From positions 1 to 64,000 of the forward strand of contig JAJQDT010000096.1 of NCBI GenBank assembly GCA_021202075.1: 64,000 nt of DNA, given 5' to 3'. The stretch is from Lachnospiraceae bacterium (GTDB lineage: Bacteria; Bacillota; Clostridia; Lachnospirales; Lachnospiraceae). Positions 1-64,000 of this stretch are shown piece after piece (the stretch's first letter is position 1; each line of letters opens with the position of its first letter). The notes under the pieces were generated by a model. It was not told the origin of the DNA. It was given only the letters and a program-made list of their open reading frames with translations, and ran no database searches. Both the position numbers and the translations under genes were made by a program.

Positions 1-63
1 TAACACGAACGGGTGTTCCCTTCACTATTTTCCTACAAAAATTTTACGCTAACTTTAATATCT

Positions 64-112
64 CACTGAAATGGCAGTTTTCACCAATATAGTGAAACCT
101 GTCATTTCAGTG
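64..112. repeat. long imperfect palindrome
   Basis: The outer arms begin CACTGAAATGGCAG on the left and mirror CTGTCATTTCAGTG on the right with one mismatch. Nested inside is a second arm pair, TTTCAC and GTGAAA, around a short AT-rich centre. It lies in the AT-rich stretch upstream of the hsdR remnant. It could be an operator, a hairpin or the end of a lost mobile element; nothing in the sequence decides between these. Confidence 0.7.
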
Positions 113-212
113 AAACTTCTCTCATCAAAAACATGTTCAGGTGAAATATTGAAGAAAAACAATATCAGTTTTTGTTGCATAATTACCCGGCAGGCATTAA
201 AATCCAGGATAA

Positions 213-989
213 GAGGAGGAGATTGCCGCCCTCTCCAGACATCAGAAGCGGGCATTTCTGCGTTTATTCCGCGCCCTGGATCACGACTTCGCGCACCTGA
301 AAGCGTTTTCCACCTACAATGAAGCCATCCTTGCCGAACACCATTTTTCAGAAAAACAGTACGAGGATTACGCCGCCATGTACAAAAATGTACTGGAAGA
401 GCTGAAAAAAGATCCGCCCGAGCAGGGTGCAGAAGATCCGGTCATCGAGGATTACGACCTGGTCGCCTGGCATCGTCTGCGGATTGATTTTGAATATCTT
501 CTTGAACTGCTGCAGGATGTGGCCGATTCCATCCATCCGGCCAAAGATTCGCCGGAAGATACTGATTTTCAGAAAAAAATTCAGACACTGCGTGGTCTTG
601 TCGCTGAATTTTCCGCGCAAAATGACAAACTGGGCGCGCTGCTGTCTTCTGTCCTGGATGAAATGGCATCAGACAGGGATCGGTACCATGGGCAGGATAT
701 TTCTGTGATCGTCAATCAGATGCGTCAGGAGGCCATTGATAAAGAAATCAGGGCATACGCTGCCAGATGGTTTCTGGATCCGGCCGTCGCGGCATATGAG
801 GCATATAACTACAGAGATGGCGTCCTTGCCAGCGAAAACAACCTGAAAGATAAGGCAGATTATACTTCCTACTGCAAACATACAGAAAATCCGCTGCCAA
901 AATACAAATTCAGGAAGGTGATGGCCGATGATTTTAAGAAAAACCTGATGCCTGAGATCCTTCCTTTACTGAACGCGGAAATCAGATAG
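213..989 (+). pseudogene. hsdR: C-terminal remnant of type I restriction enzyme HsdR subunit
   Basis: The open frame runs from just after an in-frame TAA at 210 to the stop at 989, about 258 codons. The first ATG is only at 378, yet residues encoded upstream of it (RAFLRLFRALDHDFAHLKAF, then STYNEAILAEHHFSE) resemble the helical C-terminal region of HsdR/EcoR124-type motor subunits, as does DYDLVAWHRLRIDFEYLLEL after it. The nuclease and helicase domains are absent, since a full HsdR has around 1000 residues. No hsdM or hsdS is visible in the window. AGAGGAGG stands at 214-221 but has no standard start codon at a suitable distance. I read this as a decayed or recombined end of hsdR. The family call rests on resemblance, not on a catalytic motif. 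Confidence 0.5.
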
Positions 990-1070
990 TGGAACGCCCT
1001 TCTCCCCTGTCCGCCAGTATGCCGGGCGCAAGCAGCGAAGCTACTGTTTTTCACTCGCGCCCGTGTACAT

Positions 1071-1102
1071 AGAAAGCCGCGCTATACCTTGCGCGGCTTT
1101 CT
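1071..1102 (+). terminator. strong hairpin after the hsdR remnant
   Basis: A perfect 12-bp stem (AGAAAGCCGCGC against GCGCGGCTTTCT) closes an 8-base loop and is followed by TATTTAAT. It sits 80 bp after the stop of the hsdR remnant and could act as a rho-independent terminator, although the downstream T-run is weak. The GCGCGGCTTTC arm recurs in the dispersed intergenic repeats of this window. Confidence 0.55.
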
Positions 1103-1260
1103 TATTTAATGGATCATATATCCGTTCTCGCAAAGCGATTCTCCATTGCGCGGCTCTCACTGGAGCATATGTCCTGCTCGAAAAGCGAGTATGGACGAAG
1201 GCAATGTTCCGATTTTCGCAGAAAATCGAGAACGGTACCGCGCCATAAAATGCGCGGCTC
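1103..1260. repeat. dispersed palindromic intergenic repeat, copy 1
   Basis: This non-coding block holds nested hairpins: GCTCGAAAAGCGAG at about 1177, CGATTTTC-GCA-GAAAATCG at about 1211-1229, then GGTACCGCGCCAT followed by ATGCGCGGCTCT up to the fabZ stop. The same modules (GTCC..GGAC, CGATTTTC..GAAAATCG, ACGGTACCGCGCCAT, ATGCGCGGCT) recur at 3090-3235, 35330-35450 and 36895-37050. On the minus strand CCGCGC-N8-GCGCGG follows fabZ directly and may help terminate the fab transcript. Confidence 0.6.
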
Positions 1261-1686
1261 TTACTGGATCACAAACGTCAGCTCTGCGTCCGTGCAGATT
1301 TTATCGTCCACATATGCGGTCGCCTTGCCGACGCCGACCGGCCCTTTGACCTTGATGACTTCCATTTCCAAACGCAGCACGTCGCCCGGTACGACCTTTC
1401 GGCGGAACCGTGCTTTGTTGATGCCGCCGAACAGGACGAGCCTGCCCTTGTATTCCTCCTGCGACAGGATCGCCACCGCGCCCACCTGCGCGAGCGCCTC
1501 GCAGATGAGTACGCCCGGCATCACCGGCTCCTGCGGAAAATGTCCGGCAAAATATGGCTCATTGTAGGTCACTGCCTTGCGCCCGACCGCGCGCTTTCCC
1601 GGCTCCAGCTCATCGATCCGGTCTACGAGCAGAAACGGGGAGCGGTGAGGCAGTATGTCCATGATTTGTTTTGTATCCAGTACCAT
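1261..1686 (-). CDS. fabZ: 3-hydroxyacyl-[ACP] dehydratase FabZ
   Basis: A 141-residue hot-dog-fold dehydratase that removes water from 3-hydroxyacyl-ACP in fatty acid elongation in the cytoplasm. The family signature [11 protein letters not shown] is present with catalytic His49, and Glu63 lies in ICEALAQ. The N-terminus ([20 protein letters not shown]) and length are normal. The frame is open further upstream, but the ATG at 1686 is preceded by CAGGGGGAA at good spacing and matches the family start. It is the last gene of the acpP-fabK-fabD-fabG-fabF-fabZ operon, 68 bp after fabF. In many Clostridia accB lies between these two genes and accC/accD/accA follow; here they are absent and a palindromic repeat follows. 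Confidence 0.96.
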
Positions 1687-1754
1687 TGTATTTTCCCCCT
1701 GGTTATTTAGCGTACTTTTACCATTGACGCCACAATATATACTATATATTAATA

Positions 1755-2990
1755 TCAACCCATGTATTTTCTGAAAAGCAGCGTCGCGTTGTGCCCGCCG
1801 AAGCCGAGCGAGTTGCTGAGGCATGCAGTGACTTCGCGCTCCACGCCCTCCGGCGTGTAGTTCAGATCCATTTCCTCCTCTGCTTCCCGGAAGCCCGCAG
1901 TCGCATGAATATAATTCTCTGCGACGGTCTTTACGCAGGCGACTGCTTCCAGGCCGCCGGCCGCGCCGAGGCAATGCCCGATCATGGACTTCGTGGAGCT
2001 GATGTTGAGCTGGTACGCCGCATCGCCAAACGCGGTCTTGATTGCACGGGTCTCGCAGAGATCGTTCAAATGCGTCGCGGTGCCGTGTGCGTTGACGTAC
2101 TGAATTTCCTCCGGCAAAAGATGCGCCTCGTCCATGGCCAGCTTCATCGCACGGGCTGCGCCCTCGCCGGTCTCCACCGGGGATGTAATGTGATACGCAT
2201 CGCTGGTCGCGCCATATCCGGCCACCTCCGCATAAATCTTTGCACCGCGGGTAAGCGCATGGGTAAGCTCCTCGAGGATCAGAATACCGGCGCCCTCGCC
2301 CATGACAAAGCCGCTTCGATCTTTATCGAACGGAAGAGACGCCCGCAGCGGATCGGTCTCCTTGCTCAGCGCGGTCAGCGCCGTGAATCCGGCCACGCCC
2401 ATTGGGCAGATAGCCGCCTCGGTGCCTCCGGCTACCATCACATCCGCGTCGCCAACCTGGATCGAGCGGTAAGCTTCGCCGATTGAGTGGGTGCCGGTCG
2501 CGCATGCGGTCACCACATTGATATTTTTCCCTTTCAGGCCAAAATGAATCCCGATATTCCCCGCCGCCATATTGGAAATCAGCAGCGGCACAAAGAGCGT
2601 CGGCACCCGGCCGGGCCCTTTCTCGAGTATCTTCGTGTGAGCCTGCTCGAAAATCTGAAGGCTGCCGATACCGCTTCCGACAGACACTCCTGTCCGATAG
2701 CTTTCCTCTTCCGCCAGGTCGCTGATTCCGGCTTGTTCGAGTGCCTCCGCGGCCGCGGCTACCGCATACTGGCTGAACAGCTCCATGCGCCGGGCTTCCT
2801 TCGCGTCCATCACCGCAAGCGGATCGAACTCTTTGACCTCCGCCGCCAGCGTCGCCTTGTAGCCCTCCGTATCAAAATGAGTAATTGGCGCAATTCCCAC
2901 CTTTTTTTCCTTCAGCCCGTTCCAGAAATCATCCGCTGAATTTCCAATCGGAGAAATAGCGCCCATACCTGTCACTACAACTCTTCGCAT
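1755..2990 (-). CDS. fabF: beta-ketoacyl-ACP synthase II FabF
   Basis: A 411-residue condensing enzyme that elongates acyl-ACP with malonyl-ACP. The thiolase-fold catalytic triad is complete: Cys163 in [11 protein letters not shown], His302 in [11 protein letters not shown] and His339 in [12 protein letters not shown]. The N-terminus [16 protein letters not shown] is typical. The start at 2990 follows AAGGGAAACAGA. It lies 261 bp after fabG, and that gap is filled with dispersed repeat sequence. It lies 68 bp before fabZ in the same direction. Confidence 0.97.
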
Positions 2991-3251
2991 TCTGTTTCCC
3001 TTCCTTAAGTAATGTTTGTCCTGTCAGGTTATCTGTCTGTTGATAATGCTACGGATTCCTTCGTGCTTATGCACTCTATAATCTCCGCTTCGCTCCGGTC
3101 CGTCCCTGCATCCTCGATTTTCTGCGAAAATCGGAACATGAAACGCATGCCATGGCACCATCTCCTTCGCTGCGTCGAGGCTTTTATAGTCTGCAATTCG
3201 CGCGTTAGGCAATGCAAGATGCATAAGTAATTTTTTAACAGGTTCTTCGCA
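2991..3251. repeat. fabG-fabF spacer with dispersed repeat, copy 2
   Basis: No convincing gene. The spacer contains CGATTTTC-TGC-GAAAATCG at about 3114-3132, flanked by GTCCCTGCATC, which matches modules of the copies at 1.1, 35.4 and 36.9 kb. At 3177-3210 a 34-bp stretch beginning GAGGCTTTTATAGTCTGCAA matches 33172-33205 at 29 of 34 positions. The spacer separates fabG from fabF inside one operon, so the hairpins would be transcribed. Confidence 0.55.
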
Positions 3252-3992
3252 TCAGATCCCCATGCCGCCGTCCACGGATATCACCTGTCCGGTGATGTAG
3301 GCCGCCTTATCGGATGCCAGAAACGCGACCGTCTCCGCGATGTCCTGTGGCTGACCGATTTTTCCAAGCGGGATCTGCTTTTGGATCGCTTCCTTCTGCG
3401 CGTCGGAAAGTGCCGCTGTCATGTCGGTATCAATATATCCGGGAGCGACCGCGTTGACGGTAATGCCGCGTCCGGCCAGCTCCTTCGCGAGACTCTTTGT
3501 CATACCGACCACGCCCGCCTTCGCCGCACTGTAATTGATCTGTCCGGCGTTGCCGTGCAGTCCCACAATCGAAGAAAGGCTGATAATTCTTCCATAACGC
3601 TTGCGCAGCATCTGCTTGCCCGCAAGCTTCATGCAGAAAAACGTTCCTTTCAGATTCGTGTTGACGACTCTATCGAAATCATCTTCGCTCATGCGCAGAG
3701 TCAGGTTGTCGCGCGTAATGCCGGCATTGTTGACCAGAATGTCCGGCACGCCGAGCTGCTCCGATACCTCTTTGAACATCCGCTCACAATCCGCCTGCAA
3801 GGAGACGTCCGCCTGCACGGTGATGGCGCGTCGTCCCATCGCCCGGATTTCCTCTGCCGTCTCCAACGCTTTCGCCTCGGAGCCGCAGTAATTCACCGCC
3901 ACATCTGCGCCATACCCGGCCAGCGTCAGCGCAATCGCGCGCCCGATTCCTCTGCCCGCGCCCGTCACGAGCGCGATTTTTCCACTTAACAT
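3252..3992 (-). CDS. fabG: 3-oxoacyl-[ACP] reductase FabG
   Basis: A 246-residue short-chain dehydrogenase that reduces 3-oxoacyl-ACP with NADPH. The Rossmann motif TGAGRGIG is at residues 10-17 and NNAG at 88-91; the catalytic set is Ser140/141 (SLSSIVG), Tyr154 and Lys158 (YSAAK). The frame is open 12 codons further upstream, but ATG 3992 follows AAAGAGGAACAACGA and gives the usual N-terminus [17 protein letters not shown], so I chose it. It lies 67 bp after fabD in the fab operon. Confidence 0.96.
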
Positions 3993-4059
3993 TCGTTGTT
4001 CCTCTTTTCTGTTCCGTCCCATGTCCATTCTTGCAAGTGAATATAGGCGAAAGCAATCA

Positions 4060-5058
4060 TTATAATGACTGCCGCAGATTCTCCAGATCCTCCGGCGTCT
4101 CTACATGCAGCACCTTTACCGAGCGATCGATTTTCCTCGCAAAATTCGAGAGCGTCTGCCCCGGCCCAATCTCAATAAACGTATCCGCCCCGGCCGCGAT
4201 CATATGCTCCATGCTCTGCTGCCAGCGCACGGACGAACACACCTGCCGTCCGAGCAGGATGCGGATTTCTTCCGGGTCACTGACGAAGTCGCCGGTCACA
4301 TTTGACAGAAAAGAGAGCTTCGGCTGCCGGATCTCCTGATGCAAAAGCAGCGCGGCAAGCTTTTCACCCGCCCCCGCAAGCATCGGCGAGTGGAACGGTC
4401 CGCTCACCTTCAGCGGCACGGCTCTGGAAGCGCCCGCCTCAAGAAGCTTCGCGGCCGCCCGGTCTACCGCACCCTTTTCTCCGGATATCACCTGCTGCCC
4501 CGGACAGTTATAATTCGCCACGCTGACCTGTCCCTCGGTCGCCGCGCAGATCTCCTCAATCGGCAGCGGCTTTCTGGAGAGAATCGCGGTCATCGCGCCG
4601 CCTGTCGGCACGGCCTCTTCCATATAAATCCCACGCCGGCAGACGATTTTCACAGCGTCAGCCACAGAGAATGACCCAGCCGCCGTCAGTGCACAATATT
4701 CGCCAAGGCTCAGTCCTGCCGTCATATCCGCCTGTATCCCCGCCTTCTGCACCGCCGCGAGAATCGCGAGGCTCGCGGTCAGAAGAACCGGCTGCGTATA
4801 CCGGGTCTGATGGATTTTCGTATTCGGAACACGGCCGTCATTCTCTTCATTGGATGCCTGGGGGGTCTGTTTTTCCGACCCGGCCGCACGTTCATCCGGC
4901 AAGGTCTCCGAGAAGCAAAGCTCCTCAACCGAAAAACCAGCCGCTTCGGAAGCGGTCTCAAAGACCGCGCGGCTTTCCTCGCAGGTATCGTAAAACTCCC
5001 GGGCCATGCCGATGCACTGAGCGCCCTGCCCCGGGAAAATAAATGCAATTTTGCTCAT
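4060..5058 (-). CDS. fabD: malonyl-CoA:ACP transacylase FabD with an insertion
   Basis: A 332-residue enzyme that moves malonyl groups from CoA to ACP. Visible motifs are FPGQGAQ at 8-14, the nucleophile Ser117 in TAGLSLGEY and GPFHSPML near the second active-site loop. The start at 5058 follows AAGGAGATACGA. FabD is normally about 310 residues; the excess is a polar stretch at about residues 54-78 ([19 protein letters not shown]) between the N-terminal helices and the conserved TRYTQPVLL strand. Its composition is unlike the rest of the protein, and similar in-frame insertions occur in other conserved genes of this window. It lies 69 bp after fabK and 67 bp before fabG. Confidence 0.95.
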
Positions 5059-5127
5059 TCGTATCTCCTTACATGTCCTGCATTGACTTTCATGCGGATA
5101 ATGTTGCAATTTGCACAATCTGCCTTA

Positions 5128-6051
5128 TCATTTGTAAAGCAGCGCCTCCACCTGGCTCATGATTTCCTCAATCATCTCCTGGCAGGTCTGCTCTTTATTC
5201 ACCATTCCGGCAATCTGTCCGGACATCATGGAACCGCCTGTCACATCGCCTTCCTGCACAGCCTTGCGCAGGGAACCCACGGTCAATGTCTCCAGTTCCT
5301 CAAAGGTGCAGCCTTCTTTTTCCATCGCCAGATATTTTCGCGTCATCTGGTTGCGGATCTGACGGCACGGATGACCGACCGAACGCGCCGTAACAACTGT
5401 ATCGATGTCCTTCGCCTTGAGTACCTGATTCTTATAATTCTGGTGAATCACGCATTCCTTCGCGACCAGGAAACGCGTTCCCATCTGCACGCCCGAAGCG
5501 CCGAGCATCATCGCCGCCGCAAAGCCTCTGCCGTCGCCGATCCCGCCTGCCGCGATAACCGGAACCGTGACGCCGTCCACGACCTGCGGCACCAGCGTCA
5601 TCGTCGTGCTCTCGCCGATATGGCCGCCCGACTCACAGCCCTCCGCGATCACCGCATCCGCGCCGCCGCGCTGCATCATCTTCGCCAGAGCCACCGAAGC
5701 GACCACCGGGATCACCTTGATCCCGGCGCCCTTCCACTGCTCCATGTACGCGCCCGGATTGCCCGCACCGGTCGTGACCACTGCGACCTTCTCCTCTGTG
5801 ACCACCTGTGCGACCTCCGCCGCATACGGGCTCAGCAGCATAATATTCACGCCAAACGGCTTATCTGTCTTTTCCTTTGTCAGGCGAATCTGCTCGCGCA
5901 CATAATCCGCCGGAGCGTTGCCCGCAGCGATGATTCCCAGTCCGCCCGCGTTCGAGACCGCGGAAGCGAGGGAATTCTCCGCCACCCAGGCCATGCCGCC
6001 CTGAATAATCGGATACCGGATATCCAGTAATTCCGTAATTGCCGTCTTCAT
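5128..6051 (-). CDS. fabK: FMN-dependent enoyl-ACP reductase II FabK
   Basis: A 307-residue nitronate-monooxygenase-fold protein. PIIQGGMAWVA at the N-terminus, the glycine-rich GGLGIIAAGN, ESGGHIGE with the conserved His, and IAAGGIGDGRG/GTRF for FMN phosphate binding fit FabK, and the fab operon context separates it from nitronate monooxygenase. It reduces trans-2-enoyl-ACP, the last step of each elongation cycle. Its ATG overlaps the acpP stop by one base (TAATG) directly after GAGGAG, so the two genes are translationally coupled. No fabI is visible in the window. Confidence 0.94.
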   Translation of the reverse strand: MKTAITELLDIRYPIIQGGMAWVAENSLASAVSNAGGLGIIAAGNAPADYVREQIRLTKEKTDKPFGVNIMLLSPYAAEVAQVVTEEKVAVVTTGAGNPGAYMEQWKGAGIKVIPVVASVALAKMMQRGGADAVIAEGCESGGHIGESTTMTLVPQVVDGVTVPVIAAGGIGDGRGFAAAMMLGASGVQMGTRFLVAKECVIHQNYKNQVLKAKDIDTVVTARSVGHPCRQIRNQMTRKYLAMEKEGCTFEELETLTVGSLRKAVQEGDVTGGSMMSGQIAGMVNKEQTCQEMIEEIMSQVEALLYK

Positions 6052-6284
6052 TACTCCTCAATTCCTTTCCCATTCAGATAGGTCATAATGGCCTGCACCG
6101 TCGTCAGCTGCTCCAGATCCTCCGTCGGGATCTCCAGGTCATATTCCTCCTCCAGAGCCATCACCAGTTCAAACAGATCCAGGGAATCCGCGCTCAGGTC
6201 CGCCTTAAAATCGGTATCCGGCTTTACTTCCTCCTCTGATACATGAAGCTGCTCCGCTACGATTGAAATTAATTTCTCCAACAT
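6051..6284 (-). CDS. acpP: acyl carrier protein
   Basis: A 77-residue acidic protein. Ser34 in SADSLDLFELVMALEEEYD is the 4'-phosphopantetheine attachment site. It carries the growing acyl chain for the fab enzymes encoded downstream. The start at 6284 follows AAGGAG with a spacer of about 10 bases. It is the first gene of the operon as seen here, because upstream on the same strand lies a separate sigma factor operon ending in a hairpin. fabH, usually upstream, is not in this window. Confidence 0.97.
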   Translation of the reverse strand: MLEKLISIVAEQLHVSEEEVKPDTDFKADLSADSLDLFELVMALEEEYDLEIPTEDLEQLTTVQAIMTYLNGKGIEE

Positions 6285-6306
6285 GATAAATTTTCTCCTT
6301 TTTTAA

Positions 6307-6334
6307 TATAGTAAACGACTTTCGTCGTTTTACT
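6307..6334. repeat. TATAGTAAACGAC hairpin upstream of acpP
   Basis: AGTAAACGAC, a TTTC loop and GTCGTTTTACT form a stem with one bulge, 23 bp upstream of the acpP start. The left arm matches TATAGTAAACGGC at 6393 and TATAGTGAACGAC at 23475. In the acpP transcript it would lie just 5' of the ribosome binding site, so it could affect expression; that is inference. Confidence 0.5.
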
Positions 6335-6392
6335 TCGCGCCAGACGCGTGGCTGCGCAAGCAGCCATTCCTTGCGCATCTGTGTGCATCATA

Positions 6393-6419
6393 TATAGTAA
6401 ACGGCTGTATATGCCGTTT
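6393..6419 (-). terminator. hairpin after the sigma/anti-sigma operon
   Basis: AAACGGC and GCCGTTT form a perfect 7-bp stem around TGTATAT, 15 bp past the stop of the membrane protein at 6434. On the minus strand it is followed by ACTATATATG rather than a clear T-run, so termination is plausible but not certain. The flank TATAGTAAACGGC belongs to the small repeat family seen at 6307 and 23475. Confidence 0.45.
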
Positions 6420-6433
6420 CCTAACTAAACTTT

Positions 6434-6781
6434 TTATTTCGCTCCCACAGAGCTATAAGAATGTCTCATACACGCAAACACGATGATCCCGGTCACTGCG
6501 GCCGATCCCGCGGCGGCAAAGCCGGACAGCACTGCGACACGCTTCCAGCCGACGCGCTGAGGCCTGCGCGAAGTTCTCTCCTCTCCCGGCTCCTGCTCCC
6601 GAATTCTCTCTCCGGCCATCTTCTCCGAACTCTCTGCGCGAATTTGCTCCACGCTCATCCGCTCCAGATCCGTTTCCGGAATTTCCTCCGTCAGATAAGA
6701 AAGACGTACCTCACCAAGCAAATCAATGAGCCGTCCGGAAAACACATCCGGCTCCTTTTTTTCTGATGTTTGCGTGCTCAT
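6434..6781 (-). CDS. small single-pass membrane protein, probable anti-sigma factor
   Basis: A 115-residue protein with a polar, Glu/Arg-rich N-terminal 80 residues, one hydrophobic segment at about 81-104 (VAVLSGFAAAGSAAVTGIIVFACM) and a short outer tail. Its ATG overlaps the sigma factor stop (ATGA), a typical arrangement for a sigma factor and its membrane-bound regulator. No zinc-binding anti-sigma motif (HxxxCxxC) is present. The anti-sigma role is therefore inferred from position and topology only. GAGGGAGG precedes the start. Confidence 0.6.
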   Translation of the reverse strand: MSTQTSEKKEPDVFSGRLIDLLGEVRLSYLTEEIPETDLERMSVEQIRAESSEKMAGERIREQEPGEERTSRRPQRVGWKRVAVLSGFAAAGSAAVTGIIVFACMRHSYSSVGAK

Positions 6782-7338
6782 CTCTCTGCCTCCCTCTCAA
6801 AACGCTTTCGTATTTTTTTCTTCAGCCGCGACACCTTGCTGTCCACAGCGTTTTCCGACATTCCCATCGCTTCCGCAATCTGCCGGCTGCTCTGCAGATA
6901 ATAAAACCGCCTCAGCACCAGCTCTCGATCCTTCTTTTTCATATCTCCGAGGATCCGTTCAAGCGTCTGTATCTCCTCCTGAAAAATCATCCGCTGCTCC
7001 ACATTCTGCGCATAATCGATATATTCTGACTGCAGCGTGTCCTCCTCATCCAGGCCCTCCAGCTCCTCCAGCCGGCGCAGCTTCCGCAGATAATTCAGCG
7101 CCGTATTGCGCGTGACTGCTTTGATATAAGTGCGGAAGGACGCCTTTTCATAATCGAACTCGCAGCCATGTGTCCAGATTTTCAGATAGACATCGTTGAT
7201 GCACTCCTCAATCTCCGTCTCTCGGTCGCGCAGAATCGTCACCGCTATGTACCGGAGCAGACGCCCGTAGCGTTCAGCAACCAGCTCTATGCTCTTTTGA
7301 TCCCGCTCGCGAAGCAGCACAACAATATCCTCGTCCAT
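6778..7338 (-). CDS. ECF-type RNA polymerase sigma factor
   Basis: A 186-residue sigma-70 family protein. Region 2 (residues about 10-80) holds AERYGRLLRYIAVTILRD and the DVYLKIW element that binds core polymerase and the -10 box. Region 4 (about 125-180) holds a helix-turn-helix, SSRQIAEAMGMSENAVDSKVSRLKKKI. The start at 7338 follows TTAGGAGAGGAACGG. It is co-transcribed with the overlapping membrane protein. The signal it responds to cannot be told from sequence. Confidence 0.88.
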   Translation of the reverse strand: MDEDIVVLLRERDQKSIELVAERYGRLLRYIAVTILRDRETEIEECINDVYLKIWTHGCEFDYEKASFRTYIKAVTRNTALNYLRKLRRLEELEGLDEEDTLQSEYIDYAQNVEQRMIFQEEIQTLERILGDMKKKDRELVLRRFYYLQSSRQIAEAMGMSENAVDSKVSRLKKKIRKRFEREAER

Positions 7339-7445
7339 CCGTTCCTCTCCTAATACTTATACACCTGATACAGGAAAATCTTGCAAAAAAATGTAAATTT
7401 TATTCAAGAGTCAAAATCCGCACAGCAAAACCGTCTGGTCCGTCA

Positions 7446-8201
7446 TTATGCTTCCTGCAGCATTTCCGCTTCTATTTTGCGCACCTTTTCTGCCGGAACA
7501 TCCTGATATTCCGCAATCTCATCAATTGATAACTTCCCAGACCGAAGCATTCGTTCAATAGCCGCCCGTGCTTTTTTCTCTGCTTTTTTCTCTGCTTTTT
7601 TCTCTGCTTTTTTCTCTGCCTTCTCTGCAGCAATCCTTTTCTCACTTGCAATATGAATCTCCAAAATCCGATCCTGATCATACAAATCCATCATCATCGT
7701 CACTACCTCCTGTTCTCTCGATTCCAGATATTCCTTCAAAATATTCTGATTCACGCATATCCTGATCGTTTCAGAAACTGCCCTGGCAGTTCTGCCATGC
7801 AGACGAACCTGTTCATTATAAACTTTAGTAAATAAAACGTATTGCCCGACAATATCTTCTCCATCCGTTTTTTCCGGATGAACCGTTCCATAAAGCATCT
7901 TCACCGTGACATCAATCGCGCTCTTACGATTTTTATAAAATTCATTCCTGAGGGTAATTTCGTCCGGCCTGTCTGCCCTATCTCCTACATAAAGAACATA
8001 CAACTCTGTCTCCGGCAATTTCACCTTTTTGCTGCCATAGAGATCCGCTTTTCTCTCATCCAGATACATTTGCAGCGTCTGGTCAATATAAAACAACGCC
8101 CGCACAATAATGTTCATCGTCCATACGGACGACGGCTCCTCTACCAGAATTAAATTGTTTTTTAGCCACGCAAAGGAATTATTTGCCTGCACAACTTTCA
8201 T
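7446..8201 (-). CDS. N-terminally truncated Rpn-type (PD-(D/E)XK) protein
   Basis: A 251-residue protein whose middle (RALFYIDQTLQMYLDERK, then KLPETELYVLYVGDRADRPDEITL) resembles the Rpn/PDDEXK_2 family of recombination-promoting nucleases. The N-terminal part that should hold the catalytic Asp and (D/E)XK residues is missing; the protein starts with about 25 unrelated residues before the conserved core. The C-terminal third is a charged helix with four EKKA repeats encoded by a 12-bp tandem repeat. The ATG at 8201 has no strong Shine-Dalgarno sequence and sits against a perfect palindrome (TGGAGCAATGCTCCA, 8202-8216). It is probably inactive as a nuclease. Confidence 0.55.
   Translation of the reverse strand: MKVVQANNSFAWLKNNLILVEEPSSVWTMNIIVRALFYIDQTLQMYLDERKADLYGSKKVKLPETELYVLYVGDRADRPDEITLRNEFYKNRKSAIDVTVKMLYGTVHPEKTDGEDIVGQYVLFTKVYNEQVRLHGRTARAVSETIRICVNQNILKEYLESREQEVVTMMMDLYDQDRILEIHIASEKRIAAEKAEKKAEKKAEKKAEKKARAAIERMLRSGKLSIDEIAEYQDVPAEKVRKIEAEMLQEA
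7571..7618. repeat. 12-bp tandem repeat, four exact copies
   Basis: The unit CTTTTTTCTCTG is repeated four times without change inside the Rpn-type gene and encodes Ala-Glu-Lys-Lys repeats on the minus strand. Exact repeats of this size can change copy number by slippage without breaking the frame. Confidence 0.9.
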
Positions 8202-8469
8202 TGGAGCAATGCTCCATCGTTTATCTTTGGTGTAGTTTTCTTTCGTGCAATTATCATTTGTGCAATCTCATTATAGGCGAAAATATACTGCAACGCAAGC
8301 ACCTTTTTTCAGTCCCCTTTAAGCCGGTCGATGGAAGCCGCGGTTATTGCCGCAGACACAAATTCACCACGACAGCACATAAACCACTTTGTTATTCCCA
8401 GTCAGCCTTTACCCTTTAGGTGGATCAGCCCGCTGCAGCAGCTGTTCATGGACTGTATCCTGGGTAATG
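8202..8469. other. intergenic region, no gene seen
   Basis: The stretch between the Rpn-type gene and the terminator of the mannosidase operon holds no supported reading frame. Visible items are the palindrome at 8202-8216 and a pair of GTGCAAT direct repeats at about 8238-8264. Confidence 0.5.
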
Positions 8470-8497
8470 AAAAAGAGAGCCATCAAGTGACTCTCTA
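8470..8497 (-). terminator. terminator of the mannoside operon
   Basis: On the minus strand AGAGAG and CTCTCT arms close a short loop and are followed by TTTTTC. It lies 20-45 bp after the HAD phosphatase stop at 8516, as expected for a rho-independent terminator of the operon that begins with the solute-binding protein at 16.6 kb. Confidence 0.7.
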
Positions 8498-8515
8498 AAA
8501 ACGGTCAATCTTTTT

Positions 8516-9493
8516 TTATCTGCCAAGCAGAAGCGGAAGCGCGTCGCCCAGAAGATCATATTGGCACATACACAGCGCATCCATGCCGCTGGCGTGAATG
8601 TTGCCGCCCCGGATCCCAACAGCCGCAAAGCCCGCCAGACGAATGGACATAATACCTGCCGAGGAATCCTCAAATCCAACCACGTGGCGTTTCTCATTCT
8701 CTGTAATCCCCAGTCCCACTTTCGCAGTCTCCGAGTACAGCCACGGATGTGGTTTTGGCGCCAGCTCTCCAATGGTGCCGCTCTGGCCTTTTTTGAATGT
8801 CTGCCCGGCCGTAATTACTGCATCATAGAACTCCAGTGGATCCCCCATCTTTAAGGTCTGAAACGCGGAGACAATCTCAGGCATCGCTTTTGTATACAGA
8901 CCGGAAGTGACCAGCCCAATGCGAATTCCGTTCCCCTTTACCTCCTCCAGAAATTCCTTTAGCCCGGGCGCGGGTGTAAACGCGCCTTGCCGCCCTCTCC
9001 CCTCCAGGATTTCTTTCATTTCACGCTCAGTCGTCTCAAAATAAATCCGTCTCGCCTCTGTAATTTCTTTGCCCGGACAGTATTTGTCAATGCAATACTG
9101 CAAATGCTCCGATACCGAATGACCCGATACATGAGGCTCATCGGCAGCCTCCAGTTCAAAATGCGGATTATTCATCAGCTTCGCTGTCGTCTGCTCAATA
9201 ATCCACATCCAGAATGACTCACTTTTTACGCTGGTTCCGTCCAGGTCCATCAGGATTGCCTTTGCCGGACCTTCATAATATACTTCCGGTACTTTATACC
9301 AGGCCGGATAGCCCATAGCCGATTTCACATAGCATAGCGTCTTATCCGCAAATGCTACAAATTCCACCTTTCGGTCCTTCGGAGTGAAGATTGCTTCCAC
9401 TCCCTCCTTTCCGCACACAAAGCTTCCGTCAGAAGTCTGTGCCAGCTCTGTCATATTCTCTGTTTTTCCGATTCCCGGATATTTATTTTTCAC
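8516..9493 (-). CDS. HAD-superfamily sugar phosphatase
   Basis: A 325-residue protein with a haloacid dehalogenase fold. Motif I is DLDGTSVKS (Asp83 nucleophile, Asp85), motif II is LVTSG, motif III Lys lies in PKPHPWLY and motif IV is GFEDSSAG. About 75 residues precede motif I and are unusual for the family; they look like a small accessory domain. The start is GTG at 9493 after CGAGGAGCGTGTGCT. It is the last gene of the mannoside operon, 82 bp after the GH38 gene, so a sugar phosphate from mannoside breakdown is a reasonable substrate, but that is inference. Confidence 0.82.
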   Translation of the reverse strand: MKNKYPGIGKTENMTELAQTSDGSFVCGKEGVEAIFTPKDRKVEFVAFADKTLCYVKSAMGYPAWYKVPEVYYEGPAKAILMDLDGTSVKSESFWMWIIEQTTAKLMNNPHFELEAADEPHVSGHSVSEHLQYCIDKYCPGKEITEARRIYFETTEREMKEILEGRGRQGAFTPAPGLKEFLEEVKGNGIRIGLVTSGLYTKAMPEIVSAFQTLKMGDPLEFYDAVITAGQTFKKGQSGTIGELAPKPHPWLYSETAKVGLGITENEKRHVVGFEDSSAGIMSIRLAGFAAVGIRGGNIHASGMDALCMCQYDLLGDALPLLLGR

Positions 9494-9575
9494 AGCACAC
9501 GCTCCTCGTTACCAACAGTCTTTATCCTGATTTCGTATATGTTTTGTTTTGCGCGTCTCGCAAACAGAAAAAAAT

Positions 9576-12431
9576 TCACGAAAAAACAAGCTTCAATGTG
9601 CAGATTTTCCCTGCCCCAATCGTCAGGGATACCGTCTTCCCCTGAATATCCACTTTTTCCAGTACATCTTCTTTTAAATCGGTAAGAAATACCTCTCCAG
9701 GCGCCATGGCAAACGTAACTGCAGCCTCCTCTGCTTTTCGACCCGGATTATACAGGCGCAGAATAACCGCATCGCCCTGCTCCGCCCTCTTCAGGCAGGA
9801 CAGGGAAACGTTTCCCTTCACTTCATAGAAGGAGTATTTCCGGGGAAGATTGTGCTGGCTCCTGCCCGGCTTCTTATCATAAGTTCCATTGCTTTCCATT
9901 TCCGATACACTCGGAACCGTCGTCTGCACCGGTTTCAGCGGAACCCGAAACCACTCTGCGCGATCCGCAAAATTCTCCTCCTCATAAGTCCCGGCCTGAA
10001 ATGCCAGCGCGTACCGGTATTCCAGCACATGCTGCAGCTGCCCGCCCTTCTGACCGGGAAAATATCCCTCACTCCGAAATTCGGTGCAGATAATCGTTCT
10101 TACAGCGCGGAACAGCGTCAACGCCAGCTCACCGGAATTTCTCAGTTCATACTCACCAAGACAATCTGTCAGAACCCCCATTCCCCTTGTTCCGTCATAA
10201 ATCGAGACAAAATTCTGCATCGGCTGAGTCGTCAGTTCATTGTAATACGCACCACTCGGATCCCTCAAGGGGGCTGCACAGCGGCGATCCACTGCAAAGT
10301 GCCCTTCCGCTTCAGCCTGGGATGTCTCAGCTCCTACATTCATAACAACGCTCATCCGATGATCTTCACAGCGATTATCCACCTTTACCTCTACGTCTAC
10401 CTGGCTGCTCCCCTTTTGCAGGGTATAGCAGGTCGTAATCGCCACTACTTCCCTTGCACTGCTTCGTTTGCTTTCTCCGTGAATATAATTTTCCGGTCGA
10501 TATGCGTGCTTCGGCAATTCTATCCGGATCTCCGCCGCCACAGTCGCCGAAAGAGGGCCGTTATCCTTCATATAAATGAGTGCCTGACAGCCTTTGCTTG
10601 TATATGTTTCATTTTGATACGGCGGATAATACATCCAGTAATCTCCCACATCCCCCGTGCTCTCATAGTAATTTACCGGTCCATAAGTCTGCCCGATCCT
10701 TTTGTCATGAACCGTCAGGCTTCCATCCCCATTGACATACACATCCAGAATGCCGTTATCCATCCGGTCACAGCCCAGGCCAATCTCGTCTCCTTTTGTT
10801 TTTCTTGTTTTCGCCCAAAATTTTGTTTTTCTGTTAAATGTGTCATACTCTGCAAGAGAATACACCTGATAACCCCCGGCTGGAATCAGGCCAGTCTCAA
10901 ACCACACGCCGTGCCTGTCCGTATAAAAGGGATACGGCCTGGAGTGCAAATGCACCACCGGCGACACCGCCTCTTTTCGTTCTGTTTCCTGCAGTTCACA
11001 ATGCATCCCTTCACTGTCAACAATCTGAAAATCCCAGATGTTTTTATTCTGCGGCGTATCAATATATGCTTTTAAAATCCCGCTCCTCGGCTTTGCCGAT
11101 GGATTGAACACTACCAGTAAAATGTCATCAGGATCATATCCGGAGAAATCTGTCCTGCCAATCAGCCTCTGCAGATTCCGATTGTAAACCGCATCCGCAA
11201 TCTCCTCTGCCTGAGCCAGCCGGTACATCACATCATCAACCGTCTTATCCTGTGTCACGCCATTAATGGAATCATGCGGATGAGACAAAAGCATATAATC
11301 CAGTGCTTTATCCAGAAAGTTCTGCTCATACCGCTCCCCCAGCATCCATAAAACCACAGAGGTTGGCTCCGCCTGCGAAAACAGCTTGCTCTGTACCTTT
11401 TTGTTCCGCATCTTGATGTGCGGCCTCGTCATCAGCGCATTGCCTGAGAGTGAGGTCGTTGGACCGTCGCGCAGCTCCCCGTGAATTTTGCGCAGCTGAT
11501 CATGCGGCAGCTTCTCTTTTAAAATATTCACGTATTCTGTAATAGAAGAAGACAGGAACTCTATTTCCTCGCTCTGTGCATTTATTTCCGCCAGCAGTTC
11601 CATCAACTGGGGCTGAGAGGTCGTAGAATCGGTCCCATCCATCATCGCCCGGTCATCCGACAGCCACGAATCACGCATCCCATTCCAGGCCTTTTCAACC
11701 GCTGCCTTTATTTTTTCTCTGTGAATTTTTTCGGTATTCTGTATGCGGAAATAATCCTGAACGCAATTCCGCTCATCCGCCTGATGATAGAATTGTCCAT
11801 CCGCCGCATACCGGTACTCATACTCCTCCGTCTTGTATGCTTTTCCTGTCATGATTTCCAGGTAAGCATTCATAAAAAAATTCGCCCGCGCATCATCACC
11901 AAGCCGCGTGGCAAGCACTTCCGTTCCATCCGCGCCGATCCAGCGGAACTCACTCTCCGGCGCTCTGGTCTTATCCACGTTCTTGGAAATAATAACCGTA
12001 TCGATTCCAACCCCCTGATAAATCTGCGGCAGCTGAGAGGGCTGTCCCCAGCCAAAGGACTCATAGCCAACATTCAGACAGCCGCCGAGCTTCTCCGCCT
12101 CCGCTTTCCCTTTCAGGAGATTCCGGATAATGGATTCTCCGGAAACCGGATACAAATCAGGCAGTGTATACCATGGACCCACCTGTATTCTTCCGTCCCG
12201 GATCAGCCGCTCCAGCCGCTCCCTCTCATAAGGGCAAACCTCCAGAAAATCCAGTACAGCCACTGTCTGTCCATCCAGAAGAAATGTTTTATAATCCGGA
12301 TGCTGCTCCAGATTGTCCATTAATTCTTCCATCATATCGCGAAGATACATCCGATTCTCCCAGATCGGATATCTCCATTCCCTGTCCCAATGCGTATGAG
12401 GAATCACATAGCCCATCTTTTTCTTTCCCAT
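9576..12431 (-). CDS. GH38 family alpha-mannosidase
   Basis: A 951-residue glycoside hydrolase family 38 enzyme. The hallmark HTHWDREW at residues 12-19 carries the zinc-binding His and Asp. The N-terminal catalytic domain (about 1-270) includes SFGWGQPSQLPQIY and FRWIGADGTEV, then a three-helix region with HDSINGVTQDKTVDDVMYR, then the large beta-sandwich. There is no signal peptide, so it acts in the cytoplasm on imported mannosides. The start at 12431 follows AGGAGAAATGGC. It could instead hydrolyse 2-O-mannosylglycerate, as MngB does. Neighbours (importer, ManA, HAD phosphatase) support mannose-containing oligosaccharide catabolism. Confidence 0.92.
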   Translation of the reverse strand: MGKKKMGYVIPHTHWDREWRYPIWENRMYLRDMMEELMDNLEQHPDYKTFLLDGQTVAVLDFLEVCPYERERLERLIRDGRIQVGPWYTLPDLYPVSGESIIRNLLKGKAEAEKLGGCLNVGYESFGWGQPSQLPQIYQGVGIDTVIISKNVDKTRAPESEFRWIGADGTEVLATRLGDDARANFFMNAYLEIMTGKAYKTEEYEYRYAADGQFYHQADERNCVQDYFRIQNTEKIHREKIKAAVEKAWNGMRDSWLSDDRAMMDGTDSTTSQPQLMELLAEINAQSEEIEFLSSSITEYVNILKEKLPHDQLRKIHGELRDGPTTSLSGNALMTRPHIKMRNKKVQSKLFSQAEPTSVVLWMLGERYEQNFLDKALDYMLLSHPHDSINGVTQDKTVDDVMYRLAQAEEIADAVYNRNLQRLIGRTDFSGYDPDDILLVVFNPSAKPRSGILKAYIDTPQNKNIWDFQIVDSEGMHCELQETERKEAVSPVVHLHSRPYPFYTDRHGVWFETGLIPAGGYQVYSLAEYDTFNRKTKFWAKTRKTKGDEIGLGCDRMDNGILDVYVNGDGSLTVHDKRIGQTYGPVNYYESTGDVGDYWMYYPPYQNETYTSKGCQALIYMKDNGPLSATVAAEIRIELPKHAYRPENYIHGESKRSSAREVVAITTCYTLQKGSSQVDVEVKVDNRCEDHRMSVVMNVGAETSQAEAEGHFAVDRRCAAPLRDPSGAYYNELTTQPMQNFVSIYDGTRGMGVLTDCLGEYELRNSGELALTLFRAVRTIICTEFRSEGYFPGQKGGQLQHVLEYRYALAFQAGTYEEENFADRAEWFRVPLKPVQTTVPSVSEMESNGTYDKKPGRSQHNLPRKYSFYEVKGNVSLSCLKRAEQGDAVILRLYNPGRKAEEAAVTFAMAPGEVFLTDLKEDVLEKVDIQGKTVSLTIGAGKICTLKLVFS

Positions 12432-12469
12432 GCCATTTCTCCTCCGTTCGTTTATTCTTTATCGCTTCT

Positions 12470-13411
12470 TCAGATTCTGGTCATCAGCGCTTCTACTTGG
12501 CCCTCTACCTGAAAAACTCCGGTCCCGGCCGGCAGCAGTACACTGTCGCCCTTTCGAATGGTCTGAATATCGTCCAGTGTAGAGATTATCCCTTCTCCAT
12601 CCAGAATCAGAAAATGGACAAAAGAATCCTGCCCCGCAAATCCGCTCATGGTTCTTATATGAACTCCGTCCAGATAAAGCTTATCCACCGTAAAGTAATC
12701 GCAGACAGCCAGGTGCGGACTGAATGAATCCGGCAAAACGATGGGATTCATCTTCAGAACCTTCTGCGCTTTCTCTACATCAAGATTCCGCTGCTTTCCG
12801 TCCTTTCCTACCCGTCCATAGTCATAGATCCGGTAGGTAACATTGGAATTCTCCTGAATCTCCGCTACCAGAATATCTTCTCCGATTGCGTGGATGGTTC
12901 CTGCCTCAATCAGCAGCACATCACCTTTCCGCACCCGGATTTTATTGAGCACCTCCGTCAGTGTATTTTCTTTTATCCGTTTTTCAAATTCCTCCCGGGA
13001 AATCCGCCGTGAAAATCCATAGTACAGGCAGGCATCCGGCCCACAATCCACGATATACCACATTTCCGTCTTGCCCTTCTGCCCCTCCTGCTCCAGGGCA
13101 TAATGGTCGTCCGGATGCACCTGTACGGACAGCCGCTCCTTCGCGTCAATCAGCTTAATCAAAATGGGAAACTCGGTCTCTTCCCGGCAATTGCTTCCCA
13201 GAACTTCCTTTCCATGCTCCTCTACATATTGTCCCAATGGCTTTTCGGAATCGCTCCCGTTCTGAATCACCGACTGCCCATCCCGGTGGCAGGAGAGCTC
13301 CCAGGTCTCCGCCAGCTTTTCTCCCCTGTAATCTTTGTGAAATTCCCGCATCAGCCGGGTTCCTCCCCAGATATATTCCTTGTATGCCGGTTTTAATTTT
13401 AAGATAGCCAT
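12470..13411 (-). CDS. manA: class I mannose-6-phosphate isomerase
   Basis: A 313-residue cupin isomerase that converts mannose 6-phosphate to fructose 6-phosphate. The zinc ligands are visible: Gln97 and His99 in LSVQVHPDDHYA, Glu116 in KTEMWYI and His174 in GTIHAIG. The frame extends to a TTG at 13435, but ATG 13411, 11 bases after GAGGAG, gives the usual N-terminus MAILKLKPAYKEYIWGG. It lies between the permease and mannosidase genes, so it channels released mannose into glycolysis once phosphorylated; no mannokinase is visible in the operon. Confidence 0.94.
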   Translation of the reverse strand: MAILKLKPAYKEYIWGGTRLMREFHKDYRGEKLAETWELSCHRDGQSVIQNGSDSEKPLGQYVEEHGKEVLGSNCREETEFPILIKLIDAKERLSVQVHPDDHYALEQEGQKGKTEMWYIVDCGPDACLYYGFSRRISREEFEKRIKENTLTEVLNKIRVRKGDVLLIEAGTIHAIGEDILVAEIQENSNVTYRIYDYGRVGKDGKQRNLDVEKAQKVLKMNPIVLPDSFSPHLAVCDYFTVDKLYLDGVHIRTMSGFAGQDSFVHFLILDGEGIISTLDDIQTIRKGDSVLLPAGTGVFQVEGQVEALMTRI

Positions 13412-13442
13412 CGCAATCCATTCTCCTCTATACAAACCCGCA

Positions 13443-14279
13443 TCAGCCTTTCAATGCCCCGGATGTCAGTCCTGCCACAAAACTCTTCTGTGCCAGAAGA
13501 TACAAAATAATCACCGGAACAGCCGCAAAAAACACGTAAGCGAATACAATTCCCCATCTTGCCGAGTAAGGACCTACTGCCGTATAAATACCCACGGTGA
13601 TCGTCTGCACATTTCCCATCAGAAGCGGCGTCTGGAAATCGTTCCAGATTCCCATGCCGACAAAAATAGTTACCGTAGCGGTAGTCGGCTTCAGAAGCGG
13701 GAACAGAATCATCCAGAATCGCTGAAGGGCGGAAGCGCCGTCTAATGACGCCGATTCCTCCAGTTCTACCGGAAGAGCCCGAATAAAATTGGTGTACATA
13801 TAGGTAGAAAACGAAATATTCCCCGATACAAAAATAAAGATCAGGCTTGGGACCCCAAACGGAATTCCTGTTTTCCTCATAAAAATACACAGAGGCAGAT
13901 AAACAATCACATAAGGCACCATCAGGCCAATCAGGAAGTAAATGCGCAGCGCCGAGGAAAATCGTGTTCTCACTCTGGCCAGATAATAGGAAGCCAGCGA
14001 GGATACAAGAATCGTAATCAGGGTACCCGCTACTACAAGAAGCAGAGAGTTTTTATACAGTTCCAGTAAATTGGTGTTCGGACTTTCCAGTACCGCACGG
14101 ATATTATCCAGAATCGGCGGAATCGGAATCGACAGCGGGCTGCTCAGAATCACATCTGAATCCTTAAATGTATTAATCACCGATATATAGATCGGGAGAA
14201 GCACAAAAAGTCCTGCAATCATCAAAATTATCGTCTGGATGATCTTAGCTGTTCTGTCATTCTTTTTCTTTGAATGCAT
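13443..14279 (-). CDS. carbohydrate ABC transporter permease, MalG type
   Basis: A 278-residue inner membrane protein with about six hydrophobic segments; the first is IIQTIILMIAGLFVLLPIYISV. The cytoplasmic EAA loop reads EESASLDGASALQRFWMILF and docks with the ATPase. The ATG at 14279 overlaps the upstream permease stop (TGATG), so the pair is translationally coupled. No ATPase gene is in the operon; such sugar importers in Firmicutes often share an MsmX-type ATPase encoded elsewhere. Confidence 0.93.
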   Translation of the reverse strand: MHSKKKNDRTAKIIQTIILMIAGLFVLLPIYISVINTFKDSDVILSSPLSIPIPPILDNIRAVLESPNTNLLELYKNSLLLVVAGTLITILVSSLASYYLARVRTRFSSALRIYFLIGLMVPYVIVYLPLCIFMRKTGIPFGVPSLIFIFVSGNISFSTYMYTNFIRALPVELEESASLDGASALQRFWMILFPLLKPTTATVTIFVGMGIWNDFQTPLLMGNVQTITVGIYTAVGPYSARWGIVFAYVFFAAVPVIILYLLAQKSFVAGLTSGALKG

Positions 14280-15145
14280 CAAACCTCCACCTCCCTCTTC
14301 CCCATCTGCGTCACCACAACAATAGAAAGTGTTCCGATTACCAAAAACAGCACCACCGCAATTGCTGAAGAATATCCGACAATATTACTGCTGAAGCCCT
14401 GCGCTACAATGTTGTAAACGATTGTCTCTGTCGCGTATCCGGGGCCGCCATCCGTCATAATCTTTACAACATCGTAAATTCGCAGCTCATTGATAATACT
14501 CATCAGAAGGCTGACCGACATTCCCGGGACAATCAATGGCAGCGTCACATTTCGAAATTTATCCCATCGGTTTCCTCCGTCCATGGTACAGGCCTCATAC
14601 AGTTCTTCCGGGATGGTCTGCAGTGCCGCCAGATACAACATCATATGATACCCGAGCGTTCTCCAGATTTCGATAATGATGATGCAGGCCAGTGCGGAAT
14701 TTCTCTTTCCAAGCCAGTTTCCAACCAGCTCCCCGAGCCCCACCGCCTCCAGAAGACCATTCAGCACACCATTGTAGGAAAGGATGCTTTTCCAGACAAA
14801 GGAAAGAGCAACCGCGCTCAGGACAAACGGGATAAAAAAGATGGTTCTGAAAAAATTGTTTCCTTTCGATGGCCGGTTCACCAGCATTGCCAGCAGAAGG
14901 CCAAGTATATTCACAGTAACAATCACGGTTCCCGCAATAATTACGGTATTGATTACAGCATTGCCCAGCCGCGCGTCGTGAAACAGGCTCACATAATTCT
15001 TCACGCCTACAAAGGTCATCTCGTTAAAACCGTTCCATTTGAAAAAGCTGATTCCCAGCGCCATGACGATCGGAATGACCAGAAGAGCGGTATAAATCAC
15101 AAAAGCAGGCAAGACAAAAGCAAAAGATACTTTATTCTTTTTCAT
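14279..15145 (-). CDS. carbohydrate ABC transporter permease, MalF type
   Basis: A 288-residue membrane protein with six predicted helices, starting VSFAFVLPAFVIYTALLVIPI. The EAA loop is ELYEACTMDGGNRWDKFRNV followed by TLPLIVPGM. It pairs with the MalG-type permease, whose start overlaps its stop, and receives substrate from the binding protein encoded 167 bp upstream. In that gap GGAGATTG and CAATCTCC (15168-15213) form a possible hairpin, which may set lower expression of the permeases than of the binding protein. Confidence 0.93.
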   Translation of the reverse strand: MKKNKVSFAFVLPAFVIYTALLVIPIVMALGISFFKWNGFNEMTFVGVKNYVSLFHDARLGNAVINTVIIAGTVIVTVNILGLLLAMLVNRPSKGNNFFRTIFFIPFVLSAVALSFVWKSILSYNGVLNGLLEAVGLGELVGNWLGKRNSALACIIIIEIWRTLGYHMMLYLAALQTIPEELYEACTMDGGNRWDKFRNVTLPLIVPGMSVSLLMSIINELRIYDVVKIMTDGGPGYATETIVYNIVAQGFSSNIVGYSSAIAVVLFLVIGTLSIVVVTQMGKREVEV

Positions 15146-15312
15146 AATGCTTCAAATCTCCTTAAAAAAGGAGATTGCCATAAGTCTCAAAAGGAGCCTA
15201 CAACAATCTCCATTGCCCATCTGTCCCCATTCATCGCAGAAAGACCTTCAGCAGATATGCGCATCATGCGGCGCCATATATGCATATATCAGGTTTTCAT
15301 GCATCAGACAGA

Positions 15313-16569
15313 TTACTGTTCGTCTAACAGTCTCTGATATTCGGTATCCCAGCTGTCAAGCTCCGACGACACATCCGCCCCGCTGAAAATATTCTGGAAG
15401 GATTTGTCCATGAAGGAAGACATCCCTGACGGGAACGCATAGTCTCCGGTAATGGCATTCAATTCTGATTTTACTGTATAACCTTCAATATTCTCGAGGA
15501 ATTTGGTGGTAACCGGTCCCATCTCATAAGTCACCGCTTCCACGGTCGTTGAGAACAACCCGTCACATTCCAGCCATGCCTGATAGCCTGACGTATCCTC
15601 TCCAAAGATATACTTGATAAACTCCCATGCGGCATCCTGGTTTTTGCTGTCCTTATAGACCGCCCATGTGGATGCATTGCCGATTGCGATTTCACTTCCG
15701 TCCATCGCCGGAACGATGAATACTCCAAAATCTTCATTTCCGGCACTGTCCAGGGTCGCATTCATCCAGGAACCATCAATCAGCATCACCGCGTCGCCCT
15801 TCAGGAACGCATCCGCACACTGACTGTAGCTTAAGGAAAGTCCGCCCTCATAATAATATCCGGCATTTACCATGTCCTGATAAGTCGTCAGAATATTCTG
15901 AATCAGTTCATTATTCCAGGTATAGGTGCCCTCCGCAAGTCCCTGCACAAAGTCCGGATATGCGTTCTGCACCTGTGTATCGCCTTCCGCTACCCAGAAC
16001 ATTCCGCCTGTCGCCCAGGTATCTCCGGTTCCGCCACACATCAGAGGAACCAGTCCGGCTTCCTTAATGGTTTCGCAGATATTAATGAAATCATCCCATG
16101 TCTCCGGTTCTTCAAGCCCAAGCTCCTCGAACACCTCTTTGTTATAATAGCACTGCCCCTTGTACTGCACGCTCGCCGGAATTTCTACTACTGTTCCGCT
16201 GATTTCTGTAATCAGATCCGGGTTAAACAGCGCCTGTACATCTTCTGGCACTTCAGCAAAAATTCCCATCGTCGCCAGCTTGCTGGCCTCCACCAGAACA
16301 TCCGGGAACTCTCCGCTGTTCAGCTTTGTTCTCCAGAAAGAATCCCGGTCATCGCCGCTGGCCAGTACCAGTTCCACCTTGATTTCCGGATGTGCCTCCT
16401 CAAACGGTTCAATAAAGCCCTGCCAGATTTCTGACGTAATGTTGTCCGTCTCAAACACGCCAAAGGTAATCGTTGTCTGCTCCGTTTCCGCCTGCACCCC
16501 AATTCCCGAAAAAACAGAAGCCGCCAGGCTTGCGCTCATTGCAAGCGCCATCATTTTTGATCTTTTCAC
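15313..16569 (-). CDS. extracellular sugar-binding protein of an ABC importer (family 1)
   Basis: A 418-residue secreted protein. The start is GTG at 16569 after AAGGAGGAAAAAGTA; the upstream open frame lacks such a site. The signal peptide is KRSKMMALAMSASLAASVF followed by SGIGVQAE. It has no lipobox cysteine, which is unusual for a Gram-positive binding protein and suggests signal peptidase I cleavage with another way of staying at the cell. The family 1 pattern (ITFGVFETDN.., EIWQGFIEPFEEAHPEIKVE, GDAVMLIDGSWMNATL) is clear. It is the first gene of the mannoside operon, divergent from the YesM-type kinase. Confidence 0.93.
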   Translation of the reverse strand: MKRSKMMALAMSASLAASVFSGIGVQAETEQTTITFGVFETDNITSEIWQGFIEPFEEAHPEIKVELVLASGDDRDSFWRTKLNSGEFPDVLVEASKLATMGIFAEVPEDVQALFNPDLITEISGTVVEIPASVQYKGQCYYNKEVFEELGLEEPETWDDFINICETIKEAGLVPLMCGGTGDTWATGGMFWVAEGDTQVQNAYPDFVQGLAEGTYTWNNELIQNILTTYQDMVNAGYYYEGGLSLSYSQCADAFLKGDAVMLIDGSWMNATLDSAGNEDFGVFIVPAMDGSEIAIGNASTWAVYKDSKNQDAAWEFIKYIFGEDTSGYQAWLECDGLFSTTVEAVTYEMGPVTTKFLENIEGYTVKSELNAITGDYAFPSGMSSFMDKSFQNIFSGADVSSELDSWDTEYQRLLDEQ

Positions 16570-16605
16570 TACTTTTTCCTCCTTGTTTTTGGATTTGTTG
16601 GTGTA

Positions 16606-16634
16606 ATTATACAATCCTTTATCCTTCTGCTCAA
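16606..16634 (-). promoter_or_regulatory. probable sigma-A promoter of the mannoside operon
   Basis: On the minus strand TTGAGC and TATAAT are separated by 17 bases, with the -10 box about 37 bases before the GTG start of the binding protein. In the same 214-bp divergent region, GTACAG-CCGT-CTGTAC at about 16725-16740 is a candidate operator for the AraC-type regulator. Confidence 0.65.
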
Positions 16635-16783
16635 TTTCAAAAATTGCATTTTTTATTTAAAATTCATATCTCGCATTGCAATTATTTTACATTTGTTATA
16701 AAATTTTCATAATAGTTCCGTTCAGGTACAGCCGTCTGTACTCGATCGGTCTGATCTGATCTCTTTAAGGCAGGGGCTTTATT

Positions 16784-18583
16784 ATGAAATTAAAAAATGC
16801 ATTCCGAAGTGCCAGCATTTTCACAAAAATATCCTATATGACCTCTGTTGTCATTATTCTGATATCAATCATTTCAACCGCGTTTCTGTCCAGATCTTAT
16901 TCCCGGGAGATCCAGAACCGTGACAAGCTGATTATTCAGGAAGCAGCCAGTGCACTTTTTGATTTTTTTCAATCCGCCTATAATAATATGTACAATCAGC
17001 GGACGCTGCTTCATTCAAACGGATATATTTCGGATATTATTTCTGAGACCCGTGATGATCCGTCCGAACTTTACGATACGGAAAACCTTCATAAGATCAC
17101 AGAATATCTGACCGCTCTGGTTTATTCGGACGATTCGATCGAATCAGCCGTTCTGTTTACATCAGACGGATATAACGCCTTCTCCTTTTATGCCGAGAGT
17201 AACCAGAAAATATATTCCGGGTATTCCTTCAATGAGCTTTCCTTTATCAAAGAATTTAAGGAATCCTCCGCTTCCATCACGGTGATCTACGATGAGGCGC
17301 CTGATTATCTGACTCTCAGTTCCTCTCCAAACGCGGAGCCGGTTCTCACCTTTCTGGTAAAAATATATGCTCAGCTTGGCCAAAATCCTGAAAATCCGAT
17401 CGGCTATATGATGGTCAATTACTCGCTGGATGCAGTAGAGAACTCCTATGACACGCTCAGCCAGGCTTCTGATGGCGACTACTATGTCCTGAACGGCGAC
17501 TCTCAGGTCATCTACACGAACCGTGCAGAGCATTTTGGCGCAATCTGGAATGCGGAATGGATTTCCGAACCAGATGTTCTGTTTGATAAAACAATCAGCC
17601 TTTCCGGAATCGCCGTAATGGGTTCTCTGGATACACAAAAGCTGCGTCAGACCACCCTGCTCATCAGTCGAAACGCAATCCTGATTGCCGGTTTTGGCGT
17701 TATCATCATGGTGATTGCCATTTTCCTTCTGCATCTGCACTATGGGCGCAAATTTCACAATCTGGCAGATGCGATGAGCGACATCAGTACCGGAAATTTT
17801 TCTGTCCAGCTTCCGGTCAGCTCACAGGATGAAATCGGAACCCTGAGCACTGCTTTCAATCAGATGAGCACGACACTGAATGAATACATTAATAAAACCT
17901 ACCTCGCACAGACCCGGCGCCGTACTGCGGAGCTGTACGCCCTGCAGGCGCAGATTAATCCGCACTTTCTTGCAAATACGATTGAAAGCATCCGGATGAG
18001 CGCGCTGGAAAATGACGACTTTGAATCTTCCGAAATGTTAAGGGAACTCGGTAATCTGTTTCGATGGATGATCCAGTTTGATCAGGATATTATTTATGTG
18101 GAAGATGAAATCGAATATATCGAAACCTACCTGGATCTGATGAAATTCCGCTTTGAGGATCGCTTATCCTTCCGCCTGGATGTGCCACCTGAGATTTACC
18201 TGTTTGGCATTCCAAGGTTCACACTTCAGCCGATTCTGGAAAATGCGCTCTCTCACGGTGCGCCCAACGTCCGGCCAATGGATATTTCGGTAAAATTCTC
18301 AGTAAAGCACGACACTTTGACGGTCGTCGTAAAAGACAATGGGCCAGGCATCGCCGCCGAAGATGTAAAACGATTAAATGACCACATCCAAAATGTCTGT
18401 TCCTATGAGGATTTCGGCGTGGCTCTTCGAAATATTCATACCCGTATCGCTCTTCTGTTCGGAAACTCATATGGGCTTATTGTCAGCAGCAGCTGCTGCC
18501 TGGGCACTACGGTCACGGTGACTTTACCTGCAAAAGGAAAAAAGGAGTTGGAAACATATGTACAAACTGTTAATTGTCGATGA
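16784..18583 (+). CDS. YesM-type sensor histidine kinase
   Basis: A 599-residue membrane kinase. TM1 is at about 15-37, then an extracellular sensor of about 260 residues, TM2 at about 290-315 (AILIAGFGVIIMVIAIFLLHL), a HAMP linker (HNLADAMSDISTGNFSVQLP), and a His_kinase domain with phospho-acceptor His in QINPHFLANTIESIR. The ATP-binding part has ENALSHGA and VKDNGPGIA. It overlaps the following regulator gene by 26 bp. Its location facing the mannoside operon suggests that it senses the sugar or the loaded binding protein and activates that operon. Confidence 0.93.
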   Translation: MKLKNAFRSASIFTKISYMTSVVIILISIISTAFLSRSYSREIQNRDKLIIQEAASALFDFFQSAYNNMYNQRTLLHSNGYISDIISETRDDPSELYDTENLHKITEYLTALVYSDDSIESAVLFTSDGYNAFSFYAESNQKIYSGYSFNELSFIKEFKESSASITVIYDEAPDYLTLSSSPNAEPVLTFLVKIYAQLGQNPENPIGYMMVNYSLDAVENSYDTLSQASDGDYYVLNGDSQVIYTNRAEHFGAIWNAEWISEPDVLFDKTISLSGIAVMGSLDTQKLRQTTLLISRNAILIAGFGVIIMVIAIFLLHLHYGRKFHNLADAMSDISTGNFSVQLPVSSQDEIGTLSTAFNQMSTTLNEYINKTYLAQTRRRTAELYALQAQINPHFLANTIESIRMSALENDDFESSEMLRELGNLFRWMIQFDQDIIYVEDEIEYIETYLDLMKFRFEDRLSFRLDVPPEIYLFGIPRFTLQPILENALSHGAPNVRPMDISVKFSVKHDTLTVVVKDNGPGIAAEDVKRLNDHIQNVCSYEDFGVALRNIHTRIALLFGNSYGLIVSSSCCLGTTVTVTLPAKGKKELETYVQTVNCR

Positions 18584-20108
18584 TGAAGCCAGGATCCGGA
18601 ACGGCCTTTCCAATCTTATCGAGTGGGAAGTATATGGGATTGAACTCGCGGGGCTGGCGGAAGATGGTGCAAAAGCCTGGCTGAATATACGCTCCTCACA
18701 TCCGAACATTGTGCTGGTAGATATTTCCATGCCGAATATGAGCGGACTGGAGCTGATGGAATTGTGTACACATCTGGACGCGGAACCAAAATTCATTATC
18801 CTGAGCGGGTATAATGATTTTGAATATGTGCAGAAAGCCTTACAGCTCGGCGCCGTCAATTACCTTCTTAAGCCGGTCGATCAGAACGAGCTGATTCATG
18901 CGATCAGTTCCTGCGTACAGATGCTGGACAAAACACAGGCTCACCAGCAGCAGGTTCAGGAAAGCATGCTGGTACTGCGCAACGATTTGCTGCGGCGCGT
19001 CCTTCACAACCAGGTCGATACACATGAACTCCGTGAAAAGGCACGAATGTTTCATGTCTCTCTGCATTGTCTGAAAATGCGTGTCGGAATGATTGCGTTT
19101 CCAACCGGAAATTCAAAATCTGTTCCGCCTGTTTCTGCTGCGATAAAGCTGTGCGAGAAAATCTGCGGAAGGCTTTGCCCCAGCTATGTCATCCCGGATA
19201 TCCATGCGAACATCGGAATTATTTTTAAAGACAGCTCACAGGTAATCAGCGAAGAACAGTATTTAAGAACGCTGTCTGAATGCACGGACATGATTACAAA
19301 AAAACTCGGAAGCGACAGCTTTTCTATGCTCGGACGCGAGGTCAGCCACTCTGGAAGCCTCTGCGACTCTTATACGGACTGTATCTTCAAAATGGAAAAA
19401 AAGCTGCTTTTGGGAGACGAGGTGGAAGCTGAAATTTCACAAAAGATTTCCCCCTTCTCCATAGATTATCGGGCATTCGTCAATTACGTCGAGACCTCTG
19501 ACGGGGATAAAATCGCGGAAGCCCTCCACCAGTGTTTCCGCATGTTTTTGCAGGAAAAAGAGCAGGAAGACATCCGCTTTTTTCAATATCAGATGATTGA
19601 TCTGGTCACGTACGTACTGCACGCCATTTATCTGAATGCGTATTTCAGCCCTGAACTGGAACGGAAAAAGCTTCGTGCATTTTCCATTATCGGAAACACG
19701 GACTCAATTCAAAAGCTGGAAGATAATCTGATTCTTTTTTTCTCTTCCCTTACCGACGATTTTATGCAATCCGAAGAGAGCGGATATTCTCCACTGGTTC
19801 AACGAGTACTCGCCACCATCCGGTCCGATTATTCTGACAGCAGCCTCTCGCTCAAAACGATTGCCGGACAGCTGAATGTCAATCCAGCCTACCTGGGGAG
19901 AGAATTTTCATTAGCCACAGGAGAATATTTTAATGATTTTCTGAATCGGTTCCGCATCACAAAAGCGACTCAGCTTCTGACATCCACTTCTTCAAAGACA
20001 GCGGTAATTGCCGAAGCAGTGGGCTTCAATAACAGCAGTTATTTCTTTACCGTATTTAAAAAAATCATTGGTCAGAGCCCTAAGGATTATCGAAATACAC
20101 ACTCCTGA
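18558..20108 (+). CDS. YesN-type response regulator with AraC DNA-binding domain
   Basis: A 516-residue regulator. The receiver domain (about 1-120) has LLIVDDE, phospho-acceptor Asp in NIVLVDISMPNMSG and the conserved Lys in NYLLKPVD. A middle region of unassigned helical sequence follows. The C-terminal AraC domain has two helix-turn-helix units (SLKTIAGQLNVNPAYLGREF and KTAVIAEAVGFNNSSYFFTV) and ends FKKIIGQSPKDYR. The start at 18558 follows AAAAGGAGTTGGAAACAT. It is cognate to the overlapping kinase and is the likely activator of the divergent mannoside operon. Confidence 0.94.
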   Translation: MYKLLIVDDEARIRNGLSNLIEWEVYGIELAGLAEDGAKAWLNIRSSHPNIVLVDISMPNMSGLELMELCTHLDAEPKFIILSGYNDFEYVQKALQLGAVNYLLKPVDQNELIHAISSCVQMLDKTQAHQQQVQESMLVLRNDLLRRVLHNQVDTHELREKARMFHVSLHCLKMRVGMIAFPTGNSKSVPPVSAAIKLCEKICGRLCPSYVIPDIHANIGIIFKDSSQVISEEQYLRTLSECTDMITKKLGSDSFSMLGREVSHSGSLCDSYTDCIFKMEKKLLLGDEVEAEISQKISPFSIDYRAFVNYVETSDGDKIAEALHQCFRMFLQEKEQEDIRFFQYQMIDLVTYVLHAIYLNAYFSPELERKKLRAFSIIGNTDSIQKLEDNLILFFSSLTDDFMQSEESGYSPLVQRVLATIRSDYSDSSLSLKTIAGQLNVNPAYLGREFSLATGEYFNDFLNRFRITKATQLLTSTSSKTAVIAEAVGFNNSSYFFTVFKKIIGQSPKDYRNTHS

Positions 20109-20139
20109 GTTTTTTGTAAACCATAAGCCAATAACCATC

Positions 20140-20168
20140 CGGGTACAGGTACCCTGTACCCGCTTTTT
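20140..20168 (+). terminator. rho-independent terminator after the YesM/YesN pair
   Basis: CGGGTACAGG and CCTGTACCCG form a perfect 10-bp stem around three bases, followed by CTTTTT. It lies 32 bp after the regulator stop. Confidence 0.85.
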
Positions 20169-20331
20169 ATGCGCAGGGCCGAGCAAGGTGTTTTGCGGCT
20201 AAAGCCGGACAATGAGTTATTTATTTTATTTATTACTTTCCAAAATAAACATTATGCGTTAAAATAGCGGCATGAATTAAGAAAATCAAAAGTCTGTCCG
20301 GACTTGCGATATTTTTTGAAAGGGCTTTCCC

Positions 20332-23300
20332 ATGAACGAAAAAGCTTTAAAGGTATTGGAATATCATAAAATCATTCAGCGTCTGGCGGACATGGCCGGG
20401 TCGCAGCCGGGCAAAGAGCGGTGTCTTGCTCTTGTTCCGTCAAACGATCTGTCTGAAATCCGGCGGATGCAGCAGGAGACCACGGATGCGGTAAGCCGCA
20501 TCCTGCGGAAAGGACGCGTCTCATTTGGAGGGCTCAGTGACATCCGCGACTCCCTGCGGCGGCTGGAAATCGGAAGCTCTCTGAACGCAGCCGAGCTGCT
20601 GCGCATCTGCGATGTGATGGAAACCACCGCCCATGTCAAAAGCTGGGCGAAATCCGATGGGCGAAGGAGCGAGATCCCGGTTCCCGCGAGACGATATACA
20701 GGCGTGGACGGCGCTCAGGACGGTTTGCGCGGCGGCGAGTCCCGGAAGGGCAGTTCCTCCAGAATAACCGATTCCCGGAAAGCCGACAGCTCCAGGCCGC
20801 AGGATCATCGGCGCGGCAGTGCGCAGATGCCTGACACCCCCGGCAGGCGTCGTACCGACGAGAATCTTCCTGCGGACGGAATCCTCGAGGACTCGCTCGC
20901 GCAGATGTTCGCGGATCTGCAGCCGATGACACAGGTCGCGAATGAGATCCGCCGCTGCATCCTTTCCGAGGAGGAAATCAGTGACGACGCCAGCTCCGGG
21001 CTGCGCCAGGTGCGCCGACAGATGAAATCGGTAAACGAGCGCATCCGCTCTCAGCTGGCTTCTTATCTGAACGGCCCGGCACGCAGCTATCTGCAGGACG
21101 GCGTCATTACGCAGAGAGACGGCCGGTACTGCATTCCCGTGAAGGCCGAACACCGCGGGCAGGTGCCCGGCATGATCCACGACCAGTCCTCGAGCGGTTC
21201 TACACTTTTTGTGGAACCGATAGCGGTCGTCCGGCTGAACAACGATCTGCGCGAGCTGGAAATCCGCGAGCAGAAGGAAATCGAGATTGTCCTGGCGTCC
21301 CTAAGCGCCTCCGTCGGGGAGCACGCGGAAGCGCTGAATTATGACATGCTGCTTTTGACCGAGCTGGACTTTATCTTCGCGCGTGCACAGCTCTCCCTTG
21401 CTTATAAGTGCTCCGAGCCGGATTTCAACACGGAAGGACGCATCAATATTAAAAAGGGACGTCACCCGCTGCTGGATCCGAAAAAGGTCGTCCCGGTCGA
21501 CATCCGGCTCGGCGACGAGTTTACTCTGCTGGTCATCTCGGGACCAAACACCGGCGGCAAGACGGTTTCCCTGAAAACGGTAGGGCTGTTTACGCTGCTC
21601 GGCCAGTCCGGGCTGCACATTCCGGCGCTCGACCACTCCGAGCTCTCGGTTTTTGACGAGGTATACGCGGATATCGGCGACGAGCAGAGCATTGAGCAGA
21701 GTCTGAGCACGTTTTCTTCCCATATGACGAACATTGTATCTTTTTTGAAGGCAATGGACGAGCAGGATGCGCAGGCCTGGAATTCAATGGATTCCGCAAA
21801 TCCCTCTATGAACGGAAGAAGAACCTCATCCGCTTCACGCGGTTCCGCCTCCGAAAACGGAACTTCCACGGATGGACAAAATTCTGCTTCCGGTTCCCGT
21901 AATGGTGCCTCCAAAAGCGGGACTTCCACGGAGGGGCAAAATTCCGCTTCCGGTTCCCGTAATGGTGCCTCCAAAAGTGGAACTTCCACAGATGGACAGA
22001 ATTTCATTTCCGGAGTCGGAAATCCCGCTGCGGAACGAAAACCTTCCGTGCGCACCTCCCTGCACGGGCGGACGGTCTCATGGGGATCCGCGGATACCCG
22101 CACTGCCGCCGAGCGTTCTTTAGTCCTGTTTGATGAGCTCGGCGCGGGCACGGATCCGACCGAGGGCGCGGCGCTGGCCATCGCAATTCTCTCGAACCTG
22201 CACAGCCGCGGCGTACGCACCATCGCCACGACGCATTACAGTGAACTGAAGGTGTACGCGCTTTCCACGCCCGGCGTGGAGAACGGCTGCTGTGAGTTTG
22301 ATGTAGAAACGCTGCGGCCGACCTACCGGCTGCTGATCGGCGTTCCGGGCAAGAGCAACGCCTTCGCGATTTCCGAAAAGCTTGGTCTGCCGGAGTATAT
22401 CATTGATGAAGCGAAAGAACACCTCACCACCCAGGATGAGGATTTTGAAGATGTAATCGCCAGCCTGGAGCAGAGCCGCAAAACGGTCGAGCAGGAACAG
22501 GAGGAGATTTCCCGCTATAAGCAGGAAGTCGAGGAACTGAAACAGCGCCTTTCGCGCAAGGAGGGAAACCTGGACGAGAGCAGGGACGCCATCCTGCAAA
22601 AGGCGCGCGAGGAGGCCCGCGACATCCTGCGCGACGCAAAGGAGTACGCGGACGAAACCATCCGCAAATACAATAAGCTGGGCAAAGAATCCGACGCTTC
22701 CCGCAAGATGGAGCAGGAACGCACGAAGCTGCGCGAAAAGATTTCCGATAATGACAAACACCTCGGACTCGTCGGCAGCAAAAAGCCGAAAAAAGAACTC
22801 ACGGCAAAGGATCTGCACATCGGCGACGGTGTGCGTGTGACGACCATGAACCTGAACGGCACGGTCAGCACATTGCCGGATGCAAAGGGAAATCTTTTTG
22901 TCCAGATGGGCATTCTCCGCTCTCAGGTAAATATAAAGGATCTGGAAAAACGAAACGACGAATCGCTCACCTCCTTTTTGGGGCAAGGCTTCCTGGACTC
23001 ATCCGCATCCAGAAATCGCTCCGGCGGAGGGACTTCTTCCAACCGTTCCGGTCACTTCAGCCGCACAAGCGGCGGCAGCTCTGCCGGATCCGGCCGCATG
23101 GGACGCAGCAGCAATGACAGCGCCGCCGGTTCCGGACGCCCGGACGGCAGACGATCCAATGGCTCCGGACGTTCCGGGGACTCCGGTGTGAGCAGCGCCA
23201 AAAGCTACAGCATCCGCTCCGAAATCAACCTGATCGGGAAAACGACCGATGAAGCCATCGCGGAGCTGGATAAGTATCTGGACGACGCCTGCCTCGCTCA

Positions 23301-23454
23301 CCTGTCGCCGGTGCGGATTGTTCACGGCAAGGGAAGCGGCGCTCTGCGAAAAGCCGTGCACCAGTACCTGCGCCGCCAGAGCTATATCGCCTCCTTCCGC
23401 CTGGGCGAATTCGGCGAGGGAGACTCCGGCGTCACGATTGCGGAATTAAAATAA
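20332..23454 (+). CDS. mutS2: MutS2 family ATPase/nuclease with three low-complexity insertions
   Basis: A 1040-residue protein, where MutS2 is normally about 780-800. The conserved order is the N-terminal lever/core, Walker A GPNTGGKT (about 404), the ABC signature region DIGDEQSIEQSLSTFSSHM (about 447-465), Walker B LVLFDELGAGTDP (about 595), coiled coil, KOW-like segment and C-terminal Smr domain (about 960-1040, with HGKGSGALR). The family is known for suppressing recombination and for ribosome rescue. Three Ser/Gly/Arg-rich insertions occur, at about 107-180, about 478-590 (between signature and Walker B, containing 60-bp tandem repeats) and about 881-957 (before Smr). All remain in frame. 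The start follows GAAAGGGCTTTCCC. Confidence 0.92.
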   Translation: MNEKALKVLEYHKIIQRLADMAGSQPGKERCLALVPSNDLSEIRRMQQETTDAVSRILRKGRVSFGGLSDIRDSLRRLEIGSSLNAAELLRICDVMETTAHVKSWAKSDGRRSEIPVPARRYTGVDGAQDGLRGGESRKGSSSRITDSRKADSSRPQDHRRGSAQMPDTPGRRRTDENLPADGILEDSLAQMFADLQPMTQVANEIRRCILSEEEISDDASSGLRQVRRQMKSVNERIRSQLASYLNGPARSYLQDGVITQRDGRYCIPVKAEHRGQVPGMIHDQSSSGSTLFVEPIAVVRLNNDLRELEIREQKEIEIVLASLSASVGEHAEALNYDMLLLTELDFIFARAQLSLAYKCSEPDFNTEGRINIKKGRHPLLDPKKVVPVDIRLGDEFTLLVISGPNTGGKTVSLKTVGLFTLLGQSGLHIPALDHSELSVFDEVYADIGDEQSIEQSLSTFSSHMTNIVSFLKAMDEQDAQAWNSMDSANPSMNGRRTSSASRGSASENGTSTDGQNSASGSRNGASKSGTSTEGQNSASGSRNGASKSGTSTDGQNFISGVGNPAAERKPSVRTSLHGRTVSWGSADTRTAAERSLVLFDELGAGTDPTEGAALAIAILSNLHSRGVRTIATTHYSELKVYALSTPGVENGCCEFDVETLRPTYRLLIGVPGKSNAFAISEKLGLPEYIIDEAKEHLTTQDEDFEDVIASLEQSRKTVEQEQEEISRYKQEVEELKQRLSRKEGNLDESRDAILQKAREEARDILRDAKEYADETIRKYNKLGKESDASRKMEQERTKLREKISDNDKHLGLVGSKKPKKELTAKDLHIGDGVRVTTMNLNGTVSTLPDAKGNLFVQMGILRSQVNIKDLEKRNDESLTSFLGQGFLDSSASRNRSGGGTSSNRSGHFSRTSGGSSAGSGRMGRSSNDSAAGSGRPDGRRSNGSGRSGDSGVSSAKSYSIRSEINLIGKTTDEAIAELDKYLDDACLAHLSPVRIVHGKGSGALRKAVHQYLRRQSYIASFRLGEFGEGDSGVTIAELK
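21859..22005. repeat. 60-bp tandem repeat inside mutS2
   Basis: There are two full units and part of a third, starting at 21859, 21919 and 21979 and differing at a few positions. Each encodes GTSTDGQNSASGSRNGASKS or a near copy. The array lies within the insertion between the ABC signature and Walker B. Confidence 0.92.
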
Positions 23455-23471
23455 CCACGTTCCGGAAGCTT

Positions 23472-23512
23472 TTTATAGTGAACGACAAAATTCTTTTGTC
23501 ATTCACTATAAA
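23472..23512. repeat. 19-bp inverted repeat after mutS2
   Basis: TTTATAGTGAACGACAAAA and its mirror, with one mismatch, surround a TTC loop. It begins 18 bp after the mutS2 stop, so it may terminate transcription, although no T-run follows. The TATAGTGAACGAC core relates it to the hairpins at 6307 and 6393. Confidence 0.65.
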
Positions 23513-23590
23513 GGATGCACACGGACGCACGAGGTATTGCACGCGACAGGCTACGAACCAACACATGTGGTATAGAAGGGAATGATTATC

Positions 23591-24304
23591 ATGACAGAAC
23601 CGCAGCAGAAAATTCTTATTGCGGACAGTGATGAGACCGCCGCACAGCTGACAATGTTTTATCTGACTCAGGCGCTTTACGAGACAAAAATCGCCGCCAG
23701 TGCCGATCAGGTGCTCGCCGAATGCGGAGCTCTTTTCCCGGATCTTGTTCTTCTCGAAGCAAGTTTCCCGGGCAGAGAAAAATTCCAGGTGCTAAAAGAG
23801 ATAAGGCAGCAGACGGATATTCCCATCATTCTGTTCTCCAACGAAAATGATGTGGCCGATCGTATATACGCTCTGGATCAGGGTGCAGACGATTACCTTG
23901 CAAAATCCTGTGATTCGCGCGAGCTGATCGCCCGCATCCGCGCCGTTCTGCGCCGCTACCATCCGGCAGCCGACCCAAAGCCGCAGGATCTGCCGGGCAG
24001 TGAGTGTGTCAGATATCCCGAGCTGGTCATCAATCTGACAAACTACTCGGTTCTTTACCGGGGCGAAAGCGTGGAAATGCCGCCCAAGGAACTTGAGCTT
24101 CTCTATTTTCTTGCCTCCTCCCCCAATCAGGTGTTTTCCAGAGAGCAGCTTCTGGATCGGCTGTGGGGTTTTGACTATATGGGCGACACGCGCACGGTAG
24201 ACGTGCATATCAAACGGCTGCGCGAAAAGTTTAAAGAAAATAAATACTGGGCCATCAAGACCGTATGGGGCATCGGGTATAAATTCGAAGTCAGGGAATT
24301 GTAA
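23591..24304 (+). CDS. OmpR-family regulator with a degenerate receiver domain
   Basis: A 237-residue protein. The receiver (about 1-118) keeps the fold and the Lys of motif DDYLAKSCD, but the phospho-acceptor position reads LVLLEASFPG, with Glu where DxxxPG regulators have Asp, and the usual Pro after Lys is Ser. The C-terminal winged helix is intact (PPKELELLYFLASSPNQVFS, then RTVDVHIKRLREKF and GIGYKFE). ATG 23582 is only two bases from AAGGG, so the ATG at 23591 is the better start. No histidine kinase is adjacent. Phosphorylation-independent control is likely. Its targets are unknown. Confidence 0.87.
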   Translation: MTEPQQKILIADSDETAAQLTMFYLTQALYETKIAASADQVLAECGALFPDLVLLEASFPGREKFQVLKEIRQQTDIPIILFSNENDVADRIYALDQGADDYLAKSCDSRELIARIRAVLRRYHPAADPKPQDLPGSECVRYPELVINLTNYSVLYRGESVEMPPKELELLYFLASSPNQVFSREQLLDRLWGFDYMGDTRTVDVHIKRLREKFKENKYWAIKTVWGIGYKFEVREL

Positions 24305-24365
24305 AAGCAAAAAAATTCCCGCACATAAAAGCAAGAGCCTGCGCCGACACGAACAGGCGGCACAG

Positions 24366-24431
24366 TCAAATACCCCGATGCAAGCATACGGGGCATCAAA
24401 TTTGCAGCGATGCAAGCATCGGGGTATTTGA
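24366..24431. repeat. 16-bp perfect inverted repeat
   Basis: TCAAATACCCCGATGC at 24366-24381 is mirrored at 24416-24431 around a 34-base loop that itself contains further copies of ATGCAAGCAT. It lies 60 bp after the response regulator stop, and on either strand it could form a strong stem. Confidence 0.8.
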
Positions 24432-24514
24432 CCCTCGCGGCAGTCGCCAAATATCCGTGCAAGCACGGCTACTTGGCTCGTTGCTTCGCGGGAATAAGTG
24501 TTTCATAAGTAACG

Positions 24515-24556
24515 CCTGACCCGGACAGGCCGGAACCAAAATTTTGTCATTTTGCG
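24515..24556. repeat. 42-bp dispersed repeat, copy A
   Basis: The stretch beginning CCTGACCCGGACAGGCCGG matches 57970-58011 in the same orientation at 38 of 42 positions. Both copies are at the edge of, or just outside, genes. Confidence 0.85.
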
Positions 24557-24809
24557 TGAAAGATCGTTTATAAGCGACCTGTTATCGATGCAACTGCAAA
24601 AACATTTTACAAAAAACACAGGAAATTCCGCGAAAGAAATAAGAATACCTTCATTTTTCAGAACGTCACTTATGGTAAAATACGGAATATCAGGCGCGGC
24701 TTTCCATTAAGCCGAATGACACCATGAAATATGAGAGAAATGGATGATTGAAATTGCGCGACTGTGCGAAGAAAAAACGCGCATGCAGAACAGGAAAGGA
24801 AGGGATTTT

Positions 24810-25880
24810 ATGAAAAAGAATCATTTTTTACACACACTGATGCTTCTGTTTGTCATCTGTCTGACCGGTGCTTTTTCCATGTCAGCCGCGGCTGCGAATG
24901 AGCGCTGGGAGGCAACAACCTCCCGGGATGACGACAACAACATCTGCATCGACTTCGAAGAGGTACAGGTCGTGCTCCCGTCTGACTGGGGCGGCAAGGT
25001 TCAGATGAACATATCCACGGACAGCGTGAGCTTTTACCACATCAGCTCCCGTGAGAAGTGGACCGAGGAGCTCGGCTACGACAACGGCGGCCACCTGTTT
25101 ACCATCTGTTTTACCGAAGAGGACGACTATACCGACCTCCCGGATTATATGGTCATCGGAACGGTCGACGATGGAACGTATTACGCGTGGTTTCCGACCG
25201 ATGTGCAGGCTTACACTGACGACGCCGACATCAGCGCCGAATACACAGCTCTCTATGACAGCATCGAATGGGTAAAGGCTAATATGACGCTTACCACTGA
25301 TATCATCGTCATCATTGATTCAGACTATATCTTCCCGGAAAGCTCCTACGCCTGCCTGACCACCTCTGATCTGACAGGGATGACCTATGATGAGGTGCAG
25401 ATGGCAATCAATGAAATCTACGCGCGCCACCACCGCCTGTTCGATACCGACAGCATCCAGGAATACTTTGATTCCAAATCCTGGTACAGCGGCTGGATTG
25501 AGCCGGAGGATTTCGACGCCAGCGTGATGAATGTCTATGAATCCGCGAACCTCGCGCTTCTCGTAAACTATCGGGACACGCATGATTTCGATTCCGATGG
25601 CGCTACGGATTCCGAATACATTCTTCCGGACAGCTCCTCCAGCTACCTGACCGCGAGCGACATTGCCGGGATGACCGCTGACGAGCTCCAGCTGGCGATC
25701 AATGAGATCTACGCAAGACATGGACGCAAATTCAACACCGCAAGCATTCAGGATTATTTCAACTCCAAATCCTGGTATTACGGCACCGTCGAGCCGGAGG
25801 ATTTCGATGTCAGCGTGCTGAACAGTTATGAAAACGCGAACATTGCGCTACTGCTTGAGGCGAAAGAAGCGCTGTCATAA
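24810..25880 (+). CDS. secreted protein with two YARHG domains
   Basis: A 356-residue protein. The start at 24810 follows GGAAGGGATTTT and gives a signal peptide (KKNHFLHTLMLLFVICLTGA..SMSAAAA). The N-terminal part (about 30-160) is an unassigned beta-rich domain. Two YARHG domains follow, at about 180-255 (AINEIYARHHRLF.. KSWYSG) and about 273-350 (AINEIYARHGRKF.. KSWYYG). YARHG domains are extracellular and found in many Firmicutes; their ligand is not established. The two copies are close in sequence, which suggests a recent duplication. It stands alone, and a hairpin lies 175 bp downstream. Confidence 0.87.
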   Translation: MKKNHFLHTLMLLFVICLTGAFSMSAAAANERWEATTSRDDDNNICIDFEEVQVVLPSDWGGKVQMNISTDSVSFYHISSREKWTEELGYDNGGHLFTICFTEEDDYTDLPDYMVIGTVDDGTYYAWFPTDVQAYTDDADISAEYTALYDSIEWVKANMTLTTDIIVIIDSDYIFPESSYACLTTSDLTGMTYDEVQMAINEIYARHHRLFDTDSIQEYFDSKSWYSGWIEPEDFDASVMNVYESANLALLVNYRDTHDFDSDGATDSEYILPDSSSSYLTASDIAGMTADELQLAINEIYARHGRKFNTASIQDYFNSKSWYYGTVEPEDFDVSVLNSYENANIALLLEAKEALS

Positions 25881-26103
25881 TCCATGATTATACAATCGGA
25901 TGGGTTTCTCATCTTGTCCGTTGCTCGTGGCTCTGCCACTAAAGCGACCTATTTCCTGTCATGCTCCTGCGCACTAAATAACCATGCAGCGAAAGCACCT
26001 ATCTACAATTAACATACAACTATACACATTTCATTCTATATAAGTATATAGCAAGAGCAGGGGGTTCTCTTCCCTGCTCAATTTGTCATCCGGCGGATTC
26101 ATA
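25881..26103. other. intergenic region with terminator-like hairpin
   Basis: No gene is supported. GAGCAGGG (26055-26062) and CCCTGCTC (26072-26079) form a perfect 8-bp stem followed by AATTTG, a possible terminator serving either strand. The 15-bp tandem repeat begins directly after. Confidence 0.5.
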
Positions 26104-26193
26104 TTTCGTCGATATGTGTTCCGCCGATTTGCATTTCGCCAATTTGCGTTTCGCCAATTTATGTTTCGCCGACTTGCGTTTCGTCGATTTGTG
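26104..26193 (+). repeat. 15-bp tandem repeat encoding pentapeptide-like units
   Basis: Six units of 15 bp, consensus TTTCGCCRAYTTGYG. On the plus strand an ATG at 26114 opens a 55-codon frame to a TAA at 26279-26281, and the repeats read F-A-(D/N)-L-(R/C/H), the pentapeptide-repeat consensus A(D/N)LxF. The frame then runs antisense into the CxxCxxCC gene. There is no ribosome binding site before this ATG. It may be a minisatellite or a fragment of a pentapeptide-repeat gene. Confidence 0.8.
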
Positions 26194-26234
26194 TTTCATT
26201 GAAAAGTTCCCCGCCCCAAATGAATCAAGAAGCC

Positions 26235-27035
26235 TTACCGCAAGTCCAACACATCACACGCCTCTTCCAGCCGGGCTTTAAATTGTGTATAAAAATCTTC
26301 CTGCGCACCATATTGCTTTAAGAAGAACCATTTGAGCAGGTAAAGATTGATGTCTCTGACCTTTCCCTCGTCCGATTCCCGTGCCACAAGCGCCTCCGCC
26401 TGCTCCAGAAAATTATGCCATTTCAGAATGTAGTCCTCGTACCGGGCAAGATCCGGCTGATCCAGCCACTTTTCCACACGCACCTTCGTCTTGTTCGGCG
26501 CGGGGCATTCATGAATCTGCAGAAAATATTTGAAGGAAACCGCTCCCCGCGATTCTTCCGGAGCTTCCTCCGGTATATTCACTGCGTACTCCCGGTGTTT
26601 CTCCGATGCAAATCCGGCAGCTTCCCGAAAGTTCTCCAAAGCAGCCTTTTGTTCTTCTTGCTGCCCCCGTTTTTTCTCATAAAATCTTCCCAGTGGAAAC
26701 AGCCGACAGACGCCCGGGCGATACGGATGAATCGAGCATCGTCCGTCTCCGTCCAGAAATCCGCATGCTTCGTCTGTTCCATTCATTTTCAAATTCGGCA
26801 GGATAATTCCGTCCACCACATTCATCTCCAGCTTCCCCGCCAGAAGCTCTCCGGCAGGCATCCCGGTTCCCTGCGTCAGCCGATGCAGATCCAGCGGATC
26901 CAGAATCGCTGATCTGCCCATTCCATGACAGCAGGACGAGCAGCCGCGGCAGCCGCCGCAGCCCGCCCGAACCATATCATGGCGGCCATACAGGCGACCG
27001 TCCGAAATCTCTTCAAGGCTTCCCTGTCGTTTCAT
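26235..27035 (-). CDS. YkgJ-type CxxCxxCC cysteine-cluster protein
   Basis: A 266-residue cytoplasmic protein. The N-terminal cluster CGGCRGCSSCC, then CGFLDGDGRCSIHPYRPGVC, match the YkgJ/CxxCxxCC family, thought to bind metal or an iron-sulfur centre. The C-terminal 120 residues are helical and unassigned. The start at 27035 follows GAGGGTAGTCGAGT. It lies 27 bp after a CobW-type GTPase gene and in the same direction as two such genes, so it probably belongs to a metal-handling operon and could be a metal-loaded client. Confidence 0.82.
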   Translation of the reverse strand: MKRQGSLEEISDGRLYGRHDMVRAGCGGCRGCSSCCHGMGRSAILDPLDLHRLTQGTGMPAGELLAGKLEMNVVDGIILPNLKMNGTDEACGFLDGDGRCSIHPYRPGVCRLFPLGRFYEKKRGQQEEQKAALENFREAAGFASEKHREYAVNIPEEAPEESRGAVSFKYFLQIHECPAPNKTKVRVEKWLDQPDLARYEDYILKWHNFLEQAEALVARESDEGKVRDINLYLLKWFFLKQYGAQEDFYTQFKARLEEACDVLDLR

Positions 27036-27062
27036 ACTCGACTACCCTCATCCATTTGCCTG

Positions 27063-28007
27063 TCAGTTAAAATACACCGTATCCTCTTCGGGCGGGCCTG
27101 TCAGCTCATACCCGATCCCGTACAGAACCGGGCCTTCCTCGCCGTATTCCTTCTGATATTCATAGCGGATTTCAGCCGTCAGCCAGATCCACTGCCTGGA
27201 TTTCAGCAATCCGGCAAAATCCGCCTTGCAAATATAGCCGACAAACCGGATATCCTCCACACAGCAGGTCATGACATTTCGCCCCGGAACAAACTGGTTC
27301 GATGCCAGCCTGCGGGATTTCATAATCTTCGCGCGGAAACGCACTTTTCTTCCGTCATAGCGCTCTTTCGACTCAAACGCGTCCAGATACCAGAGGCCAT
27401 AATCGATATCGTCCACCTGTATCACGTCCGCATCAAAATCAAACGGCGGCACATCCTTCCCCGGATCGATCGGATTCCCATCCTTGTCTTCAAAATATAC
27501 CATCGCCCGCGGATTCAGCCCGCGCACAGTGCGCCGGTAGGACAACAGATCCATGTCCTGCGTACAGCGATTAAAAATGGCCATCTCCGTGTACTGGAAC
27601 AGATTGCTCAGAATGCTCCGCATATTGTTCAGATATACCGGGAACGTGCTGCCATCTATCACCGTAATAACCTGCGCAATCGCCATATCAATCGGAAGCT
27701 CCGGACCGTACATCCATTTGCAGTCCCACATCCCGTTCATCTCAACAAAAATCCGTTTCGGACGGTAATGCTTCACGCAGGTGCGCAGGAACTCGACGTT
27801 AAAATCCTCCTGCTCATCCGCGGTCACGATGGAGATATTCATATTGGCAAGCGCTTTTTCATCATACTCGACCTCGCCCTCCTCACAGAGAATCAGAAGT
27901 CCCCTCTGTCCGTCCGCGAAATCTCCGCCATCCAGAACATCCTGCAAAAACGAGGTCTTTCCTGCCTCCAGAAAACCAGTTATTAAATAAATCGGTATTT
28001 GCCGCAT
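27063..28007 (-). CDS. CobW/COG0523-like GTPase with an extra C-terminal domain
   Basis: A 314-residue protein. The N-terminal P-loop is YLITGFLEAGKTSFLQDVL (about 7-25), and IFVEMNGMWD takes the Walker B region. The CxCC metal motif typical of COG0523 proteins is not seen. The C-terminal half (about 190-314) has RFRAKIMKSRR.. FVPGRNVMTCCVEDIRFVGY and resembles the beta-barrel domain of the TIGR03943/YcgQ family. I infer a metal-related GTPase, perhaps a partner of the His-rich GTPase encoded 169 bp upstream. The start codon has only a weak ribosome binding site. Confidence 0.7.
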   Translation of the reverse strand: MRQIPIYLITGFLEAGKTSFLQDVLDGGDFADGQRGLLILCEEGEVEYDEKALANMNISIVTADEQEDFNVEFLRTCVKHYRPKRIFVEMNGMWDCKWMYGPELPIDMAIAQVITVIDGSTFPVYLNNMRSILSNLFQYTEMAIFNRCTQDMDLLSYRRTVRGLNPRAMVYFEDKDGNPIDPGKDVPPFDFDADVIQVDDIDYGLWYLDAFESKERYDGRKVRFRAKIMKSRRLASNQFVPGRNVMTCCVEDIRFVGYICKADFAGLLKSRQWIWLTAEIRYEYQKEYGEEGPVLYGIGYELTGPPEEDTVYFN

Positions 28008-28176
28008 ACTATATCACTCTCTCTATCTATCAAGCTGTTTCGGTTCCCCACCATTGCTGCTATCCGCTCCGGTTCCATACCATTTTGAACTGTCACTCTG
28101 GCTTCTCGTTATTTCAGTCAGCGGTAGACCACTCGCAGATTCCTTCATCCGCGTAAATGATCGATCTGCTCTTGTG

Positions 28177-29502
28177 TTATGCCAGGTGAAAAAGCTCCTC
28201 AAGCTTCTGCTCATTCAGCTTCGCGCCAATCACACAGAACCGTCCGGTATAATCGGCCGCTCCCGTACGGATCTCATATTCCTCCGGAACAAAATCGAAA
28301 TGAATCCATGTGCCATCCGTCGCGGGCAGCATTCCCTTCGCTCTCAGCACCGTTCCATAGGTCTCCTCACTGCCAAGCGCTTTCAGAATCTCCTCTACCT
28401 CATCCTTTGTGTACTTGCGCGGAGTCTCCTTCCCCCAGGAAGTGAAGACATCATCCGCGTGATGATGGTGGTGATGATGGTGGCCGTCATGGTCGTGACA
28501 GCACTCGTCCTCATGGTCGTGATGATGGTGCTCATGCTCAGGGCCTTCGTCTTCCTCGTGCTCATGATGATGTTCATGCTCGCCGTGACAGCATTCATCG
28601 TGGTCATGGTCATGCTCCTCATGTTCGTGATGATGATGCTCGTGGCTTTCATCCTCTTCCTGGTCATGATGATCGTGCCCATGATCACCATGACAGTACT
28701 CATCCTCATGACCGTGATGATGCCCATGCTCCTCCTCTTCGCCATGATCATGATGGTGCTCATGGCAACAGCATTCGTCATCATCCTCATCATGCTCCTC
28801 GACTTCTTTCAGGAGCATCTGCGCGAGTGCATCGGTCCCCTCCATCGCCTGAAGCATCTGTTCGCCGGTCAGTTCATCCCACGGCGTCGTAATAATCGTC
28901 GCAGTCGGATTCTTCTCGCGGATCATCGCCGCGGCCGCCAGCTGCTTTTCCTCCGAAAGCTTCTGTGTCCGGCTCAGAATCACCGTCGCCGCACTCTCAA
29001 TCTGGTTATTATAAAACTCACCGAAATTTTTCATATACATCTTAATCTTAGACGCGTCAGCCACCGTAGTCAGGGCATTCAACTCCAGCCCCGCCTCTTC
29101 CGTGGAATCGCCCCCTCGCTCCGCTCGGCGGCAGGTTGCCTCGCTCATTCCAAAACGCTTCGCGTTGAGCGAGGCTGCAGCATCCTCAACTGCTTTCCGC
29201 ACATCCGAAAGTTTGCCGACACCCGACGGCTCAATGATAATGCGATCCGGCGAAAACTGCTCCGCCACCTCTTTGAGCGCCTTGCCAAAATCGCCCACCA
29301 GAGAGCAGCAGATACAGCCGGAATTCATCTCCGTGATATTGATGCCCGCGTCCTTCAGGAACCCGCCGTCAATGCCGATCTCACCGAATTCATTCTCAAT
29401 CAGCACAATCTTTTTGCCCGCAAATACCTCCGCGATCAGCTTCTTGATCAGCGTCGTCTTTCCTGCGCCAAGAAATCCTGAAACGATATCTACCTTAATC
29501 AT
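28177..29502 (-). CDS. COG0523 metallochaperone GTPase with long His-rich region
   Basis: A 441-residue protein. It has P-loop GFLGAGKTTLIKKLI, the metal motif SGCICCSL, IIEPSGVGKLSDV and ILSRTQKL in the G3/G4 positions, then a stretch of about 110 residues (roughly 215-330) with about 47 His plus many Asp, Glu and several CC pairs, then a CobW C-terminal domain (YTKDEVEEIL.. GTWIHFDFVPEEYEI). It probably stores and delivers zinc or another divalent metal. Before GLELNALTTV there is an insertion of about 25 residues coded by a palindromic element. ATG 29502 is preferred because GAAGG stands 6-10 bases before it; ATG 29508 is too close. Confidence 0.9.
   Translation of the reverse strand: MIKVDIVSGFLGAGKTTLIKKLIAEVFAGKKIVLIENEFGEIGIDGGFLKDAGINITEMNSGCICCSLVGDFGKALKEVAEQFSPDRIIIEPSGVGKLSDVRKAVEDAAASLNAKRFGMSEATCRRAERGGDSTEEAGLELNALTTVADASKIKMYMKNFGEFYNNQIESAATVILSRTQKLSEEKQLAAAAMIREKNPTATIITTPWDELTGEQMLQAMEGTDALAQMLLKEVEEHDEDDDECCCHEHHHDHGEEEEHGHHHGHEDEYCHGDHGHDHHDQEEDESHEHHHHEHEEHDHDHDECCHGEHEHHHEHEEDEGPEHEHHHHDHEDECCHDHDGHHHHHHHHADDVFTSWGKETPRKYTKDEVEEILKALGSEETYGTVLRAKGMLPATDGTWIHFDFVPEEYEIRTGAADYTGRFCVIGAKLNEQKLEELFHLA
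29138..29175. repeat. coding palindrome inside the COG0523 gene
   Basis: GCCTCGCTCA (29138-29147) and TGAGCGAGGC (29166-29175) are perfect 10-bp arms around an 18-base centre that can also pair (ACGC..GCGT). The palindrome encodes most of the extra residues LNAKRFGMSEA in the GTPase domain. Confidence 0.8.
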
Positions 29503-29672
29503 ATCCATCCTTCTTTCTATAAAAATACCAGCTTTTCAAAAATTCTTTTCTGTCCTTCAGAAATGATCGTATTATCGTTCGATCCCGCATCCTTCGATTC
29601 GAACGAAATCCAACTGCACAGTAATGCATTTGAGTCCTGAAAATCGGATACCAAAATTTCTGTACGACAAAA

Positions 29673-29693
29673 GGCAGCGGTCTTCTCGCTGCC
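29673..29693 (-). terminator. terminator-like hairpin downstream of the Rpn remnant
   Basis: GGCAGCG and CGCTGCC close a 7-base loop; on the minus strand TTTTG follows. It lies about 105 bp after the stop of the remnant at 29797. The next 130 bases toward the COG0523 gene hold small imperfect repeats of GATTCGAAC/GTTCGATC and the promoter region of that gene. Confidence 0.6.
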
Positions 29694-29796
29694 TTGTTAT
29701 AGTACACCAAACGCGCAAAATATACAAGTAGGGATTTTCTGCTTTTCTCTCTGAAGCAGTTACCGTTCCGTTCAAACTGTCAGATCCGTTTCTTCG

Positions 29797-30240
29797 TCAT
29801 CCCTGTCCAGCGGCATACTGAAGCTGCATCTTCAGGCGCACAATCTCAGCCTGCATTTCCTTCACCAATCGTTCTGCCGTGTCCGCCCTTTGACGTTCAC
29901 GTTCCGTATTGGCTTGTTCTTCTTTTATTCCTTCTTTTATTCCTTCTTTTATTCCTTCTCTGATTCCTTCCTCTATGCCTTCTTTTTTACTGTCTTCCAT
30001 CATTTCTGTTAATGCCTGACACATATCGTATGTCACCTCACTTTCAAAATCATCAGTCGCTATTCTCTTTAATTCCGGAGAATGGGTCAGCTCCGCAATT
30101 GCGGCTATTACCGTTCCTGGTAAATCAGCAAACTCATCTCTGTTTTCCTCTACGAATCCCCGTAAGCCTTCCCTATCGCCTGCATATTTAACAAAGCCAA
30201 ATACGCTTCTTAAAAATACTGTCCCTGCGGTGCTGTTGTT
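29797..30240 (-). pseudogene. Rpn-type nuclease remnant (C-terminal part)
   Basis: The intact reading frame runs from a stop near 30240 to 29797 and encodes VFLRSVFGFVKYAGDREGLRG, then ELTHSPELKRIATDDFESEV and TYDMCQALTEMMEDSK, typical of the C-terminal half of Rpn/PDDEXK_2 proteins, ending in EGIKEGIKEGIKE and a coiled coil. A conventional reading would begin at an internal GTG (30036). Just upstream a second frame, starting MKMEENKSYN, ends in a stop and suggests a frameshift. The nuclease core is gone. The EGIKEGIKE part is coded by 12-bp repeats (about 29925-29970). Confidence 0.6.
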
Positions 30241-30303
30241 CTATTGTACGACTTGTTTTCTTCCATCTTCATGTAAATCAGGCCATGCTTGAAAGTCCCC
30301 GCA

Positions 30304-31062
30304 TCACCGCGCAAATTTTCCGAGGAATTCCCGGATGCGCACATGATCGGCATCGAATACCTCGTCAGGCTTTCCCTCGAGCGCCACGACCCCTTTGTCC
30401 ATAAAAATCACGCGGTCGGAAATCTCGCGGGCGAAGGACATTTCGTGCGTGACGATGACCATTGTGATTTTCATTTCTGCCAGAGATTTGATGACCTTCA
30501 GGACCTCGCCGGTCAGCTCCGGATCGAGTGCTGAGGTCGGCTCGTCAAAAAATAAAATCTTCGGGTTCAGGGCAAGCGCGCGCGCAATCGCGACCCGCTG
30601 GCACTGGCCGCCGGAAAGCTGGCAAGGATAGGCGTCCGCCTTGTCGGAAAGGCCCATTTTCTTCAAAAGCTCCCGCGCCTCCCGATACACTTCATCCTTC
30701 GGGCGCTTCTGAATCGTGATCGGCGCGTCTGTGATATTTTTCATGACAGAAAAATGCGGGAACAGGTTGAAGTTCTGGAACACCAGCCCGAAATACGTGT
30801 GAATTTTTTTCATCCCGGCGCCTTTCGGATAGACCCGTCTCCCATCCGGCCCGACCCACGCCGTCTTTTCACCCATATAGAGGATCTCGCCGCCGTCTAT
30901 CTGCTCCAGCATGGTCGCGCAGCGCAAAAGCGTCGATTTACCCGAGCCGGACGGACCGATGATCGAGAGAATCTCGCCCTCGCTCACCGAAAGAGAAATA
31001 TCGTGGATGACCTCCAGATCGTCGAACTGTTTTTTAATATGGTTCATTTCCAAAAGCTTCAT
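30304..31062 (-). CDS. polar amino acid ABC transporter ATPase, GlnQ type
   Basis: A 252-residue ATPase. It has Walker [15 protein letters not shown]-loop [15 protein letters not shown], signature [15 protein letters not shown], Walker [16 protein letters not shown] and switch His in [10 protein letters not shown]. The segment [20 protein letters not shown] before the Q-loop is slightly longer than in E. coli GlnQ. It powers uptake with the permease encoded 23 bp upstream and the binding protein at 32.2-33.0 kb. Confidence 0.94.
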
Positions 31063-31085
31063 CTGATTCTCCTTTTCCGCAAGCT

Positions 31086-31736
31086 CTACTGGTAGTAATT
31101 CAGCCGCTTCTCGATCTGCTCCATGACGATCGCCACGATCAGGTTAAATACATAATAGAAAATGGCCGCTACGACGAATGGCATGAACGTCGTCTGCGAC
31201 GCCGCGATCTGCTTTGCAATGGTAAACATTTCCGCATACGCAAGGGAAAAGCTCAGTGAGGTATCCTTCACCAGCGTAATGACCTCGTTTGTCACAGATG
31301 GCAGGATCCGCTTGATGACCTGCGGAAAAATGATGCGGAAAAAGCACTGCATTTTCCCATATCCCAGCACTTCGGCCGCCTCGTACTGCCCGACCGGCAT
31401 GGATTCGATGCCCGCCCGGTAAATCTCAGCAAAATACGCCGCATAGTTTAACGAAAATCCTATAATAATAGCCGTAAAGCGGTATCCGCCGCCGATTTTC
31501 ATGCCGAAGAGATAGTAGGGACCAAAGTAAACCACCAGAAGCTGCAGCATCAGCGGCGTTCCGCGCATGACTGAAATGTAGACCTTTGTAATCGTGCGCA
31601 GCAGGGCATTTTTTGACATCCTGCCAAACGAAATCAACAGCCCCAGCGGCAGGGAAAAGATCAGGGTCAGGGCAAAAATACCCATGGACCGGAGCATGCC
31701 GCTGCTCAGCTGGCTTAACATTACAGAAAATTTCAT
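31086..31736 (-). CDS. polar amino acid ABC transporter permease
   Basis: A 216-residue HisM/GlnP family membrane protein with about five helices. The EAA-type loop is [20 protein letters not shown] followed by [33 protein letters not shown] is the conserved early segment. The start at 31736 follows GGAGGAAATGATTT. It is followed closely by the ATPase gene. Confidence 0.94.
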
Positions 31737-32157
31737 AAATCATTTCCTCCGCGCACCGCCGCGCATTTTCTCTCTTTCCTGCACATCGGCCATGTACTTT
31801 TATTCCCTCGAAGCGACGAGTCAGGCAGCCAGAGTCATAAGGAATCCACCGGCAGGAAAACGCATCCGATTCAAGCATTTACACTGCATTCACAAGTTCA
31901 AATGCTGCAATCATCAAGTCCATATACACAGTAAGGGCATCTCGTTTTCGCAAGACGCCCTTATCTTTATAATCCCATATTCCACCAATTACCCATCATC
32001 TGAAGCTGATGGAATCGTGACCACATTCCCTCCATCAGTAAAGACAGGTACTACGGAATTCTCTGCGCTTCGCCTGATCGAATCTCTGTGTGATTTTATC
32101 TGCTGTTCCTGCTCATTTCCTGCTACCGGACTGTGTCAGAGCTTTTCCAGCAAACCC
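31737..32157. other. 421-bp spacer inside the amino acid importer locus
   Basis: No gene is supported. TAAGGGC (31932-31938) and GCCCTTA (31957-31963) form a stem with extra pairing (TCT/AGA) and are followed by TCTTTAT on the plus strand; on the minus strand it would lie between binding protein and permease and could act as a partial terminator. The rest shows no repeat or clear promoter. Confidence 0.5.
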
Positions 32158-32982
32158 TTACTCGGTCTCTGCTTCGGTCTCCGCCTCGTCGACAATCCCT
32201 TCGCCCAGGCATACCATGTCGCTAAGCTCGTATTTCTCAGCCAGCTCATCCACAGTGCCGTCCGCGACGAGCTCCAGAAGCGCCTCATTCACCGTGTCGC
32301 GCAGCTCTTCGTCGTCAGTGCGGAATCCAACGCCATACTGCTCAGAATTCAGCTCCTCATCAAGAATGATATAGCCTTCTTTTTCTTTAATCTGGTACTG
32401 CGCCACTCCGACATCCATCGCAATCGCATCAATGCTGCCCGCCTGCAGTTCTACAAACGCAGTATTGTAATCCGCAAACTCCTGCAGCGTGCCAAAGGTC
32501 ACTGCCAGATCCGCCTGGTCGCCGCCATCGCTCAGCAGCTCCAGCGCTGCGGAAGCCGCCTGTACGCCAACGATTTTCCCGGCCAGATCATCCAGGCTGG
32601 TGATGCCGGATTCCTCAGAAACTACAATCACCTGGCTGTTGTCCACGTACGGATAGGACCACGCGTAGTCGTCCTCGCGGCCGTTGATCGTAAATCCGCT
32701 CCAGATGCAGTCAATCGCGCCGGACTCCAGCTCCATATCCTTCGCATCCCAGTCAATCGGCGTCTTTACCAGCTCCCAGCCGAGCAGGTCGCAGACCGCC
32801 TGCGCCAGCTCCAGATCAAATCCGGTATATTCGCCGTCATCGTCCATATAGCCATACGGCGGATATTCCGCGTCAAATCCAACGGTAAACGTTGTCGTCT
32901 CATCCGCCATGCTGACCGTTCCCATCGTCATGGAAAGAGCCATCGCCGCTGCCATTGTTGCCGCCATCAGTTTCTTTTTCAT
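32158..32982 (-). CDS. polar amino acid ABC transporter substrate-binding protein
   Basis: A 274-residue secreted protein of solute-binding family 3. The start at 32982 follows GAGGAGGATTTATT; six further codons upstream are open but unlikely. The signal peptide is KKKLMAATMAAAMALSMTMG.., with no lipobox Cys. The family signature FTVGFDAEYPPYGYMDDDGEYTGFDLELA is clear, with the ligand Arg region in GVGFR. It has an acidic tail ending AETEAETE. Substrate is probably a polar or acidic amino acid; the sequence does not show which. Confidence 0.93.
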   Translation of the reverse strand: MKKKLMAATMAAAMALSMTMGTVSMADETTTFTVGFDAEYPPYGYMDDDGEYTGFDLELAQAVCDLLGWELVKTPIDWDAKDMELESGAIDCIWSGFTINGREDDYAWSYPYVDNSQVIVVSEESGITSLDDLAGKIVGVQAASAALELLSDGGDQADLAVTFGTLQEFADYNTAFVELQAGSIDAIAMDVGVAQYQIKEKEGYIILDEELNSEQYGVGFRTDDEELRDTVNEALLELVADGTVDELAEKYELSDMVCLGEGIVDEAETEAETE

Positions 32983-33032
32983 AATAAATCCTCCTCGCAT
33001 TATGATTTGTGCCCGGCTCCCGCAAGAGCCTG

Positions 33033-33096
33033 TTTTCGTGTGACCTGTTTCGTGTCACCTTTTTCATGTGACCTGTTTCGTGTGCCTTTTTCACCA
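33033..33096. repeat. 28-bp tandem repeat upstream of the binding protein gene
   Basis: There are two units beginning TTTTCGTGTGACCTGTTTCG and TTTTCATGTGACCTGTTTCG, plus a partial third. They lie 50-110 bp upstream of the binding protein start and could overlap its promoter. Confidence 0.75.
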
Positions 33097-33171
33097 GACA
33101 TTTTCATCCGGGTTCCCATTCATTGTGACTTTGCAGCCATACATTCTCCGCCTTATTCATCAGACTGTGCT

Positions 33172-33205
33172 GAGGCTTTTATGACCTGCAATTCGCGCTT
33201 CAGGC
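33172..33205. repeat. 34-bp dispersed repeat, second copy
   Basis: The stretch beginning GAGGCTTTTATGACCTGCAA matches 3177-3210 in the fabG-fabF spacer at 29 of 34 positions, same orientation. Confidence 0.75.
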
Positions 33206-33242
33206 CATACCGGATACATCTGTCACTGTGTACCAGAGATCT

Positions 33243-35228
33243 CTACTCCGCATATTCGTTCATCGAGCTTCTGTAGCGCAGGATCCAGATGCCGAACAGA
33301 ACCATCCAGCATATCTGGCCCGCTCCGCCGGTAATTCCGGTAATCTCCAGATTCACAATACCCGAGAGTATATTAATGATACCCGTAAATGCAATGATAA
33401 TATGGATCACCGCCACATATGCCGAAGCCTTCCCATACTGCTCACCGTTCCCGGCACTCCTGCGAACGGTCTTAAGCGTCGCCAGATAGCAGAAGTAATA
33501 CATGAGAACAGCCATCGTCACCGCAATCGTAGCGGCCAGTGTCACTGCAGCAACTACAATCACGCTTTGCGTTCCCGCACTCCATGCCGCGATCACCAGA
33601 GTAACGGATACCACCAGCACGACCAGAAGGATCCCGCACGCCGCGATCATCGTAAGAATGACCGAAATTCTCATGAACAAAAAGCCCGCGCCGGACATCT
33701 GCTCATCCGCGGTTCTCACCAGGACAATCAGAAGCCACAGGCCGATGCAGAACAAAAGCTCCGGAACCCGGATCAGCAAATTCAGAGCAAGCGCGCCTTT
33801 ATCCAGCCAGGACATCGCAGCCTGGAACATACTGATGTATCCACTGAGCTGAGACGGAAAGCTGAACATCGTCAGCAGCCGCGCAATCTGCGAGAAATTC
33901 AGCTGACGAAGAAAAATCGCCGCTATATTACTGACAAAATATACCATATAAAAAAGAGCAATAAGAATCATCATCGGAGAAGCCAGCGCATCCCTCGCGA
34001 TCTCCATGACCTTCCTGGCTGTTGTTATTTTTATGGCTTGCTGCCGGTCTCCCTGCGCGACCTGCGCGTATGGCGGGACGCCGGGGCGCTGTGCCTGCGG
34101 CTGCCCCTGCATCGGTCGATTCACCGGAGCACCGGGCTGCGCATTTGCCGCTCCGCCCGGCGTGTTCAACTGTCCATTCGCCGAACGGCCCTGCCGCATA
34201 ACCGCTGCTGACTCGCTGCGGAAAGAACGCACCTTCCCCGTTTCGGCCGACCGGCTCTGCGTTGATGCATTGTCTCCCCGCACTGCCCGGCGGGAGGTTC
34301 CCGCATCCACTGCAGTACGGTTCACAGACGAAGCAGCTCCGGAAACGCTCTGTGTCCCATCTGACAGATGCCCGCCCTGCACGTCTCTTCGAATCACTCC
34401 CTGTGCACCGCTGTAGCCAGCCATAGAATCCTGTCCATATATCTGCGGGCCGCTCCTCGATCGCCGCACTCTCACCGGTTGATTCGCAGAAGAAGCTGTT
34501 CCGCCCGGCTGCTGCGCAGATGCAATTGTTTCCTCTGACTGCTGTACAAATGAAGCCGTTTCGCCTGACTGCTGCGTAGAAGAAACTGCTCCCTCCGGCC
34601 GCCTGGATGAGTTCATCGCACCGGCAGACTGTCCTGACGATTCCATGCCGTATGACTGCAGCGGAACGAATTCCGAACCATCATTCAATACAAAAGACTC
34701 TCGTTTATCGGCACCCGATTTTTCTGCAGATGTCACAGCCGCGTTCGGAGAAGCCGCCTCCGGCATTGGTGCAGCCTCCGGCATCGATGCCACCACTTTC
34801 GCAGACGCTTCCGCTTTCATTGCAGATGCTGCGGCAGCCCTTGCAGACTCCGCGGCCGCTTTTGCGGAAACTGCAGCTCTCTGCGCTGAGATTGCCGCAT
34901 CACGAATCGGTGTCCCCGCATCCTGAGCAGACAGCACAGCTCCCTGCGCAGATACTGCCGCGTCACGAATCGGTGTTTCCACGGTCTGGTCCGTTAACAC
35001 AGTCCCTTGTCCTGGCAGGCCGGCCCCCTCTGTTCTCCAGTCATCGGCAGCCGGCCCGACCTCTTCAGACGTCACCATCAGATCCGGCTCAGGCTCCACC
35101 GCCTGCCCGGGTACAGATTCTCCTTCCTGATCTGTTATCACATCCGCCTCCGTAAGCGGATTCCCGCATATGCTGCAAACGGTACATTCATCATCTCCTA
35201 TATTGCCACATACGTTACAGCGTTTCAT
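33243..35228 (-). CDS. zinc-ribbon membrane protein of unknown function
   Basis: A 661-residue protein. The start at 35228 (MKRCNVCGNIGDDECTVCSI) is chosen because an AGGAGG lies 12 bases upstream and the zinc ribbon (CNVC..CSIC) begins there; 17 codons further upstream are open. Residues about 25-440 are low complexity, rich in Ala, Ser, Gln and Gly, with imperfect repeats such as TPIRDAAVSAQGA and QQSGETASF. The last 230 residues hold about six hydrophobic segments. It is probably a membrane protein with a large disordered cytoplasmic part. I do not recognise a function. It is transcribed alone. Confidence 0.75.
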   Translation of the reverse strand: MKRCNVCGNIGDDECTVCSICGNPLTEADVITDQEGESVPGQAVEPEPDLMVTSEEVGPAADDWRTEGAGLPGQGTVLTDQTVETPIRDAAVSAQGAVLSAQDAGTPIRDAAISAQRAAVSAKAAAESARAAAASAMKAEASAKVVASMPEAAPMPEAASPNAAVTSAEKSGADKRESFVLNDGSEFVPLQSYGMESSGQSAGAMNSSRRPEGAVSSTQQSGETASFVQQSEETIASAQQPGGTASSANQPVRVRRSRSGPQIYGQDSMAGYSGAQGVIRRDVQGGHLSDGTQSVSGAASSVNRTAVDAGTSRRAVRGDNASTQSRSAETGKVRSFRSESAAVMRQGRSANGQLNTPGGAANAQPGAPVNRPMQGQPQAQRPGVPPYAQVAQGDRQQAIKITTARKVMEIARDALASPMMILIALFYMVYFVSNIAAIFLRQLNFSQIARLLTMFSFPSQLSGYISMFQAAMSWLDKGALALNLLIRVPELLFCIGLWLLIVLVRTADEQMSGAGFLFMRISVILTMIAACGILLVVLVVSVTLVIAAWSAGTQSVIVVAAVTLAATIAVTMAVLMYYFCYLATLKTVRRSAGNGEQYGKASAYVAVIHIIIAFTGIINILSGIVNLEITGITGGAGQICWMVLFGIWILRYRSSMNEYAE

Positions 35229-35578
35229 TCCTGATCTGTTCCTCCTGTTCTGGCTGTTTGCGGAACCAGTCTCTGTCACTTTCAGCCATCTTTCTCTCTC
35301 GTCCCCTGAGAAGTCTCACAAAAAGCAGTTTTGCAATTTTGCACGCGCGACTTTCCACTACCTGTCCTGCATCGCTCTTTGATGCAGGACGAAGGCCGCG
35401 CCATTGCGCACTGCGCAATTTTGCATGCGCGGCTTTCCATCCTCAGAGCACACAACACTTATGGTATTATAACCCATTCTAAGTGACAGAGCAAGAAAAA
35501 CTTGGAATTTTGTAAATGTTCAGAGCTTATGCGTTCAGAACTTATCGTTCAAAACTCAATGCTTCGAAATTTAATGCT
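35229..35578. repeat. intergenic region with dispersed palindromic repeat, copy 3
   Basis: No gene is supported. GTCCTGCATC and GATGCAGGAC form a perfect 10-bp stem at 35364-35390, followed by GCGCCATTGCGC/GCGCAAT and ATGCGCGGCTTTCCAT up to about 35440. The same order of modules occurs at 36900-37015. An AT-rich stretch at 35460-35500 may hold the promoter of the zinc-ribbon gene. Confidence 0.65.
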
Positions 35579-36877
35579 TCAGAACTTAATATCCTGCTCC
35601 GCCAGATATTTTTCCAGGCTGACGAGCTTCACGCTCAGCACAAAAATTTCTGTCGCCAGCGCCAGCTCCTCCGGCTCCGGGAACGAGGGGGCAATACGAA
35701 TATTACTGTCCTTCGGATCCTTTCCATAAGGGTAGGTCGCGCCCGCGCCTGTCATCGTGACGCCGGCCTCCTTCGCTTTCGCCACAATCTTCTTCGCACA
35801 GCCCTCAAGCGAGTCAAAGGAAATGAAATAGCCTCCCTTCGGCTTCGTCCAGGTACCGATCTCCAGGCCATCGAGCTCCTGTGACAGGCCATTCTCAACC
35901 GCCTCAAACTTCGGGCGCAGGATAGCCGCATGCTTTCTCATATGCTCATGGATGCCATCTATATCTTTAAAAAAGCGCACATGGCGCAGCTGATTCAGCT
36001 TATCATGTCCGATGGTCTGATAAAACAGCGCGCGCCGCGCATCCGCCAGATTTGCCTCAGACGCCGCGAATGCCGCGATTCCCGATCCCGGGAAGGAGAC
36101 CTTTGACGTTGAAATAAATTTAAAGACCAGATCCTCATTTCCGACCTTTGCCGCTTCCGTCAGAAGCTCCAGAATCACATCCTGATCGTCGTCATACAGA
36201 TGATGAATGGAGTATGCGTTGTCCCAGAAAATACGGAAATCCTTCGCGGCCGGCTTCAGATTTGCAAAGCGCAGGACCGTCTCATCCGAATACGAAATAC
36301 CGGTCGGATTCGAATACTTCGGCACACACCAGATTCCCTTAATCAGCGGATCATTCGCAACCAGACTTTCCACCAGGTCCATATCCGGTCCGGTCGGCAA
36401 AAGCGGCACATTGATCATCTCAATCCCAAAAAACTCCGTAATCCCGAAATGCCGGTCGTAGCCCGGAACCGGACAGAGGAATTTCACCTTCTCCAGCAAT
36501 CCCCACGGTGTATGCCCGCAGACCCCCATCGACATCGCACGAGCCACCGTATCGAACATCACATTCAGGCTGGAATTGCCATAAATCAGAATATCCTTCT
36601 CCGGCACCTCCGACATATCCGCCAGCAGCTGCCGCGCCTCAGGGATTCCGTCCATCACGCCATAGTTCCTGCAATCCACACCCGACTCACAGGTCAGATC
36701 CGCCGTACTGCTCAGCACATCCATCATGCCATTGGAAAGATCCAGCTGCGCCTTCGACGGTTTTCCTCTCGACATATCCAACTTCAGATCCTTCGCTTTC
36801 ATCTCCTGATACCGGGTCTCCACAGCCGCATGCTCTGCCAGAAGCTCTTCACGGCTCATTTCCCTATAAGGTTTCAT
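35579..36877 (-). CDS. type Ic aspartate aminotransferase (PLP-dependent)
   Basis: A 432-residue class I aminotransferase of the divergent Ic group (PF12897-like). The N-terminus LDMSRGKPSKAQLDLSNGM, VDCRNYGVMDGIPEAR, YSNPTGISYSDET, IFWDNAYSIHHL and the PLP Lys in STSKVSFPGSGIA are visible, and RIAPSFP carries the carboxylate-binding Arg. It would interconvert aspartate and oxaloacetate with glutamate. The start at 36877 follows GAGGAGGAGGACATT, directly after a palindromic repeat hairpin. It is monocistronic. Confidence 0.9.
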   Translation of the reverse strand: MKPYREMSREELLAEHAAVETRYQEMKAKDLKLDMSRGKPSKAQLDLSNGMMDVLSSTADLTCESGVDCRNYGVMDGIPEARQLLADMSEVPEKDILIYGNSSLNVMFDTVARAMSMGVCGHTPWGLLEKVKFLCPVPGYDRHFGITEFFGIEMINVPLLPTGPDMDLVESLVANDPLIKGIWCVPKYSNPTGISYSDETVLRFANLKPAAKDFRIFWDNAYSIHHLYDDDQDVILELLTEAAKVGNEDLVFKFISTSKVSFPGSGIAAFAASEANLADARRALFYQTIGHDKLNQLRHVRFFKDIDGIHEHMRKHAAILRPKFEAVENGLSQELDGLEIGTWTKPKGGYFISFDSLEGCAKKIVAKAKEAGVTMTGAGATYPYGKDPKDSNIRIAPSFPEPEELALATEIFVLSVKLVSLEKYLAEQDIKF

Positions 36878-37210
36878 AATGTCCTCCTCCTCATGTCATG
36901 TCCTGCATCGTTTTTTGATGCAGGACGATGGCAATGTCCCGATTTCCATCAGAAATCGAGGACGGTACCGCGCCATTGCGCTTCAGCGCAATCTTTCATG
37001 CGCGGCTCTCCATGTCATATCCTGCATCGCATTCGGATGCCCGTGATGTCTCTCTGTTGCGTACAAATGTCCGCGTACATAATTTTGCCTTACTCATTCT
37101 AGACCCGTCTGCAATATTCGTCAAGGACTAATTCATTGAATCCAGCGCCCTCCGCCGGGCTACCCGATTTTCTTTTTAAAAAAATTAATCCCACATATTT
37201 TTAAAATTAT
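36878..37210. repeat. intergenic region with dispersed palindromic repeat, copy 4
   Basis: The fullest copy: GTCCTGCATC/GATGCAGGAC stem at 36900-36926, CGATTTC-CATCA-GAAATCG at about 36940-36958, ACGGTACCGCGCCATTGCGC with GCGCAAT, ATGCGCGGCTCTCCATGTC and a second, degenerate CCTGCATCGCATTCGGATGC at about 37021. In the aminotransferase transcript the first stem would lie just 5' of the ribosome binding site. The remaining 120 bp toward 37210 show no gene. Confidence 0.7.
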
Positions 37211-37624
37211 TCATATTGTGTCATCCTTCTTTGCTTCCCGTAAATTTCGGTCCATATGCCCGGCCGCACTTACATAGCGGGAAAGATTAATCGCATCTTC
37301 CACCTCCAGATCCCGTTCTCCGGCCAGCGATTCGAGGTGATGCCGGAACTCGTGAAGCAGCACCCTGCGCAGCTTTTCGCGCAGAGCCTCATCACTAAAA
37401 GAACCGCAGCAGCGCCGAAAAGAGCCATAATAAATCACGATAAAGCGCCCCAGATACCGGTCGAGATGATATTCCCCCATAATAAACAGGTCGCCCCTCC
37501 GTGCAGCCGGATGCATCAGTTCCTGTTCCTTCACGATAATCCCGCCGTTTAATTCCCGGTAAAAATCCGCCGGAAAGGTATCCGCAATCTCATATGCGGC
37601 ATTTTCAAATTTTTCAAATGTCAT
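37211..37624 (-). CDS. zincin-like metallopeptidase family protein
   Basis: A 137-residue protein with the motif VLLHEFRHHLESLAGERDLEVED, a HExxH zinc site with a downstream Glu/Asp ligand, typical of the PF06262 (zincin_1) family. The first 90 residues form the small alpha/beta domain of that family. The start at 37624 follows GAAGGATATTCAATATC. Substrates for these small zincins are not established. Confidence 0.82.
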   Translation of the reverse strand: MTFEKFENAAYEIADTFPADFYRELNGGIIVKEQELMHPAARRGDLFIMGEYHLDRYLGRFIVIYYGSFRRCCGSFSDEALREKLRRVLLHEFRHHLESLAGERDLEVEDAINLSRYVSAAGHMDRNLREAKKDDTI

Positions 37625-37814
37625 GATATTGAATATCCTTCATCCTGACAGCCCGCATTGTAATTCCATATGCATTCTGCCTGTCTGTTTTATCGATCGC
37701 ACAATGTAAAAACAGCGCAGCCCGGTCTTCGAAACCGCAACATTATGCAAATAACAGACAGACCCCCATATATATTATAAACCATGCGGCGTAAATGCAG
37801 GTTCAAAATCATTG

Positions 37815-37997
37815 TCAGCCCTGCTGTGCCTCCTGCATCAGACGGCAGCTCCGGCTGTGTTCGCATCTGCCGTAGTCACAGTCCGATTCCACCAGCTTCC
37901 GGCTTCCATCCTCCGCAATTTCAAACTCACAAAGGACCGTGCGCGTCTGGTTCTGCCTTTTGCAAAATCCGCTGATAAATTCTTCCGTTTCCTGCAT
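37815..37997 (-). CDS. small cysteine-containing protein
   Basis: A 60-residue protein: MQETEEFISGFCKRQNQTRT then VLCEFEIAEDGSRKLVESDC and a tail with DYGRCEHSRSCRLM. The start at 37997 follows GGGAGGTGGCCGT; the frame is open further upstream but without such a site. Five Cys and one His suggest a metal site. It lies 25 bp after the CmpB-like gene and is probably in its operon. I do not know its function. Confidence 0.7.
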   Translation of the reverse strand: MQETEEFISGFCKRQNQTRTVLCEFEIAEDGSRKLVESDCDYGRCEHSRSCRLMQEAQQG

Positions 37998-38022
37998 ACG
38001 GCCACCTCCCGGCCCACAACCA

Positions 38023-39174
38023 TTACTCGTCACTTTCCTGATCGTCCTCCGGCTTCGTCTCGTTCGTTTTCTTTGCCGCAAACTTCTTCAGATCAGCAAA
38101 TGCCGCCCTGTGGCTATAGGACATCGCGCGCGGATTCCTCTTTAACAGACCGCGGATGGATTTCCCGTGCAGTCTGCGCATCATGTCGTTCTCTGCCATC
38201 AGACGATTTGTCCGCTCCTGAAGAGCCGCCAGCTTTTCGGCCAGCTCCTGCATGGATGCGATCCTGTCTGAGAGCTTCTGCGCAGAAGTATTCCCAGTTT
38301 CCGATTTCCCGGCCAGTCTGCTTTTTTCTTCCCTGCGGCCAGCTGCCATCCGGTCTGCCCGTTCCCGTTTCCCGGCAGCACGTTTTTCATTCGCCTTCAC
38401 ACCGGCTGACAAAATCGACATTTCAAACTCCTGCCGCCGCTCTTCGATCGACGCATCCAACTCCTGTTTTCGCTCTTCCATGGACGCTTCCAGCTCCTGT
38501 CGACGCTTTTCAACCGATGCCTCAAACTCCTGCCGTCGCTCGCCAACAGCCGATTCAAACTCCTGCCGCCGTTCGCCAAGCACAGCCTCGAGTTCTTTCC
38601 TGCGCTCTCCAAGCTTCTCCAGCTCTTCCTGCATGCGCTCCCACTGAATGAGGATGTCGCGCAGATGGATCGCCGCACGGAACGAGGTCACAATGTCACC
38701 GGTCACAAACGGCGTCACCGCAAAGACAAAAATCGTGACGATCTGCTCATTGACCGCGAGTACCGCCTTCTCCAGCTGCACTTGCAGAACATCCACAACC
38801 AGAATTGTCATTACGCCCCAGCAGAGCACGGACGCCAGGCAGATATGCCCATTCAGATTCAAGAGCCTGCCCGTGTAATCCCAGTAGCGCACATGGAACA
38901 GTTTTTCCATGGCGGCCCCGGTCACATATTCCAGCAAAGTCGCCGACACCATCCCTGTCAGACACATCAGCGTCAGGTTATCCCTGAACGGAATCGTGAC
39001 GATCAGTATACAGAGCGCCCCGCTCCCATAGATGGGCAGAAGCGGTCCTTTCAGGAAACCCCGGTTCACCCAGCGCTTTTCGCAGATGGATACATATGTG
39101 CATTCAAACACCCACCCCAGAAAACAGTAGATGTAAAAAAACAAGACCCACTGGGAAAATGTGTAAATCTCCAT
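38023..39174 (-). CDS. CmpB-type membrane protein with hendecad coiled coil
   Basis: A 383-residue protein. The first 160 residues hold about five membrane helices matching the putative ABC-transporter type IV (CmpB, PF06541) family (FFYIYCFLGWVFECTYVSI, NRGFLKGPLLPIYGSGA). From about 178 a long charged coiled coil begins, including six consecutive 11-residue repeats (E-R-R-Q-E-F-E-A-S-V-x), then a basic tail. Family members are normally little longer than the membrane part. ATG 39174 lies nine bases from AGGAG; ATG 39180 is closer to it and also possible. The function of the family is unclear. Confidence 0.8.
   Translation of the reverse strand: MEIYTFSQWVLFFYIYCFLGWVFECTYVSICEKRWVNRGFLKGPLLPIYGSGALCILIVTIPFRDNLTLMCLTGMVSATLLEYVTGAAMEKLFHVRYWDYTGRLLNLNGHICLASVLCWGVMTILVVDVLQVQLEKAVLAVNEQIVTIFVFAVTPFVTGDIVTSFRAAIHLRDILIQWERMQEELEKLGERRKELEAVLGERRQEFESAVGERRQEFEASVEKRRQELEASMEERKQELDASIEERRQEFEMSILSAGVKANEKRAAGKRERADRMAAGRREEKSRLAGKSETGNTSAQKLSDRIASMQELAEKLAALQERTNRLMAENDMMRRLHGKSIRGLLKRNPRAMSYSHRAAFADLKKFAAKKTNETKPEDDQESDE
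38413..38610. repeat. 33-bp tandem repeat, six units
   Basis: Six units of 33 bp encode GERRKELEAVL, GERRQEFESAV, GERRQEFEASV, EKRRQELEASM, EERKQELDASI and EERRQEFEMSI. The 11-residue period is that of a right-handed or straight hendecad coiled coil. Confidence 0.92.
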
Positions 39175-39340
39175 GTACATCAGCTCCTGTCATTGTCTGT
39201 CGAAAATGATTTCATCAAGAGTGTTCCCCGATTTTATACTTTGTCCCGCCCCAGATAAAATAATATCCTGTATCTTTTCAAAACAGCAGACCAGGAACCA
39301 TCTGCTGCTCTGTTACAATATGCTAAACTACTACAATGTC

Positions 39341-40498
39341 CTACCGGCTCACTTCCAGCAGCTTGTTTTTCAGTTCCTGCTCCATGCGGTTCAGCTCGTC
39401 CTCCGCCGCGCGGCGCTTCTGGCGGCCTTCCTCCTGAATCTTAATCACATCGTCCAGCGTCGATATCAGCGTCGCATTTGTATTTTTCAGCGTCTCCAGA
39501 TCGACAATGCCGCGCTCCGAGGCCTTCGCGCTCTCTACCGTCGCCATCTTCAGCTGATCCGCATTCTTTTTCAGAAGCGCGTTCGTCATGTCGGACACTT
39601 CCTTCTGCGCCTTTGCCGCCTGGTTTGCGTGCTCCACGCCAAGCGCAATCACCATCTGGCTCTTCCAGAGCGGAATGGTATTGACGACCGTCGATTGAAT
39701 TTTTTCAATCATCACCGTATCACTCGACTGCACCAGTCGAATCTGCGGTCCGGTCTGAATCGCGATCATGCGCGTCAGCTCCAGGTCGTGGATTTTTTTC
39801 TCGAAGCGGTCGCACAGCTCCTGCAGGTCCTTCGCGGCCTGCGCGTCCTCCGGCAGATTGCTCTTCTGCGCTTTCGCGTACGCATCCGCCAACTCCGTCG
39901 TGCGCACCTCCTCCAGCCGCTTTTTCCCGGCCAGAATGTACATGGACAGCTCTTTAAAATAAGAAAGATTCAGGCCATACATCTTGTCCAGCACCGCCAC
40001 GTCCTTCATCAGCTGCACCTGATGATCCTCCAGAACCGTGCAGATTTTCTCAACATTGACCTCCGCCTTGTCATATTTCGCTTTCATCGAGGCCACTTTA
40101 TTGCTATTCTTTTTGAAAAACCCGCGAAAGCCCTTTTCCTCCTCCGTGTCAAAGCTTTTCAGCTCCGTCACAAGGTTCGAGATCATATCGCCGACCTCCC
40201 CGAGATCCTTCGTGCGCACATTTTTCAGCGCTGTCTCTGAAAAATCCGCCATCTTCTTCTGCGTACCCGCGCCATATTGCAGGATGCCGTTCGAATCATG
40301 CAGATTAATCTGTTTGCTGAACTCATCCACCATCTTCCGCTCTTCCGGCGTCAGAGACTCCTCCGTCAGCTGCGGATCCGCCGGGGCCGGCTTTGCCTCC
40401 GTCCCCATGACCTCCGGCACTGCCTTCGCCTCCTCCACCGGCGTACCGAACGTCAGCACCGGCGTCGGCGCCCCTGCGAACTCCTTAAATTCATCCAT
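39341..40498 (-). CDS. toxic anion resistance protein TelA family
   Basis: A 385-residue, mostly helical cytoplasmic protein of the TelA (PF05816) family: FSKQINLHDSNGILQYGAGT, MYGLNLSYFKELSMYILAG and GPQIRLVQSSDTVMIEKIQS are characteristic. The family is linked to tellurite and cell-envelope stress resistance. The start at 40498 follows AAGAGGAGGAACGAGCG. It lies 48 bp after the XpaC-like gene, a common pairing. Molecular activity is not established. Confidence 0.92.
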   Translation of the reverse strand: MDEFKEFAGAPTPVLTFGTPVEEAKAVPEVMGTEAKPAPADPQLTEESLTPEERKMVDEFSKQINLHDSNGILQYGAGTQKKMADFSETALKNVRTKDLGEVGDMISNLVTELKSFDTEEEKGFRGFFKKNSNKVASMKAKYDKAEVNVEKICTVLEDHQVQLMKDVAVLDKMYGLNLSYFKELSMYILAGKKRLEEVRTTELADAYAKAQKSNLPEDAQAAKDLQELCDRFEKKIHDLELTRMIAIQTGPQIRLVQSSDTVMIEKIQSTVVNTIPLWKSQMVIALGVEHANQAAKAQKEVSDMTNALLKKNADQLKMATVESAKASERGIVDLETLKNTNATLISTLDDVIKIQEEGRQKRRAAEDELNRMEQELKNKLLEVSR

Positions 40499-40546
40499 CG
40501 CTCGTTCCTCCTCTTACTGTTGTTTTATTGTTTTATTGTTTTAATT

Positions 40547-42061
40547 TTATTTCCCCCGGTCAAAATCCTTCCCGGTCAGTCCTTCCTGCGCCAGCATGGA
40601 ATTCAGCACGGAAATATCCGATGAGATGTCCCAGGCCTGTTCTTCATACAGATCATCCAGCAGCTTCTCAAACGCGGTATTAATCGTATCCAGTGCGCTC
40701 TCAATCTCGCGTCTCGTCGTCGCGATATTCTGACCCGCCACGGGCTGATCCTCCAGATCACAGTAAGCATCCAGCAGCTTCCGCGTCGTCGGCAGATAAT
40801 AGTTCATCATCTTCCGCAGATCGGAAACCGAATCCGGGTCCTTTTCCGCCTCCCGGAAAATCCTCGTCACAACCAGTTCCAGCCGGTCAAGCTTCGCGGT
40901 CACCTCCTCGCCCGGAATCCGATCATTACATTCGCGGATGTAGCGAATGTATTTCTGGCCCTCATCAATCAGCGCCTGATGTTCCGGAGAATGCGGCGCG
41001 GAATCGCCGGAGCCAGCGGTATTGAACGTCTGTCTGGACTTTTGATTTCCGGCAGCAGATGCACCTCCCGCGCCGGGTGTCTGTCCGTATCCATCGCTGC
41101 CGCCTGCGCCGGATGCCTGTCCATATCCACCACCGCCTGCGCCGGACGCCTGTCCATATACGCCATTTCCGCCTGCGCCAGCTGTCTGTCCATATGCACC
41201 ACTGCCGCCCGCGTCAGCCCCCTGCGCACTCTGGCGCTTCGCGTAGCTTTCCTCCGCCTGGAGATACTGCTGATACGTCGACTGATCCGTAATCAGAAGC
41301 GTCTCCTTCCGGTCCAGGTATCCCACCGGAAAATAACCCTTTCGGATCATATCCTTCAGATCTTTTTGTACAAACTTACTGGTTTCTCCTATTCCGGACG
41401 CGAGCTCCTCAATCATACAATATGTCCGCGTCCCAATCACTTCCTGATAGCGCCGGAACCGCCTCGAAAGACCGAGCCGCTTTTGCCCGCTCGCACCGAT
41501 AATCATACTTCCCGCAAACAATATACCGGTCGGTATCCCGCTTCCAAGCAAAACCGCCAGGCTGCCGACCGTCATAGCCGCCGCGGACTCTATAGCCAGA
41601 ACCGCTCCGAAAAACGCGCCCATCCCGTATCCGACATACTTCATTACCTTGCTGCCCAGCTCACCCGGCACATTTCTCCCCGCCGCCACTGGACGGTACG
41701 TCTGCTGTGAACCGCCACGGCTGTATGCGCCACGGCTTCCCTGCCCGGAAGTCTGCCCATATGCCTGTTGCGCGCGCCCCGCTGATCCCCGATACGTCTG
41801 ATCACCAGCGCTGGCCGCCCCGCCATATGTCCTGCCATATCCGTTCCCGGTTCCATAATTCTCTGCACCACCCGAATTTCCGTATCTCCGGCTGCCCCTT
41901 CCATTTAAATTGTCGCTGAGCGCATCCCCGATTCCGTACATCGCGTCATTGACCACATCGTAAATCGTATTTCCAAGCTGCGAAAAATCTCCTGTGTCCA
42001 CCGCATCCTGCACCAGATTCTTTATCTGCTCACCGGCCTCATACCAGTCGTTCCTTGTCAT
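40547..42061 (-). CDS. XpaC-like (5-bromo-4-chloroindolyl phosphate hydrolysis family) protein
   Basis: A 504-residue protein. The start at 42061 (MTRNDWYEAGEQIKNLVQDA) is nine bases after AGAGGTG. A Tyr/Gly/Ser-rich stretch at about 50-130 is followed by two membrane helices at about 135-190 (GMGAFFGAVLAIESAAAM.., LGSGIPTGILFAG). A second low-complexity stretch at about 285-345 repeats GAGGxGxYGQASGAGG, and the C-terminal helical XpaC domain ends the protein. The family is often next to TelA, as here. The glycine-rich insertions are not typical. Confidence 0.83.
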   Translation of the reverse strand: MTRNDWYEAGEQIKNLVQDAVDTGDFSQLGNTIYDVVNDAMYGIGDALSDNLNGRGSRRYGNSGGAENYGTGNGYGRTYGGAASAGDQTYRGSAGRAQQAYGQTSGQGSRGAYSRGGSQQTYRPVAAGRNVPGELGSKVMKYVGYGMGAFFGAVLAIESAAAMTVGSLAVLLGSGIPTGILFAGSMIIGASGQKRLGLSRRFRRYQEVIGTRTYCMIEELASGIGETSKFVQKDLKDMIRKGYFPVGYLDRKETLLITDQSTYQQYLQAEESYAKRQSAQGADAGGSGAYGQTAGAGGNGVYGQASGAGGGGYGQASGAGGSDGYGQTPGAGGASAAGNQKSRQTFNTAGSGDSAPHSPEHQALIDEGQKYIRYIRECNDRIPGEEVTAKLDRLELVVTRIFREAEKDPDSVSDLRKMMNYYLPTTRKLLDAYCDLEDQPVAGQNIATTRREIESALDTINTAFEKLLDDLYEEQAWDISSDISVLNSMLAQEGLTGKDFDRGK

Positions 42062-42091
42062 AATCACATGCACCTCTGCTGTTGCGTAATA

Positions 42092-42928
42092 TCATACATA
42101 CTTCTGCGCAATTTCCTCAATCACCCGAGTATCATAAATACCGCCATCTTTCAGCTTTTTGCTTCCCGCCGCGACTGACACCTGCGCCAGAATCCCCATC
42201 GCATCCAGCACATCAAACTGCCAAAACTGCTCCGCGCCAAGCACGGAAAGCTCCGTACAGGCCAGCAAAAAAACCGGTCCTTCCGCTCCTGTCCGGGCAG
42301 CGTCAGACACCGTTTTCTCTGCAATTTCCTCTGAGCGTTCCTGCTTAGAATCCGCCTGCGCCATCGCATGAACCGTTCTTTGCATGACCTGCGCCAGCCG
42401 ACTGATCAGCGCATCCATATTTTCATGAATCCCGGTCTTAATATCATAAATAACCGAATGAACCTCCTCGCATCCCGCGTCATCCGGATAGATAATATCC
42501 AGTGAAAAATGATTGTATTTCTCGTAAACCCTCGTGCGCACCGTTCCCAGTGTCCCCAGAATGCAGACCTTCGCCCCCGGCCGGGTGCGCCGGATGTACT
42601 CCAGCGAAGACTCCAGCATATTGATCACCGGGCAGTCCGAAACCGCCTGAATATCCGTATAGAACGCATGCGCGGTATTGCACGGAAGCGCAATCCTGCC
42701 GACCTGCAGCAGATTCAGCTCCCGGGCTCCCTTTTGCAGAACCGGCAGCGGATTCTCCTCACTCTGTCCCAGCAGATATGCGCTGCGGTCCGGAATGCTC
42801 GACTTGTTCAGAATCACCATCTCCGGAAAGTCCTGATCCTTCTGTGTCTCCGTGCTGCTCAGAATCATTCGGAACAATGTCTCCGTCGCTTCGCTCCCCA
42901 TCCCGCCTAAAATACCCAAATCATACAT
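42092..42928 (-). CDS. aspartate/glutamate racemase family protein
   Basis: A 278-residue two-domain racemase. The catalytic cysteines are in ALPCNTAHAFY and LLACTELSVLG; GILGGMGSEAT is the N-terminal signature. The start at 42928 (MYDLGILGGMGS) follows GAGAGGAAACTGGT. About 30 polar residues (ADSKQERSEEIAEKTVSDAA..) before the second cysteine motif are probably a variable loop insertion. A GCTCCGC/GCGGAGC hairpin (42944-42961) lies just upstream of the ribosome binding site. It probably makes D-aspartate or D-glutamate for the cell wall or for metabolism. Confidence 0.87.
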   Translation of the reverse strand: MYDLGILGGMGSEATETLFRMILSSTETQKDQDFPEMVILNKSSIPDRSAYLLGQSEENPLPVLQKGARELNLLQVGRIALPCNTAHAFYTDIQAVSDCPVINMLESSLEYIRRTRPGAKVCILGTLGTVRTRVYEKYNHFSLDIIYPDDAGCEEVHSVIYDIKTGIHENMDALISRLAQVMQRTVHAMAQADSKQERSEEIAEKTVSDAARTGAEGPVFLLACTELSVLGAEQFWQFDVLDAMGILAQVSVAAGSKKLKDGGIYDTRVIEEIAQKYV

Positions 42929-42961
42929 ACCAGTTTCCTCTCTGCTCCGCTGCCGCGGAGC

Positions 42962-43315
42962 TTTTATTATCATACAGCCACGCCATAGTGCCTTTATAAT
43001 ACACCAGAGCCGTGTCCTGCACGCAGCCATATCGTCGTGTCCTTTGCATCAAACCAGGACAGTGTCCTGCATGCAGGCCTGCCTCAATATCCTTCTGTAT
43101 CATATCACGGCCTTTTCATCGGAACAAGCGTTTTCTTACATTTTAACAGCCATGAAGCTGCCAATATCCAGGACGGCTGCTGCATAATCATCAAACAGAA
43201 AACCTGGATTCTTTTTATTAATGTGTGCATATATAATCAAATCCATTGTATCCAGTATGTAAAAGTCGGGTACTTTTTTTGTTACATACCTGATAGCTTC
43301 CGTCATTTTCACGGC
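42962..43315. other. intergenic region, no gene seen
   Basis: No supported gene. There are repeats of GTCCTGCAYGCAG at about 43014 and 43066 that resemble the GTCCTGCATC arm of the dispersed palindromic family. The remainder is AT-rich. Confidence 0.45.
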
Positions 43316-43343
43316 TTGACATTTTCGTAAGGCCAGCTATAAT
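43316..43343 (+). promoter_or_regulatory. near-consensus sigma-A promoter without a matching gene
   Basis: TTGACA and TATAAT are both perfect, with 16 bases between them. TCGTAAG within the spacer is mirrored by CTTACGA at about 43360, which could be an operator. The next downstream gene on this strand begins only at 44062, and the gene between is on the other strand. Confidence 0.7.
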
Positions 43344-43349
43344 AAACCC

Positions 43350-43497
43350 ATAACTGACCAGCTTACGAGTTTGTATTTTTGATCTCTTTACGAGTGACGG
43401 ATTCACACAATTTCTGCTGATTCCGGAGAAAAAGAGAGATGTACCGCTGTATCCGTTCCTGTCATACTTTCCAGAAAAAATGTACTCTCTCATTTTT
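43350..43497 (+). ncRNA. candidate small RNA from the orphan promoter
   Basis: About 145 bases lie between the expected start and a site where GTACTCTCTC is followed by ATTTTTCC. The 3' arm can pair with GAGAGATGTAC some 45 bases upstream, giving a terminator-like end. A 56-codon frame starts at the ATG in that arm (MYRCIRSCHTFQKKCTLSFF) but runs antisense into the peptidase gene, so I do not call it a protein. The RNA call is inference from promoter and end structure only. Confidence 0.3.
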
Positions 43498-43966
43498 CCT
43501 CGCTGATAGATCGTTTTATCCGGTACAAAGCCCGTGTGATCTTTGGACGCACAGGAAGCAGAATCAGCCAGATCCGGACTGCCAGCAGATAAACCGGATG
43601 ACGGACTGAGCAGTAGTTTCCCCTTCGAATAAAACCGGTCAGAATCCCCCGGATCTGGTCATCCCGGATTGGGCCTTCTTCCACGCTTTGATGATCGCCC
43701 ACCAGATAATAGCCTTCCCGCGCACATCGGCAAATCCGGTGAAGCACCAGTATGCCGTCTTCCCGCCGATAGAGAACAACATCGCCCCTCCGCAGGCGCA
43801 GGCTGCCATCTGCCTGAATTATCTTTTTCAGAGGAGCGATGACCGCTTCATCTCGCCCTTCCACAAACATAGGGTACATACTGGTTCCCCGCGGTTTTAA
43901 CTGAATGACCTGCCCTTCGGCAAGAAGCTGTTCGATATCTGCTTTCTGTTTTTCCATATCTGGCAT
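43490..43966 (-). CDS. S26-type signal peptidase-like protein (SipW-like)
   Basis: A 158-residue protein. GTSMYPM places the catalytic Ser at 29 and RRGDVVLYRREDGILVLHRI places a His at about 76 where bacterial SPase I has Lys; the Ser-His pair is that of SipW/ER-type signal peptidases. A hydrophobic segment at about 122-138 (VYLLAVRIWLILLPV) may anchor it. The start at 43966 follows AGGAGATCGT. It is divergent from the PqqD/HprK fusion (96 bp between starts) and lies in the locus with an exporter and two precursor-like proteins, so leader cleavage is a plausible role. Confidence 0.72.
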   Translation of the reverse strand: MPDMEKQKADIEQLLAEGQVIQLKPRGTSMYPMFVEGRDEAVIAPLKKIIQADGSLRLRRGDVVLYRREDGILVLHRICRCAREGYYLVGDHQSVEEGPIRDDQIRGILTGFIRRGNYCSVRHPVYLLAVRIWLILLPVRPKITRALYRIKRSISEEK

Positions 43967-44061
43967 ACGATCTCCTGTTTTTTGCATAATGATATCAATG
44001 TGAAACAAGTCAGGTATCCGTGCCAGCTAAAACAACATCTTATCTGAGGGAGAAGATTATT

Positions 44062-45294
44062 ATGAAGCCTGACAAATGCTGGACACTGCAAACCATAGCC
44101 GGAATCCCTTACATCCTGCCCTTCGGTCAGGCCATCGCCGATCTCAAAAGAGGAATTCTTGTCAATGGAACCGGCGCTTTCCTCTGGGAACAGCTTCAGA
44201 ATGATCCGACCAGGGAGGAGCTCCTGTCAGCGTTCGCGGCGCATTATCAGGCAGCCGAACAGGAATTGCCTCAGTTTAAGAGAGATCTGGACGAATTTCT
44301 GGCGCAGCTGACTGCTCTTGGGATTCTGTCAGCGGAAGCCTGCGCGGCTCCGCCTGTTTCCCCCGCAGATCGCCCGGCAGAAAATCATGAAATTACCGGC
44401 GCCCTCCCCTCACCGCAGGAGCATTTTTCGGAAATCGGCGGTCTCTCGGTGCGTTTTGCGGAAATCGGCGGTCTCTCGGTGCGCCTTGTCGGCCCGGCAT
44501 CTGCCTTTGCGCCGGAATTTGAGCCTTTCTCCAGCCCTCCCCGGAGCAAAACTGACCTGACGGTCGAAATCGTCACGGCGTTTCCCCGCGACAGTTTCGC
44601 GGACGCTCCCTTTCTTATCCGTCATCCGGAGCTGACCGTGCAGGACTGCCGGGACAGATACCTCCTTCATTTTCCGCAGGCGCCGCAGATCCGGGAAGTC
44701 CATCTGACAAAAGACGGGGCAGCGGCGCGGTTTTTCTGTGCTCCGCCCTTTGAAGAACCGCTCGTCACGGATCTTTTTCACGCCATTCGCCTGGCGTATC
44801 TGTATCTGGCGCAAAAGCGCGGAATATTTGCCCTGCACTCCGCTTCTATCCTGTATCAGGGAAAGGCCTGGCTCTTTTCAGGACATTCAGGCGCCGGAAA
44901 GTCCACACACACAAAGATCTGGAATCGCCTGTTTGAGACACCTGTTTTAAATGGAGACCTGAACCTGCTCACCATCCGAAATAAACAGCCCATGGTCTGC
45001 GGCCTTCCCTGGTGCGGCACCTCCGGTATCTCGACAACAGAAGACTATCCGCTCGGCGGAATTATTCTTTTAAAGCAAGCCATGCACAACCTCTGCCTGA
45101 CCCCGGAACCAGATCGGCAGGTGCTGCTTCTTTCACAGCGTTTTATCTCACCGGTATGGACACGCGAACAGCTGGAGATCAATCTCCAATTCGCTCATGC
45201 TCTCACATCTCTCGCACCCATCCGACATCTTAGCTGCACAAAGGAGGATGAGGCTGCCCTTTATATGAAAAAACAGATTGACGCCGGATTCTGA
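44062..45294 (+). CDS. PqqD-like domain fused to an HprK-type kinase
   Basis: A 410-residue protein. Residues about 1-90 (YILPFGQAIADLKRGILVNG, then TGAFLWEQLQNDPTREELLS) match a PqqD-like RiPP recognition element. The C-terminal part (about 255-405) resembles HPr kinase/PEP carboxykinase-like kinases: FALHSASILYQGKAWLFSGH, P-loop SGAGKST at about 275, LNGDLNLLTI and GLPWCGTSG. Such kinases occur in some lasso peptide clusters, where they phosphorylate the precursor. A 30-bp tandem duplication encodes EIGGLSVR twice in the linker. The start at 44062 follows GAGGGAGAAGATTATT. It is the only plus-strand gene of the locus. Confidence 0.8.
   Translation: MKPDKCWTLQTIAGIPYILPFGQAIADLKRGILVNGTGAFLWEQLQNDPTREELLSAFAAHYQAAEQELPQFKRDLDEFLAQLTALGILSAEACAAPPVSPADRPAENHEITGALPSPQEHFSEIGGLSVRFAEIGGLSVRLVGPASAFAPEFEPFSSPPRSKTDLTVEIVTAFPRDSFADAPFLIRHPELTVQDCRDRYLLHFPQAPQIREVHLTKDGAAARFFCAPPFEEPLVTDLFHAIRLAYLYLAQKRGIFALHSASILYQGKAWLFSGHSGAGKSTHTKIWNRLFETPVLNGDLNLLTIRNKQPMVCGLPWCGTSGISTTEDYPLGGIILLKQAMHNLCLTPEPDRQVLLLSQRFISPVWTREQLEINLQFAHALTSLAPIRHLSCTKEDEAALYMKKQIDAGF
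44429..44488. repeat. 30-bp tandem duplication
   Basis: Two units beginning CGGAAATCGGCGGTCTCTCG differ only in the last five bases. They encode EIGGLSVR(F/L) twice in the PqqD/HprK linker. The near identity points to a recent event. Confidence 0.95.
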
Positions 45295-45373
45295 ATCCAT
45301 CTGCTGACAGGCGTAATCCGTCCTCGCCCAGGCAAAAAATCGGTTCAAACAGGAACAAACCGTCCTCGTCCGG

Positions 45374-45402
45374 TAAAAGCTCGAACGGCGCAGCGGCTTT
45401 TA
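45374..45402. terminator. bidirectional terminator-like hairpin
   Basis: TAAAAGC and GCTTTTA close a 15-base loop between the converging kinase (stop 45294) and ABC exporter (stop 45427) genes. The arms give A/T runs on both sides, as in bidirectional terminators. Two copies of CGTCCTCGYCC lie just before it (45319 and 45361). Confidence 0.55.
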
Positions 45403-45426
45403 AGTCGGCACGCGTGCGCGCTACAC

Positions 45427-47388
45427 TTAGAAATCCTTGATCATCCGCTCTACTTCTTCCGCATCCAGCATCTCACACTTCCGGTTCCGGATCGCGTACA
45501 CGCGGTCGCAGATCGTAAGCACGGTAGGCCGGTGCGTCGTCACAATGCAGGTACGCGGATATTCATCACTCATGATGTTGCGCAAAAGCTTTCGCTCAGT
45601 CGCGACGTCCAGCGCAGAGGTCGCCTCGTCCAGCAAAAGGATCGGCGATTTCCGCAAAAGCGCCCTGGCAATGGAAAGCCGCTGCGCCTGCCCTTCGGAA
45701 AACCCGCCGCCGCGTTCCTTGATCTCACTGTAGATCCCATCCGGAAGTTTTTCTACGAAGTCCCACGCACAGGCCATTTTCAGCGCTTCCACAATCTCCT
45801 CATCGGTCGCGTCCTCCTTGACATTGCGCATATTTCCCGCAATCGTGCCGGAGAACATCGTATTTCCCTGCGGCACATAGGAGAAAATCATCCGCGCAGC
45901 CGGGCTCATGGGGATGCAATCCAGAGTCTCTCTGCCCTCTTTTTCGATACAATCCCGCAGCACATGAGCATCCGCACTGACGGATTCGATCTCCGCAGTA
46001 TCCTCGCTGGCGGGTTCATTCTCCGCTGTCTCTTCGCCGGCAGATTTGTTCCCTGCTGTATCATTGCCGACAGGTTCAACCCCCGCTGATTTTTCGCTGA
46101 CAGAGCGCCCTGCCACAGCCGCTCCTCCGCCATACAGTGTCAGGTTTCCATCCTTCACGGGCATCAGCGCAAGCACCAGCCGCAGCATCGTTGTCTTCCC
46201 CTCGCCGGACGGGCCGACCAGCGCCACAATCTCATGCGGTCGGGCATAGAATGTCGCGTCCTCAAATACCTGCGTGCCATTCTGATACGCATAATAAATA
46301 TGCTCGGCATACAGACTGATGCCTTCCGTCCTGTTGCGGTCCATGAAGTCCTGCACCTCCGGCGCGTTGCTGTAATCCTCCCGCGACATCTCCACAATAT
46401 CCATCAGCCTGCCGGCGGATGTCGTCAGCGTGATCGCGCTCGGCACCAGCGAGGTGAGGTTGCTGAGCGCGCCGGTCAGCGTGCCGGAGAGCGACAAAAA
46501 CATCGTCATCGTGCCGTAGCTGATGGCCCCGCTCCAGACCCGGTAAATGCCCCAGCCATAGCTGGCATAAGAGACCACCAGCCCGACCGTCGTCAGAAGC
46601 AGCGATGTCCAGACGGACATCCGCTGGAAGTCCAGCTTCATATCTATGTATTCTTTCTGCAGATCTTTTAAGTGCTGCACATACATCGCGATCAGCCCAA
46701 ACGCCTTGATCGTCTGGATATTTGAAAAGGCCTCCTGATTGAAACCGGACATCTTCGCACCCATGGCCGCGCTGCGCTTGTTGTTATTCACCATACGCCG
46801 CATCAGCCTCCGGGAAAGCAGCAGCGACACCGGCATCCCCATAAACGCAAATACCGCAAATGTCCAGTCATAATAGGTGACCATCGCAAACGCACTGAAA
46901 AACCGGAACACATAAATGATCGCGTTCGGAATAAAGCTCAGCACGCCGCTGGAGATCTGGCTCGCGTCCGAGCTCCACCGCGTCAGCAGGTCACCCGTGT
47001 GATAATTCGTCAGGCTCTCCCAGTCCGTCACCAGAATCTTTTCAAAAATTTCGGATTTGATCTCCGCGTCGACCTTCATACTGATCCATTCCGACGCATA
47101 ATTCGAGATCATACTGACAATCGTATTGCCGATGTTCAACCCGATCATCATGCAAAAGGTCTGCACTACCAGACCGGTCTCGTGCCCGGTGATAATATCC
47201 ACCAGATCGCGCGACACCAGGCTGGAGAGCAGCGACACCACCGTCCCCGTCAGTCCCAGCGCCGTATAAAAAACCATCGGCAGCCAATAGCGCCGCGCAT
47301 AAGAGTAAATCCACTTCGTCTGCGCGATAAAATCCTTCAGGCGCCCTGCCTTAATGCGCCCCCAGTAAAACGCCAGTCGTTCTCTCAT
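45427..47388 (-). CDS. ABC exporter (fused permease and ATPase) with an NBD insertion
   Basis: A 653-residue half transporter of the ABCB/type I exporter kind. Six membrane helices lie in the first 320 residues; the ATPase has Walker A VALVGPSGEGKTTMLR, Q-loop FSYVPQGNTMFSGTI, signature FSEGQAQRLSIARAL and Walker B ILLLDEATSALD. There is no peptidase C39 domain. Between Walker A and the Q-loop there are about 75 extra residues rich in Glu, Ala, Ser and Thr (AGVEPVGNDTAGNKSAGEET..). It lies downstream of the two precursor-like genes on the same strand and is the likely exporter for them, by inference. Confidence 0.87.
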   Translation of the reverse strand: MRERLAFYWGRIKAGRLKDFIAQTKWIYSYARRYWLPMVFYTALGLTGTVVSLLSSLVSRDLVDIITGHETGLVVQTFCMMIGLNIGNTIVSMISNYASEWISMKVDAEIKSEIFEKILVTDWESLTNYHTGDLLTRWSSDASQISSGVLSFIPNAIIYVFRFFSAFAMVTYYDWTFAVFAFMGMPVSLLLSRRLMRRMVNNNKRSAAMGAKMSGFNQEAFSNIQTIKAFGLIAMYVQHLKDLQKEYIDMKLDFQRMSVWTSLLLTTVGLVVSYASYGWGIYRVWSGAISYGTMTMFLSLSGTLTGALSNLTSLVPSAITLTTSAGRLMDIVEMSREDYSNAPEVQDFMDRNRTEGISLYAEHIYYAYQNGTQVFEDATFYARPHEIVALVGPSGEGKTTMLRLVLALMPVKDGNLTLYGGGAAVAGRSVSEKSAGVEPVGNDTAGNKSAGEETAENEPASEDTAEIESVSADAHVLRDCIEKEGRETLDCIPMSPAARMIFSYVPQGNTMFSGTIAGNMRNVKEDATDEEIVEALKMACAWDFVEKLPDGIYSEIKERGGGFSEGQAQRLSIARALLRKSPILLLDEATSALDVATERKLLRNIMSDEYPRTCIVTTHRPTVLTICDRVYAIRNRKCEMLDAEEVERMIKDF

Positions 47389-47427
47389 TTGTTTTCTGCC
47401 CGCCTCATCCTGTCATTGATCAGACAA

Positions 47428-47592
47428 TCACTTCACGGATTCTTTTTCCATTACTTTCCAGATCGTGACGGCTGATCGAAAATATTTATTTCCCCGAATC
47501 AGTGAAGCAATAACCTGGTTTACCCGGCCAGTCATGTCTGCCATATAGTGCTTTTCCGGGACGCAGACAACTGATGTATTGAATAATTTCAT
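47428..47592 (-). pseudogene. N-terminal remnant of an AAA-ATPase-like gene
   Basis: The frame encodes MKLFNTSVVCVPEKHYMADM then TGRVNQVIASLIRGNKYF, matching the conserved start of AAA-ATPase-like (PF09820) proteins, which goes on to a P-loop. Here the similarity ends after NKYF and the frame continues with unrelated sequence to a stop at 47428. Only about 40 of more than 500 expected residues remain. Confidence 0.6.
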
Positions 47593-47799
47593 AAAGTCCT
47601 CTGTCTGAATGCTGTAAAAACAGCAAGCCATTTATATGGATTGAGTATAGCATAAATGATCCTGCAATACCACACTTGCGCTTGTATTTTTCATGAAAAA
47701 GGTTATATATCTTCTTGATAAAGGTGTAAAAGAAGACCATATCATCAAAGTGGCTCTTGAAAAGGCAATTTAAAATTTACGTCCAAGTCCACGTTTCGC

Positions 47800-47973
47800 A
47801 TGGATATACCGGAAAAGATCGAGCAGGAGACCAGAACCCTGCGCCAGATTCCGGATTCATTTAAAAAGATCATCGTCGTGAGAGAGGATAAAAAACCACG
47901 CTATGACGTAAATGGATTCGTCACAATCGGCATCCGCCAGTCTCTGATGGATGAGATGATTTTGTTGGGGTAA
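47800..47973 (+). pseudogene. C-terminal remnant of a DUF4143-type ATPase
   Basis: 57 codons from ATG 47800 read MDIPEKIEQETRTLRQIPDS, then FKKIIVVREDKKPRYDVNGF and VTIGIRQSLMDEMILLG, resembling the C-terminal end of DUF4143 ATP-binding proteins. The frame closes just upstream (TGA near 47763) and no ribosome binding site is seen. A short open stretch just before it (MKKVIYLLDKGVKEDHIIKV at about 47693) may come from another lost gene. Confidence 0.5.
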
Positions 47974-47978
47974 AGTAC

Positions 47979-48045
47979 AAAAAAAGAAAGCCTCTGTCTG
48001 AAGCTTTCCTTTTTCATCTGCCCGCTCCATTCCATGGAGCGGGCA
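47979..48045 (-). terminator. double hairpin terminator after the precursor-like genes
   Basis: On the minus strand the 48063 gene is followed by a perfect 11-bp stem (TGCCCGCTCCA/TGGAGCGGGCA, 48019-48045), then a second stem (GAAAGC/GCTTTC, 47986-48008) and a run of seven T. The second looks like a standard rho-independent terminator, and it separates the precursor genes from the exporter gene. Confidence 0.8.
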
Positions 48046-48062
48046 GGGCATAAATGTGATAT

Positions 48063-48473
48063 TCATGAATCATGCTGGCTGCAGGTCATATTACATACAA
48101 TATATGCATTGGTAACCGCAAGACCCTGATCTGCTTCAACAACCAGATCGCCAAGACCAATATTGTCTGACCCATTATTATGGTAAGCATAGTCGACATA
48201 CAATGTAGCTGTCCCATCCCCGGAAGCAAGCGATCCGTTCGACGATACATAAGTAACTGCCTGATTAAAGGTAATCACCAGCGTCTGCGCTGTGCTGTGG
48301 TGTGTCGCGGAGTGTGTCCCGTTTATCTGAATCCGATAATCACCCCTGCCCGTCTCCGGGGTCTGGTGAATATTGTAAGTCACCGTATAGCAGTCCGTAC
48401 CGCTCGCCGTATACACGCCCTCTGAAATCTCGTCATTTGCCAGAACTACTGGCCTTGCATACCTTTTATTCAT
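48063..48473 (-). CDS. precursor-like secreted peptide candidate 2
   Basis: A 136-residue protein. Its first 25 residues share 13 positions with the next gene upstream: pattern M-x3-Y-x2-P-x2-L-A-x5-E-G-V-Y-T-A-S-G. After SG the sequence is Thr/Ser/Asn-rich and probably beta-structured (ITFNQAVTYVSSNGSLASGD, GTATLYVDYAYHNNG), ending IVCNMTCSQHDS with two Cys. It has no signal peptide or membrane helix. The start at 48473 follows AAAGAGGG. With PqqD-type proteins, a SipW-like peptidase and an exporter nearby, I infer a leader followed by a cargo. I do not recognise the family. Confidence 0.65.
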   Translation of the reverse strand: MNKRYARPVVLANDEISEGVYTASGTDCYTVTYNIHQTPETGRGDYRIQINGTHSATHHSTAQTLVITFNQAVTYVSSNGSLASGDGTATLYVDYAYHNNGSDNIGLGDLVVEADQGLAVTNAYIVCNMTCSQHDS

Positions 48474-48558
48474 TATTGCGCCCTCTTTCTTAAATTTAAA
48501 ATGTATAATCCGCAGATTCTCTGTTTTTTCTCAAAAGCCACGACAATCTCCGATCAAA

Positions 48559-48933
48559 TCAGCTCAATGTCAGACTGTCTCCGGTATAAACTACCTGAAA
48601 TCCTCCTGATGCTGACGTGCCGGTACCGCTGATAATTACCTGGCTGGAACTGCAGGAAACCGATGCCTGACCTGAATTGCTATATATCCAGGATCCACTA
48701 ATGCTCTGCAGACTGCCTCCCGACGCACTCAAGGTAACCGTCCATGTATCCGTAACGCTTCCGGAACTTTCAATCGTCACACTGAACTGGGCTGTACTAG
48801 TAGAATCACCATTTCCCCAGCTTCCAGCTGACGAAACACTATAGCTGGCACTTCCGCTTCCGCTCGCGGTATACACGCCCTCCGCCAGATCATTCTCCGC
48901 CAGGATCAGAGGTTTTATATATGTATCCCTCAT
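48559..48933 (-). CDS. precursor-like secreted peptide candidate 1
   Basis: A 124-residue protein beginning MRDTYIKPLILAENDLAEGV then YTASG, the same leader-like pattern as its neighbour. The remaining 100 residues are dominated by Ser, Gly and Thr (SGSASYSVSSAGSWGNGDST, TWTVTLSASGGSLQSISGSW) and show no clear alignment with the neighbour, so the two differ in cargo but not in leader. One Cys is present. The start at 48933 follows GGAAAGGTGAAAAGAT, and a good promoter lies upstream. It is probably exported and may be modified on Ser/Thr; both are inference. Confidence 0.67.
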   Translation of the reverse strand: MRDTYIKPLILAENDLAEGVYTASGSGSASYSVSSAGSWGNGDSTSTAQFSVTIESSGSVTDTWTVTLSASGGSLQSISGSWIYSNSGQASVSCSSSQVIISGTGTSASGGFQVVYTGDSLTLS

Positions 48934-49009
48934 ATCTTTTCACCTTTCCAATTCTCTGTCCCGCCTTTTCACGCCCGGCAGGAAAATCAACGTTGCAATA
49001 TTTGTAATA

Positions 49010-49038
49010 AATATACGCCAGTTTTGGCCGATTGTAAA
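49010..49038 (-). promoter_or_regulatory. sigma-A promoter of the precursor-like genes
   Basis: On the minus strand TTTACA and TATATT are 17 bases apart, with the -10 box 77 bases before the start at 48933. It gives the two precursor-like genes their own transcript even if the upstream nucleotidyltransferase gene is read from further away. Confidence 0.65.
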
Positions 49039-49116
49039 GGATTTTTCAGCAATTTCGAGACTCAAAATTTTACCAAAATTTCACATTCATTTTTGTGGAC
49101 TTTTTCATGTCCCGGT

Positions 49117-50442
49117 TTACTCGTCAAATATCCGCAGCGCTTCCATCCTGCGGCTGCGTTTCCCTGCTGCTTTTAATATAGAGAGTGTGGAGGTATGCCG
49201 AACTTTGCGGTTGTTGCGCAGAAACCGGAGCAGAGTGAGCGTCCACAGAGCGGGCCAGAGCGGCACGTGCTTCCCCTTTTGGGGATAGTTCAGGTGCATC
49301 TGGTGATGAAATTCCCGGATGTAGTCCGTCAGGCGCGCGCCTTTCATCGCCACCATGCGCTCGGAGTCTGAATGCCCGAATTCTTCGGAATCAAAAATCT
49401 CGCGCAAAAATTGCTCTGCGTGCGCCGCGTCCGGATTCAGAAACGATACATCGGAAGCATCCAGACCAAGATAGTTCACGCAGGCGCCAGTGACCAGGGA
49501 CGCATACCGGCAGAGCCCGTCTTCTCTGAGGATCCCGGTAAGCTCCAGCTTTTCTTTCTCGCTCCACGGCCGCGCAAACAGGACGTACCAGTCACAGAGC
49601 AGTTTTAAACCGAAACCGGCTCTCAGAAAATGCTGCAGCATATGCAAAAGCAAATGCCACGCCTGGTATGGGCGGTCGAGTACGGGAAATTCGACGCCCA
49701 TGATGTCACGCCGGATACAATGCGCCGGGCACTGCCGCATCCGTGTTTTCATGCCGTCATTTCTGGCGGAGTCTTCAAATGGTTCCGCCGGGAGCAGATG
49801 AAGCTCCACCTCAATTCCCTCGGAGGAGACATACGCGTCGTGGTGGACGGAATCCTGTATCTCTGTCAGATGAAACCCGGCTTCTGCCATCATGCGCCGA
49901 AGGTCTTCCCTCTTTGGCGTACCCTCAGGCTGACCCGGATGCTCCCTGCCGGATTTATCAAAGGTACCGTTCAAACGCCCGTCCTCCGGAACTCCCGCGA
50001 CCAGCAGATCCACGTCTCCGGATTTGCGCAGTTCCGGCACAGGATAATCCGCAGCCGCGCTGACGCCCTTTAATACGATCACAGAAACTCCGTGCGTTTC
50101 CAGAAACGTAACCAGATATTTTGTCAGAAACAGCAGATGATACGCCTGCGGCACGGTATGACGGGCGGCTGCTTTGGTTTCCTGCTGAAAGCTTTCCCAT
50201 GCCGCCGCGCTCTCACTGTTTTCTGTCAGTCCCCTGTCCTGTGTCTCTCCGGATTTCCCGCAGGCGACATCGTAAAGCAGCGGCAGCACCGCATGCTTTC
50301 GCGCAGCAACGGACAGCTGCTGCAGCTGCCTCTGATCGATGTTCCAGGGCGATCCAGCAGATTTTTCTGTTGAGGCAGAAAGTGCCTCCGCTAATATCCG
50401 CAAAAGTGCCTTTTCTTCTGATGTCAATTTCTCTTTTTGCAT
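49117..50442 (-). CDS. nucleotidyltransferase family protein (PF14907-like)
   Basis: A 441-residue protein. HGVSVIVLKGVSAAADYPVP followed by ELRKSGDVDLLV is the signature of the NTP_transf_5 (PF14907) family: Lys-Gly, then Arg and the DxD metal site of a DNA polymerase beta-like fold. ALSASTEKSAG and SGREHPGQPEGTPKRE look like extra polar loops. Members are often found in RiPP and surface-polymer clusters next to PqqD proteins. It may transfer a nucleotide or sugar-phosphate to a peptide. The start at 50442 follows GGAGGGAGAGA. Confidence 0.8.
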   Translation of the reverse strand: MQKEKLTSEEKALLRILAEALSASTEKSAGSPWNIDQRQLQQLSVAARKHAVLPLLYDVACGKSGETQDRGLTENSESAAAWESFQQETKAAARHTVPQAYHLLFLTKYLVTFLETHGVSVIVLKGVSAAADYPVPELRKSGDVDLLVAGVPEDGRLNGTFDKSGREHPGQPEGTPKREDLRRMMAEAGFHLTEIQDSVHHDAYVSSEGIEVELHLLPAEPFEDSARNDGMKTRMRQCPAHCIRRDIMGVEFPVLDRPYQAWHLLLHMLQHFLRAGFGLKLLCDWYVLFARPWSEKEKLELTGILREDGLCRYASLVTGACVNYLGLDASDVSFLNPDAAHAEQFLREIFDSEEFGHSDSERMVAMKGARLTDYIREFHHQMHLNYPQKGKHVPLWPALWTLTLLRFLRNNRKVRHTSTLSILKAAGKRSRRMEALRIFDE

Positions 50443-50556
50443 TCTCTCCCTCCACTGTCCCGTCTTTTCTCCTTCCGCTGTCCTCGTCTTTTGGCATCTA
50501 TTTGCCTCGCCAACCGCTATTTTTCCCGAACGCCATTTTTCCCTCGAATCTCCCTT

Positions 50557-52110
50557 TCACAATTTCCTCCGAATGCTATTTTTCCCCCGAATTCTCCCTT
50601 TTACAATCGCTAGAACCTCCCGGAATTCTCCCGTACGGCCATATAACAGCACAAAAAGCAGATTCGGCAAAATGGCCGCGATCAGAAGGCGCAGCAAAAA
50701 CTTCACCAGAATGTTCCCGCCCATCTGAGCGCAAATCCGGTCTGTCACAAACCAGACACCGGCCAGAACAGCCGCGTACTTTGCGTACTTCGCAAAATAA
50801 GAGCGCACCGGTGCTTTCAGACAATGCTTATAGAGCACATATGGTTCTACCCAGAGGGAAGTGGTTACCGTGCTGATAAAGGTTCCCCAGAATACGCCTG
50901 CGGTGCCAAACCGCAATGCCAGCACGATGGATACCGTCAGGTTTACCACTGCTTCGGCGATGGATTTGTAGCGGTCATACCAGAACAGTCCCAGCGAATC
51001 CCGGAAAATCAGCGTGGCCTTCCGCATGCCGGTAATGTAAAAATTCAGGCAGAGTACAAGCACCACTCCCGGCTCAAAGACATAATTCGCCCCAAAGCTG
51101 ATCTCTACAAACAGGCTCAGCAGCTCATACAGGCAGATTGCGGCAAATCCGTAGAGCCATTGTCCGATAAAAAAGGACGTCTCAAAAATCCTCCGTATAT
51201 GCGCTTCATCCTCCATGACGCCGAGATTCCCGACACTGGCGGAAATCCCCTGAAACACCTGATCCAGCACCTGCCGCACGGAACCGATCACCAGATAATA
51301 ATTAGAATACTTCCCCACGCTGCCGAGTCCGACCAATGCCGAAAGCAGGATATTATCGGTGTTATTGACAATCACCACGCCGATTTTGTGCATCAGCATG
51401 GCCTTGACATTCTTTATGATCCCATCTTTTTCCTGCTGACCCAGGGGCGCGATTTCCCGATCTTTCAGGAACGGATACATACGGTCTGCCCGCCGGGAGA
51501 TACTCACATTGCCGCTCACAGTGCAGACTACGGCGGTGATACAGAACAAAAGGAAATTCCCGGTTGCAAGCAGGATTACAATCTGCGCCGCATCTTGAAT
51601 GACAAGGAAAATCGTGTGATACAAGGTCCCGATATACGTCAGCTGATGTGCCTCGATCAGCGTTTTTTTGTAAATCAGCAGATAGGAAAGCACCGAATTC
51701 GCCAGATACAGCAGGTAGATCAGCGTCAGATGCTCCACCTGCGGCCTGTCTTTCATGATCACATCCATAAATGGGACGACCAGGAGTCCGCCAATCAGCA
51801 CAATCAGCGCCACGATCCGGTAAAACCAGCAGTACAGGCGCATGATGGATTTCTGCTTTTCCGTCTCTTCCTCCGCGACCGGCTTATAGAGTGCATACGT
51901 AATCGCGGTGCCGACCCCCAGCTCTGAGAGTGCAAGCACATTCAGAATATCCGTAAACAGGCCATTGATACCGACGTAGCTCTCGCTCAGGACATGGGTA
52001 AACACCACCCGCGTCACAAAGCCCATCAGGATGGCTGTCATCCGGGAGGCGACGGCGACCGTCGTATTCTTTACCGAATATTCTGTTCGGGTGCGTATCT
52101 GATCTGCCAT
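50557..52110 (-). CDS. Wzx-type polysaccharide flippase (MOP superfamily)
   Basis: A 517-residue membrane protein with about 12-14 hydrophobic segments. The start at 52110 (MADQIRTRTEYSVKNTTVAV) follows GGAGCGGAGGA; 43 codons upstream are open but have no site and would add a hydrophilic tail. FTHVLSESYVGINGLFTDIL and LSELGVGTAITYALYKPVAE are typical of the polysaccharide transport family. It would flip lipid-linked glycans across the membrane. It lies between the nucleotidyltransferase and Stealth genes. Confidence 0.88.
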   Translation of the reverse strand: MADQIRTRTEYSVKNTTVAVASRMTAILMGFVTRVVFTHVLSESYVGINGLFTDILNVLALSELGVGTAITYALYKPVAEEETEKQKSIMRLYCWFYRIVALIVLIGGLLVVPFMDVIMKDRPQVEHLTLIYLLYLANSVLSYLLIYKKTLIEAHQLTYIGTLYHTIFLVIQDAAQIVILLATGNFLLFCITAVVCTVSGNVSISRRADRMYPFLKDREIAPLGQQEKDGIIKNVKAMLMHKIGVVIVNNTDNILLSALVGLGSVGKYSNYYLVIGSVRQVLDQVFQGISASVGNLGVMEDEAHIRRIFETSFFIGQWLYGFAAICLYELLSLFVEISFGANYVFEPGVVLVLCLNFYITGMRKATLIFRDSLGLFWYDRYKSIAEAVVNLTVSIVLALRFGTAGVFWGTFISTVTTSLWVEPYVLYKHCLKAPVRSYFAKYAKYAAVLAGVWFVTDRICAQMGGNILVKFLLRLLIAAILPNLLFVLLYGRTGEFREVLAIVKGRIRGKNSIRRKL

Positions 52111-52242
52111 TCCTCCGCTCCTGTCATCCTGACCTCTTCCCGCCGGGCAGCCTGTCATCCGTATTCTCTTCTGTCTTAACACATATCTCTGCAGCCAGCA
52201 GCATTTATCTGCAGTCCGCATACGGCAGGCTATGGCCATCTG

Positions 52243-53241
52243 CTACCGTTCGAACGCGGATTTTTCCGGTAGAATCTTCTCAAAAGACTGCCGGATTTCC
52301 GCTTTCGCGGCCACAAAGTCGATTGCATGATTCGCGTCGTTGATGCAGACGCATTTCGTTTTCTGCTTTTCAATCGTGCGGCAAAGCTTCTGATTGTCAT
52401 CACTCACATTATAATAGCGGAGATCCCGCAGCACGTTTTTCGGATTAAAATCCCCGCTCAGCTTCTGCCACTCCCGGACCAGATAAGGGCCGACATCCTC
52501 ATTAGAGCGAAAACGGTGCGTGGAAAATTCACTCAGGTAATCCCCCTCTTTCTGCCAGATGGTTTCAAAAGTGGATTTGCAGAAGGGGAACGGTCCGTGG
52601 GGCGTGTAAAAGCCCGTATAAAGTGGAAACGCCAGCTCCAGCAGATTGTAAAAAAAGTAAAGCGGCGGATATCCAATATGAAAATAATTTCCGGGATGCC
52701 GCCTCACATTCTGCCGCTTGTCAAAATACTTCGACAAGATCAGTGAAATATTAAGAAACTCGTGCGACATACTCGGATTGGCGGGGTTAGCCACCACCGG
52801 CTGAAACGCCAGCAGGTCGCAGGGGCGTCCGCCAACAAAATAATCCTCCGGCGTAATCGGCCCGGTCAGGAACATATCGTCGTTAAAATAGACAAAATTC
52901 TCACTTAAATCCCTGATCCGGTGAAAATGCATCTCTATCACACGGCTGTTAAATGTCGGAAGATACTCCTCCGGAATATAATCCCGGTGATTGACCACCT
53001 TAAGCTTCGGATGCTCTGTGTTCAGCCATCCGGGCAGATGACCCCAGGTGACAAAGTAAATCTTCCCGGCCCAGGGTGCAAATTTTTCCACTCCGCGGAA
53101 CCAGTAAGGCAAAAGTCCCCAGTCCCGGTAGCGCTCCGGGCGCGCGTCCGCGTCTTTGGCTGGGGCATAACACGCTTTTTCCCGCTGCCATACCGGGTCA
53201 TCTCCATCTACCCAGGTAATCACAAAATCTATCGCACCCAT
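52243..53241 (-). CDS. Stealth-family sugar-phosphate transferase
   Basis: A 332-residue protein. Conserved region 1 is IDFVITWVDGDDPVWQREK, region 2 RDWGLLPYWFRGVEKFAPWA, then KIYFVTWGHLPGWL and FVYFNDDMFLTGPI, with later blocks RHPGNYFHIGYPPLY and STHRFRSNEDVGPYL. Stealth proteins transfer hexose-1-phosphate to glycans, as in capsule synthesis. The start at 53241 (MGAIDFVITWVDG) is ten bases after AGGAGG. It lies 132 bp upstream of the flippase gene in the same direction. Confidence 0.92.
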   Translation of the reverse strand: MGAIDFVITWVDGDDPVWQREKACYAPAKDADARPERYRDWGLLPYWFRGVEKFAPWAGKIYFVTWGHLPGWLNTEHPKLKVVNHRDYIPEEYLPTFNSRVIEMHFHRIRDLSENFVYFNDDMFLTGPITPEDYFVGGRPCDLLAFQPVVANPANPSMSHEFLNISLILSKYFDKRQNVRRHPGNYFHIGYPPLYFFYNLLELAFPLYTGFYTPHGPFPFCKSTFETIWQKEGDYLSEFSTHRFRSNEDVGPYLVREWQKLSGDFNPKNVLRDLRYYNVSDDNQKLCRTIEKQKTKCVCINDANHAIDFVAAKAEIRQSFEKILPEKSAFER

Positions 53242-53404
53242 GCCCACAAAGCCTCCTGCATATTCTGTTCTTCTCATAAAACGCTGCTATATAATACATT
53301 TCAGGGTTAGAATCTGTTGCAAAATAACTCGCACATCTTGCACCGCCTGACGCGAGAATTGCATTCTGTAAAAGTCTCGACGCAGCCCGTTTTGACGCGC
53401 TACA

Positions 53405-53725
53405 TCAAACCAGAACCCCCTGCCTCTGCAATTCTGCCAAAAACAAGCCCACATCTTCTCTGGCCTGCTCTACCGGAATTTCATATGAATCACTGAGCTT
53501 TTCCGCGATCTTGTCCAGGTCCAGTCCCCGCCGCCGCATATTCCAGATCGTGGCTCCCATCTCATTCATCGGCAACGGTTTCACATATGGCATCCCGGAC
53601 TGCTCCATATCAAGCAGCCAGTAAATGCCCGCGGCATGGCGCATCTGGTAGCGATTGCCGGTCAGTGCATTAGTCGGTGGGAAATCCGGAGTTTTATTCA
53701 TATCATGGTTCTTTGAATCTGTCAT
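53405..53725 (-). CDS. PqqD family protein (stand-alone RiPP recognition element)
   Basis: A 106-residue protein. After a polar N-terminus, YWLLDMEQSGMPYVKPLPMN, EMGATIWNMRRRGLDLDKIA and EKLSDSYEIPVEQAREDVGL match the PqqD winged-helix domain that binds leader peptides. The start at 53725 follows AGAGGATAAAAGA. It is the most upstream minus-strand gene of the locus. Together with the PqqD part of the kinase fusion it makes two leader-binding modules for two precursor-like proteins. Confidence 0.82.
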   Translation of the reverse strand: MTDSKNHDMNKTPDFPPTNALTGNRYQMRHAAGIYWLLDMEQSGMPYVKPLPMNEMGATIWNMRRRGLDLDKIAEKLSDSYEIPVEQAREDVGLFLAELQRQGVLV

Positions 53726-53834
53726 TCTTTTATCCTCTGCAGCCTGCGAAAGCCTTTCCCAAAAGTCCTTTTTGTGCTATGATAACACAGTATGGGAAAA
53801 ATATCACCCCGAGTCTTTCAAGGAGTTACCTACT

Positions 53835-55313
53835 ATGAAAAAGCGGTCAAAACGGATTTTTATCATACTCTTTCCGGCTATCTTTATTCTGGCAGCAGCA
53901 GCCGATCTCTGCCTTTTTCTTTATCAGCAGCGGTATCTTCCAGTATCATGGTCTTCAGAAAGCTTCTCAGAAACGGACGCCGTCCTTGATAACCCTTATC
54001 GCGGCTTTTACCAGATCCACGCATATTCCCTGAATGAGGAAAACGGGTCTCTTGCGGAAACTCTGGAAAAACACATCGAGGAAAATGAAGCTCTGGCTCT
54101 CGTTCTGGTCGAAATCAATCTGAATAACTATACCGAAAGTGCACTTTCTGATAACGCTCTTGCGCAGGTTAACACCATCCTGTCCGCCTGGGCCGACAGC
54201 GGTCGGCAGATCATACTCCGCTTTCTTTATGACTGGGACGGCAACGGGCGCACCAGTGAACCCTCCTCGCTCGGCCAGATTCTGGAGCATATGGAACAGG
54301 TCGCGGAAATTGTCAACCGCTACGCGGACTCCGTCCATATCCTGCAGGGAGTTTTCATTGGCAGTTATGGGGAAATGAACGAATCCGCTTATCTGGGGGA
54401 GGAGGATATGACCACACTGATCATGCGTCTTGCCGAGCTGACTGATCCTTCCATCTACCTCGCCGTGCGCACGCCGGCACAGTGGCGCACCGTCACAGGC
54501 CTGACCTCTCTGCCGGAATCCTTTCCCGCATCTGACGGTTCCCTGCTCTCCCGGCTCGGCCTCTACAATGACGGCATCTTAGGCTCCGAGACGGACCTCG
54601 GCACCTACGGCGACACCTCTCGGGCGGGCTCTGCCACACCATCTAATAAGGGAACCCGTGCAGAAGAGCTTGCTTTTCAGGACGAACTCTGCCGCTATGT
54701 ACCAAATGGCGGCGAGGTTGTCAGCGACTATACACTCGGCGATCTTGACGCGGCTATCGGCACTCTTTCCCAAATGCACATCTCCTACCTGAATGAAGGA
54801 TATGATACCGCCGTGCTGGATATCTGGAAAGAAACCACCTATACGGGTGATGACGTTTTCTATGGCTGCAGCGGATACGATTACATCAGCGCCCACCTCG
54901 GCTACCGCTATATCCTGACCGGAACCGGTCTGGAATTCGGCACCTGGTTCGATGAGGAAGCCATCCTTTCCTTTACGATTCAGAATGTCGGCTTCGCCTC
55001 GAGTACACGCGACTTTGAAGCCATGATCACACTGCAGAAAACCGATGGCAGCGATGCTGCATCTGATCACCCAGATTCAGATGATGTTACAACCGACACT
55101 TCCACTGCTGATTTCGGCCTTTGTTCCCTGAGCTCCGGAGAAAGCACAGACGGCACTGTCCACATCCCTGTCCGCGACCTGTCAGAAGGCACCTATACCG
55201 CTTATCTGACGCTGACAGACCCGGTCACCGGAGAGGAGATCTCGCTTGCGAGCAGCCCGGAAAAAACGGAATATGGATATCCGCTCGGAACACTCACAAT
55301 CGGCAGCGAATAG
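53835..55313 (+). CDS. membrane-anchored DUF4874/DUF4832 protein
   Basis: A 492-residue protein. The start at 53835 follows AAGGAGTTACCTACT; a longer frame back to 53655 is open but overlaps the pqqD-like gene. One membrane helix at about 8-30 is followed by an extracellular part: LDNPYRGFYQIHAYSL and GVFIGSYGEMNESAYL in the DUF4874 region, then YDYISAHLGYRYILT in the DUF4832 region, and a beta-rich tail. The fold resembles a (beta/alpha)8 glycosidase, but no activity is proven. A paralogue lies at 55.4-57.0 kb on the other strand. Confidence 0.8.
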   Translation: MKKRSKRIFIILFPAIFILAAAADLCLFLYQQRYLPVSWSSESFSETDAVLDNPYRGFYQIHAYSLNEENGSLAETLEKHIEENEALALVLVEINLNNYTESALSDNALAQVNTILSAWADSGRQIILRFLYDWDGNGRTSEPSSLGQILEHMEQVAEIVNRYADSVHILQGVFIGSYGEMNESAYLGEEDMTTLIMRLAELTDPSIYLAVRTPAQWRTVTGLTSLPESFPASDGSLLSRLGLYNDGILGSETDLGTYGDTSRAGSATPSNKGTRAEELAFQDELCRYVPNGGEVVSDYTLGDLDAAIGTLSQMHISYLNEGYDTAVLDIWKETTYTGDDVFYGCSGYDYISAHLGYRYILTGTGLEFGTWFDEEAILSFTIQNVGFASSTRDFEAMITLQKTDGSDAASDHPDSDDVTTDTSTADFGLCSLSSGESTDGTVHIPVRDLSEGTYTAYLTLTDPVTGEEISLASSPEKTEYGYPLGTLTIGSE

Positions 55314-55390
55314 CCTGCACATTTCACATATTTTCATACGGTTTTCGCCGCAGGTGCGGGAACCTGTTCTGAATCGTCACATCCCGCTAT

Positions 55391-57007
55391 TCATACTACC
55401 GGCCGCCATCCGGACACGATGCCGATGGGCAGCAGGTTTTCGGCATTCTGATTTGCAAACCAGATGGTCTCTCCGTCTTCCTGCCGCAGTCTCAGAAAAA
55501 GTTCTTCTTTCCACGGAATCCCATCTTTGCCATTGACCGCCTCGCCGTGGCACTCTGCGGTAATGCAGAATGTCTGCCCCGCATCCCATTCCCACGGATT
55601 TGTATCCAGCGGCTGCCGCACTTCACTGCCGTCAGCTCCTCTCGCGATCAAAGACAGGCGCGCGGCACGAAACAGATTGCCAAACCCAACGTTACGCCCA
55701 CAAATTTCCAGGTGCAGCGTGAGACTGCCGCCACTGGTTTCCCTTTCTTTCCGCACTTTTCCGAAATGGGGCACCCAGTTCTGGGAGGATGACATCCGCT
55801 CCCCGCGGAATCGCCCGGTCACTTTCTCTATGACAAACCGATACCCCAGATGCAGGCCAATATAGTCATAAAGGCAGCATCCCTGGTACGCGGTATCTTT
55901 TCCCCGGTAACGCAGCTGCTTCCATCTTGAAATCACCGTCCCAGAATAGACCCGGTTCAGGTACGTCAGGTGCATCCGGCGCATCGTATTTAAAACATCA
56001 TCCGCCGTAAAATCATGGCGGCTGCTATCTGATCGGATATCTGAACGGTTATTTGGCGTCCCGGCATCTTCTCTGTCTTCTCTGTCTTCTCTATCTTCTC
56101 TGTCTTTCGTGTTCCTTCCGTATATCCGTCCGCGTCCGCGATCTTCCGGCGTTTCCCGGTCTATGGGGAGTCTCTCCTGGATAAAATCCCATCCGCCCGG
56201 CGCCTCCCCGCCGTTCGGCACCCGTGTGCACGCCTCGTCCAGGTAAGAAAGCTCCAGAGATGAACTCCACGGCCGATTCTCAACCAAAGCACCCTGTGCG
56301 TTTCTGGAATTGATCTCGCCGTACCGGCCTTCGGCAAATGTCCCAAGATGGGATGCGGAAGCAAACAGGCCGTCGTCGTACAGGCCCACCGCCAAAGCAG
56401 AACACGCCGGTGCAGCCTGAAGAATCCGTTTCTGCACCGGTTTTCTTACAGACAGGAAACAGGCGCCGCCCGTCGCCTCCCAGAGCGTTTTCGCGAGGAT
56501 GCAGATGTTCTCATCAGACAGGTAGCGGGAAGAGTGCATCTCCCCCCAGCTGCCTACCAGAAGCCCCTGAAGCGTAAGAATGTACGGGGAGTATTCCGCA
56601 AACAGCGGCCCCAGCTGGCGGATGTGGCGCAGAACACGCGCAATCTCGTCCGGCTCCCGCTCCATTCCTTTTCCTTCCCGGTCGTACACCGTGCGGACAA
56701 TCATCTGCTTTGCGTGCGAAGAAAAGAAATCGAAAATCTGCCGGATATTGCCCAGTTCCCGCTCTGTCAGATCATCCGTGCGGCAGCAGCCAATATCCAG
56801 AATCACCTGCGCCAGACGCTCCCGCGTATCCAGACACCATTTCAGTTCTTCCTCATTGATCCTTTCCCGCACATCAAAGCTGTACATCTGATACCAGCCG
56901 CGACCCGGATTTGGCAATTCGGCAGCCGTCTCCGCCAGCGCGGCGGGATGAAAATGACACTTTCCACGACGAAACATTCTTTCCCTCATTCCCTGCTGCT
57001 TTTCCAC
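55391..57007 (-). CDS. DUF4874/DUF4832 protein without signal sequence
   Basis: A 538-residue paralogue of the preceding protein: LPNPGRGWYQMYSFDVRERI, GLLVGSWGEMHSSRYLSD, CTRVPNGGEAPGG and YDYIGLHLGYRFVIEK align with it. It has no N-terminal membrane segment. An insertion at about 285-330 contains DREDREDREDRED coded by a 9-bp tandem repeat. It is the last gene of the Pel-like operon, 135 bp after the GT2 gene. It may process or bind the polysaccharide, but the lack of a signal peptide argues for a cytoplasmic place. Confidence 0.77.
   Translation of the reverse strand: MEKQQGMRERMFRRGKCHFHPAALAETAAELPNPGRGWYQMYSFDVRERINEEELKWCLDTRERLAQVILDIGCCRTDDLTERELGNIRQIFDFFSSHAKQMIVRTVYDREGKGMEREPDEIARVLRHIRQLGPLFAEYSPYILTLQGLLVGSWGEMHSSRYLSDENICILAKTLWEATGGACFLSVRKPVQKRILQAAPACSALAVGLYDDGLFASASHLGTFAEGRYGEINSRNAQGALVENRPWSSSLELSYLDEACTRVPNGGEAPGGWDFIQERLPIDRETPEDRGRGRIYGRNTKDREDREDREDREDAGTPNNRSDIRSDSSRHDFTADDVLNTMRRMHLTYLNRVYSGTVISRWKQLRYRGKDTAYQGCCLYDYIGLHLGYRFVIEKVTGRFRGERMSSSQNWVPHFGKVRKERETSGGSLTLHLEICGRNVGFGNLFRAARLSLIARGADGSEVRQPLDTNPWEWDAGQTFCITAECHGEAVNGKDGIPWKEELFLRLRQEDGETIWFANQNAENLLPIGIVSGWRPVV
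56067..56102. repeat. 9-bp tandem repeat, four units
   Basis: TCTTCTCTG occurs four times, with one changed base in the third unit, and codes for Asp-Arg-Glu repeats on the minus strand inside the DUF4832 gene. Confidence 0.9.
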
Positions 57008-57141
57008 ATATCAATTTCTTTTTTCCACTGGCGAATGACACAACTGTCTTTCCGCTTTGAAAAGCTGCCACAACGTTCTCAGCCCTCGTCGGCTTATCCC
57101 GCAGCAAAAGTATTGGTATGTGAACAGAAATGAATACATCT

Positions 57142-57948
57142 TTACTGCTGTCTGCCGTTTGCGCCATCTGTACGGATCGTCTGCCTGACATTCGTATCAA
57201 TTTTCAATACCTTTATCCGAACCTGTACTGCCAGAATCGAAAACACCATCCGGAACATATAAAACACCGGCTTCAGCCCGGAATGCATACTTTTCCCGGA
57301 CATCCGGCTATGCATCACGGCCGGGATCTCCCTCACCTGAAATCCGAGGAGAAGCATCTGCATCACCATATTGGCGTCCGGATAGCGATCGTCAAAATGG
57401 TTGTATTTTGAATAATAGAGGAACGCGGCGCGGCTCAGTCCCTGCAGGCCGGTCGTGGGGTCACTAATCCTTTTCCCGGTTCCGAGATACACCAGCCTCC
57501 GGTAAAACCGGAACGCCAGATTTCTCACTCTGGAAATCGGGTACCGGCCGCTTCCCTCCATAAAACGGGAAGCCAGGATAATATCCGGATAGTGCCCCCC
57601 CGTATCTGGTGTTTTCAGCGCCTGATAAATCCGGGGAATATTGCAGACATCATGCTGCCCGTCCGCGTCCATCTGGATCACATAACGGTAATTTCGCCGG
57701 ATCGCGTATTTATAGCCAAGCTGCAGAGCGCTCCCGTAGCCCAGATTAAATATATGCGTCACCAGCTTATGCCCCCGCTCTTTTACAATCCAGTTCGTAT
57801 TGTCCGAGGAGGCGTCATTCATAACCAGGATATCCGCGATTGCGCGAATCTCAGGCTGTTCCAGTGCCTCCAGCACCGCAGGAATATTTTCTTCTTCGTT
57901 ATATGCCGGTATGATAATCAGCAATTCTTTCTGTTTCTCTTCCCCCAT
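57142..57948 (-). CDS. family 2 glycosyltransferase (DPM1/GtrB-like)
   Basis: A 268-residue GT-A enzyme: LLIIIPAYNEEENIPAVLEA, NDASSDNT, LGYGSALQLGYKYA, the DxD motif in IQMDADGQHD and GLQGLSRAAFLY. The start is uncertain: ATGs at 57966, 57954 and 57948 are in frame, and GGGAGA is best spaced for 57948. A copy of the 42-bp dispersed repeat (57970-58011) lies just before these starts. It is next to a DUF2304 gene (one gene away), a common pairing in surface polysaccharide loci. Donor and acceptor are unknown. Confidence 0.87.
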   Translation of the reverse strand: MGEEKQKELLIIIPAYNEEENIPAVLEALEQPEIRAIADILVMNDASSDNTNWIVKERGHKLVTHIFNLGYGSALQLGYKYAIRRNYRYVIQMDADGQHDVCNIPRIYQALKTPDTGGHYPDIILASRFMEGSGRYPISRVRNLAFRFYRRLVYLGTGKRISDPTTGLQGLSRAAFLYYSKYNHFDDRYPDANMVMQMLLLGFQVREIPAVMHSRMSGKSMHSGLKPVFYMFRMVFSILAVQVRIKVLKIDTNVRQTIRTDGANGRQQ

Positions 57949-57969
57949 TTTCATTCTCCCATACATATC

Positions 57970-58011
57970 CCTGACCCGGACAAGCCGGAACCAAAATTTT
58001 GCCGTTATGCG
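57970..58011. repeat. 42-bp dispersed repeat, copy B
   Basis: Matches 24515-24556 at 38 of 42 positions. It lies between the GT4 stop (58068) and the likely GT2 start (57948), in the 5' leader of the GT2 gene. Confidence 0.85.
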
Positions 58012-58067
58012 CAAGATTTCTTTTGTAAGGCTCTAACTGTTCAGTACCTTCACAGTTACGTAAGCCT

Positions 58068-59315
58068 CTATTCCAGCAGCGACAGCAGCTGTCCGATTTC
58101 CTCCAGATCGAAGTTCTGCTTTCGCGACGCGGCTTCTCCATACCTCAGCCGTTCTCTCGGATGATCCAGCATCCACTCAATCCCCTCAGCGATTTTTTCA
58201 GCCGTCAGATCGCACAGCCTGCCGTCTGAGCCTTCCGTGATCTGCTCGCGATTGCCGCTGCAGTCCGAAGCGAGAATCGCGCAGCCCAGCGTCTGCGCCT
58301 CCTCAATCGCGATGCTCTTTCCCTCAAACCGCGTGGCATGTACATACAGATCCGTCTGCGCGTAATAAGGGTACGGATTCTCCGTCTGCCCCAGGAGCAG
58401 GAAATCCTTCTCCAGTCCAAGCGCGGCAATCTGGTGTTCCAGCGGTTTTCTCCGGTCGCCCTCGCCCACGACATACCAGCGGACATTCCGCCCGCGCTGT
58501 TTCAGAAGATACAGTGCGTCAACCGCAATATCATACGCTTTCTGTTCGGTCAGCCGCCCCACCGTCAGAATCCGCACACCTTCATAGGTGTCTGTAAATC
58601 CCCCCGGTTCACGGGCCAGCCGGTGGATCTCGCTGACGTCCAGGATATTGTGGAAAACCGCCGTCCGGCTCTCGCACTCCGGATATGCCTTCAGAAACGC
58701 TTCCCTGACCTCATCGGAGACGGTAAACACCCGGTCATAAGAGAGGTAGCAGTCCAGATCCAGCTCTCTTGTATAACCGGCCATCCCATAATCAATATGT
58801 ACAAACGCAGCCTTTTTCGCGGCATTTACATAATCTGCGACATAATATGCGGAGGCTCCCTCCAGAAAAGCCACAGCAAGGTCATAGCGCCTTTCTGTAC
58901 GCGCGGAACCGTCAGCAACCAGCCGCCAGAGCAGTTTTTCCGGCAGGATTTTATGTTTCCGGCACATATCCGCGAAATTGCCCGCCAGATACGGCAGCCG
59001 CCAAAAAACAGCCCCGCCGGTCAGCGCGTCACGCAATACCGTCCGCCGCAGCTGCTTCCGGCCTTTCTCAGAAAGTACCGGCAGATCTGAATAGTCACGG
59101 TTCAATAGCCGCACCCCATCCGGTATATGCCCCATCAGCTGCCCCTGCCCCAGGAGCACATACAGAGAAAGCTCGTATTTTTCCTTGTCAAGGCAATGCA
59201 GCAATGCCAGCAGGGCGTGCTCCGCCCCCGCGTTTCCCATAGTGTTAATGACGAACAGAATCCGCTTCTTCCGGTACTTTTTTCTCTTTCGGTTTTTCTT
59301 TCTCTTTTGTTCCAT
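58068..59315 (-). CDS. family 4 glycosyltransferase
   Basis: A 415-residue GT-B enzyme. A very basic N-terminus (EQKRKKNRKRKKYRKKR) precedes ILFVINTMGNAGAEHALLAL. The C-terminal donor site has VRILTVGRLTEQKAYDIAVD, LLLGQTENPYPYYAQTDLYV, HATRFEGKSIAIEEAQTLG and ASDCSGNREQI, with the Glu pair of the EX7E motif. The gene overlaps the end of the DUF2304 gene by 71 bp. It probably adds a sugar to the polymer made by the Pel-like system. Confidence 0.88.
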   Translation of the reverse strand: MEQKRKKNRKRKKYRKKRILFVINTMGNAGAEHALLALLHCLDKEKYELSLYVLLGQGQLMGHIPDGVRLLNRDYSDLPVLSEKGRKQLRRTVLRDALTGGAVFWRLPYLAGNFADMCRKHKILPEKLLWRLVADGSARTERRYDLAVAFLEGASAYYVADYVNAAKKAAFVHIDYGMAGYTRELDLDCYLSYDRVFTVSDEVREAFLKAYPECESRTAVFHNILDVSEIHRLAREPGGFTDTYEGVRILTVGRLTEQKAYDIAVDALYLLKQRGRNVRWYVVGEGDRRKPLEHQIAALGLEKDFLLLGQTENPYPYYAQTDLYVHATRFEGKSIAIEEAQTLGCAILASDCSGNREQITEGSDGRLCDLTAEKIAEGIEWMLDHPRERLRYGEAASRKQNFDLEEIGQLLSLLE

Positions 59316-59700
59316 CCCTTTTCCCTCTGCCGCCTTTGGCCGGTATCATCTTCAGCTCCGTCAGGATCTGCTCATTTTCCTGGTTCAGAAGGGAGACCTG
59401 CATGGCCAGCTCCTGATTTTTTCGGATCAGCTTCGAAACTGCCATGCTCTGCCAGAACAGGACAGCGGCCAGGAAGAGCGCAGTTATAGAGAGAAACGCC
59501 AGACCGGCCGGCGAGAGGTCGGCGCACCAGGAAAGTGCTCCCGGCCAGATGGCCCAGACGATGAGCAAAATTGCAAATAGCCCCCACGCCAGTCCGGCTT
59601 CCTCCGTCAGCTTCTTTTTTACGTATTCCCAGAAAGACAGGCAAAGGAAAAAAATCCCCGCTGCCCCCATTGCGAGCTTCATATACATGACTATATCCAC
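59245..59700 (-). CDS. DUF2304 family membrane protein
   Basis: A 151-residue protein with three hydrophobic segments (MYMKLAMGAAGIFFLCLSFW, LAWGLFAILLIVWAIW and LAFLSITALFLAAVLFW), then a coiled coil (IRKNQELAMQVSLLNQENEQ) and a Lys/Glu-rich tail. This is the DUF2304 (PF10066) architecture, often encoded beside GT2 enzymes. The GTG start at 59700 follows AGGGAGGGAATAAAAA. The tail coding region overlaps the GT4 start. Confidence 0.8.
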   Translation of the reverse strand: MDIVMYMKLAMGAAGIFFLCLSFWEYVKKKLTEEAGLAWGLFAILLIVWAIWPGALSWCADLSPAGLAFLSITALFLAAVLFWQSMAVSKLIRKNQELAMQVSLLNQENEQILTELKMIPAKGGRGKRDGTKEKEKPKEKKVPEEADSVRH

Positions 59701-59717
59701 TTTTTATTCCCTCCCTG

Positions 59718-61160
59718 TCAGATACGGGCATCGTATACCTTTCCGGAAGGCCGCTTTCCTTTTCCCTTTTTCAGGATCGACCCTCTGCAAAACACATGCG
59801 CGTCCAGATGGTGTTCTACCCAGCGCAACCGCCCGTAGGCAATCGTCCAGCCCGTGAACGAGCCCGCGATTACGCCGACCCCATACCAGACCTCCGCCAG
59901 GTGCGTCGCCGCCAGGCTACCCGCAAACGTAGTGAGGCAAAATCCCGCAGCCGTCAGCAGTGCCCCCGTCATATCGTTAAAATAATATAGAAAAATAATC
60001 GCGGAGTACATGATAAACAAAATAAAATATCCCGCCGCCAGGCACGGATAAATCCGCAGCACCATACCGGAAAACCCCAGCTGCGGCAGAAAAATCATGC
60101 AAACCAGAAAAATCGCGACCGAAATAATGAACTGAATCCGCACCAGATTCATCAGCTCTGTAGAAATCTGCCGGAACATTCTGCGCTTCGCGTTCTCAAT
60201 ATCTATCCCCCGCCCCCCAATCACGGCCTCGGAATAGGCGCGGTAGCGCTCATGAAAATGCATCTCCACCCGCGCGATGAAAATGACGGTGGCAGAGAGG
60301 TTCGTAAACATCGCCAGGCAGCTCGCCATGTCATAAGGTTCCGCACAGATAAAGCTGTCCGCCACGGTAATCCTCAGATCCGTTGACCAGAACACAAAAT
60401 TATGAATGTACAATCCCAGTGTGTAGAGAAAATTCGTCATCAGCAGCTTCCAGTACGTGCGAAAATATCCGAGTACGCGCCGGTAGCGGCGGCTGTTCGT
60501 CTTGAAATACTGTCTGACTGCGCCAAGCTCCAGACAGGCAGTCAGGAAAAAGCCTGCCGTCAGCGATACCAGCATCGCCCAGGTGACCTCCCACGAGCGC
60601 TGCTTTACCAGAATCCAGGCCAGGACAAAGGACGCCGCCATCCCTGTCAGGAAGAACAGGGAAATCTTGCCGTAATCCTTGCAGATGCTCAGGTAAAGCA
60701 TTGCGTAAAATACCAGCAGCAGGGAAATAAACCCGCAGTAGCCGACAAACACATATAGAAGAGCCACGCCCCCGACGAAATACTCATGCAGGCAGAATGG
60801 AACCGCCAGCGCACAGCCAAGAGACAGCGTCAGCACCAGGCCCACGTAAAAGCAGGGCAGAATGTCGTCATAATGCTCTTCATAGATCACGTCCGACATG
60901 TAACGCGACAACACGGTATTAAACGGAGAAGCCGACAGCAGCGCGAAGATAAAAATATACAGAACCGTACAGGAGAACAGCTCCCGGTCCGTGTATCCGG
61001 CCTTCGAAAAGCCCAGCATCTGCCCCATCAGCAGAATGTTGCCGATCACCAGAAACATCGGCGCGGCTGTAATCGCGGCACTGTAAAAGAAGCCGACAAG
61101 GCTGGTAAAGATCGTATTTTTTTCAAATATTTTATTGAGCGTAACCCCAATCCCCGCCAT
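59718..61160 (-). CDS. pelG: PelG-type exopolysaccharide transporter
   Basis: A 480-residue membrane protein with about 12 helices. The N-terminus MAGIGVTLNKIFEKNTIFTS and SLVGFFYSAAITAAPMFLVI are typical of PelG, a MOP-family protein thought to move the Pel polymer across the membrane together with PelD/PelE. The start at 61160 follows AAGAGGGGTAGC; 15 further upstream codons are open but fit neither family nor spacing. It lies 75 bp after pelF. Confidence 0.88.
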   Translation of the reverse strand: MAGIGVTLNKIFEKNTIFTSLVGFFYSAAITAAPMFLVIGNILLMGQMLGFSKAGYTDRELFSCTVLYIFIFALLSASPFNTVLSRYMSDVIYEEHYDDILPCFYVGLVLTLSLGCALAVPFCLHEYFVGGVALLYVFVGYCGFISLLLVFYAMLYLSICKDYGKISLFFLTGMAASFVLAWILVKQRSWEVTWAMLVSLTAGFFLTACLELGAVRQYFKTNSRRYRRVLGYFRTYWKLLMTNFLYTLGLYIHNFVFWSTDLRITVADSFICAEPYDMASCLAMFTNLSATVIFIARVEMHFHERYRAYSEAVIGGRGIDIENAKRRMFRQISTELMNLVRIQFIISVAIFLVCMIFLPQLGFSGMVLRIYPCLAAGYFILFIMYSAIIFLYYFNDMTGALLTAAGFCLTTFAGSLAATHLAEVWYGVGVIAGSFTGWTIAYGRLRWVEHHLDAHVFCRGSILKKGKGKRPSGKVYDARI

Positions 61161-61235
61161 GCTACCCCTCTTCTCTTCTCGCACAGAGCCACAGCCTCCA
61201 TGCATTCCATTCCCGGACTTATATCCCTTGTATCA

Positions 61236-62708
61236 TTATATGTGAAATTTCTCCGTCGGCCATGTCAGCTTCATGCTGTCAGAGAAATCGTGGTAAATCG
61301 TCTCATAGGTTCTTTTCATATCTTCAATGCGATACTTCGCCATCACGCGGCGGTATCCGGCCTCTCCCATCTCGCGGCGGCGCCCGGGATTCCTTGCCAT
61401 TTCTACCATCGCCCGCGCGATCTCCTCCACGTTCATGATGTGGGTCAGGATCCCCGCCTGGCCAAAATCATCATTCTCACCGTATATCAGGCCATAGCAA
61501 TTCCCCACATCTGTTGCGATTACCGGGCGGCGGGCGGCGTAGCTTTCCAGGATCGTCAGCGGCTGTCCCTCGCTGATACTCGTCAGAATCGTCACATCCA
61601 TCCTGCCAAGATAGTCCTTCACATCAATCCTGCCAGTAAAGATCACATCGGATACGCCCAGCGCCTTTACCAGGTCAAAACATTCCTGCGCGTAAACCTT
61701 GTCCTCATCGCTTGGACCCATGATCCACAGCTTCATACCAGGCTCCATCTTTTTCGCAAAAGCAAACGCCTGAATCATTGTCTTGACATCCTTGATCGGC
61801 GTCACGCGCAGCACCGCGCCGATGTTGACGGTATCTTTTTCCTCCTCCGGCTTGCCCGGAAGGTTCATCAGGCGCTGCGTATTGATCCCGTTCGGCGTTA
61901 CCATGGTCTTTTCCGGAGGACAGCCCAGCTCCATCTGAAGCTCCCGCGCGTGCTCAAACAGGCTCGTGACCAGATCCGCCCTCTGGTAAGCCAGATCTGA
62001 TAGCTTATGGAACTGGTCAATCCAGATATTTTTATAAATCCCGGTCACCCACTTTGCCTTGATCAGCTCCTCCTCGCGCTCCCTGGTGTAAATCCCGTGT
62101 TCGGAAATCATCAGGCGGCAGCCGTAGAAATACTTCGCCATGCTTCCAAGGACGCCTGAATAACCGGTCGCAACGCAATGGTACAGATCTGCCCGAGGGA
62201 CCTCGGACTGCATTGTGAGGAACAACGGCAGGTAAATGGAACGCATCGTCCACAGAAAATCCGAAAAGACAATCTGTGAATAATTCAGCCGGTAGCAGTC
62301 TGACACCGCCTGCAGAAAATCCTCCCCCATCAAAAGATCATCTATCGAAAGAACTTTGCGCTGCAGCAGATCAAACAGAGTATTCCAGTCCGTCTCCTGA
62401 TTCAGGATCATGCTGCGGAGTGCCTGGTATTCTTTCTTTTTCAACCGTTTCGTATGGCGTCTCCCCCGGCGGGTACTCCAGTCCTGATCCTCCAGGTAGA
62501 CTGCGTGCACCTCTGTGACATTCTCCGGCAGCGTATAGGCAAAATCTGCTCCCACGGAGCGGTTCGCCACCACCGAGAGTACAATAAACTCGTGGTTCGG
62601 CAGCGACTGAATCAGGCTGTGTACCCACCCGGAAACGCCTCCGACCACATAAGGATAGCAGCCTTCCGCTACAATGCATATTTTCGTAACCGGCACCTCC
62701 CCTGGCAT
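61236..62708 (-). CDS. pelF: PelF-type glycosyltransferase
   Basis: A 490-residue GT4 enzyme. The N-terminal KICIVAEGCYPYVVGGVSGW is the PelF hallmark, and MISEHGIYTREREEELIKAK, TPNGINTQRLM, VLRVTPIKDVKTMIQAF and LTSISEGQPLTILESYAARR follow. PelF is soluble and polymerises an N-acetylhexosamine from a UDP-sugar. The start at 62708 is the first ATG but has only a weak GGAAG; start codons a few residues later (GTG 62696) are possible. It overlaps nothing and lies 10 bp after the partial upstream gene. Confidence 0.9.
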   Translation of the reverse strand: MPGEVPVTKICIVAEGCYPYVVGGVSGWVHSLIQSLPNHEFIVLSVVANRSVGADFAYTLPENVTEVHAVYLEDQDWSTRRGRRHTKRLKKKEYQALRSMILNQETDWNTLFDLLQRKVLSIDDLLMGEDFLQAVSDCYRLNYSQIVFSDFLWTMRSIYLPLFLTMQSEVPRADLYHCVATGYSGVLGSMAKYFYGCRLMISEHGIYTREREEELIKAKWVTGIYKNIWIDQFHKLSDLAYQRADLVTSLFEHARELQMELGCPPEKTMVTPNGINTQRLMNLPGKPEEEKDTVNIGAVLRVTPIKDVKTMIQAFAFAKKMEPGMKLWIMGPSDEDKVYAQECFDLVKALGVSDVIFTGRIDVKDYLGRMDVTILTSISEGQPLTILESYAARRPVIATDVGNCYGLIYGENDDFGQAGILTHIMNVEEIARAMVEMARNPGRRREMGEAGYRRVMAKYRIEDMKRTYETIYHDFSDSMKLTWPTEKFHI

Positions 62709-62718
62709 GATCTTCCGG

Positions 62719-64000
62719 TCAATAGTAATACAAATCTGTCGAATTTTCCAGTATTATTTTGACATTTTGCTCATTTACTTCAATCAAATATACGTCCGTC
62801 TCGATTTCCTCCCAGCTGCCGCCCTCAACGGAAACGATTTCCTCTCCGTTCGTGCGAAGAAGGAACCACGCCGTATCGCTAAGTCCCATCGTCGTAAGAG
62901 AAATCGTGTCCCCCTCGCGCGTATCCGTATAGTCCAGGGACAGAAATGCACGCACCCGTTCATCGCTCTCAGAGAGCGTCGTCCGCTCAAAGTCAGCAAA
63001 CGCTTTCCAGTAAGTGCCGATGTTGCCGGAAAAATCTTCATACAGATTTTCCCAGTGATCGGATTCATCCTCCGGCCAGAGCACTCTCGTCAGATCCAGG
63101 GAGATGGTCGAATATCCCAGTGCCGTCTCCAGGGCGCGGAGCGTCAGATCCTCTGAAAAGGTATGGCTGTAAGCGTCGCTGGTAATTCCCTGTACGGTGA
63201 TCGTCTCATTGATATAATCGAGCAGATGGCAGTCCTCTGTGTCTGCGGTAACCACCGTCGTGACATTTTCCAGATACGTCCCGTCAGCCGCCTCCCCGGT
63301 CAGCGCGGCTGCCTCTTCAAGCTGACCCTCGGCAGCATACAGAACGCCATACTGGTAAGCACTTCCCGATGCTTCCCAGAAAGCCTTATCCTGCGAGGAC
63401 GCCTCCGCCAGAGCCGCCCCGTCCGTCCGCCAGAGGGACAGCCCCATTTCCGCGCTCTGTTCTTTCAGATATTTCAGGTAGTAAACCAGATCATCCGTAT
63501 CCGGCTCGTTTATGCCAGAAGAATCTGTCCGCACAGACAGCAGGCAGGTCAGCACAAAACCGGAATCCTCTGAAATCGCGGCCAGTCCCGGGAAAATCAC
63601 ATCCCGGAAAAGCTGAATAGAATCCCGGCTGTAGACCGTCTGCATTTCGGCTCTGTTTTCCGAAGCCAGTACCGGCCCGTTCACAATTACCAGATTCTGC
63701 GCATTGACAATCGGATAAATATCATAGTCATACATTTCAGAAACCATCGCGGTCAGGAAGCCAGGTCCGCCCAGCCCCTCCAGATAATCCCCGCATACCG
63801 CAAAGACATAGGCGTTCCCATACGATGACCGCCAGATCAGGGCCGGATAGGGGTCCGTTTCGGAATCCGCTTCCTCCATCATCCCGGCCATATAAACCTT
63901 TGTCCTCGACCCGGTCTGGTACCAGGGAGCCGTAAGCTCCAGATCCTGCCGTTCCTCCTTTTCTTCGTCTTCCGCAATATATTCCACTTTTCCGCCGATC
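62719..64000 (-). CDS. large protein upstream of pelF, DUF2194-like, partial
   Basis: 427 codons are visible; the frame continues past the end of the window, so the N-terminus is missing. The sequence (PALIWRSSYGNAYVFAVCGD, MVSEMYDYDIYPIVNAQNLV, LRTNGEEIVSVEGGSWEEIE) resembles the DUF2194/PelA-like proteins that precede PelF in Gram-positive Pel loci. There is no membrane helix in the visible part. A role in polymer modification or export is inferred from position. The stop is 10 bp before pelF. Confidence 0.55.
   Translation of the reverse strand, partial: IGGKVEYIAEDEEKEERQDLELTAPWYQTGSRTKVYMAGMMEEADSETDPYPALIWRSSYGNAYVFAVCGDYLEGLGGPGFLTAMVSEMYDYDIYPIVNAQNLVIVNGPVLASENRAEMQTVYSRDSIQLFRDVIFPGLAAISEDSGFVLTCLLSVRTDSSGINEPDTDDLVYYLKYLKEQSAEMGLSLWRTDGAALAEASSQDKAFWEASGSAYQYGVLYAAEGQLEEAAALTGEAADGTYLENVTTVVTADTEDCHLLDYINETITVQGITSDAYSHTFSEDLTLRALETALGYSTISLDLTRVLWPEDESDHWENLYEDFSGNIGTYWKAFADFERTTLSESDERVRAFLSLDYTDTREGDTISLTTMGLSDTAWFLLRTNGEEIVSVEGGSWEEIETDVYLIEVNEQNVKIILENSTDLYYY

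Follow-up and report, generated by a model that had tools for sequence, protein, structure and literature searches.

With moderate confidence we propose that the window, a stretch of 64,000 nucleotides from a Lachnospiraceae bacterium, encodes a Lachnospiraceae branch of the leader-guided modification known from 'linear polyphosphorylated peptides' (LPP), in which the leader is carried by whole small domains that are exported and associated with a Pel-type matrix. Our direct observations are the set of genes, their leader and modular cores, the co-occurrence with an RRE-kinase fusion and the linkage to PelG. LPP were described by Popov et al. (2026) from the lpp cluster of Paenibacillus alginolyticus DSM5050 (PMC13381572), the sole paper found in our literature search on LPP; its main text contains neither 'Lachnospir' nor 'Clostridi'. 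Searches combining PqqD with HPr kinase, exopolysaccharide and signal peptidase returned no paper.

A gene set related to the LPP cluster

Profile searches recovered all genes that a sequence-only reading of the window had named (Table 1). That reading took the system to be possibly undescribed, a view that no longer stands for the core gene set, which has already been described as LPP in the main text of PMC13381572. As far as that text goes, the two share an S26 SipW-like peptidase with Ser-His-Asp, a kinase (HprK-like in LPP, putatively HprK-related here), an RRE, a PF14907-type NTP transferase, an MsbA-like exporter, a YxxPxV leader, variable cores and a polysaccharide-locus setting (PMC13381572). 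The window variant differs in that RRE and kinase form a single fusion protein, the leader ends in EGVY[A/T]ASG instead of FETxxS, the cores span 55-147 aa in 12 sequence clusters, one of them CBM_2-like, and the locus is linked to a Pel-type operon and was found here in one bacterial family only. The LPP cleavage motif Px9Fx[T/A] (FETxxS) is absent from the window proteins, which have E where F is expected, and we therefore class the system as an LPP variant, not a member.

Table 1. Genes of the window that bear on the analysis (numbers after profile names are E-values unless given in bits).
Feature	Position	Strand	Remarks
S26 (SipW/LppS-like) leader peptidase	43490..44008	-	TTG start, true start uncertain
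PqqD (RRE) + HprK-related P-loop kinase fusion	44020..45294	+	likely start ATG 44062
MsbA-like ABC exporter without peptidase domain	45427..47388	-	PF00664 6.9e-36, PF00005 1.1e-19
Leader protein 1, 136 aa	48063..48473	-	leader 1-25 MNKRYARPVVLANDEISEGVYTASG, then cluster 0 core
Leader protein 2, 124 aa	48559..48933	-	leader 1-25 MRDTYIKPLILAENDLAEGVYTASG, then cluster 2 core
PF14907 nucleotidyltransferase (LppN/PsmN-like)	49117..50442	-	PF14907 1.4e-25
Wzx-like flippase, glycan neighbour	50557..52239	-	PF01943 (Polysacc_synt) 8.3e-07, 29.1 bits against a cut-off of 28.2
Stealth-family protein, glycan neighbour	52243..53277	-	PF11380 1.1e-42
Discrete PqqD/RRE, 106 aa	53405..53725	-	PF05402 2.5e-11
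DUF4874-DUF4832 protein (Pel-type accessory)	53655..55313	+	likely start near 53835; PF16173 6.2e-51, PF16116 2.5e-49
Second DUF4874-DUF4832 protein	55391..57007	-	PF16173 6.8e-43, PF16116 4.2e-30
PelG, exopolysaccharide exporter	59718..61205	-	PF16933 2e-151
PelF-like glycosyltransferase (DUF3492 + GT4)	61236..62708	-	PF11997 2.7e-77

The PqqD domain of the fusion matches PF05402 (1.9e-10), and against PDB sequences the RRE gave weak matches to the 'PqqD family' chains 9x8z and 9x90 (E 0.037-0.15). H273, K294 and D313 of the kinase are invariant in 14/14 rows of a smaller alignment and 94/94 rows of a larger one. The earlier label 'HprK-type' calls for caution: NCBIfam HprK_rel_A matches 25/25 fusion proteins at E<=1, all below cut-off (best 6.6e-06, the window's 0.17), whereas the PF07475 (Hpr_kinase_C) profile does not match the fusion, and sequence support for the label is weak. 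HPr-rel-A / SynChlorMet cassettes (NCBIfam TIGR04352/04353/04249) likewise combine PqqD with an HprK-related kinase and differ in that every window or fusion match to them falls below the curated cut-offs.

The putative catalytic triad of the S26 peptidase, Ser43-His90-Asp105, is conserved in 78/78 aligned sequences; the protein has no Pfam match, and its NCBIfam matches (TIGR02228 8.9e-06, SipW model 1e-03) are each below cut-off. In the peptidase tree as built the fusion rows are not one clade (2 changes), although they are one in 65% of the bootstrap trees, so that the tree does not decide between the two; 13 of the 25 inner branches are open, and the canonical LPP pair sits on a very long branch. 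The exporter consists of ABC_membrane and ABC_tran (NCBIfam MsbA_rel 7.1e-68, below cut-off), a scan for a peptidase domain having found none. Residues K125 G126 and G142 D143 D145 of the PF14907 protein are invariant in 42 aligned rows. The Stealth protein was counted as such with CR1-CR3 above cut-off and CR4 below (23.2 vs 27.4 bits); Stealth is a family of hexose-1-phosphate transferases.

One leader on many cores

The two small proteins of the window share their start, as had been noticed earlier; in a search of their own genome they align from residue 2 to 103 at 35% identity (E 5.9e-05). The leader, YxxPx[VIL]...EGV[YF][AT]ASG, precedes small proteins in 77 of 93 related loci, a set of 13 loci plus the 80 best of the 196 relatives that were confirmed in the genome collection, with some loci present twice. 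Within this set the pattern matches 112 of the relatives' 11,402 ORFs and 0.3 per set of residue-shuffled copies, and it is therefore beyond chance. With the window's two included there are 114 leader ORFs, or 106 distinct proteins once identical sequences are removed. The search pattern imposed Y/F, P, E, G, [VIA], [YFW] and one [SATCG] at E+5 or E+6; it did not impose the following: a P-to-E gap of 9 (112/114 ORFs), Ser at E+6 (105/106 distinct proteins) and Gly at E+7 (104/106). A/G/S stands at E+5 in 106/106. Y5 and P8 are invariant in a 16-row alignment of leader proteins (16/16), which thus carry the YxxPx[V/L/I..] leader of LPP. A literature search on the leader motif (EGVYAASG / EGVYTASG and fragments) found no paper.

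Against a close relative, dN/dS is 0.14 for leader protein 1 and 0.10 for leader protein 2. CBM_2 is matched by 7 of the 8 members of cluster 2, to which leader protein 2 of the window belongs, and scores above cut-off in the two cluster-2 cargoes whose scores were inspected; the window's own leader protein 2 gave no match to the profile. The largest cargo cluster has no good match to any family: CBM_4_9 is not supported as an assignment (just 2 of 35 scanned members, best 0.027), and a search against PDB sequences returned nothing at E<=5. Sec secretion of the window's small proteins was rejected, no hydrophobic stretch being present (best 19-residue Kyte-Doolittle means 0.89 and 0.81). One small protein searched in each of the plasmid and phage record collections had no match.

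Distribution and linkage to a Pel-type operon

Among 250 genomes of the same family, the fusion (E<1e-50) occurs in 14 and the leader (E<=1e-6) in 14, with both in 13 (Fisher p 1e-19). Four more leader matches appear at E<=0.01, of which G146 was counted and the weaker G213, G047 and G143 were not included in the 14. A weak kinase match (6e-15) in G213, whose contig also carries PelG and DUF4832, suggests that this genome may have a divergent version of the system. Of 97 leader starts, 90 lie no more than 6 kb from the fusion. The prediction of conserved synteny was borne out for the fusion, peptidase, exporter and leader proteins. Other genes are found less often within +-10 kb in the 47 full-flank loci: PF14907 (21/47), Stealth (16/47) and discrete PqqD (5/47). 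PF14907 is present in 14/14 fusion genomes, in 10 of them within 20 kb of the fusion on the same contig. By profile, a discrete RRE is found in 10 of the 93 loci (13 plus the best 80 of 196 relatives), the remaining loci having the fused RRE. Stealth and the flippase, which the sequence-only reading had listed with the system, look like glycan-locus neighbours more than core components. Among culturable gut commensals, the locus is also carried by Anaerobutyricum hallii, Blautia luti and Roseburia porci; of these three, R. porci alone showed Pel genes in the flanks that were covered.

In the Pel-type region of the window PelG and the DUF3492-GT4 gene are clear, and PelA and PelE were not identified. 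DUF3492 we take to be the mark of PelF. Downstream lie genes for a DUF2194 protein and for an epimerase/DUF4118 protein, the match to DUF4118 being below cut-off. The machinery genes often adjoin biofilm polysaccharide genes. The Gram-positive Pel operon has the same PelG and PelF-like genes, with DUF4832 accessory genes as in clostridia, and its extended PelD resembles the downstream epimerase-bearing protein (L055:8526-10703); CotH and a polyphosphate polymerase are its named accessories, and the text available to us of the paper describing it has no mention of PqqD, leader proteins or such a kinase (Whitfield et al. 2020, PMC7112168).

The PelG linkage of the RRE-kinase fusion is new here. 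PelG is encoded by 13 of the 14 fusion genomes and 29 of the 236 others (p 2e-10), and lies within 20 kb of the fusion on one contig in 11 of the 14, at 9-19 kb in the genomes measured; a strong match to the fusion is lacking in 29 of the 42 genomes with PelG. These counts, together with the CBM_2-like cargoes and domain-sized cores, argue against a chance vicinity of leader and glycan genes, with cargoes that are modified and exported like LPP but act as signals or antagonistic peptides and have no link to Pel. We consider that alternative unlikely, while noting that just 7 of the 47 full-flank loci have any Pel gene in the 10 kb to either side, that the cores are as highly diverse as expected of conflict proteins, and that LPPs are, according to the main text of their description, patchy in distribution and thought to have moved horizontally (PMC13381572).

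Proposed mechanism and its alternatives

For the Lachnospiraceae variant we infer every biochemical step, the export and the role in the matrix: the cargoes would be leader-guided, phosphorylated (perhaps glycosylated) at the conserved Ser, exported and put in a Pel-type matrix. The YxxP of the leader would bind the kinase-fused PqqD/RRE and place the start of the cargo at the active site, where the kinase would phosphorylate the near-invariant Ser after EGVY[A/T][A/G/S]; the PF14907 protein may put a sugar on the Ser phosphate. The S26 peptidase, assisted by the fused or discrete RRE, would cleave near this Ser, most likely after [A/T] in V-[YF]-[A/T]-A-S-G so that Ser becomes +2 of the product, or alternatively between YAA and SG or after ASG. 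The MsbA-like ABC protein would export the product without a Sec signal. Outside the cell the cargoes, which include a CBM_2-like cluster, would associate with the exopolysaccharide of the adjoining Pel-type operon.

In Paenibacillus, by the main text of the LPP paper, the RRE binds the YxxP leader, LppK phosphorylates S3 of the core, a SipW-like peptidase assisted by the RRE cuts off the leader after phosphorylation, and LppN was inactive in the heterologous host, a point against our reading (PMC13381572). The sequence-only reading had supposed export of leader-guided cargoes after addition of a phosphate or sugar-phosphate; the LPP relatives do this in part, and the reading is to that extent supported. 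Two relatives, L156 and L157, encode a canonical LPP precursor (QFETLVS) together with a kinase and an S26 peptidase belonging to it. Next to this cassette stands a second one, whose kinase aligns with the fusion kinase; outside the family, no kinase and S26 peptidase were seen that come closer than those of the second cassette. In the leaders of the nearest non-family cassettes (..QFENVFTKC.., ..QFESVFADC..) Cys takes the place of the conserved Ser, which therefore may serve cleavage, not phosphorylation.

That replacement speaks for export and cleavage only, with the kinase acting elsewhere or regulating the peptidase, Ser-Gly as the peptidase site and the cargoes as unmodified matrix proteins. 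Signal peptidases follow a small-residue rule, which A[S]G fits. Against this rather improbable alternative, the RRE-kinase fusion, present in 93/93 loci by construction as it was the query, ties leader binding to phosphorylation, and phosphorylation of the core S3 by LppK is the precedent already cited. At the other extreme, the leader-guided phosphorylation we favor could extend to protein-polysaccharide conjugation, a speculative and doubtful possibility in which a RiPP-type leader would mark carbohydrate-binding domains, the fused RRE-kinase would phosphorylate an N-terminal Ser, and a sugar-phosphate bridge from the exported protein to the Pel-type matrix or a phosphoglycan would be built by PF14907, joined by Stealth in loci that have it.

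Paeninodin and pseudomycoidin lasso peptides resemble the window in having a PqqD-type RRE along with a kinase and a PF14907-type enzyme that modify a Ser of the precursor, for which PsmK/PsmN of pseudomycoidin are the precedent in the part of the literature at hand (PMC9266682); the window cargoes differ by having no lasso B2 near the fusion, much larger cores and no conserved C-terminal Ser, a paeninodin-type Ser being rejected as the last residue is S in 8 of 106 distinct cargoes and otherwise variable. Although PqqD, kinase and PF14907 do occur together in paeninodin-like lasso loci, we reject as very improbable a lasso or other cyclized RiPP locus with its cyclase elsewhere: as the sequence-only reading had held, no macrolactam synthetase/lasso, radical SAM, YcaO or LanC family is matched by any of the 18 proteins scanned from 42.1 to 64.0 kb, a single fusion genome of the 14, G096, has B2 (PF13471) above cut-off, on a contig other than the fusion's, with E<=0.001 reached in three genomes in all, and cores of ~110 aa are unsuited to a lasso.

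In one family, gut bacteria appear to apply a recently described type of peptide-modifying machinery to entire folded proteins of small size, some resembling sugar-binding domains. RiPP leader machinery is familiar from short peptides; here the same leader precedes unrelated domain-sized proteins, one group of them CBM_2-like, and if our reading is true, the leader would be a general tag to modify and export folded proteins. A role of LPP in biofilm formation was called 'tempting' as a suggestion by the authors in their main text (PMC13381572), and the tight Pel-type linkage in culturable gut commensals makes this idea directly testable.

Gene content and constant core of the locus

The sequence-only reading had proposed a peptide-modification and export system beside surface glycan enzymes, and the genes it claimed are all present: an S26 peptidase, a fusion of PqqD (RRE) with an HprK-related P-loop kinase (hereafter the fusion), an ABC exporter, two small leader proteins, PF14907, a flippase, a Stealth protein and a discrete PqqD. 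The adjoining run encodes two DUF4874-DUF4832 proteins, glycosyltransferases, PelG (E 2e-151, domain scan), a DUF3492-GT4 protein which we take to be PelF-like, and a DUF2194 protein. Past the window end, the same contig encodes an 856-aa protein without a match in a Pfam scan and one of 725 aa whose N-terminal part is an epimerase domain. The latter resembles the extended PelD of Whitfield et al., in whose account DUF4832 genes are contiguous with clostridial pel loci (PMC7112168).

Coordinates of features in the window and in related loci (L) or same-family genomes (G; C, contig)
Feature	Location	Coordinates	Strand
Genes named by the sequence-only reading	window	43490-53725	
PqqD-kinase fusion	window	44020-45294	+
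Small leader proteins	window	48063-48473; 48559-48933	-
Ordinary upstream genes (GH38 mannosidase, sugar-binding protein, sensor histidine kinase, MutS2)	window	9576-12431; 15313-16614; 16784-18583; 20332-23454	
Leader-like start without YxxP, adjoining fusion	L045 (G096)	8681-9169	
AAA-ATPase_like and Sortase domains in a single ORF, 3' of Pel region	L055	11317-12495	
Small YxxP-leader proteins ending F[N/S/T/G]S	L029; L031; L032; L033	2328-2567; 2394-2660; 2431-2700; 809-1099	
Leader proteins remote from fusion	G022:C55; G029:C51; G034:C75; G135:C87	15132; 23339; 1892; 15616 and 16152	

Of the 47 loci for which 20 kb or more of sequence was available, 45 encode the exporter, 42 the peptidase and 42 a leader protein; the flippase (27), PF14907 (21), Stealth (16), any of PelF, PelG or DUF2194 (7) and the discrete PqqD (5) follow. 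These counts define the core as fusion, peptidase, exporter and leader proteins. The peptidase triad is intact in 78/78 aligned sequences, and kinase residues H273, K294 and D313 are present in all 94 aligned rows. In sequence terms, the kinase shows a distant relationship to HprK-related kinases and gave no match to the Hpr_kinase_C model.

Leader proteins and their cores

Leader proteins were sought in 93 loci (13 plus the best 80 of 196 confirmed relatives) and the window, using a pattern that fixed Y/F, P, E, G, [VIA] and [YFW] in advance and required neither a set P-to-E gap nor a small residue, Ser or Gly at the fifth, sixth or seventh residue after the Glu, respectively (E+5 to E+7). 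It returned 114 ORFs (106 distinct) in 77 loci and the window, compared with 0.3 matches per 11,402 shuffled ORFs. The gap is 9 in 112 of the 114 ORFs; among distinct proteins, E+5 is a small residue in 106/106, E+6 is Ser in 105 and E+7 is Gly in 104.

BLAST sorts the cores, which span 55-147 aa (median 111), into 12 clusters, of sizes 68, 18, 8, 3 and 2 plus seven singletons. Profile comparison firmly united two halves of the largest cluster, joined the two-member cluster to it less firmly (probability 78) and left the remainder separate. A family search with the largest cluster gave no good match. In cluster 2, to which the window's second small protein belongs, 7/8 members match Pfam CBM_2 at E ≤ 1, above cut-off in both members whose scores were inspected; the window's own protein has no CBM_2 match at that threshold. 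Other same-family loci with stand-alone HprK-like kinases (L029, L031, L032, L033) encode small YxxP-leader proteins that end in F[N/S/T/G]S, a separate precursor class.

Co-occurrence across genomes and linkage to Pel

The fusion profile matched 60 of 250 same-family genomes at E ≤ 1e-10, many through stand-alone kinases, and 14 at E < 1e-50, the window's genome among them. Run independently, a 24-residue leader profile also matched 14 (E ≤ 1e-6), and 13 genomes are common to both stringent sets (Fisher p 1e-19). The two exceptions are G146, 68% complete, with leaders and no strong fusion, and G096, with a fusion and a leader lacking YxxP (MSEFKSADLIALDINDTAEGIYAGSG). On another contig of G096, a lasso-type B2 adjoins PF14907. 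Among 299 genomes drawn across the phylum, the leader profile gave a strong match in none but the genome of the window; weak matches came from two others (0.006 and 0.008), one match being the first half of a canonical precursor of linear polyphosphorylated peptides (LPP). The fusion profile matched six other genomes of this draw (E ≤ 1e-15), with frames of 239-312 aa, too short for a fused RRE.

Some leader proteins sit on other contigs or 28-37 kb from the fusion, as if scattered cargoes were perhaps served by one machine. Two Lachnospiraceae-type loci (L104, L117) lie in a MAG labelled Candidatus Gastranaerophilales, which is probably mis-binned.

PelG occurs in 42/250 genomes: 13/14 fusion genomes versus 29/236 others (p 2e-10). 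DUF4832 is in 13/14 versus 31/236 and PF14907 in 14/14 versus 66/236; because the genomes share ancestry, the p values exaggerate independence. PelG lies 8.9-19.0 kb from the fusion on one contig in 11/14 fusion genomes and on a different contig in two; a search of G096, which also lacks DUF4832, found none. The binomial estimate for 20-kb linkage presumes one randomly placed PelG and is indicative only.

Relation to linear polyphosphorylated peptides

The LPP gene set, as summarized in Popov et al. (2026, PMC13381572), comprises a SipW-like peptidase, an RRE, an HprK-like kinase, an NTP transferase and an MsbA-like exporter, with precursors of 35-200 aa bearing YxxPxVLxHQxIxFETxxS. When Paenibacillus alginolyticus genes were expressed in B. 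subtilis, the kinase gave core Ser3 several phosphates and the peptidase, assisted by the RRE, cleaved after FET; the NTP transferase had no detectable effect in the experiments summarized there. In a related lasso system, outlined in PMC9266682, PsmN adds hexose to the phosphate. The discrete PqqD, where present, often adjoins the peptidase gene (e.g., L037, L077, L079, L085, L088, L118, L130), which fits the published role of LppB, the LPP RRE, in presenting the leader to the peptidase LppS; in the window the two are not adjacent.

Two Bacillota genomes carry a canonical LPP cassette (..EIQFETLVSC..) plus a second one (..AQFENVFTKC..). Outside the family, no closer relatives of the window's kinase and peptidase were seen than those in this second cassette. 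Alignment of ENVFT/ESVFA with EGVYA/EGVYT suggests a cut after [A/T], which would place Ser at +2. Ser is less well supported as the phosphate acceptor, since those relatives have Cys at this position. Because the window system lacks the LPP motif Px9Fx[T/A], we class it as a variant of the LPP kind and not as a strict member. The best account, which we favor slightly on balance, is one in which the leader would guide small domains through phosphorylation, cleavage and export, and these domains may then act in the exopolysaccharide matrix.
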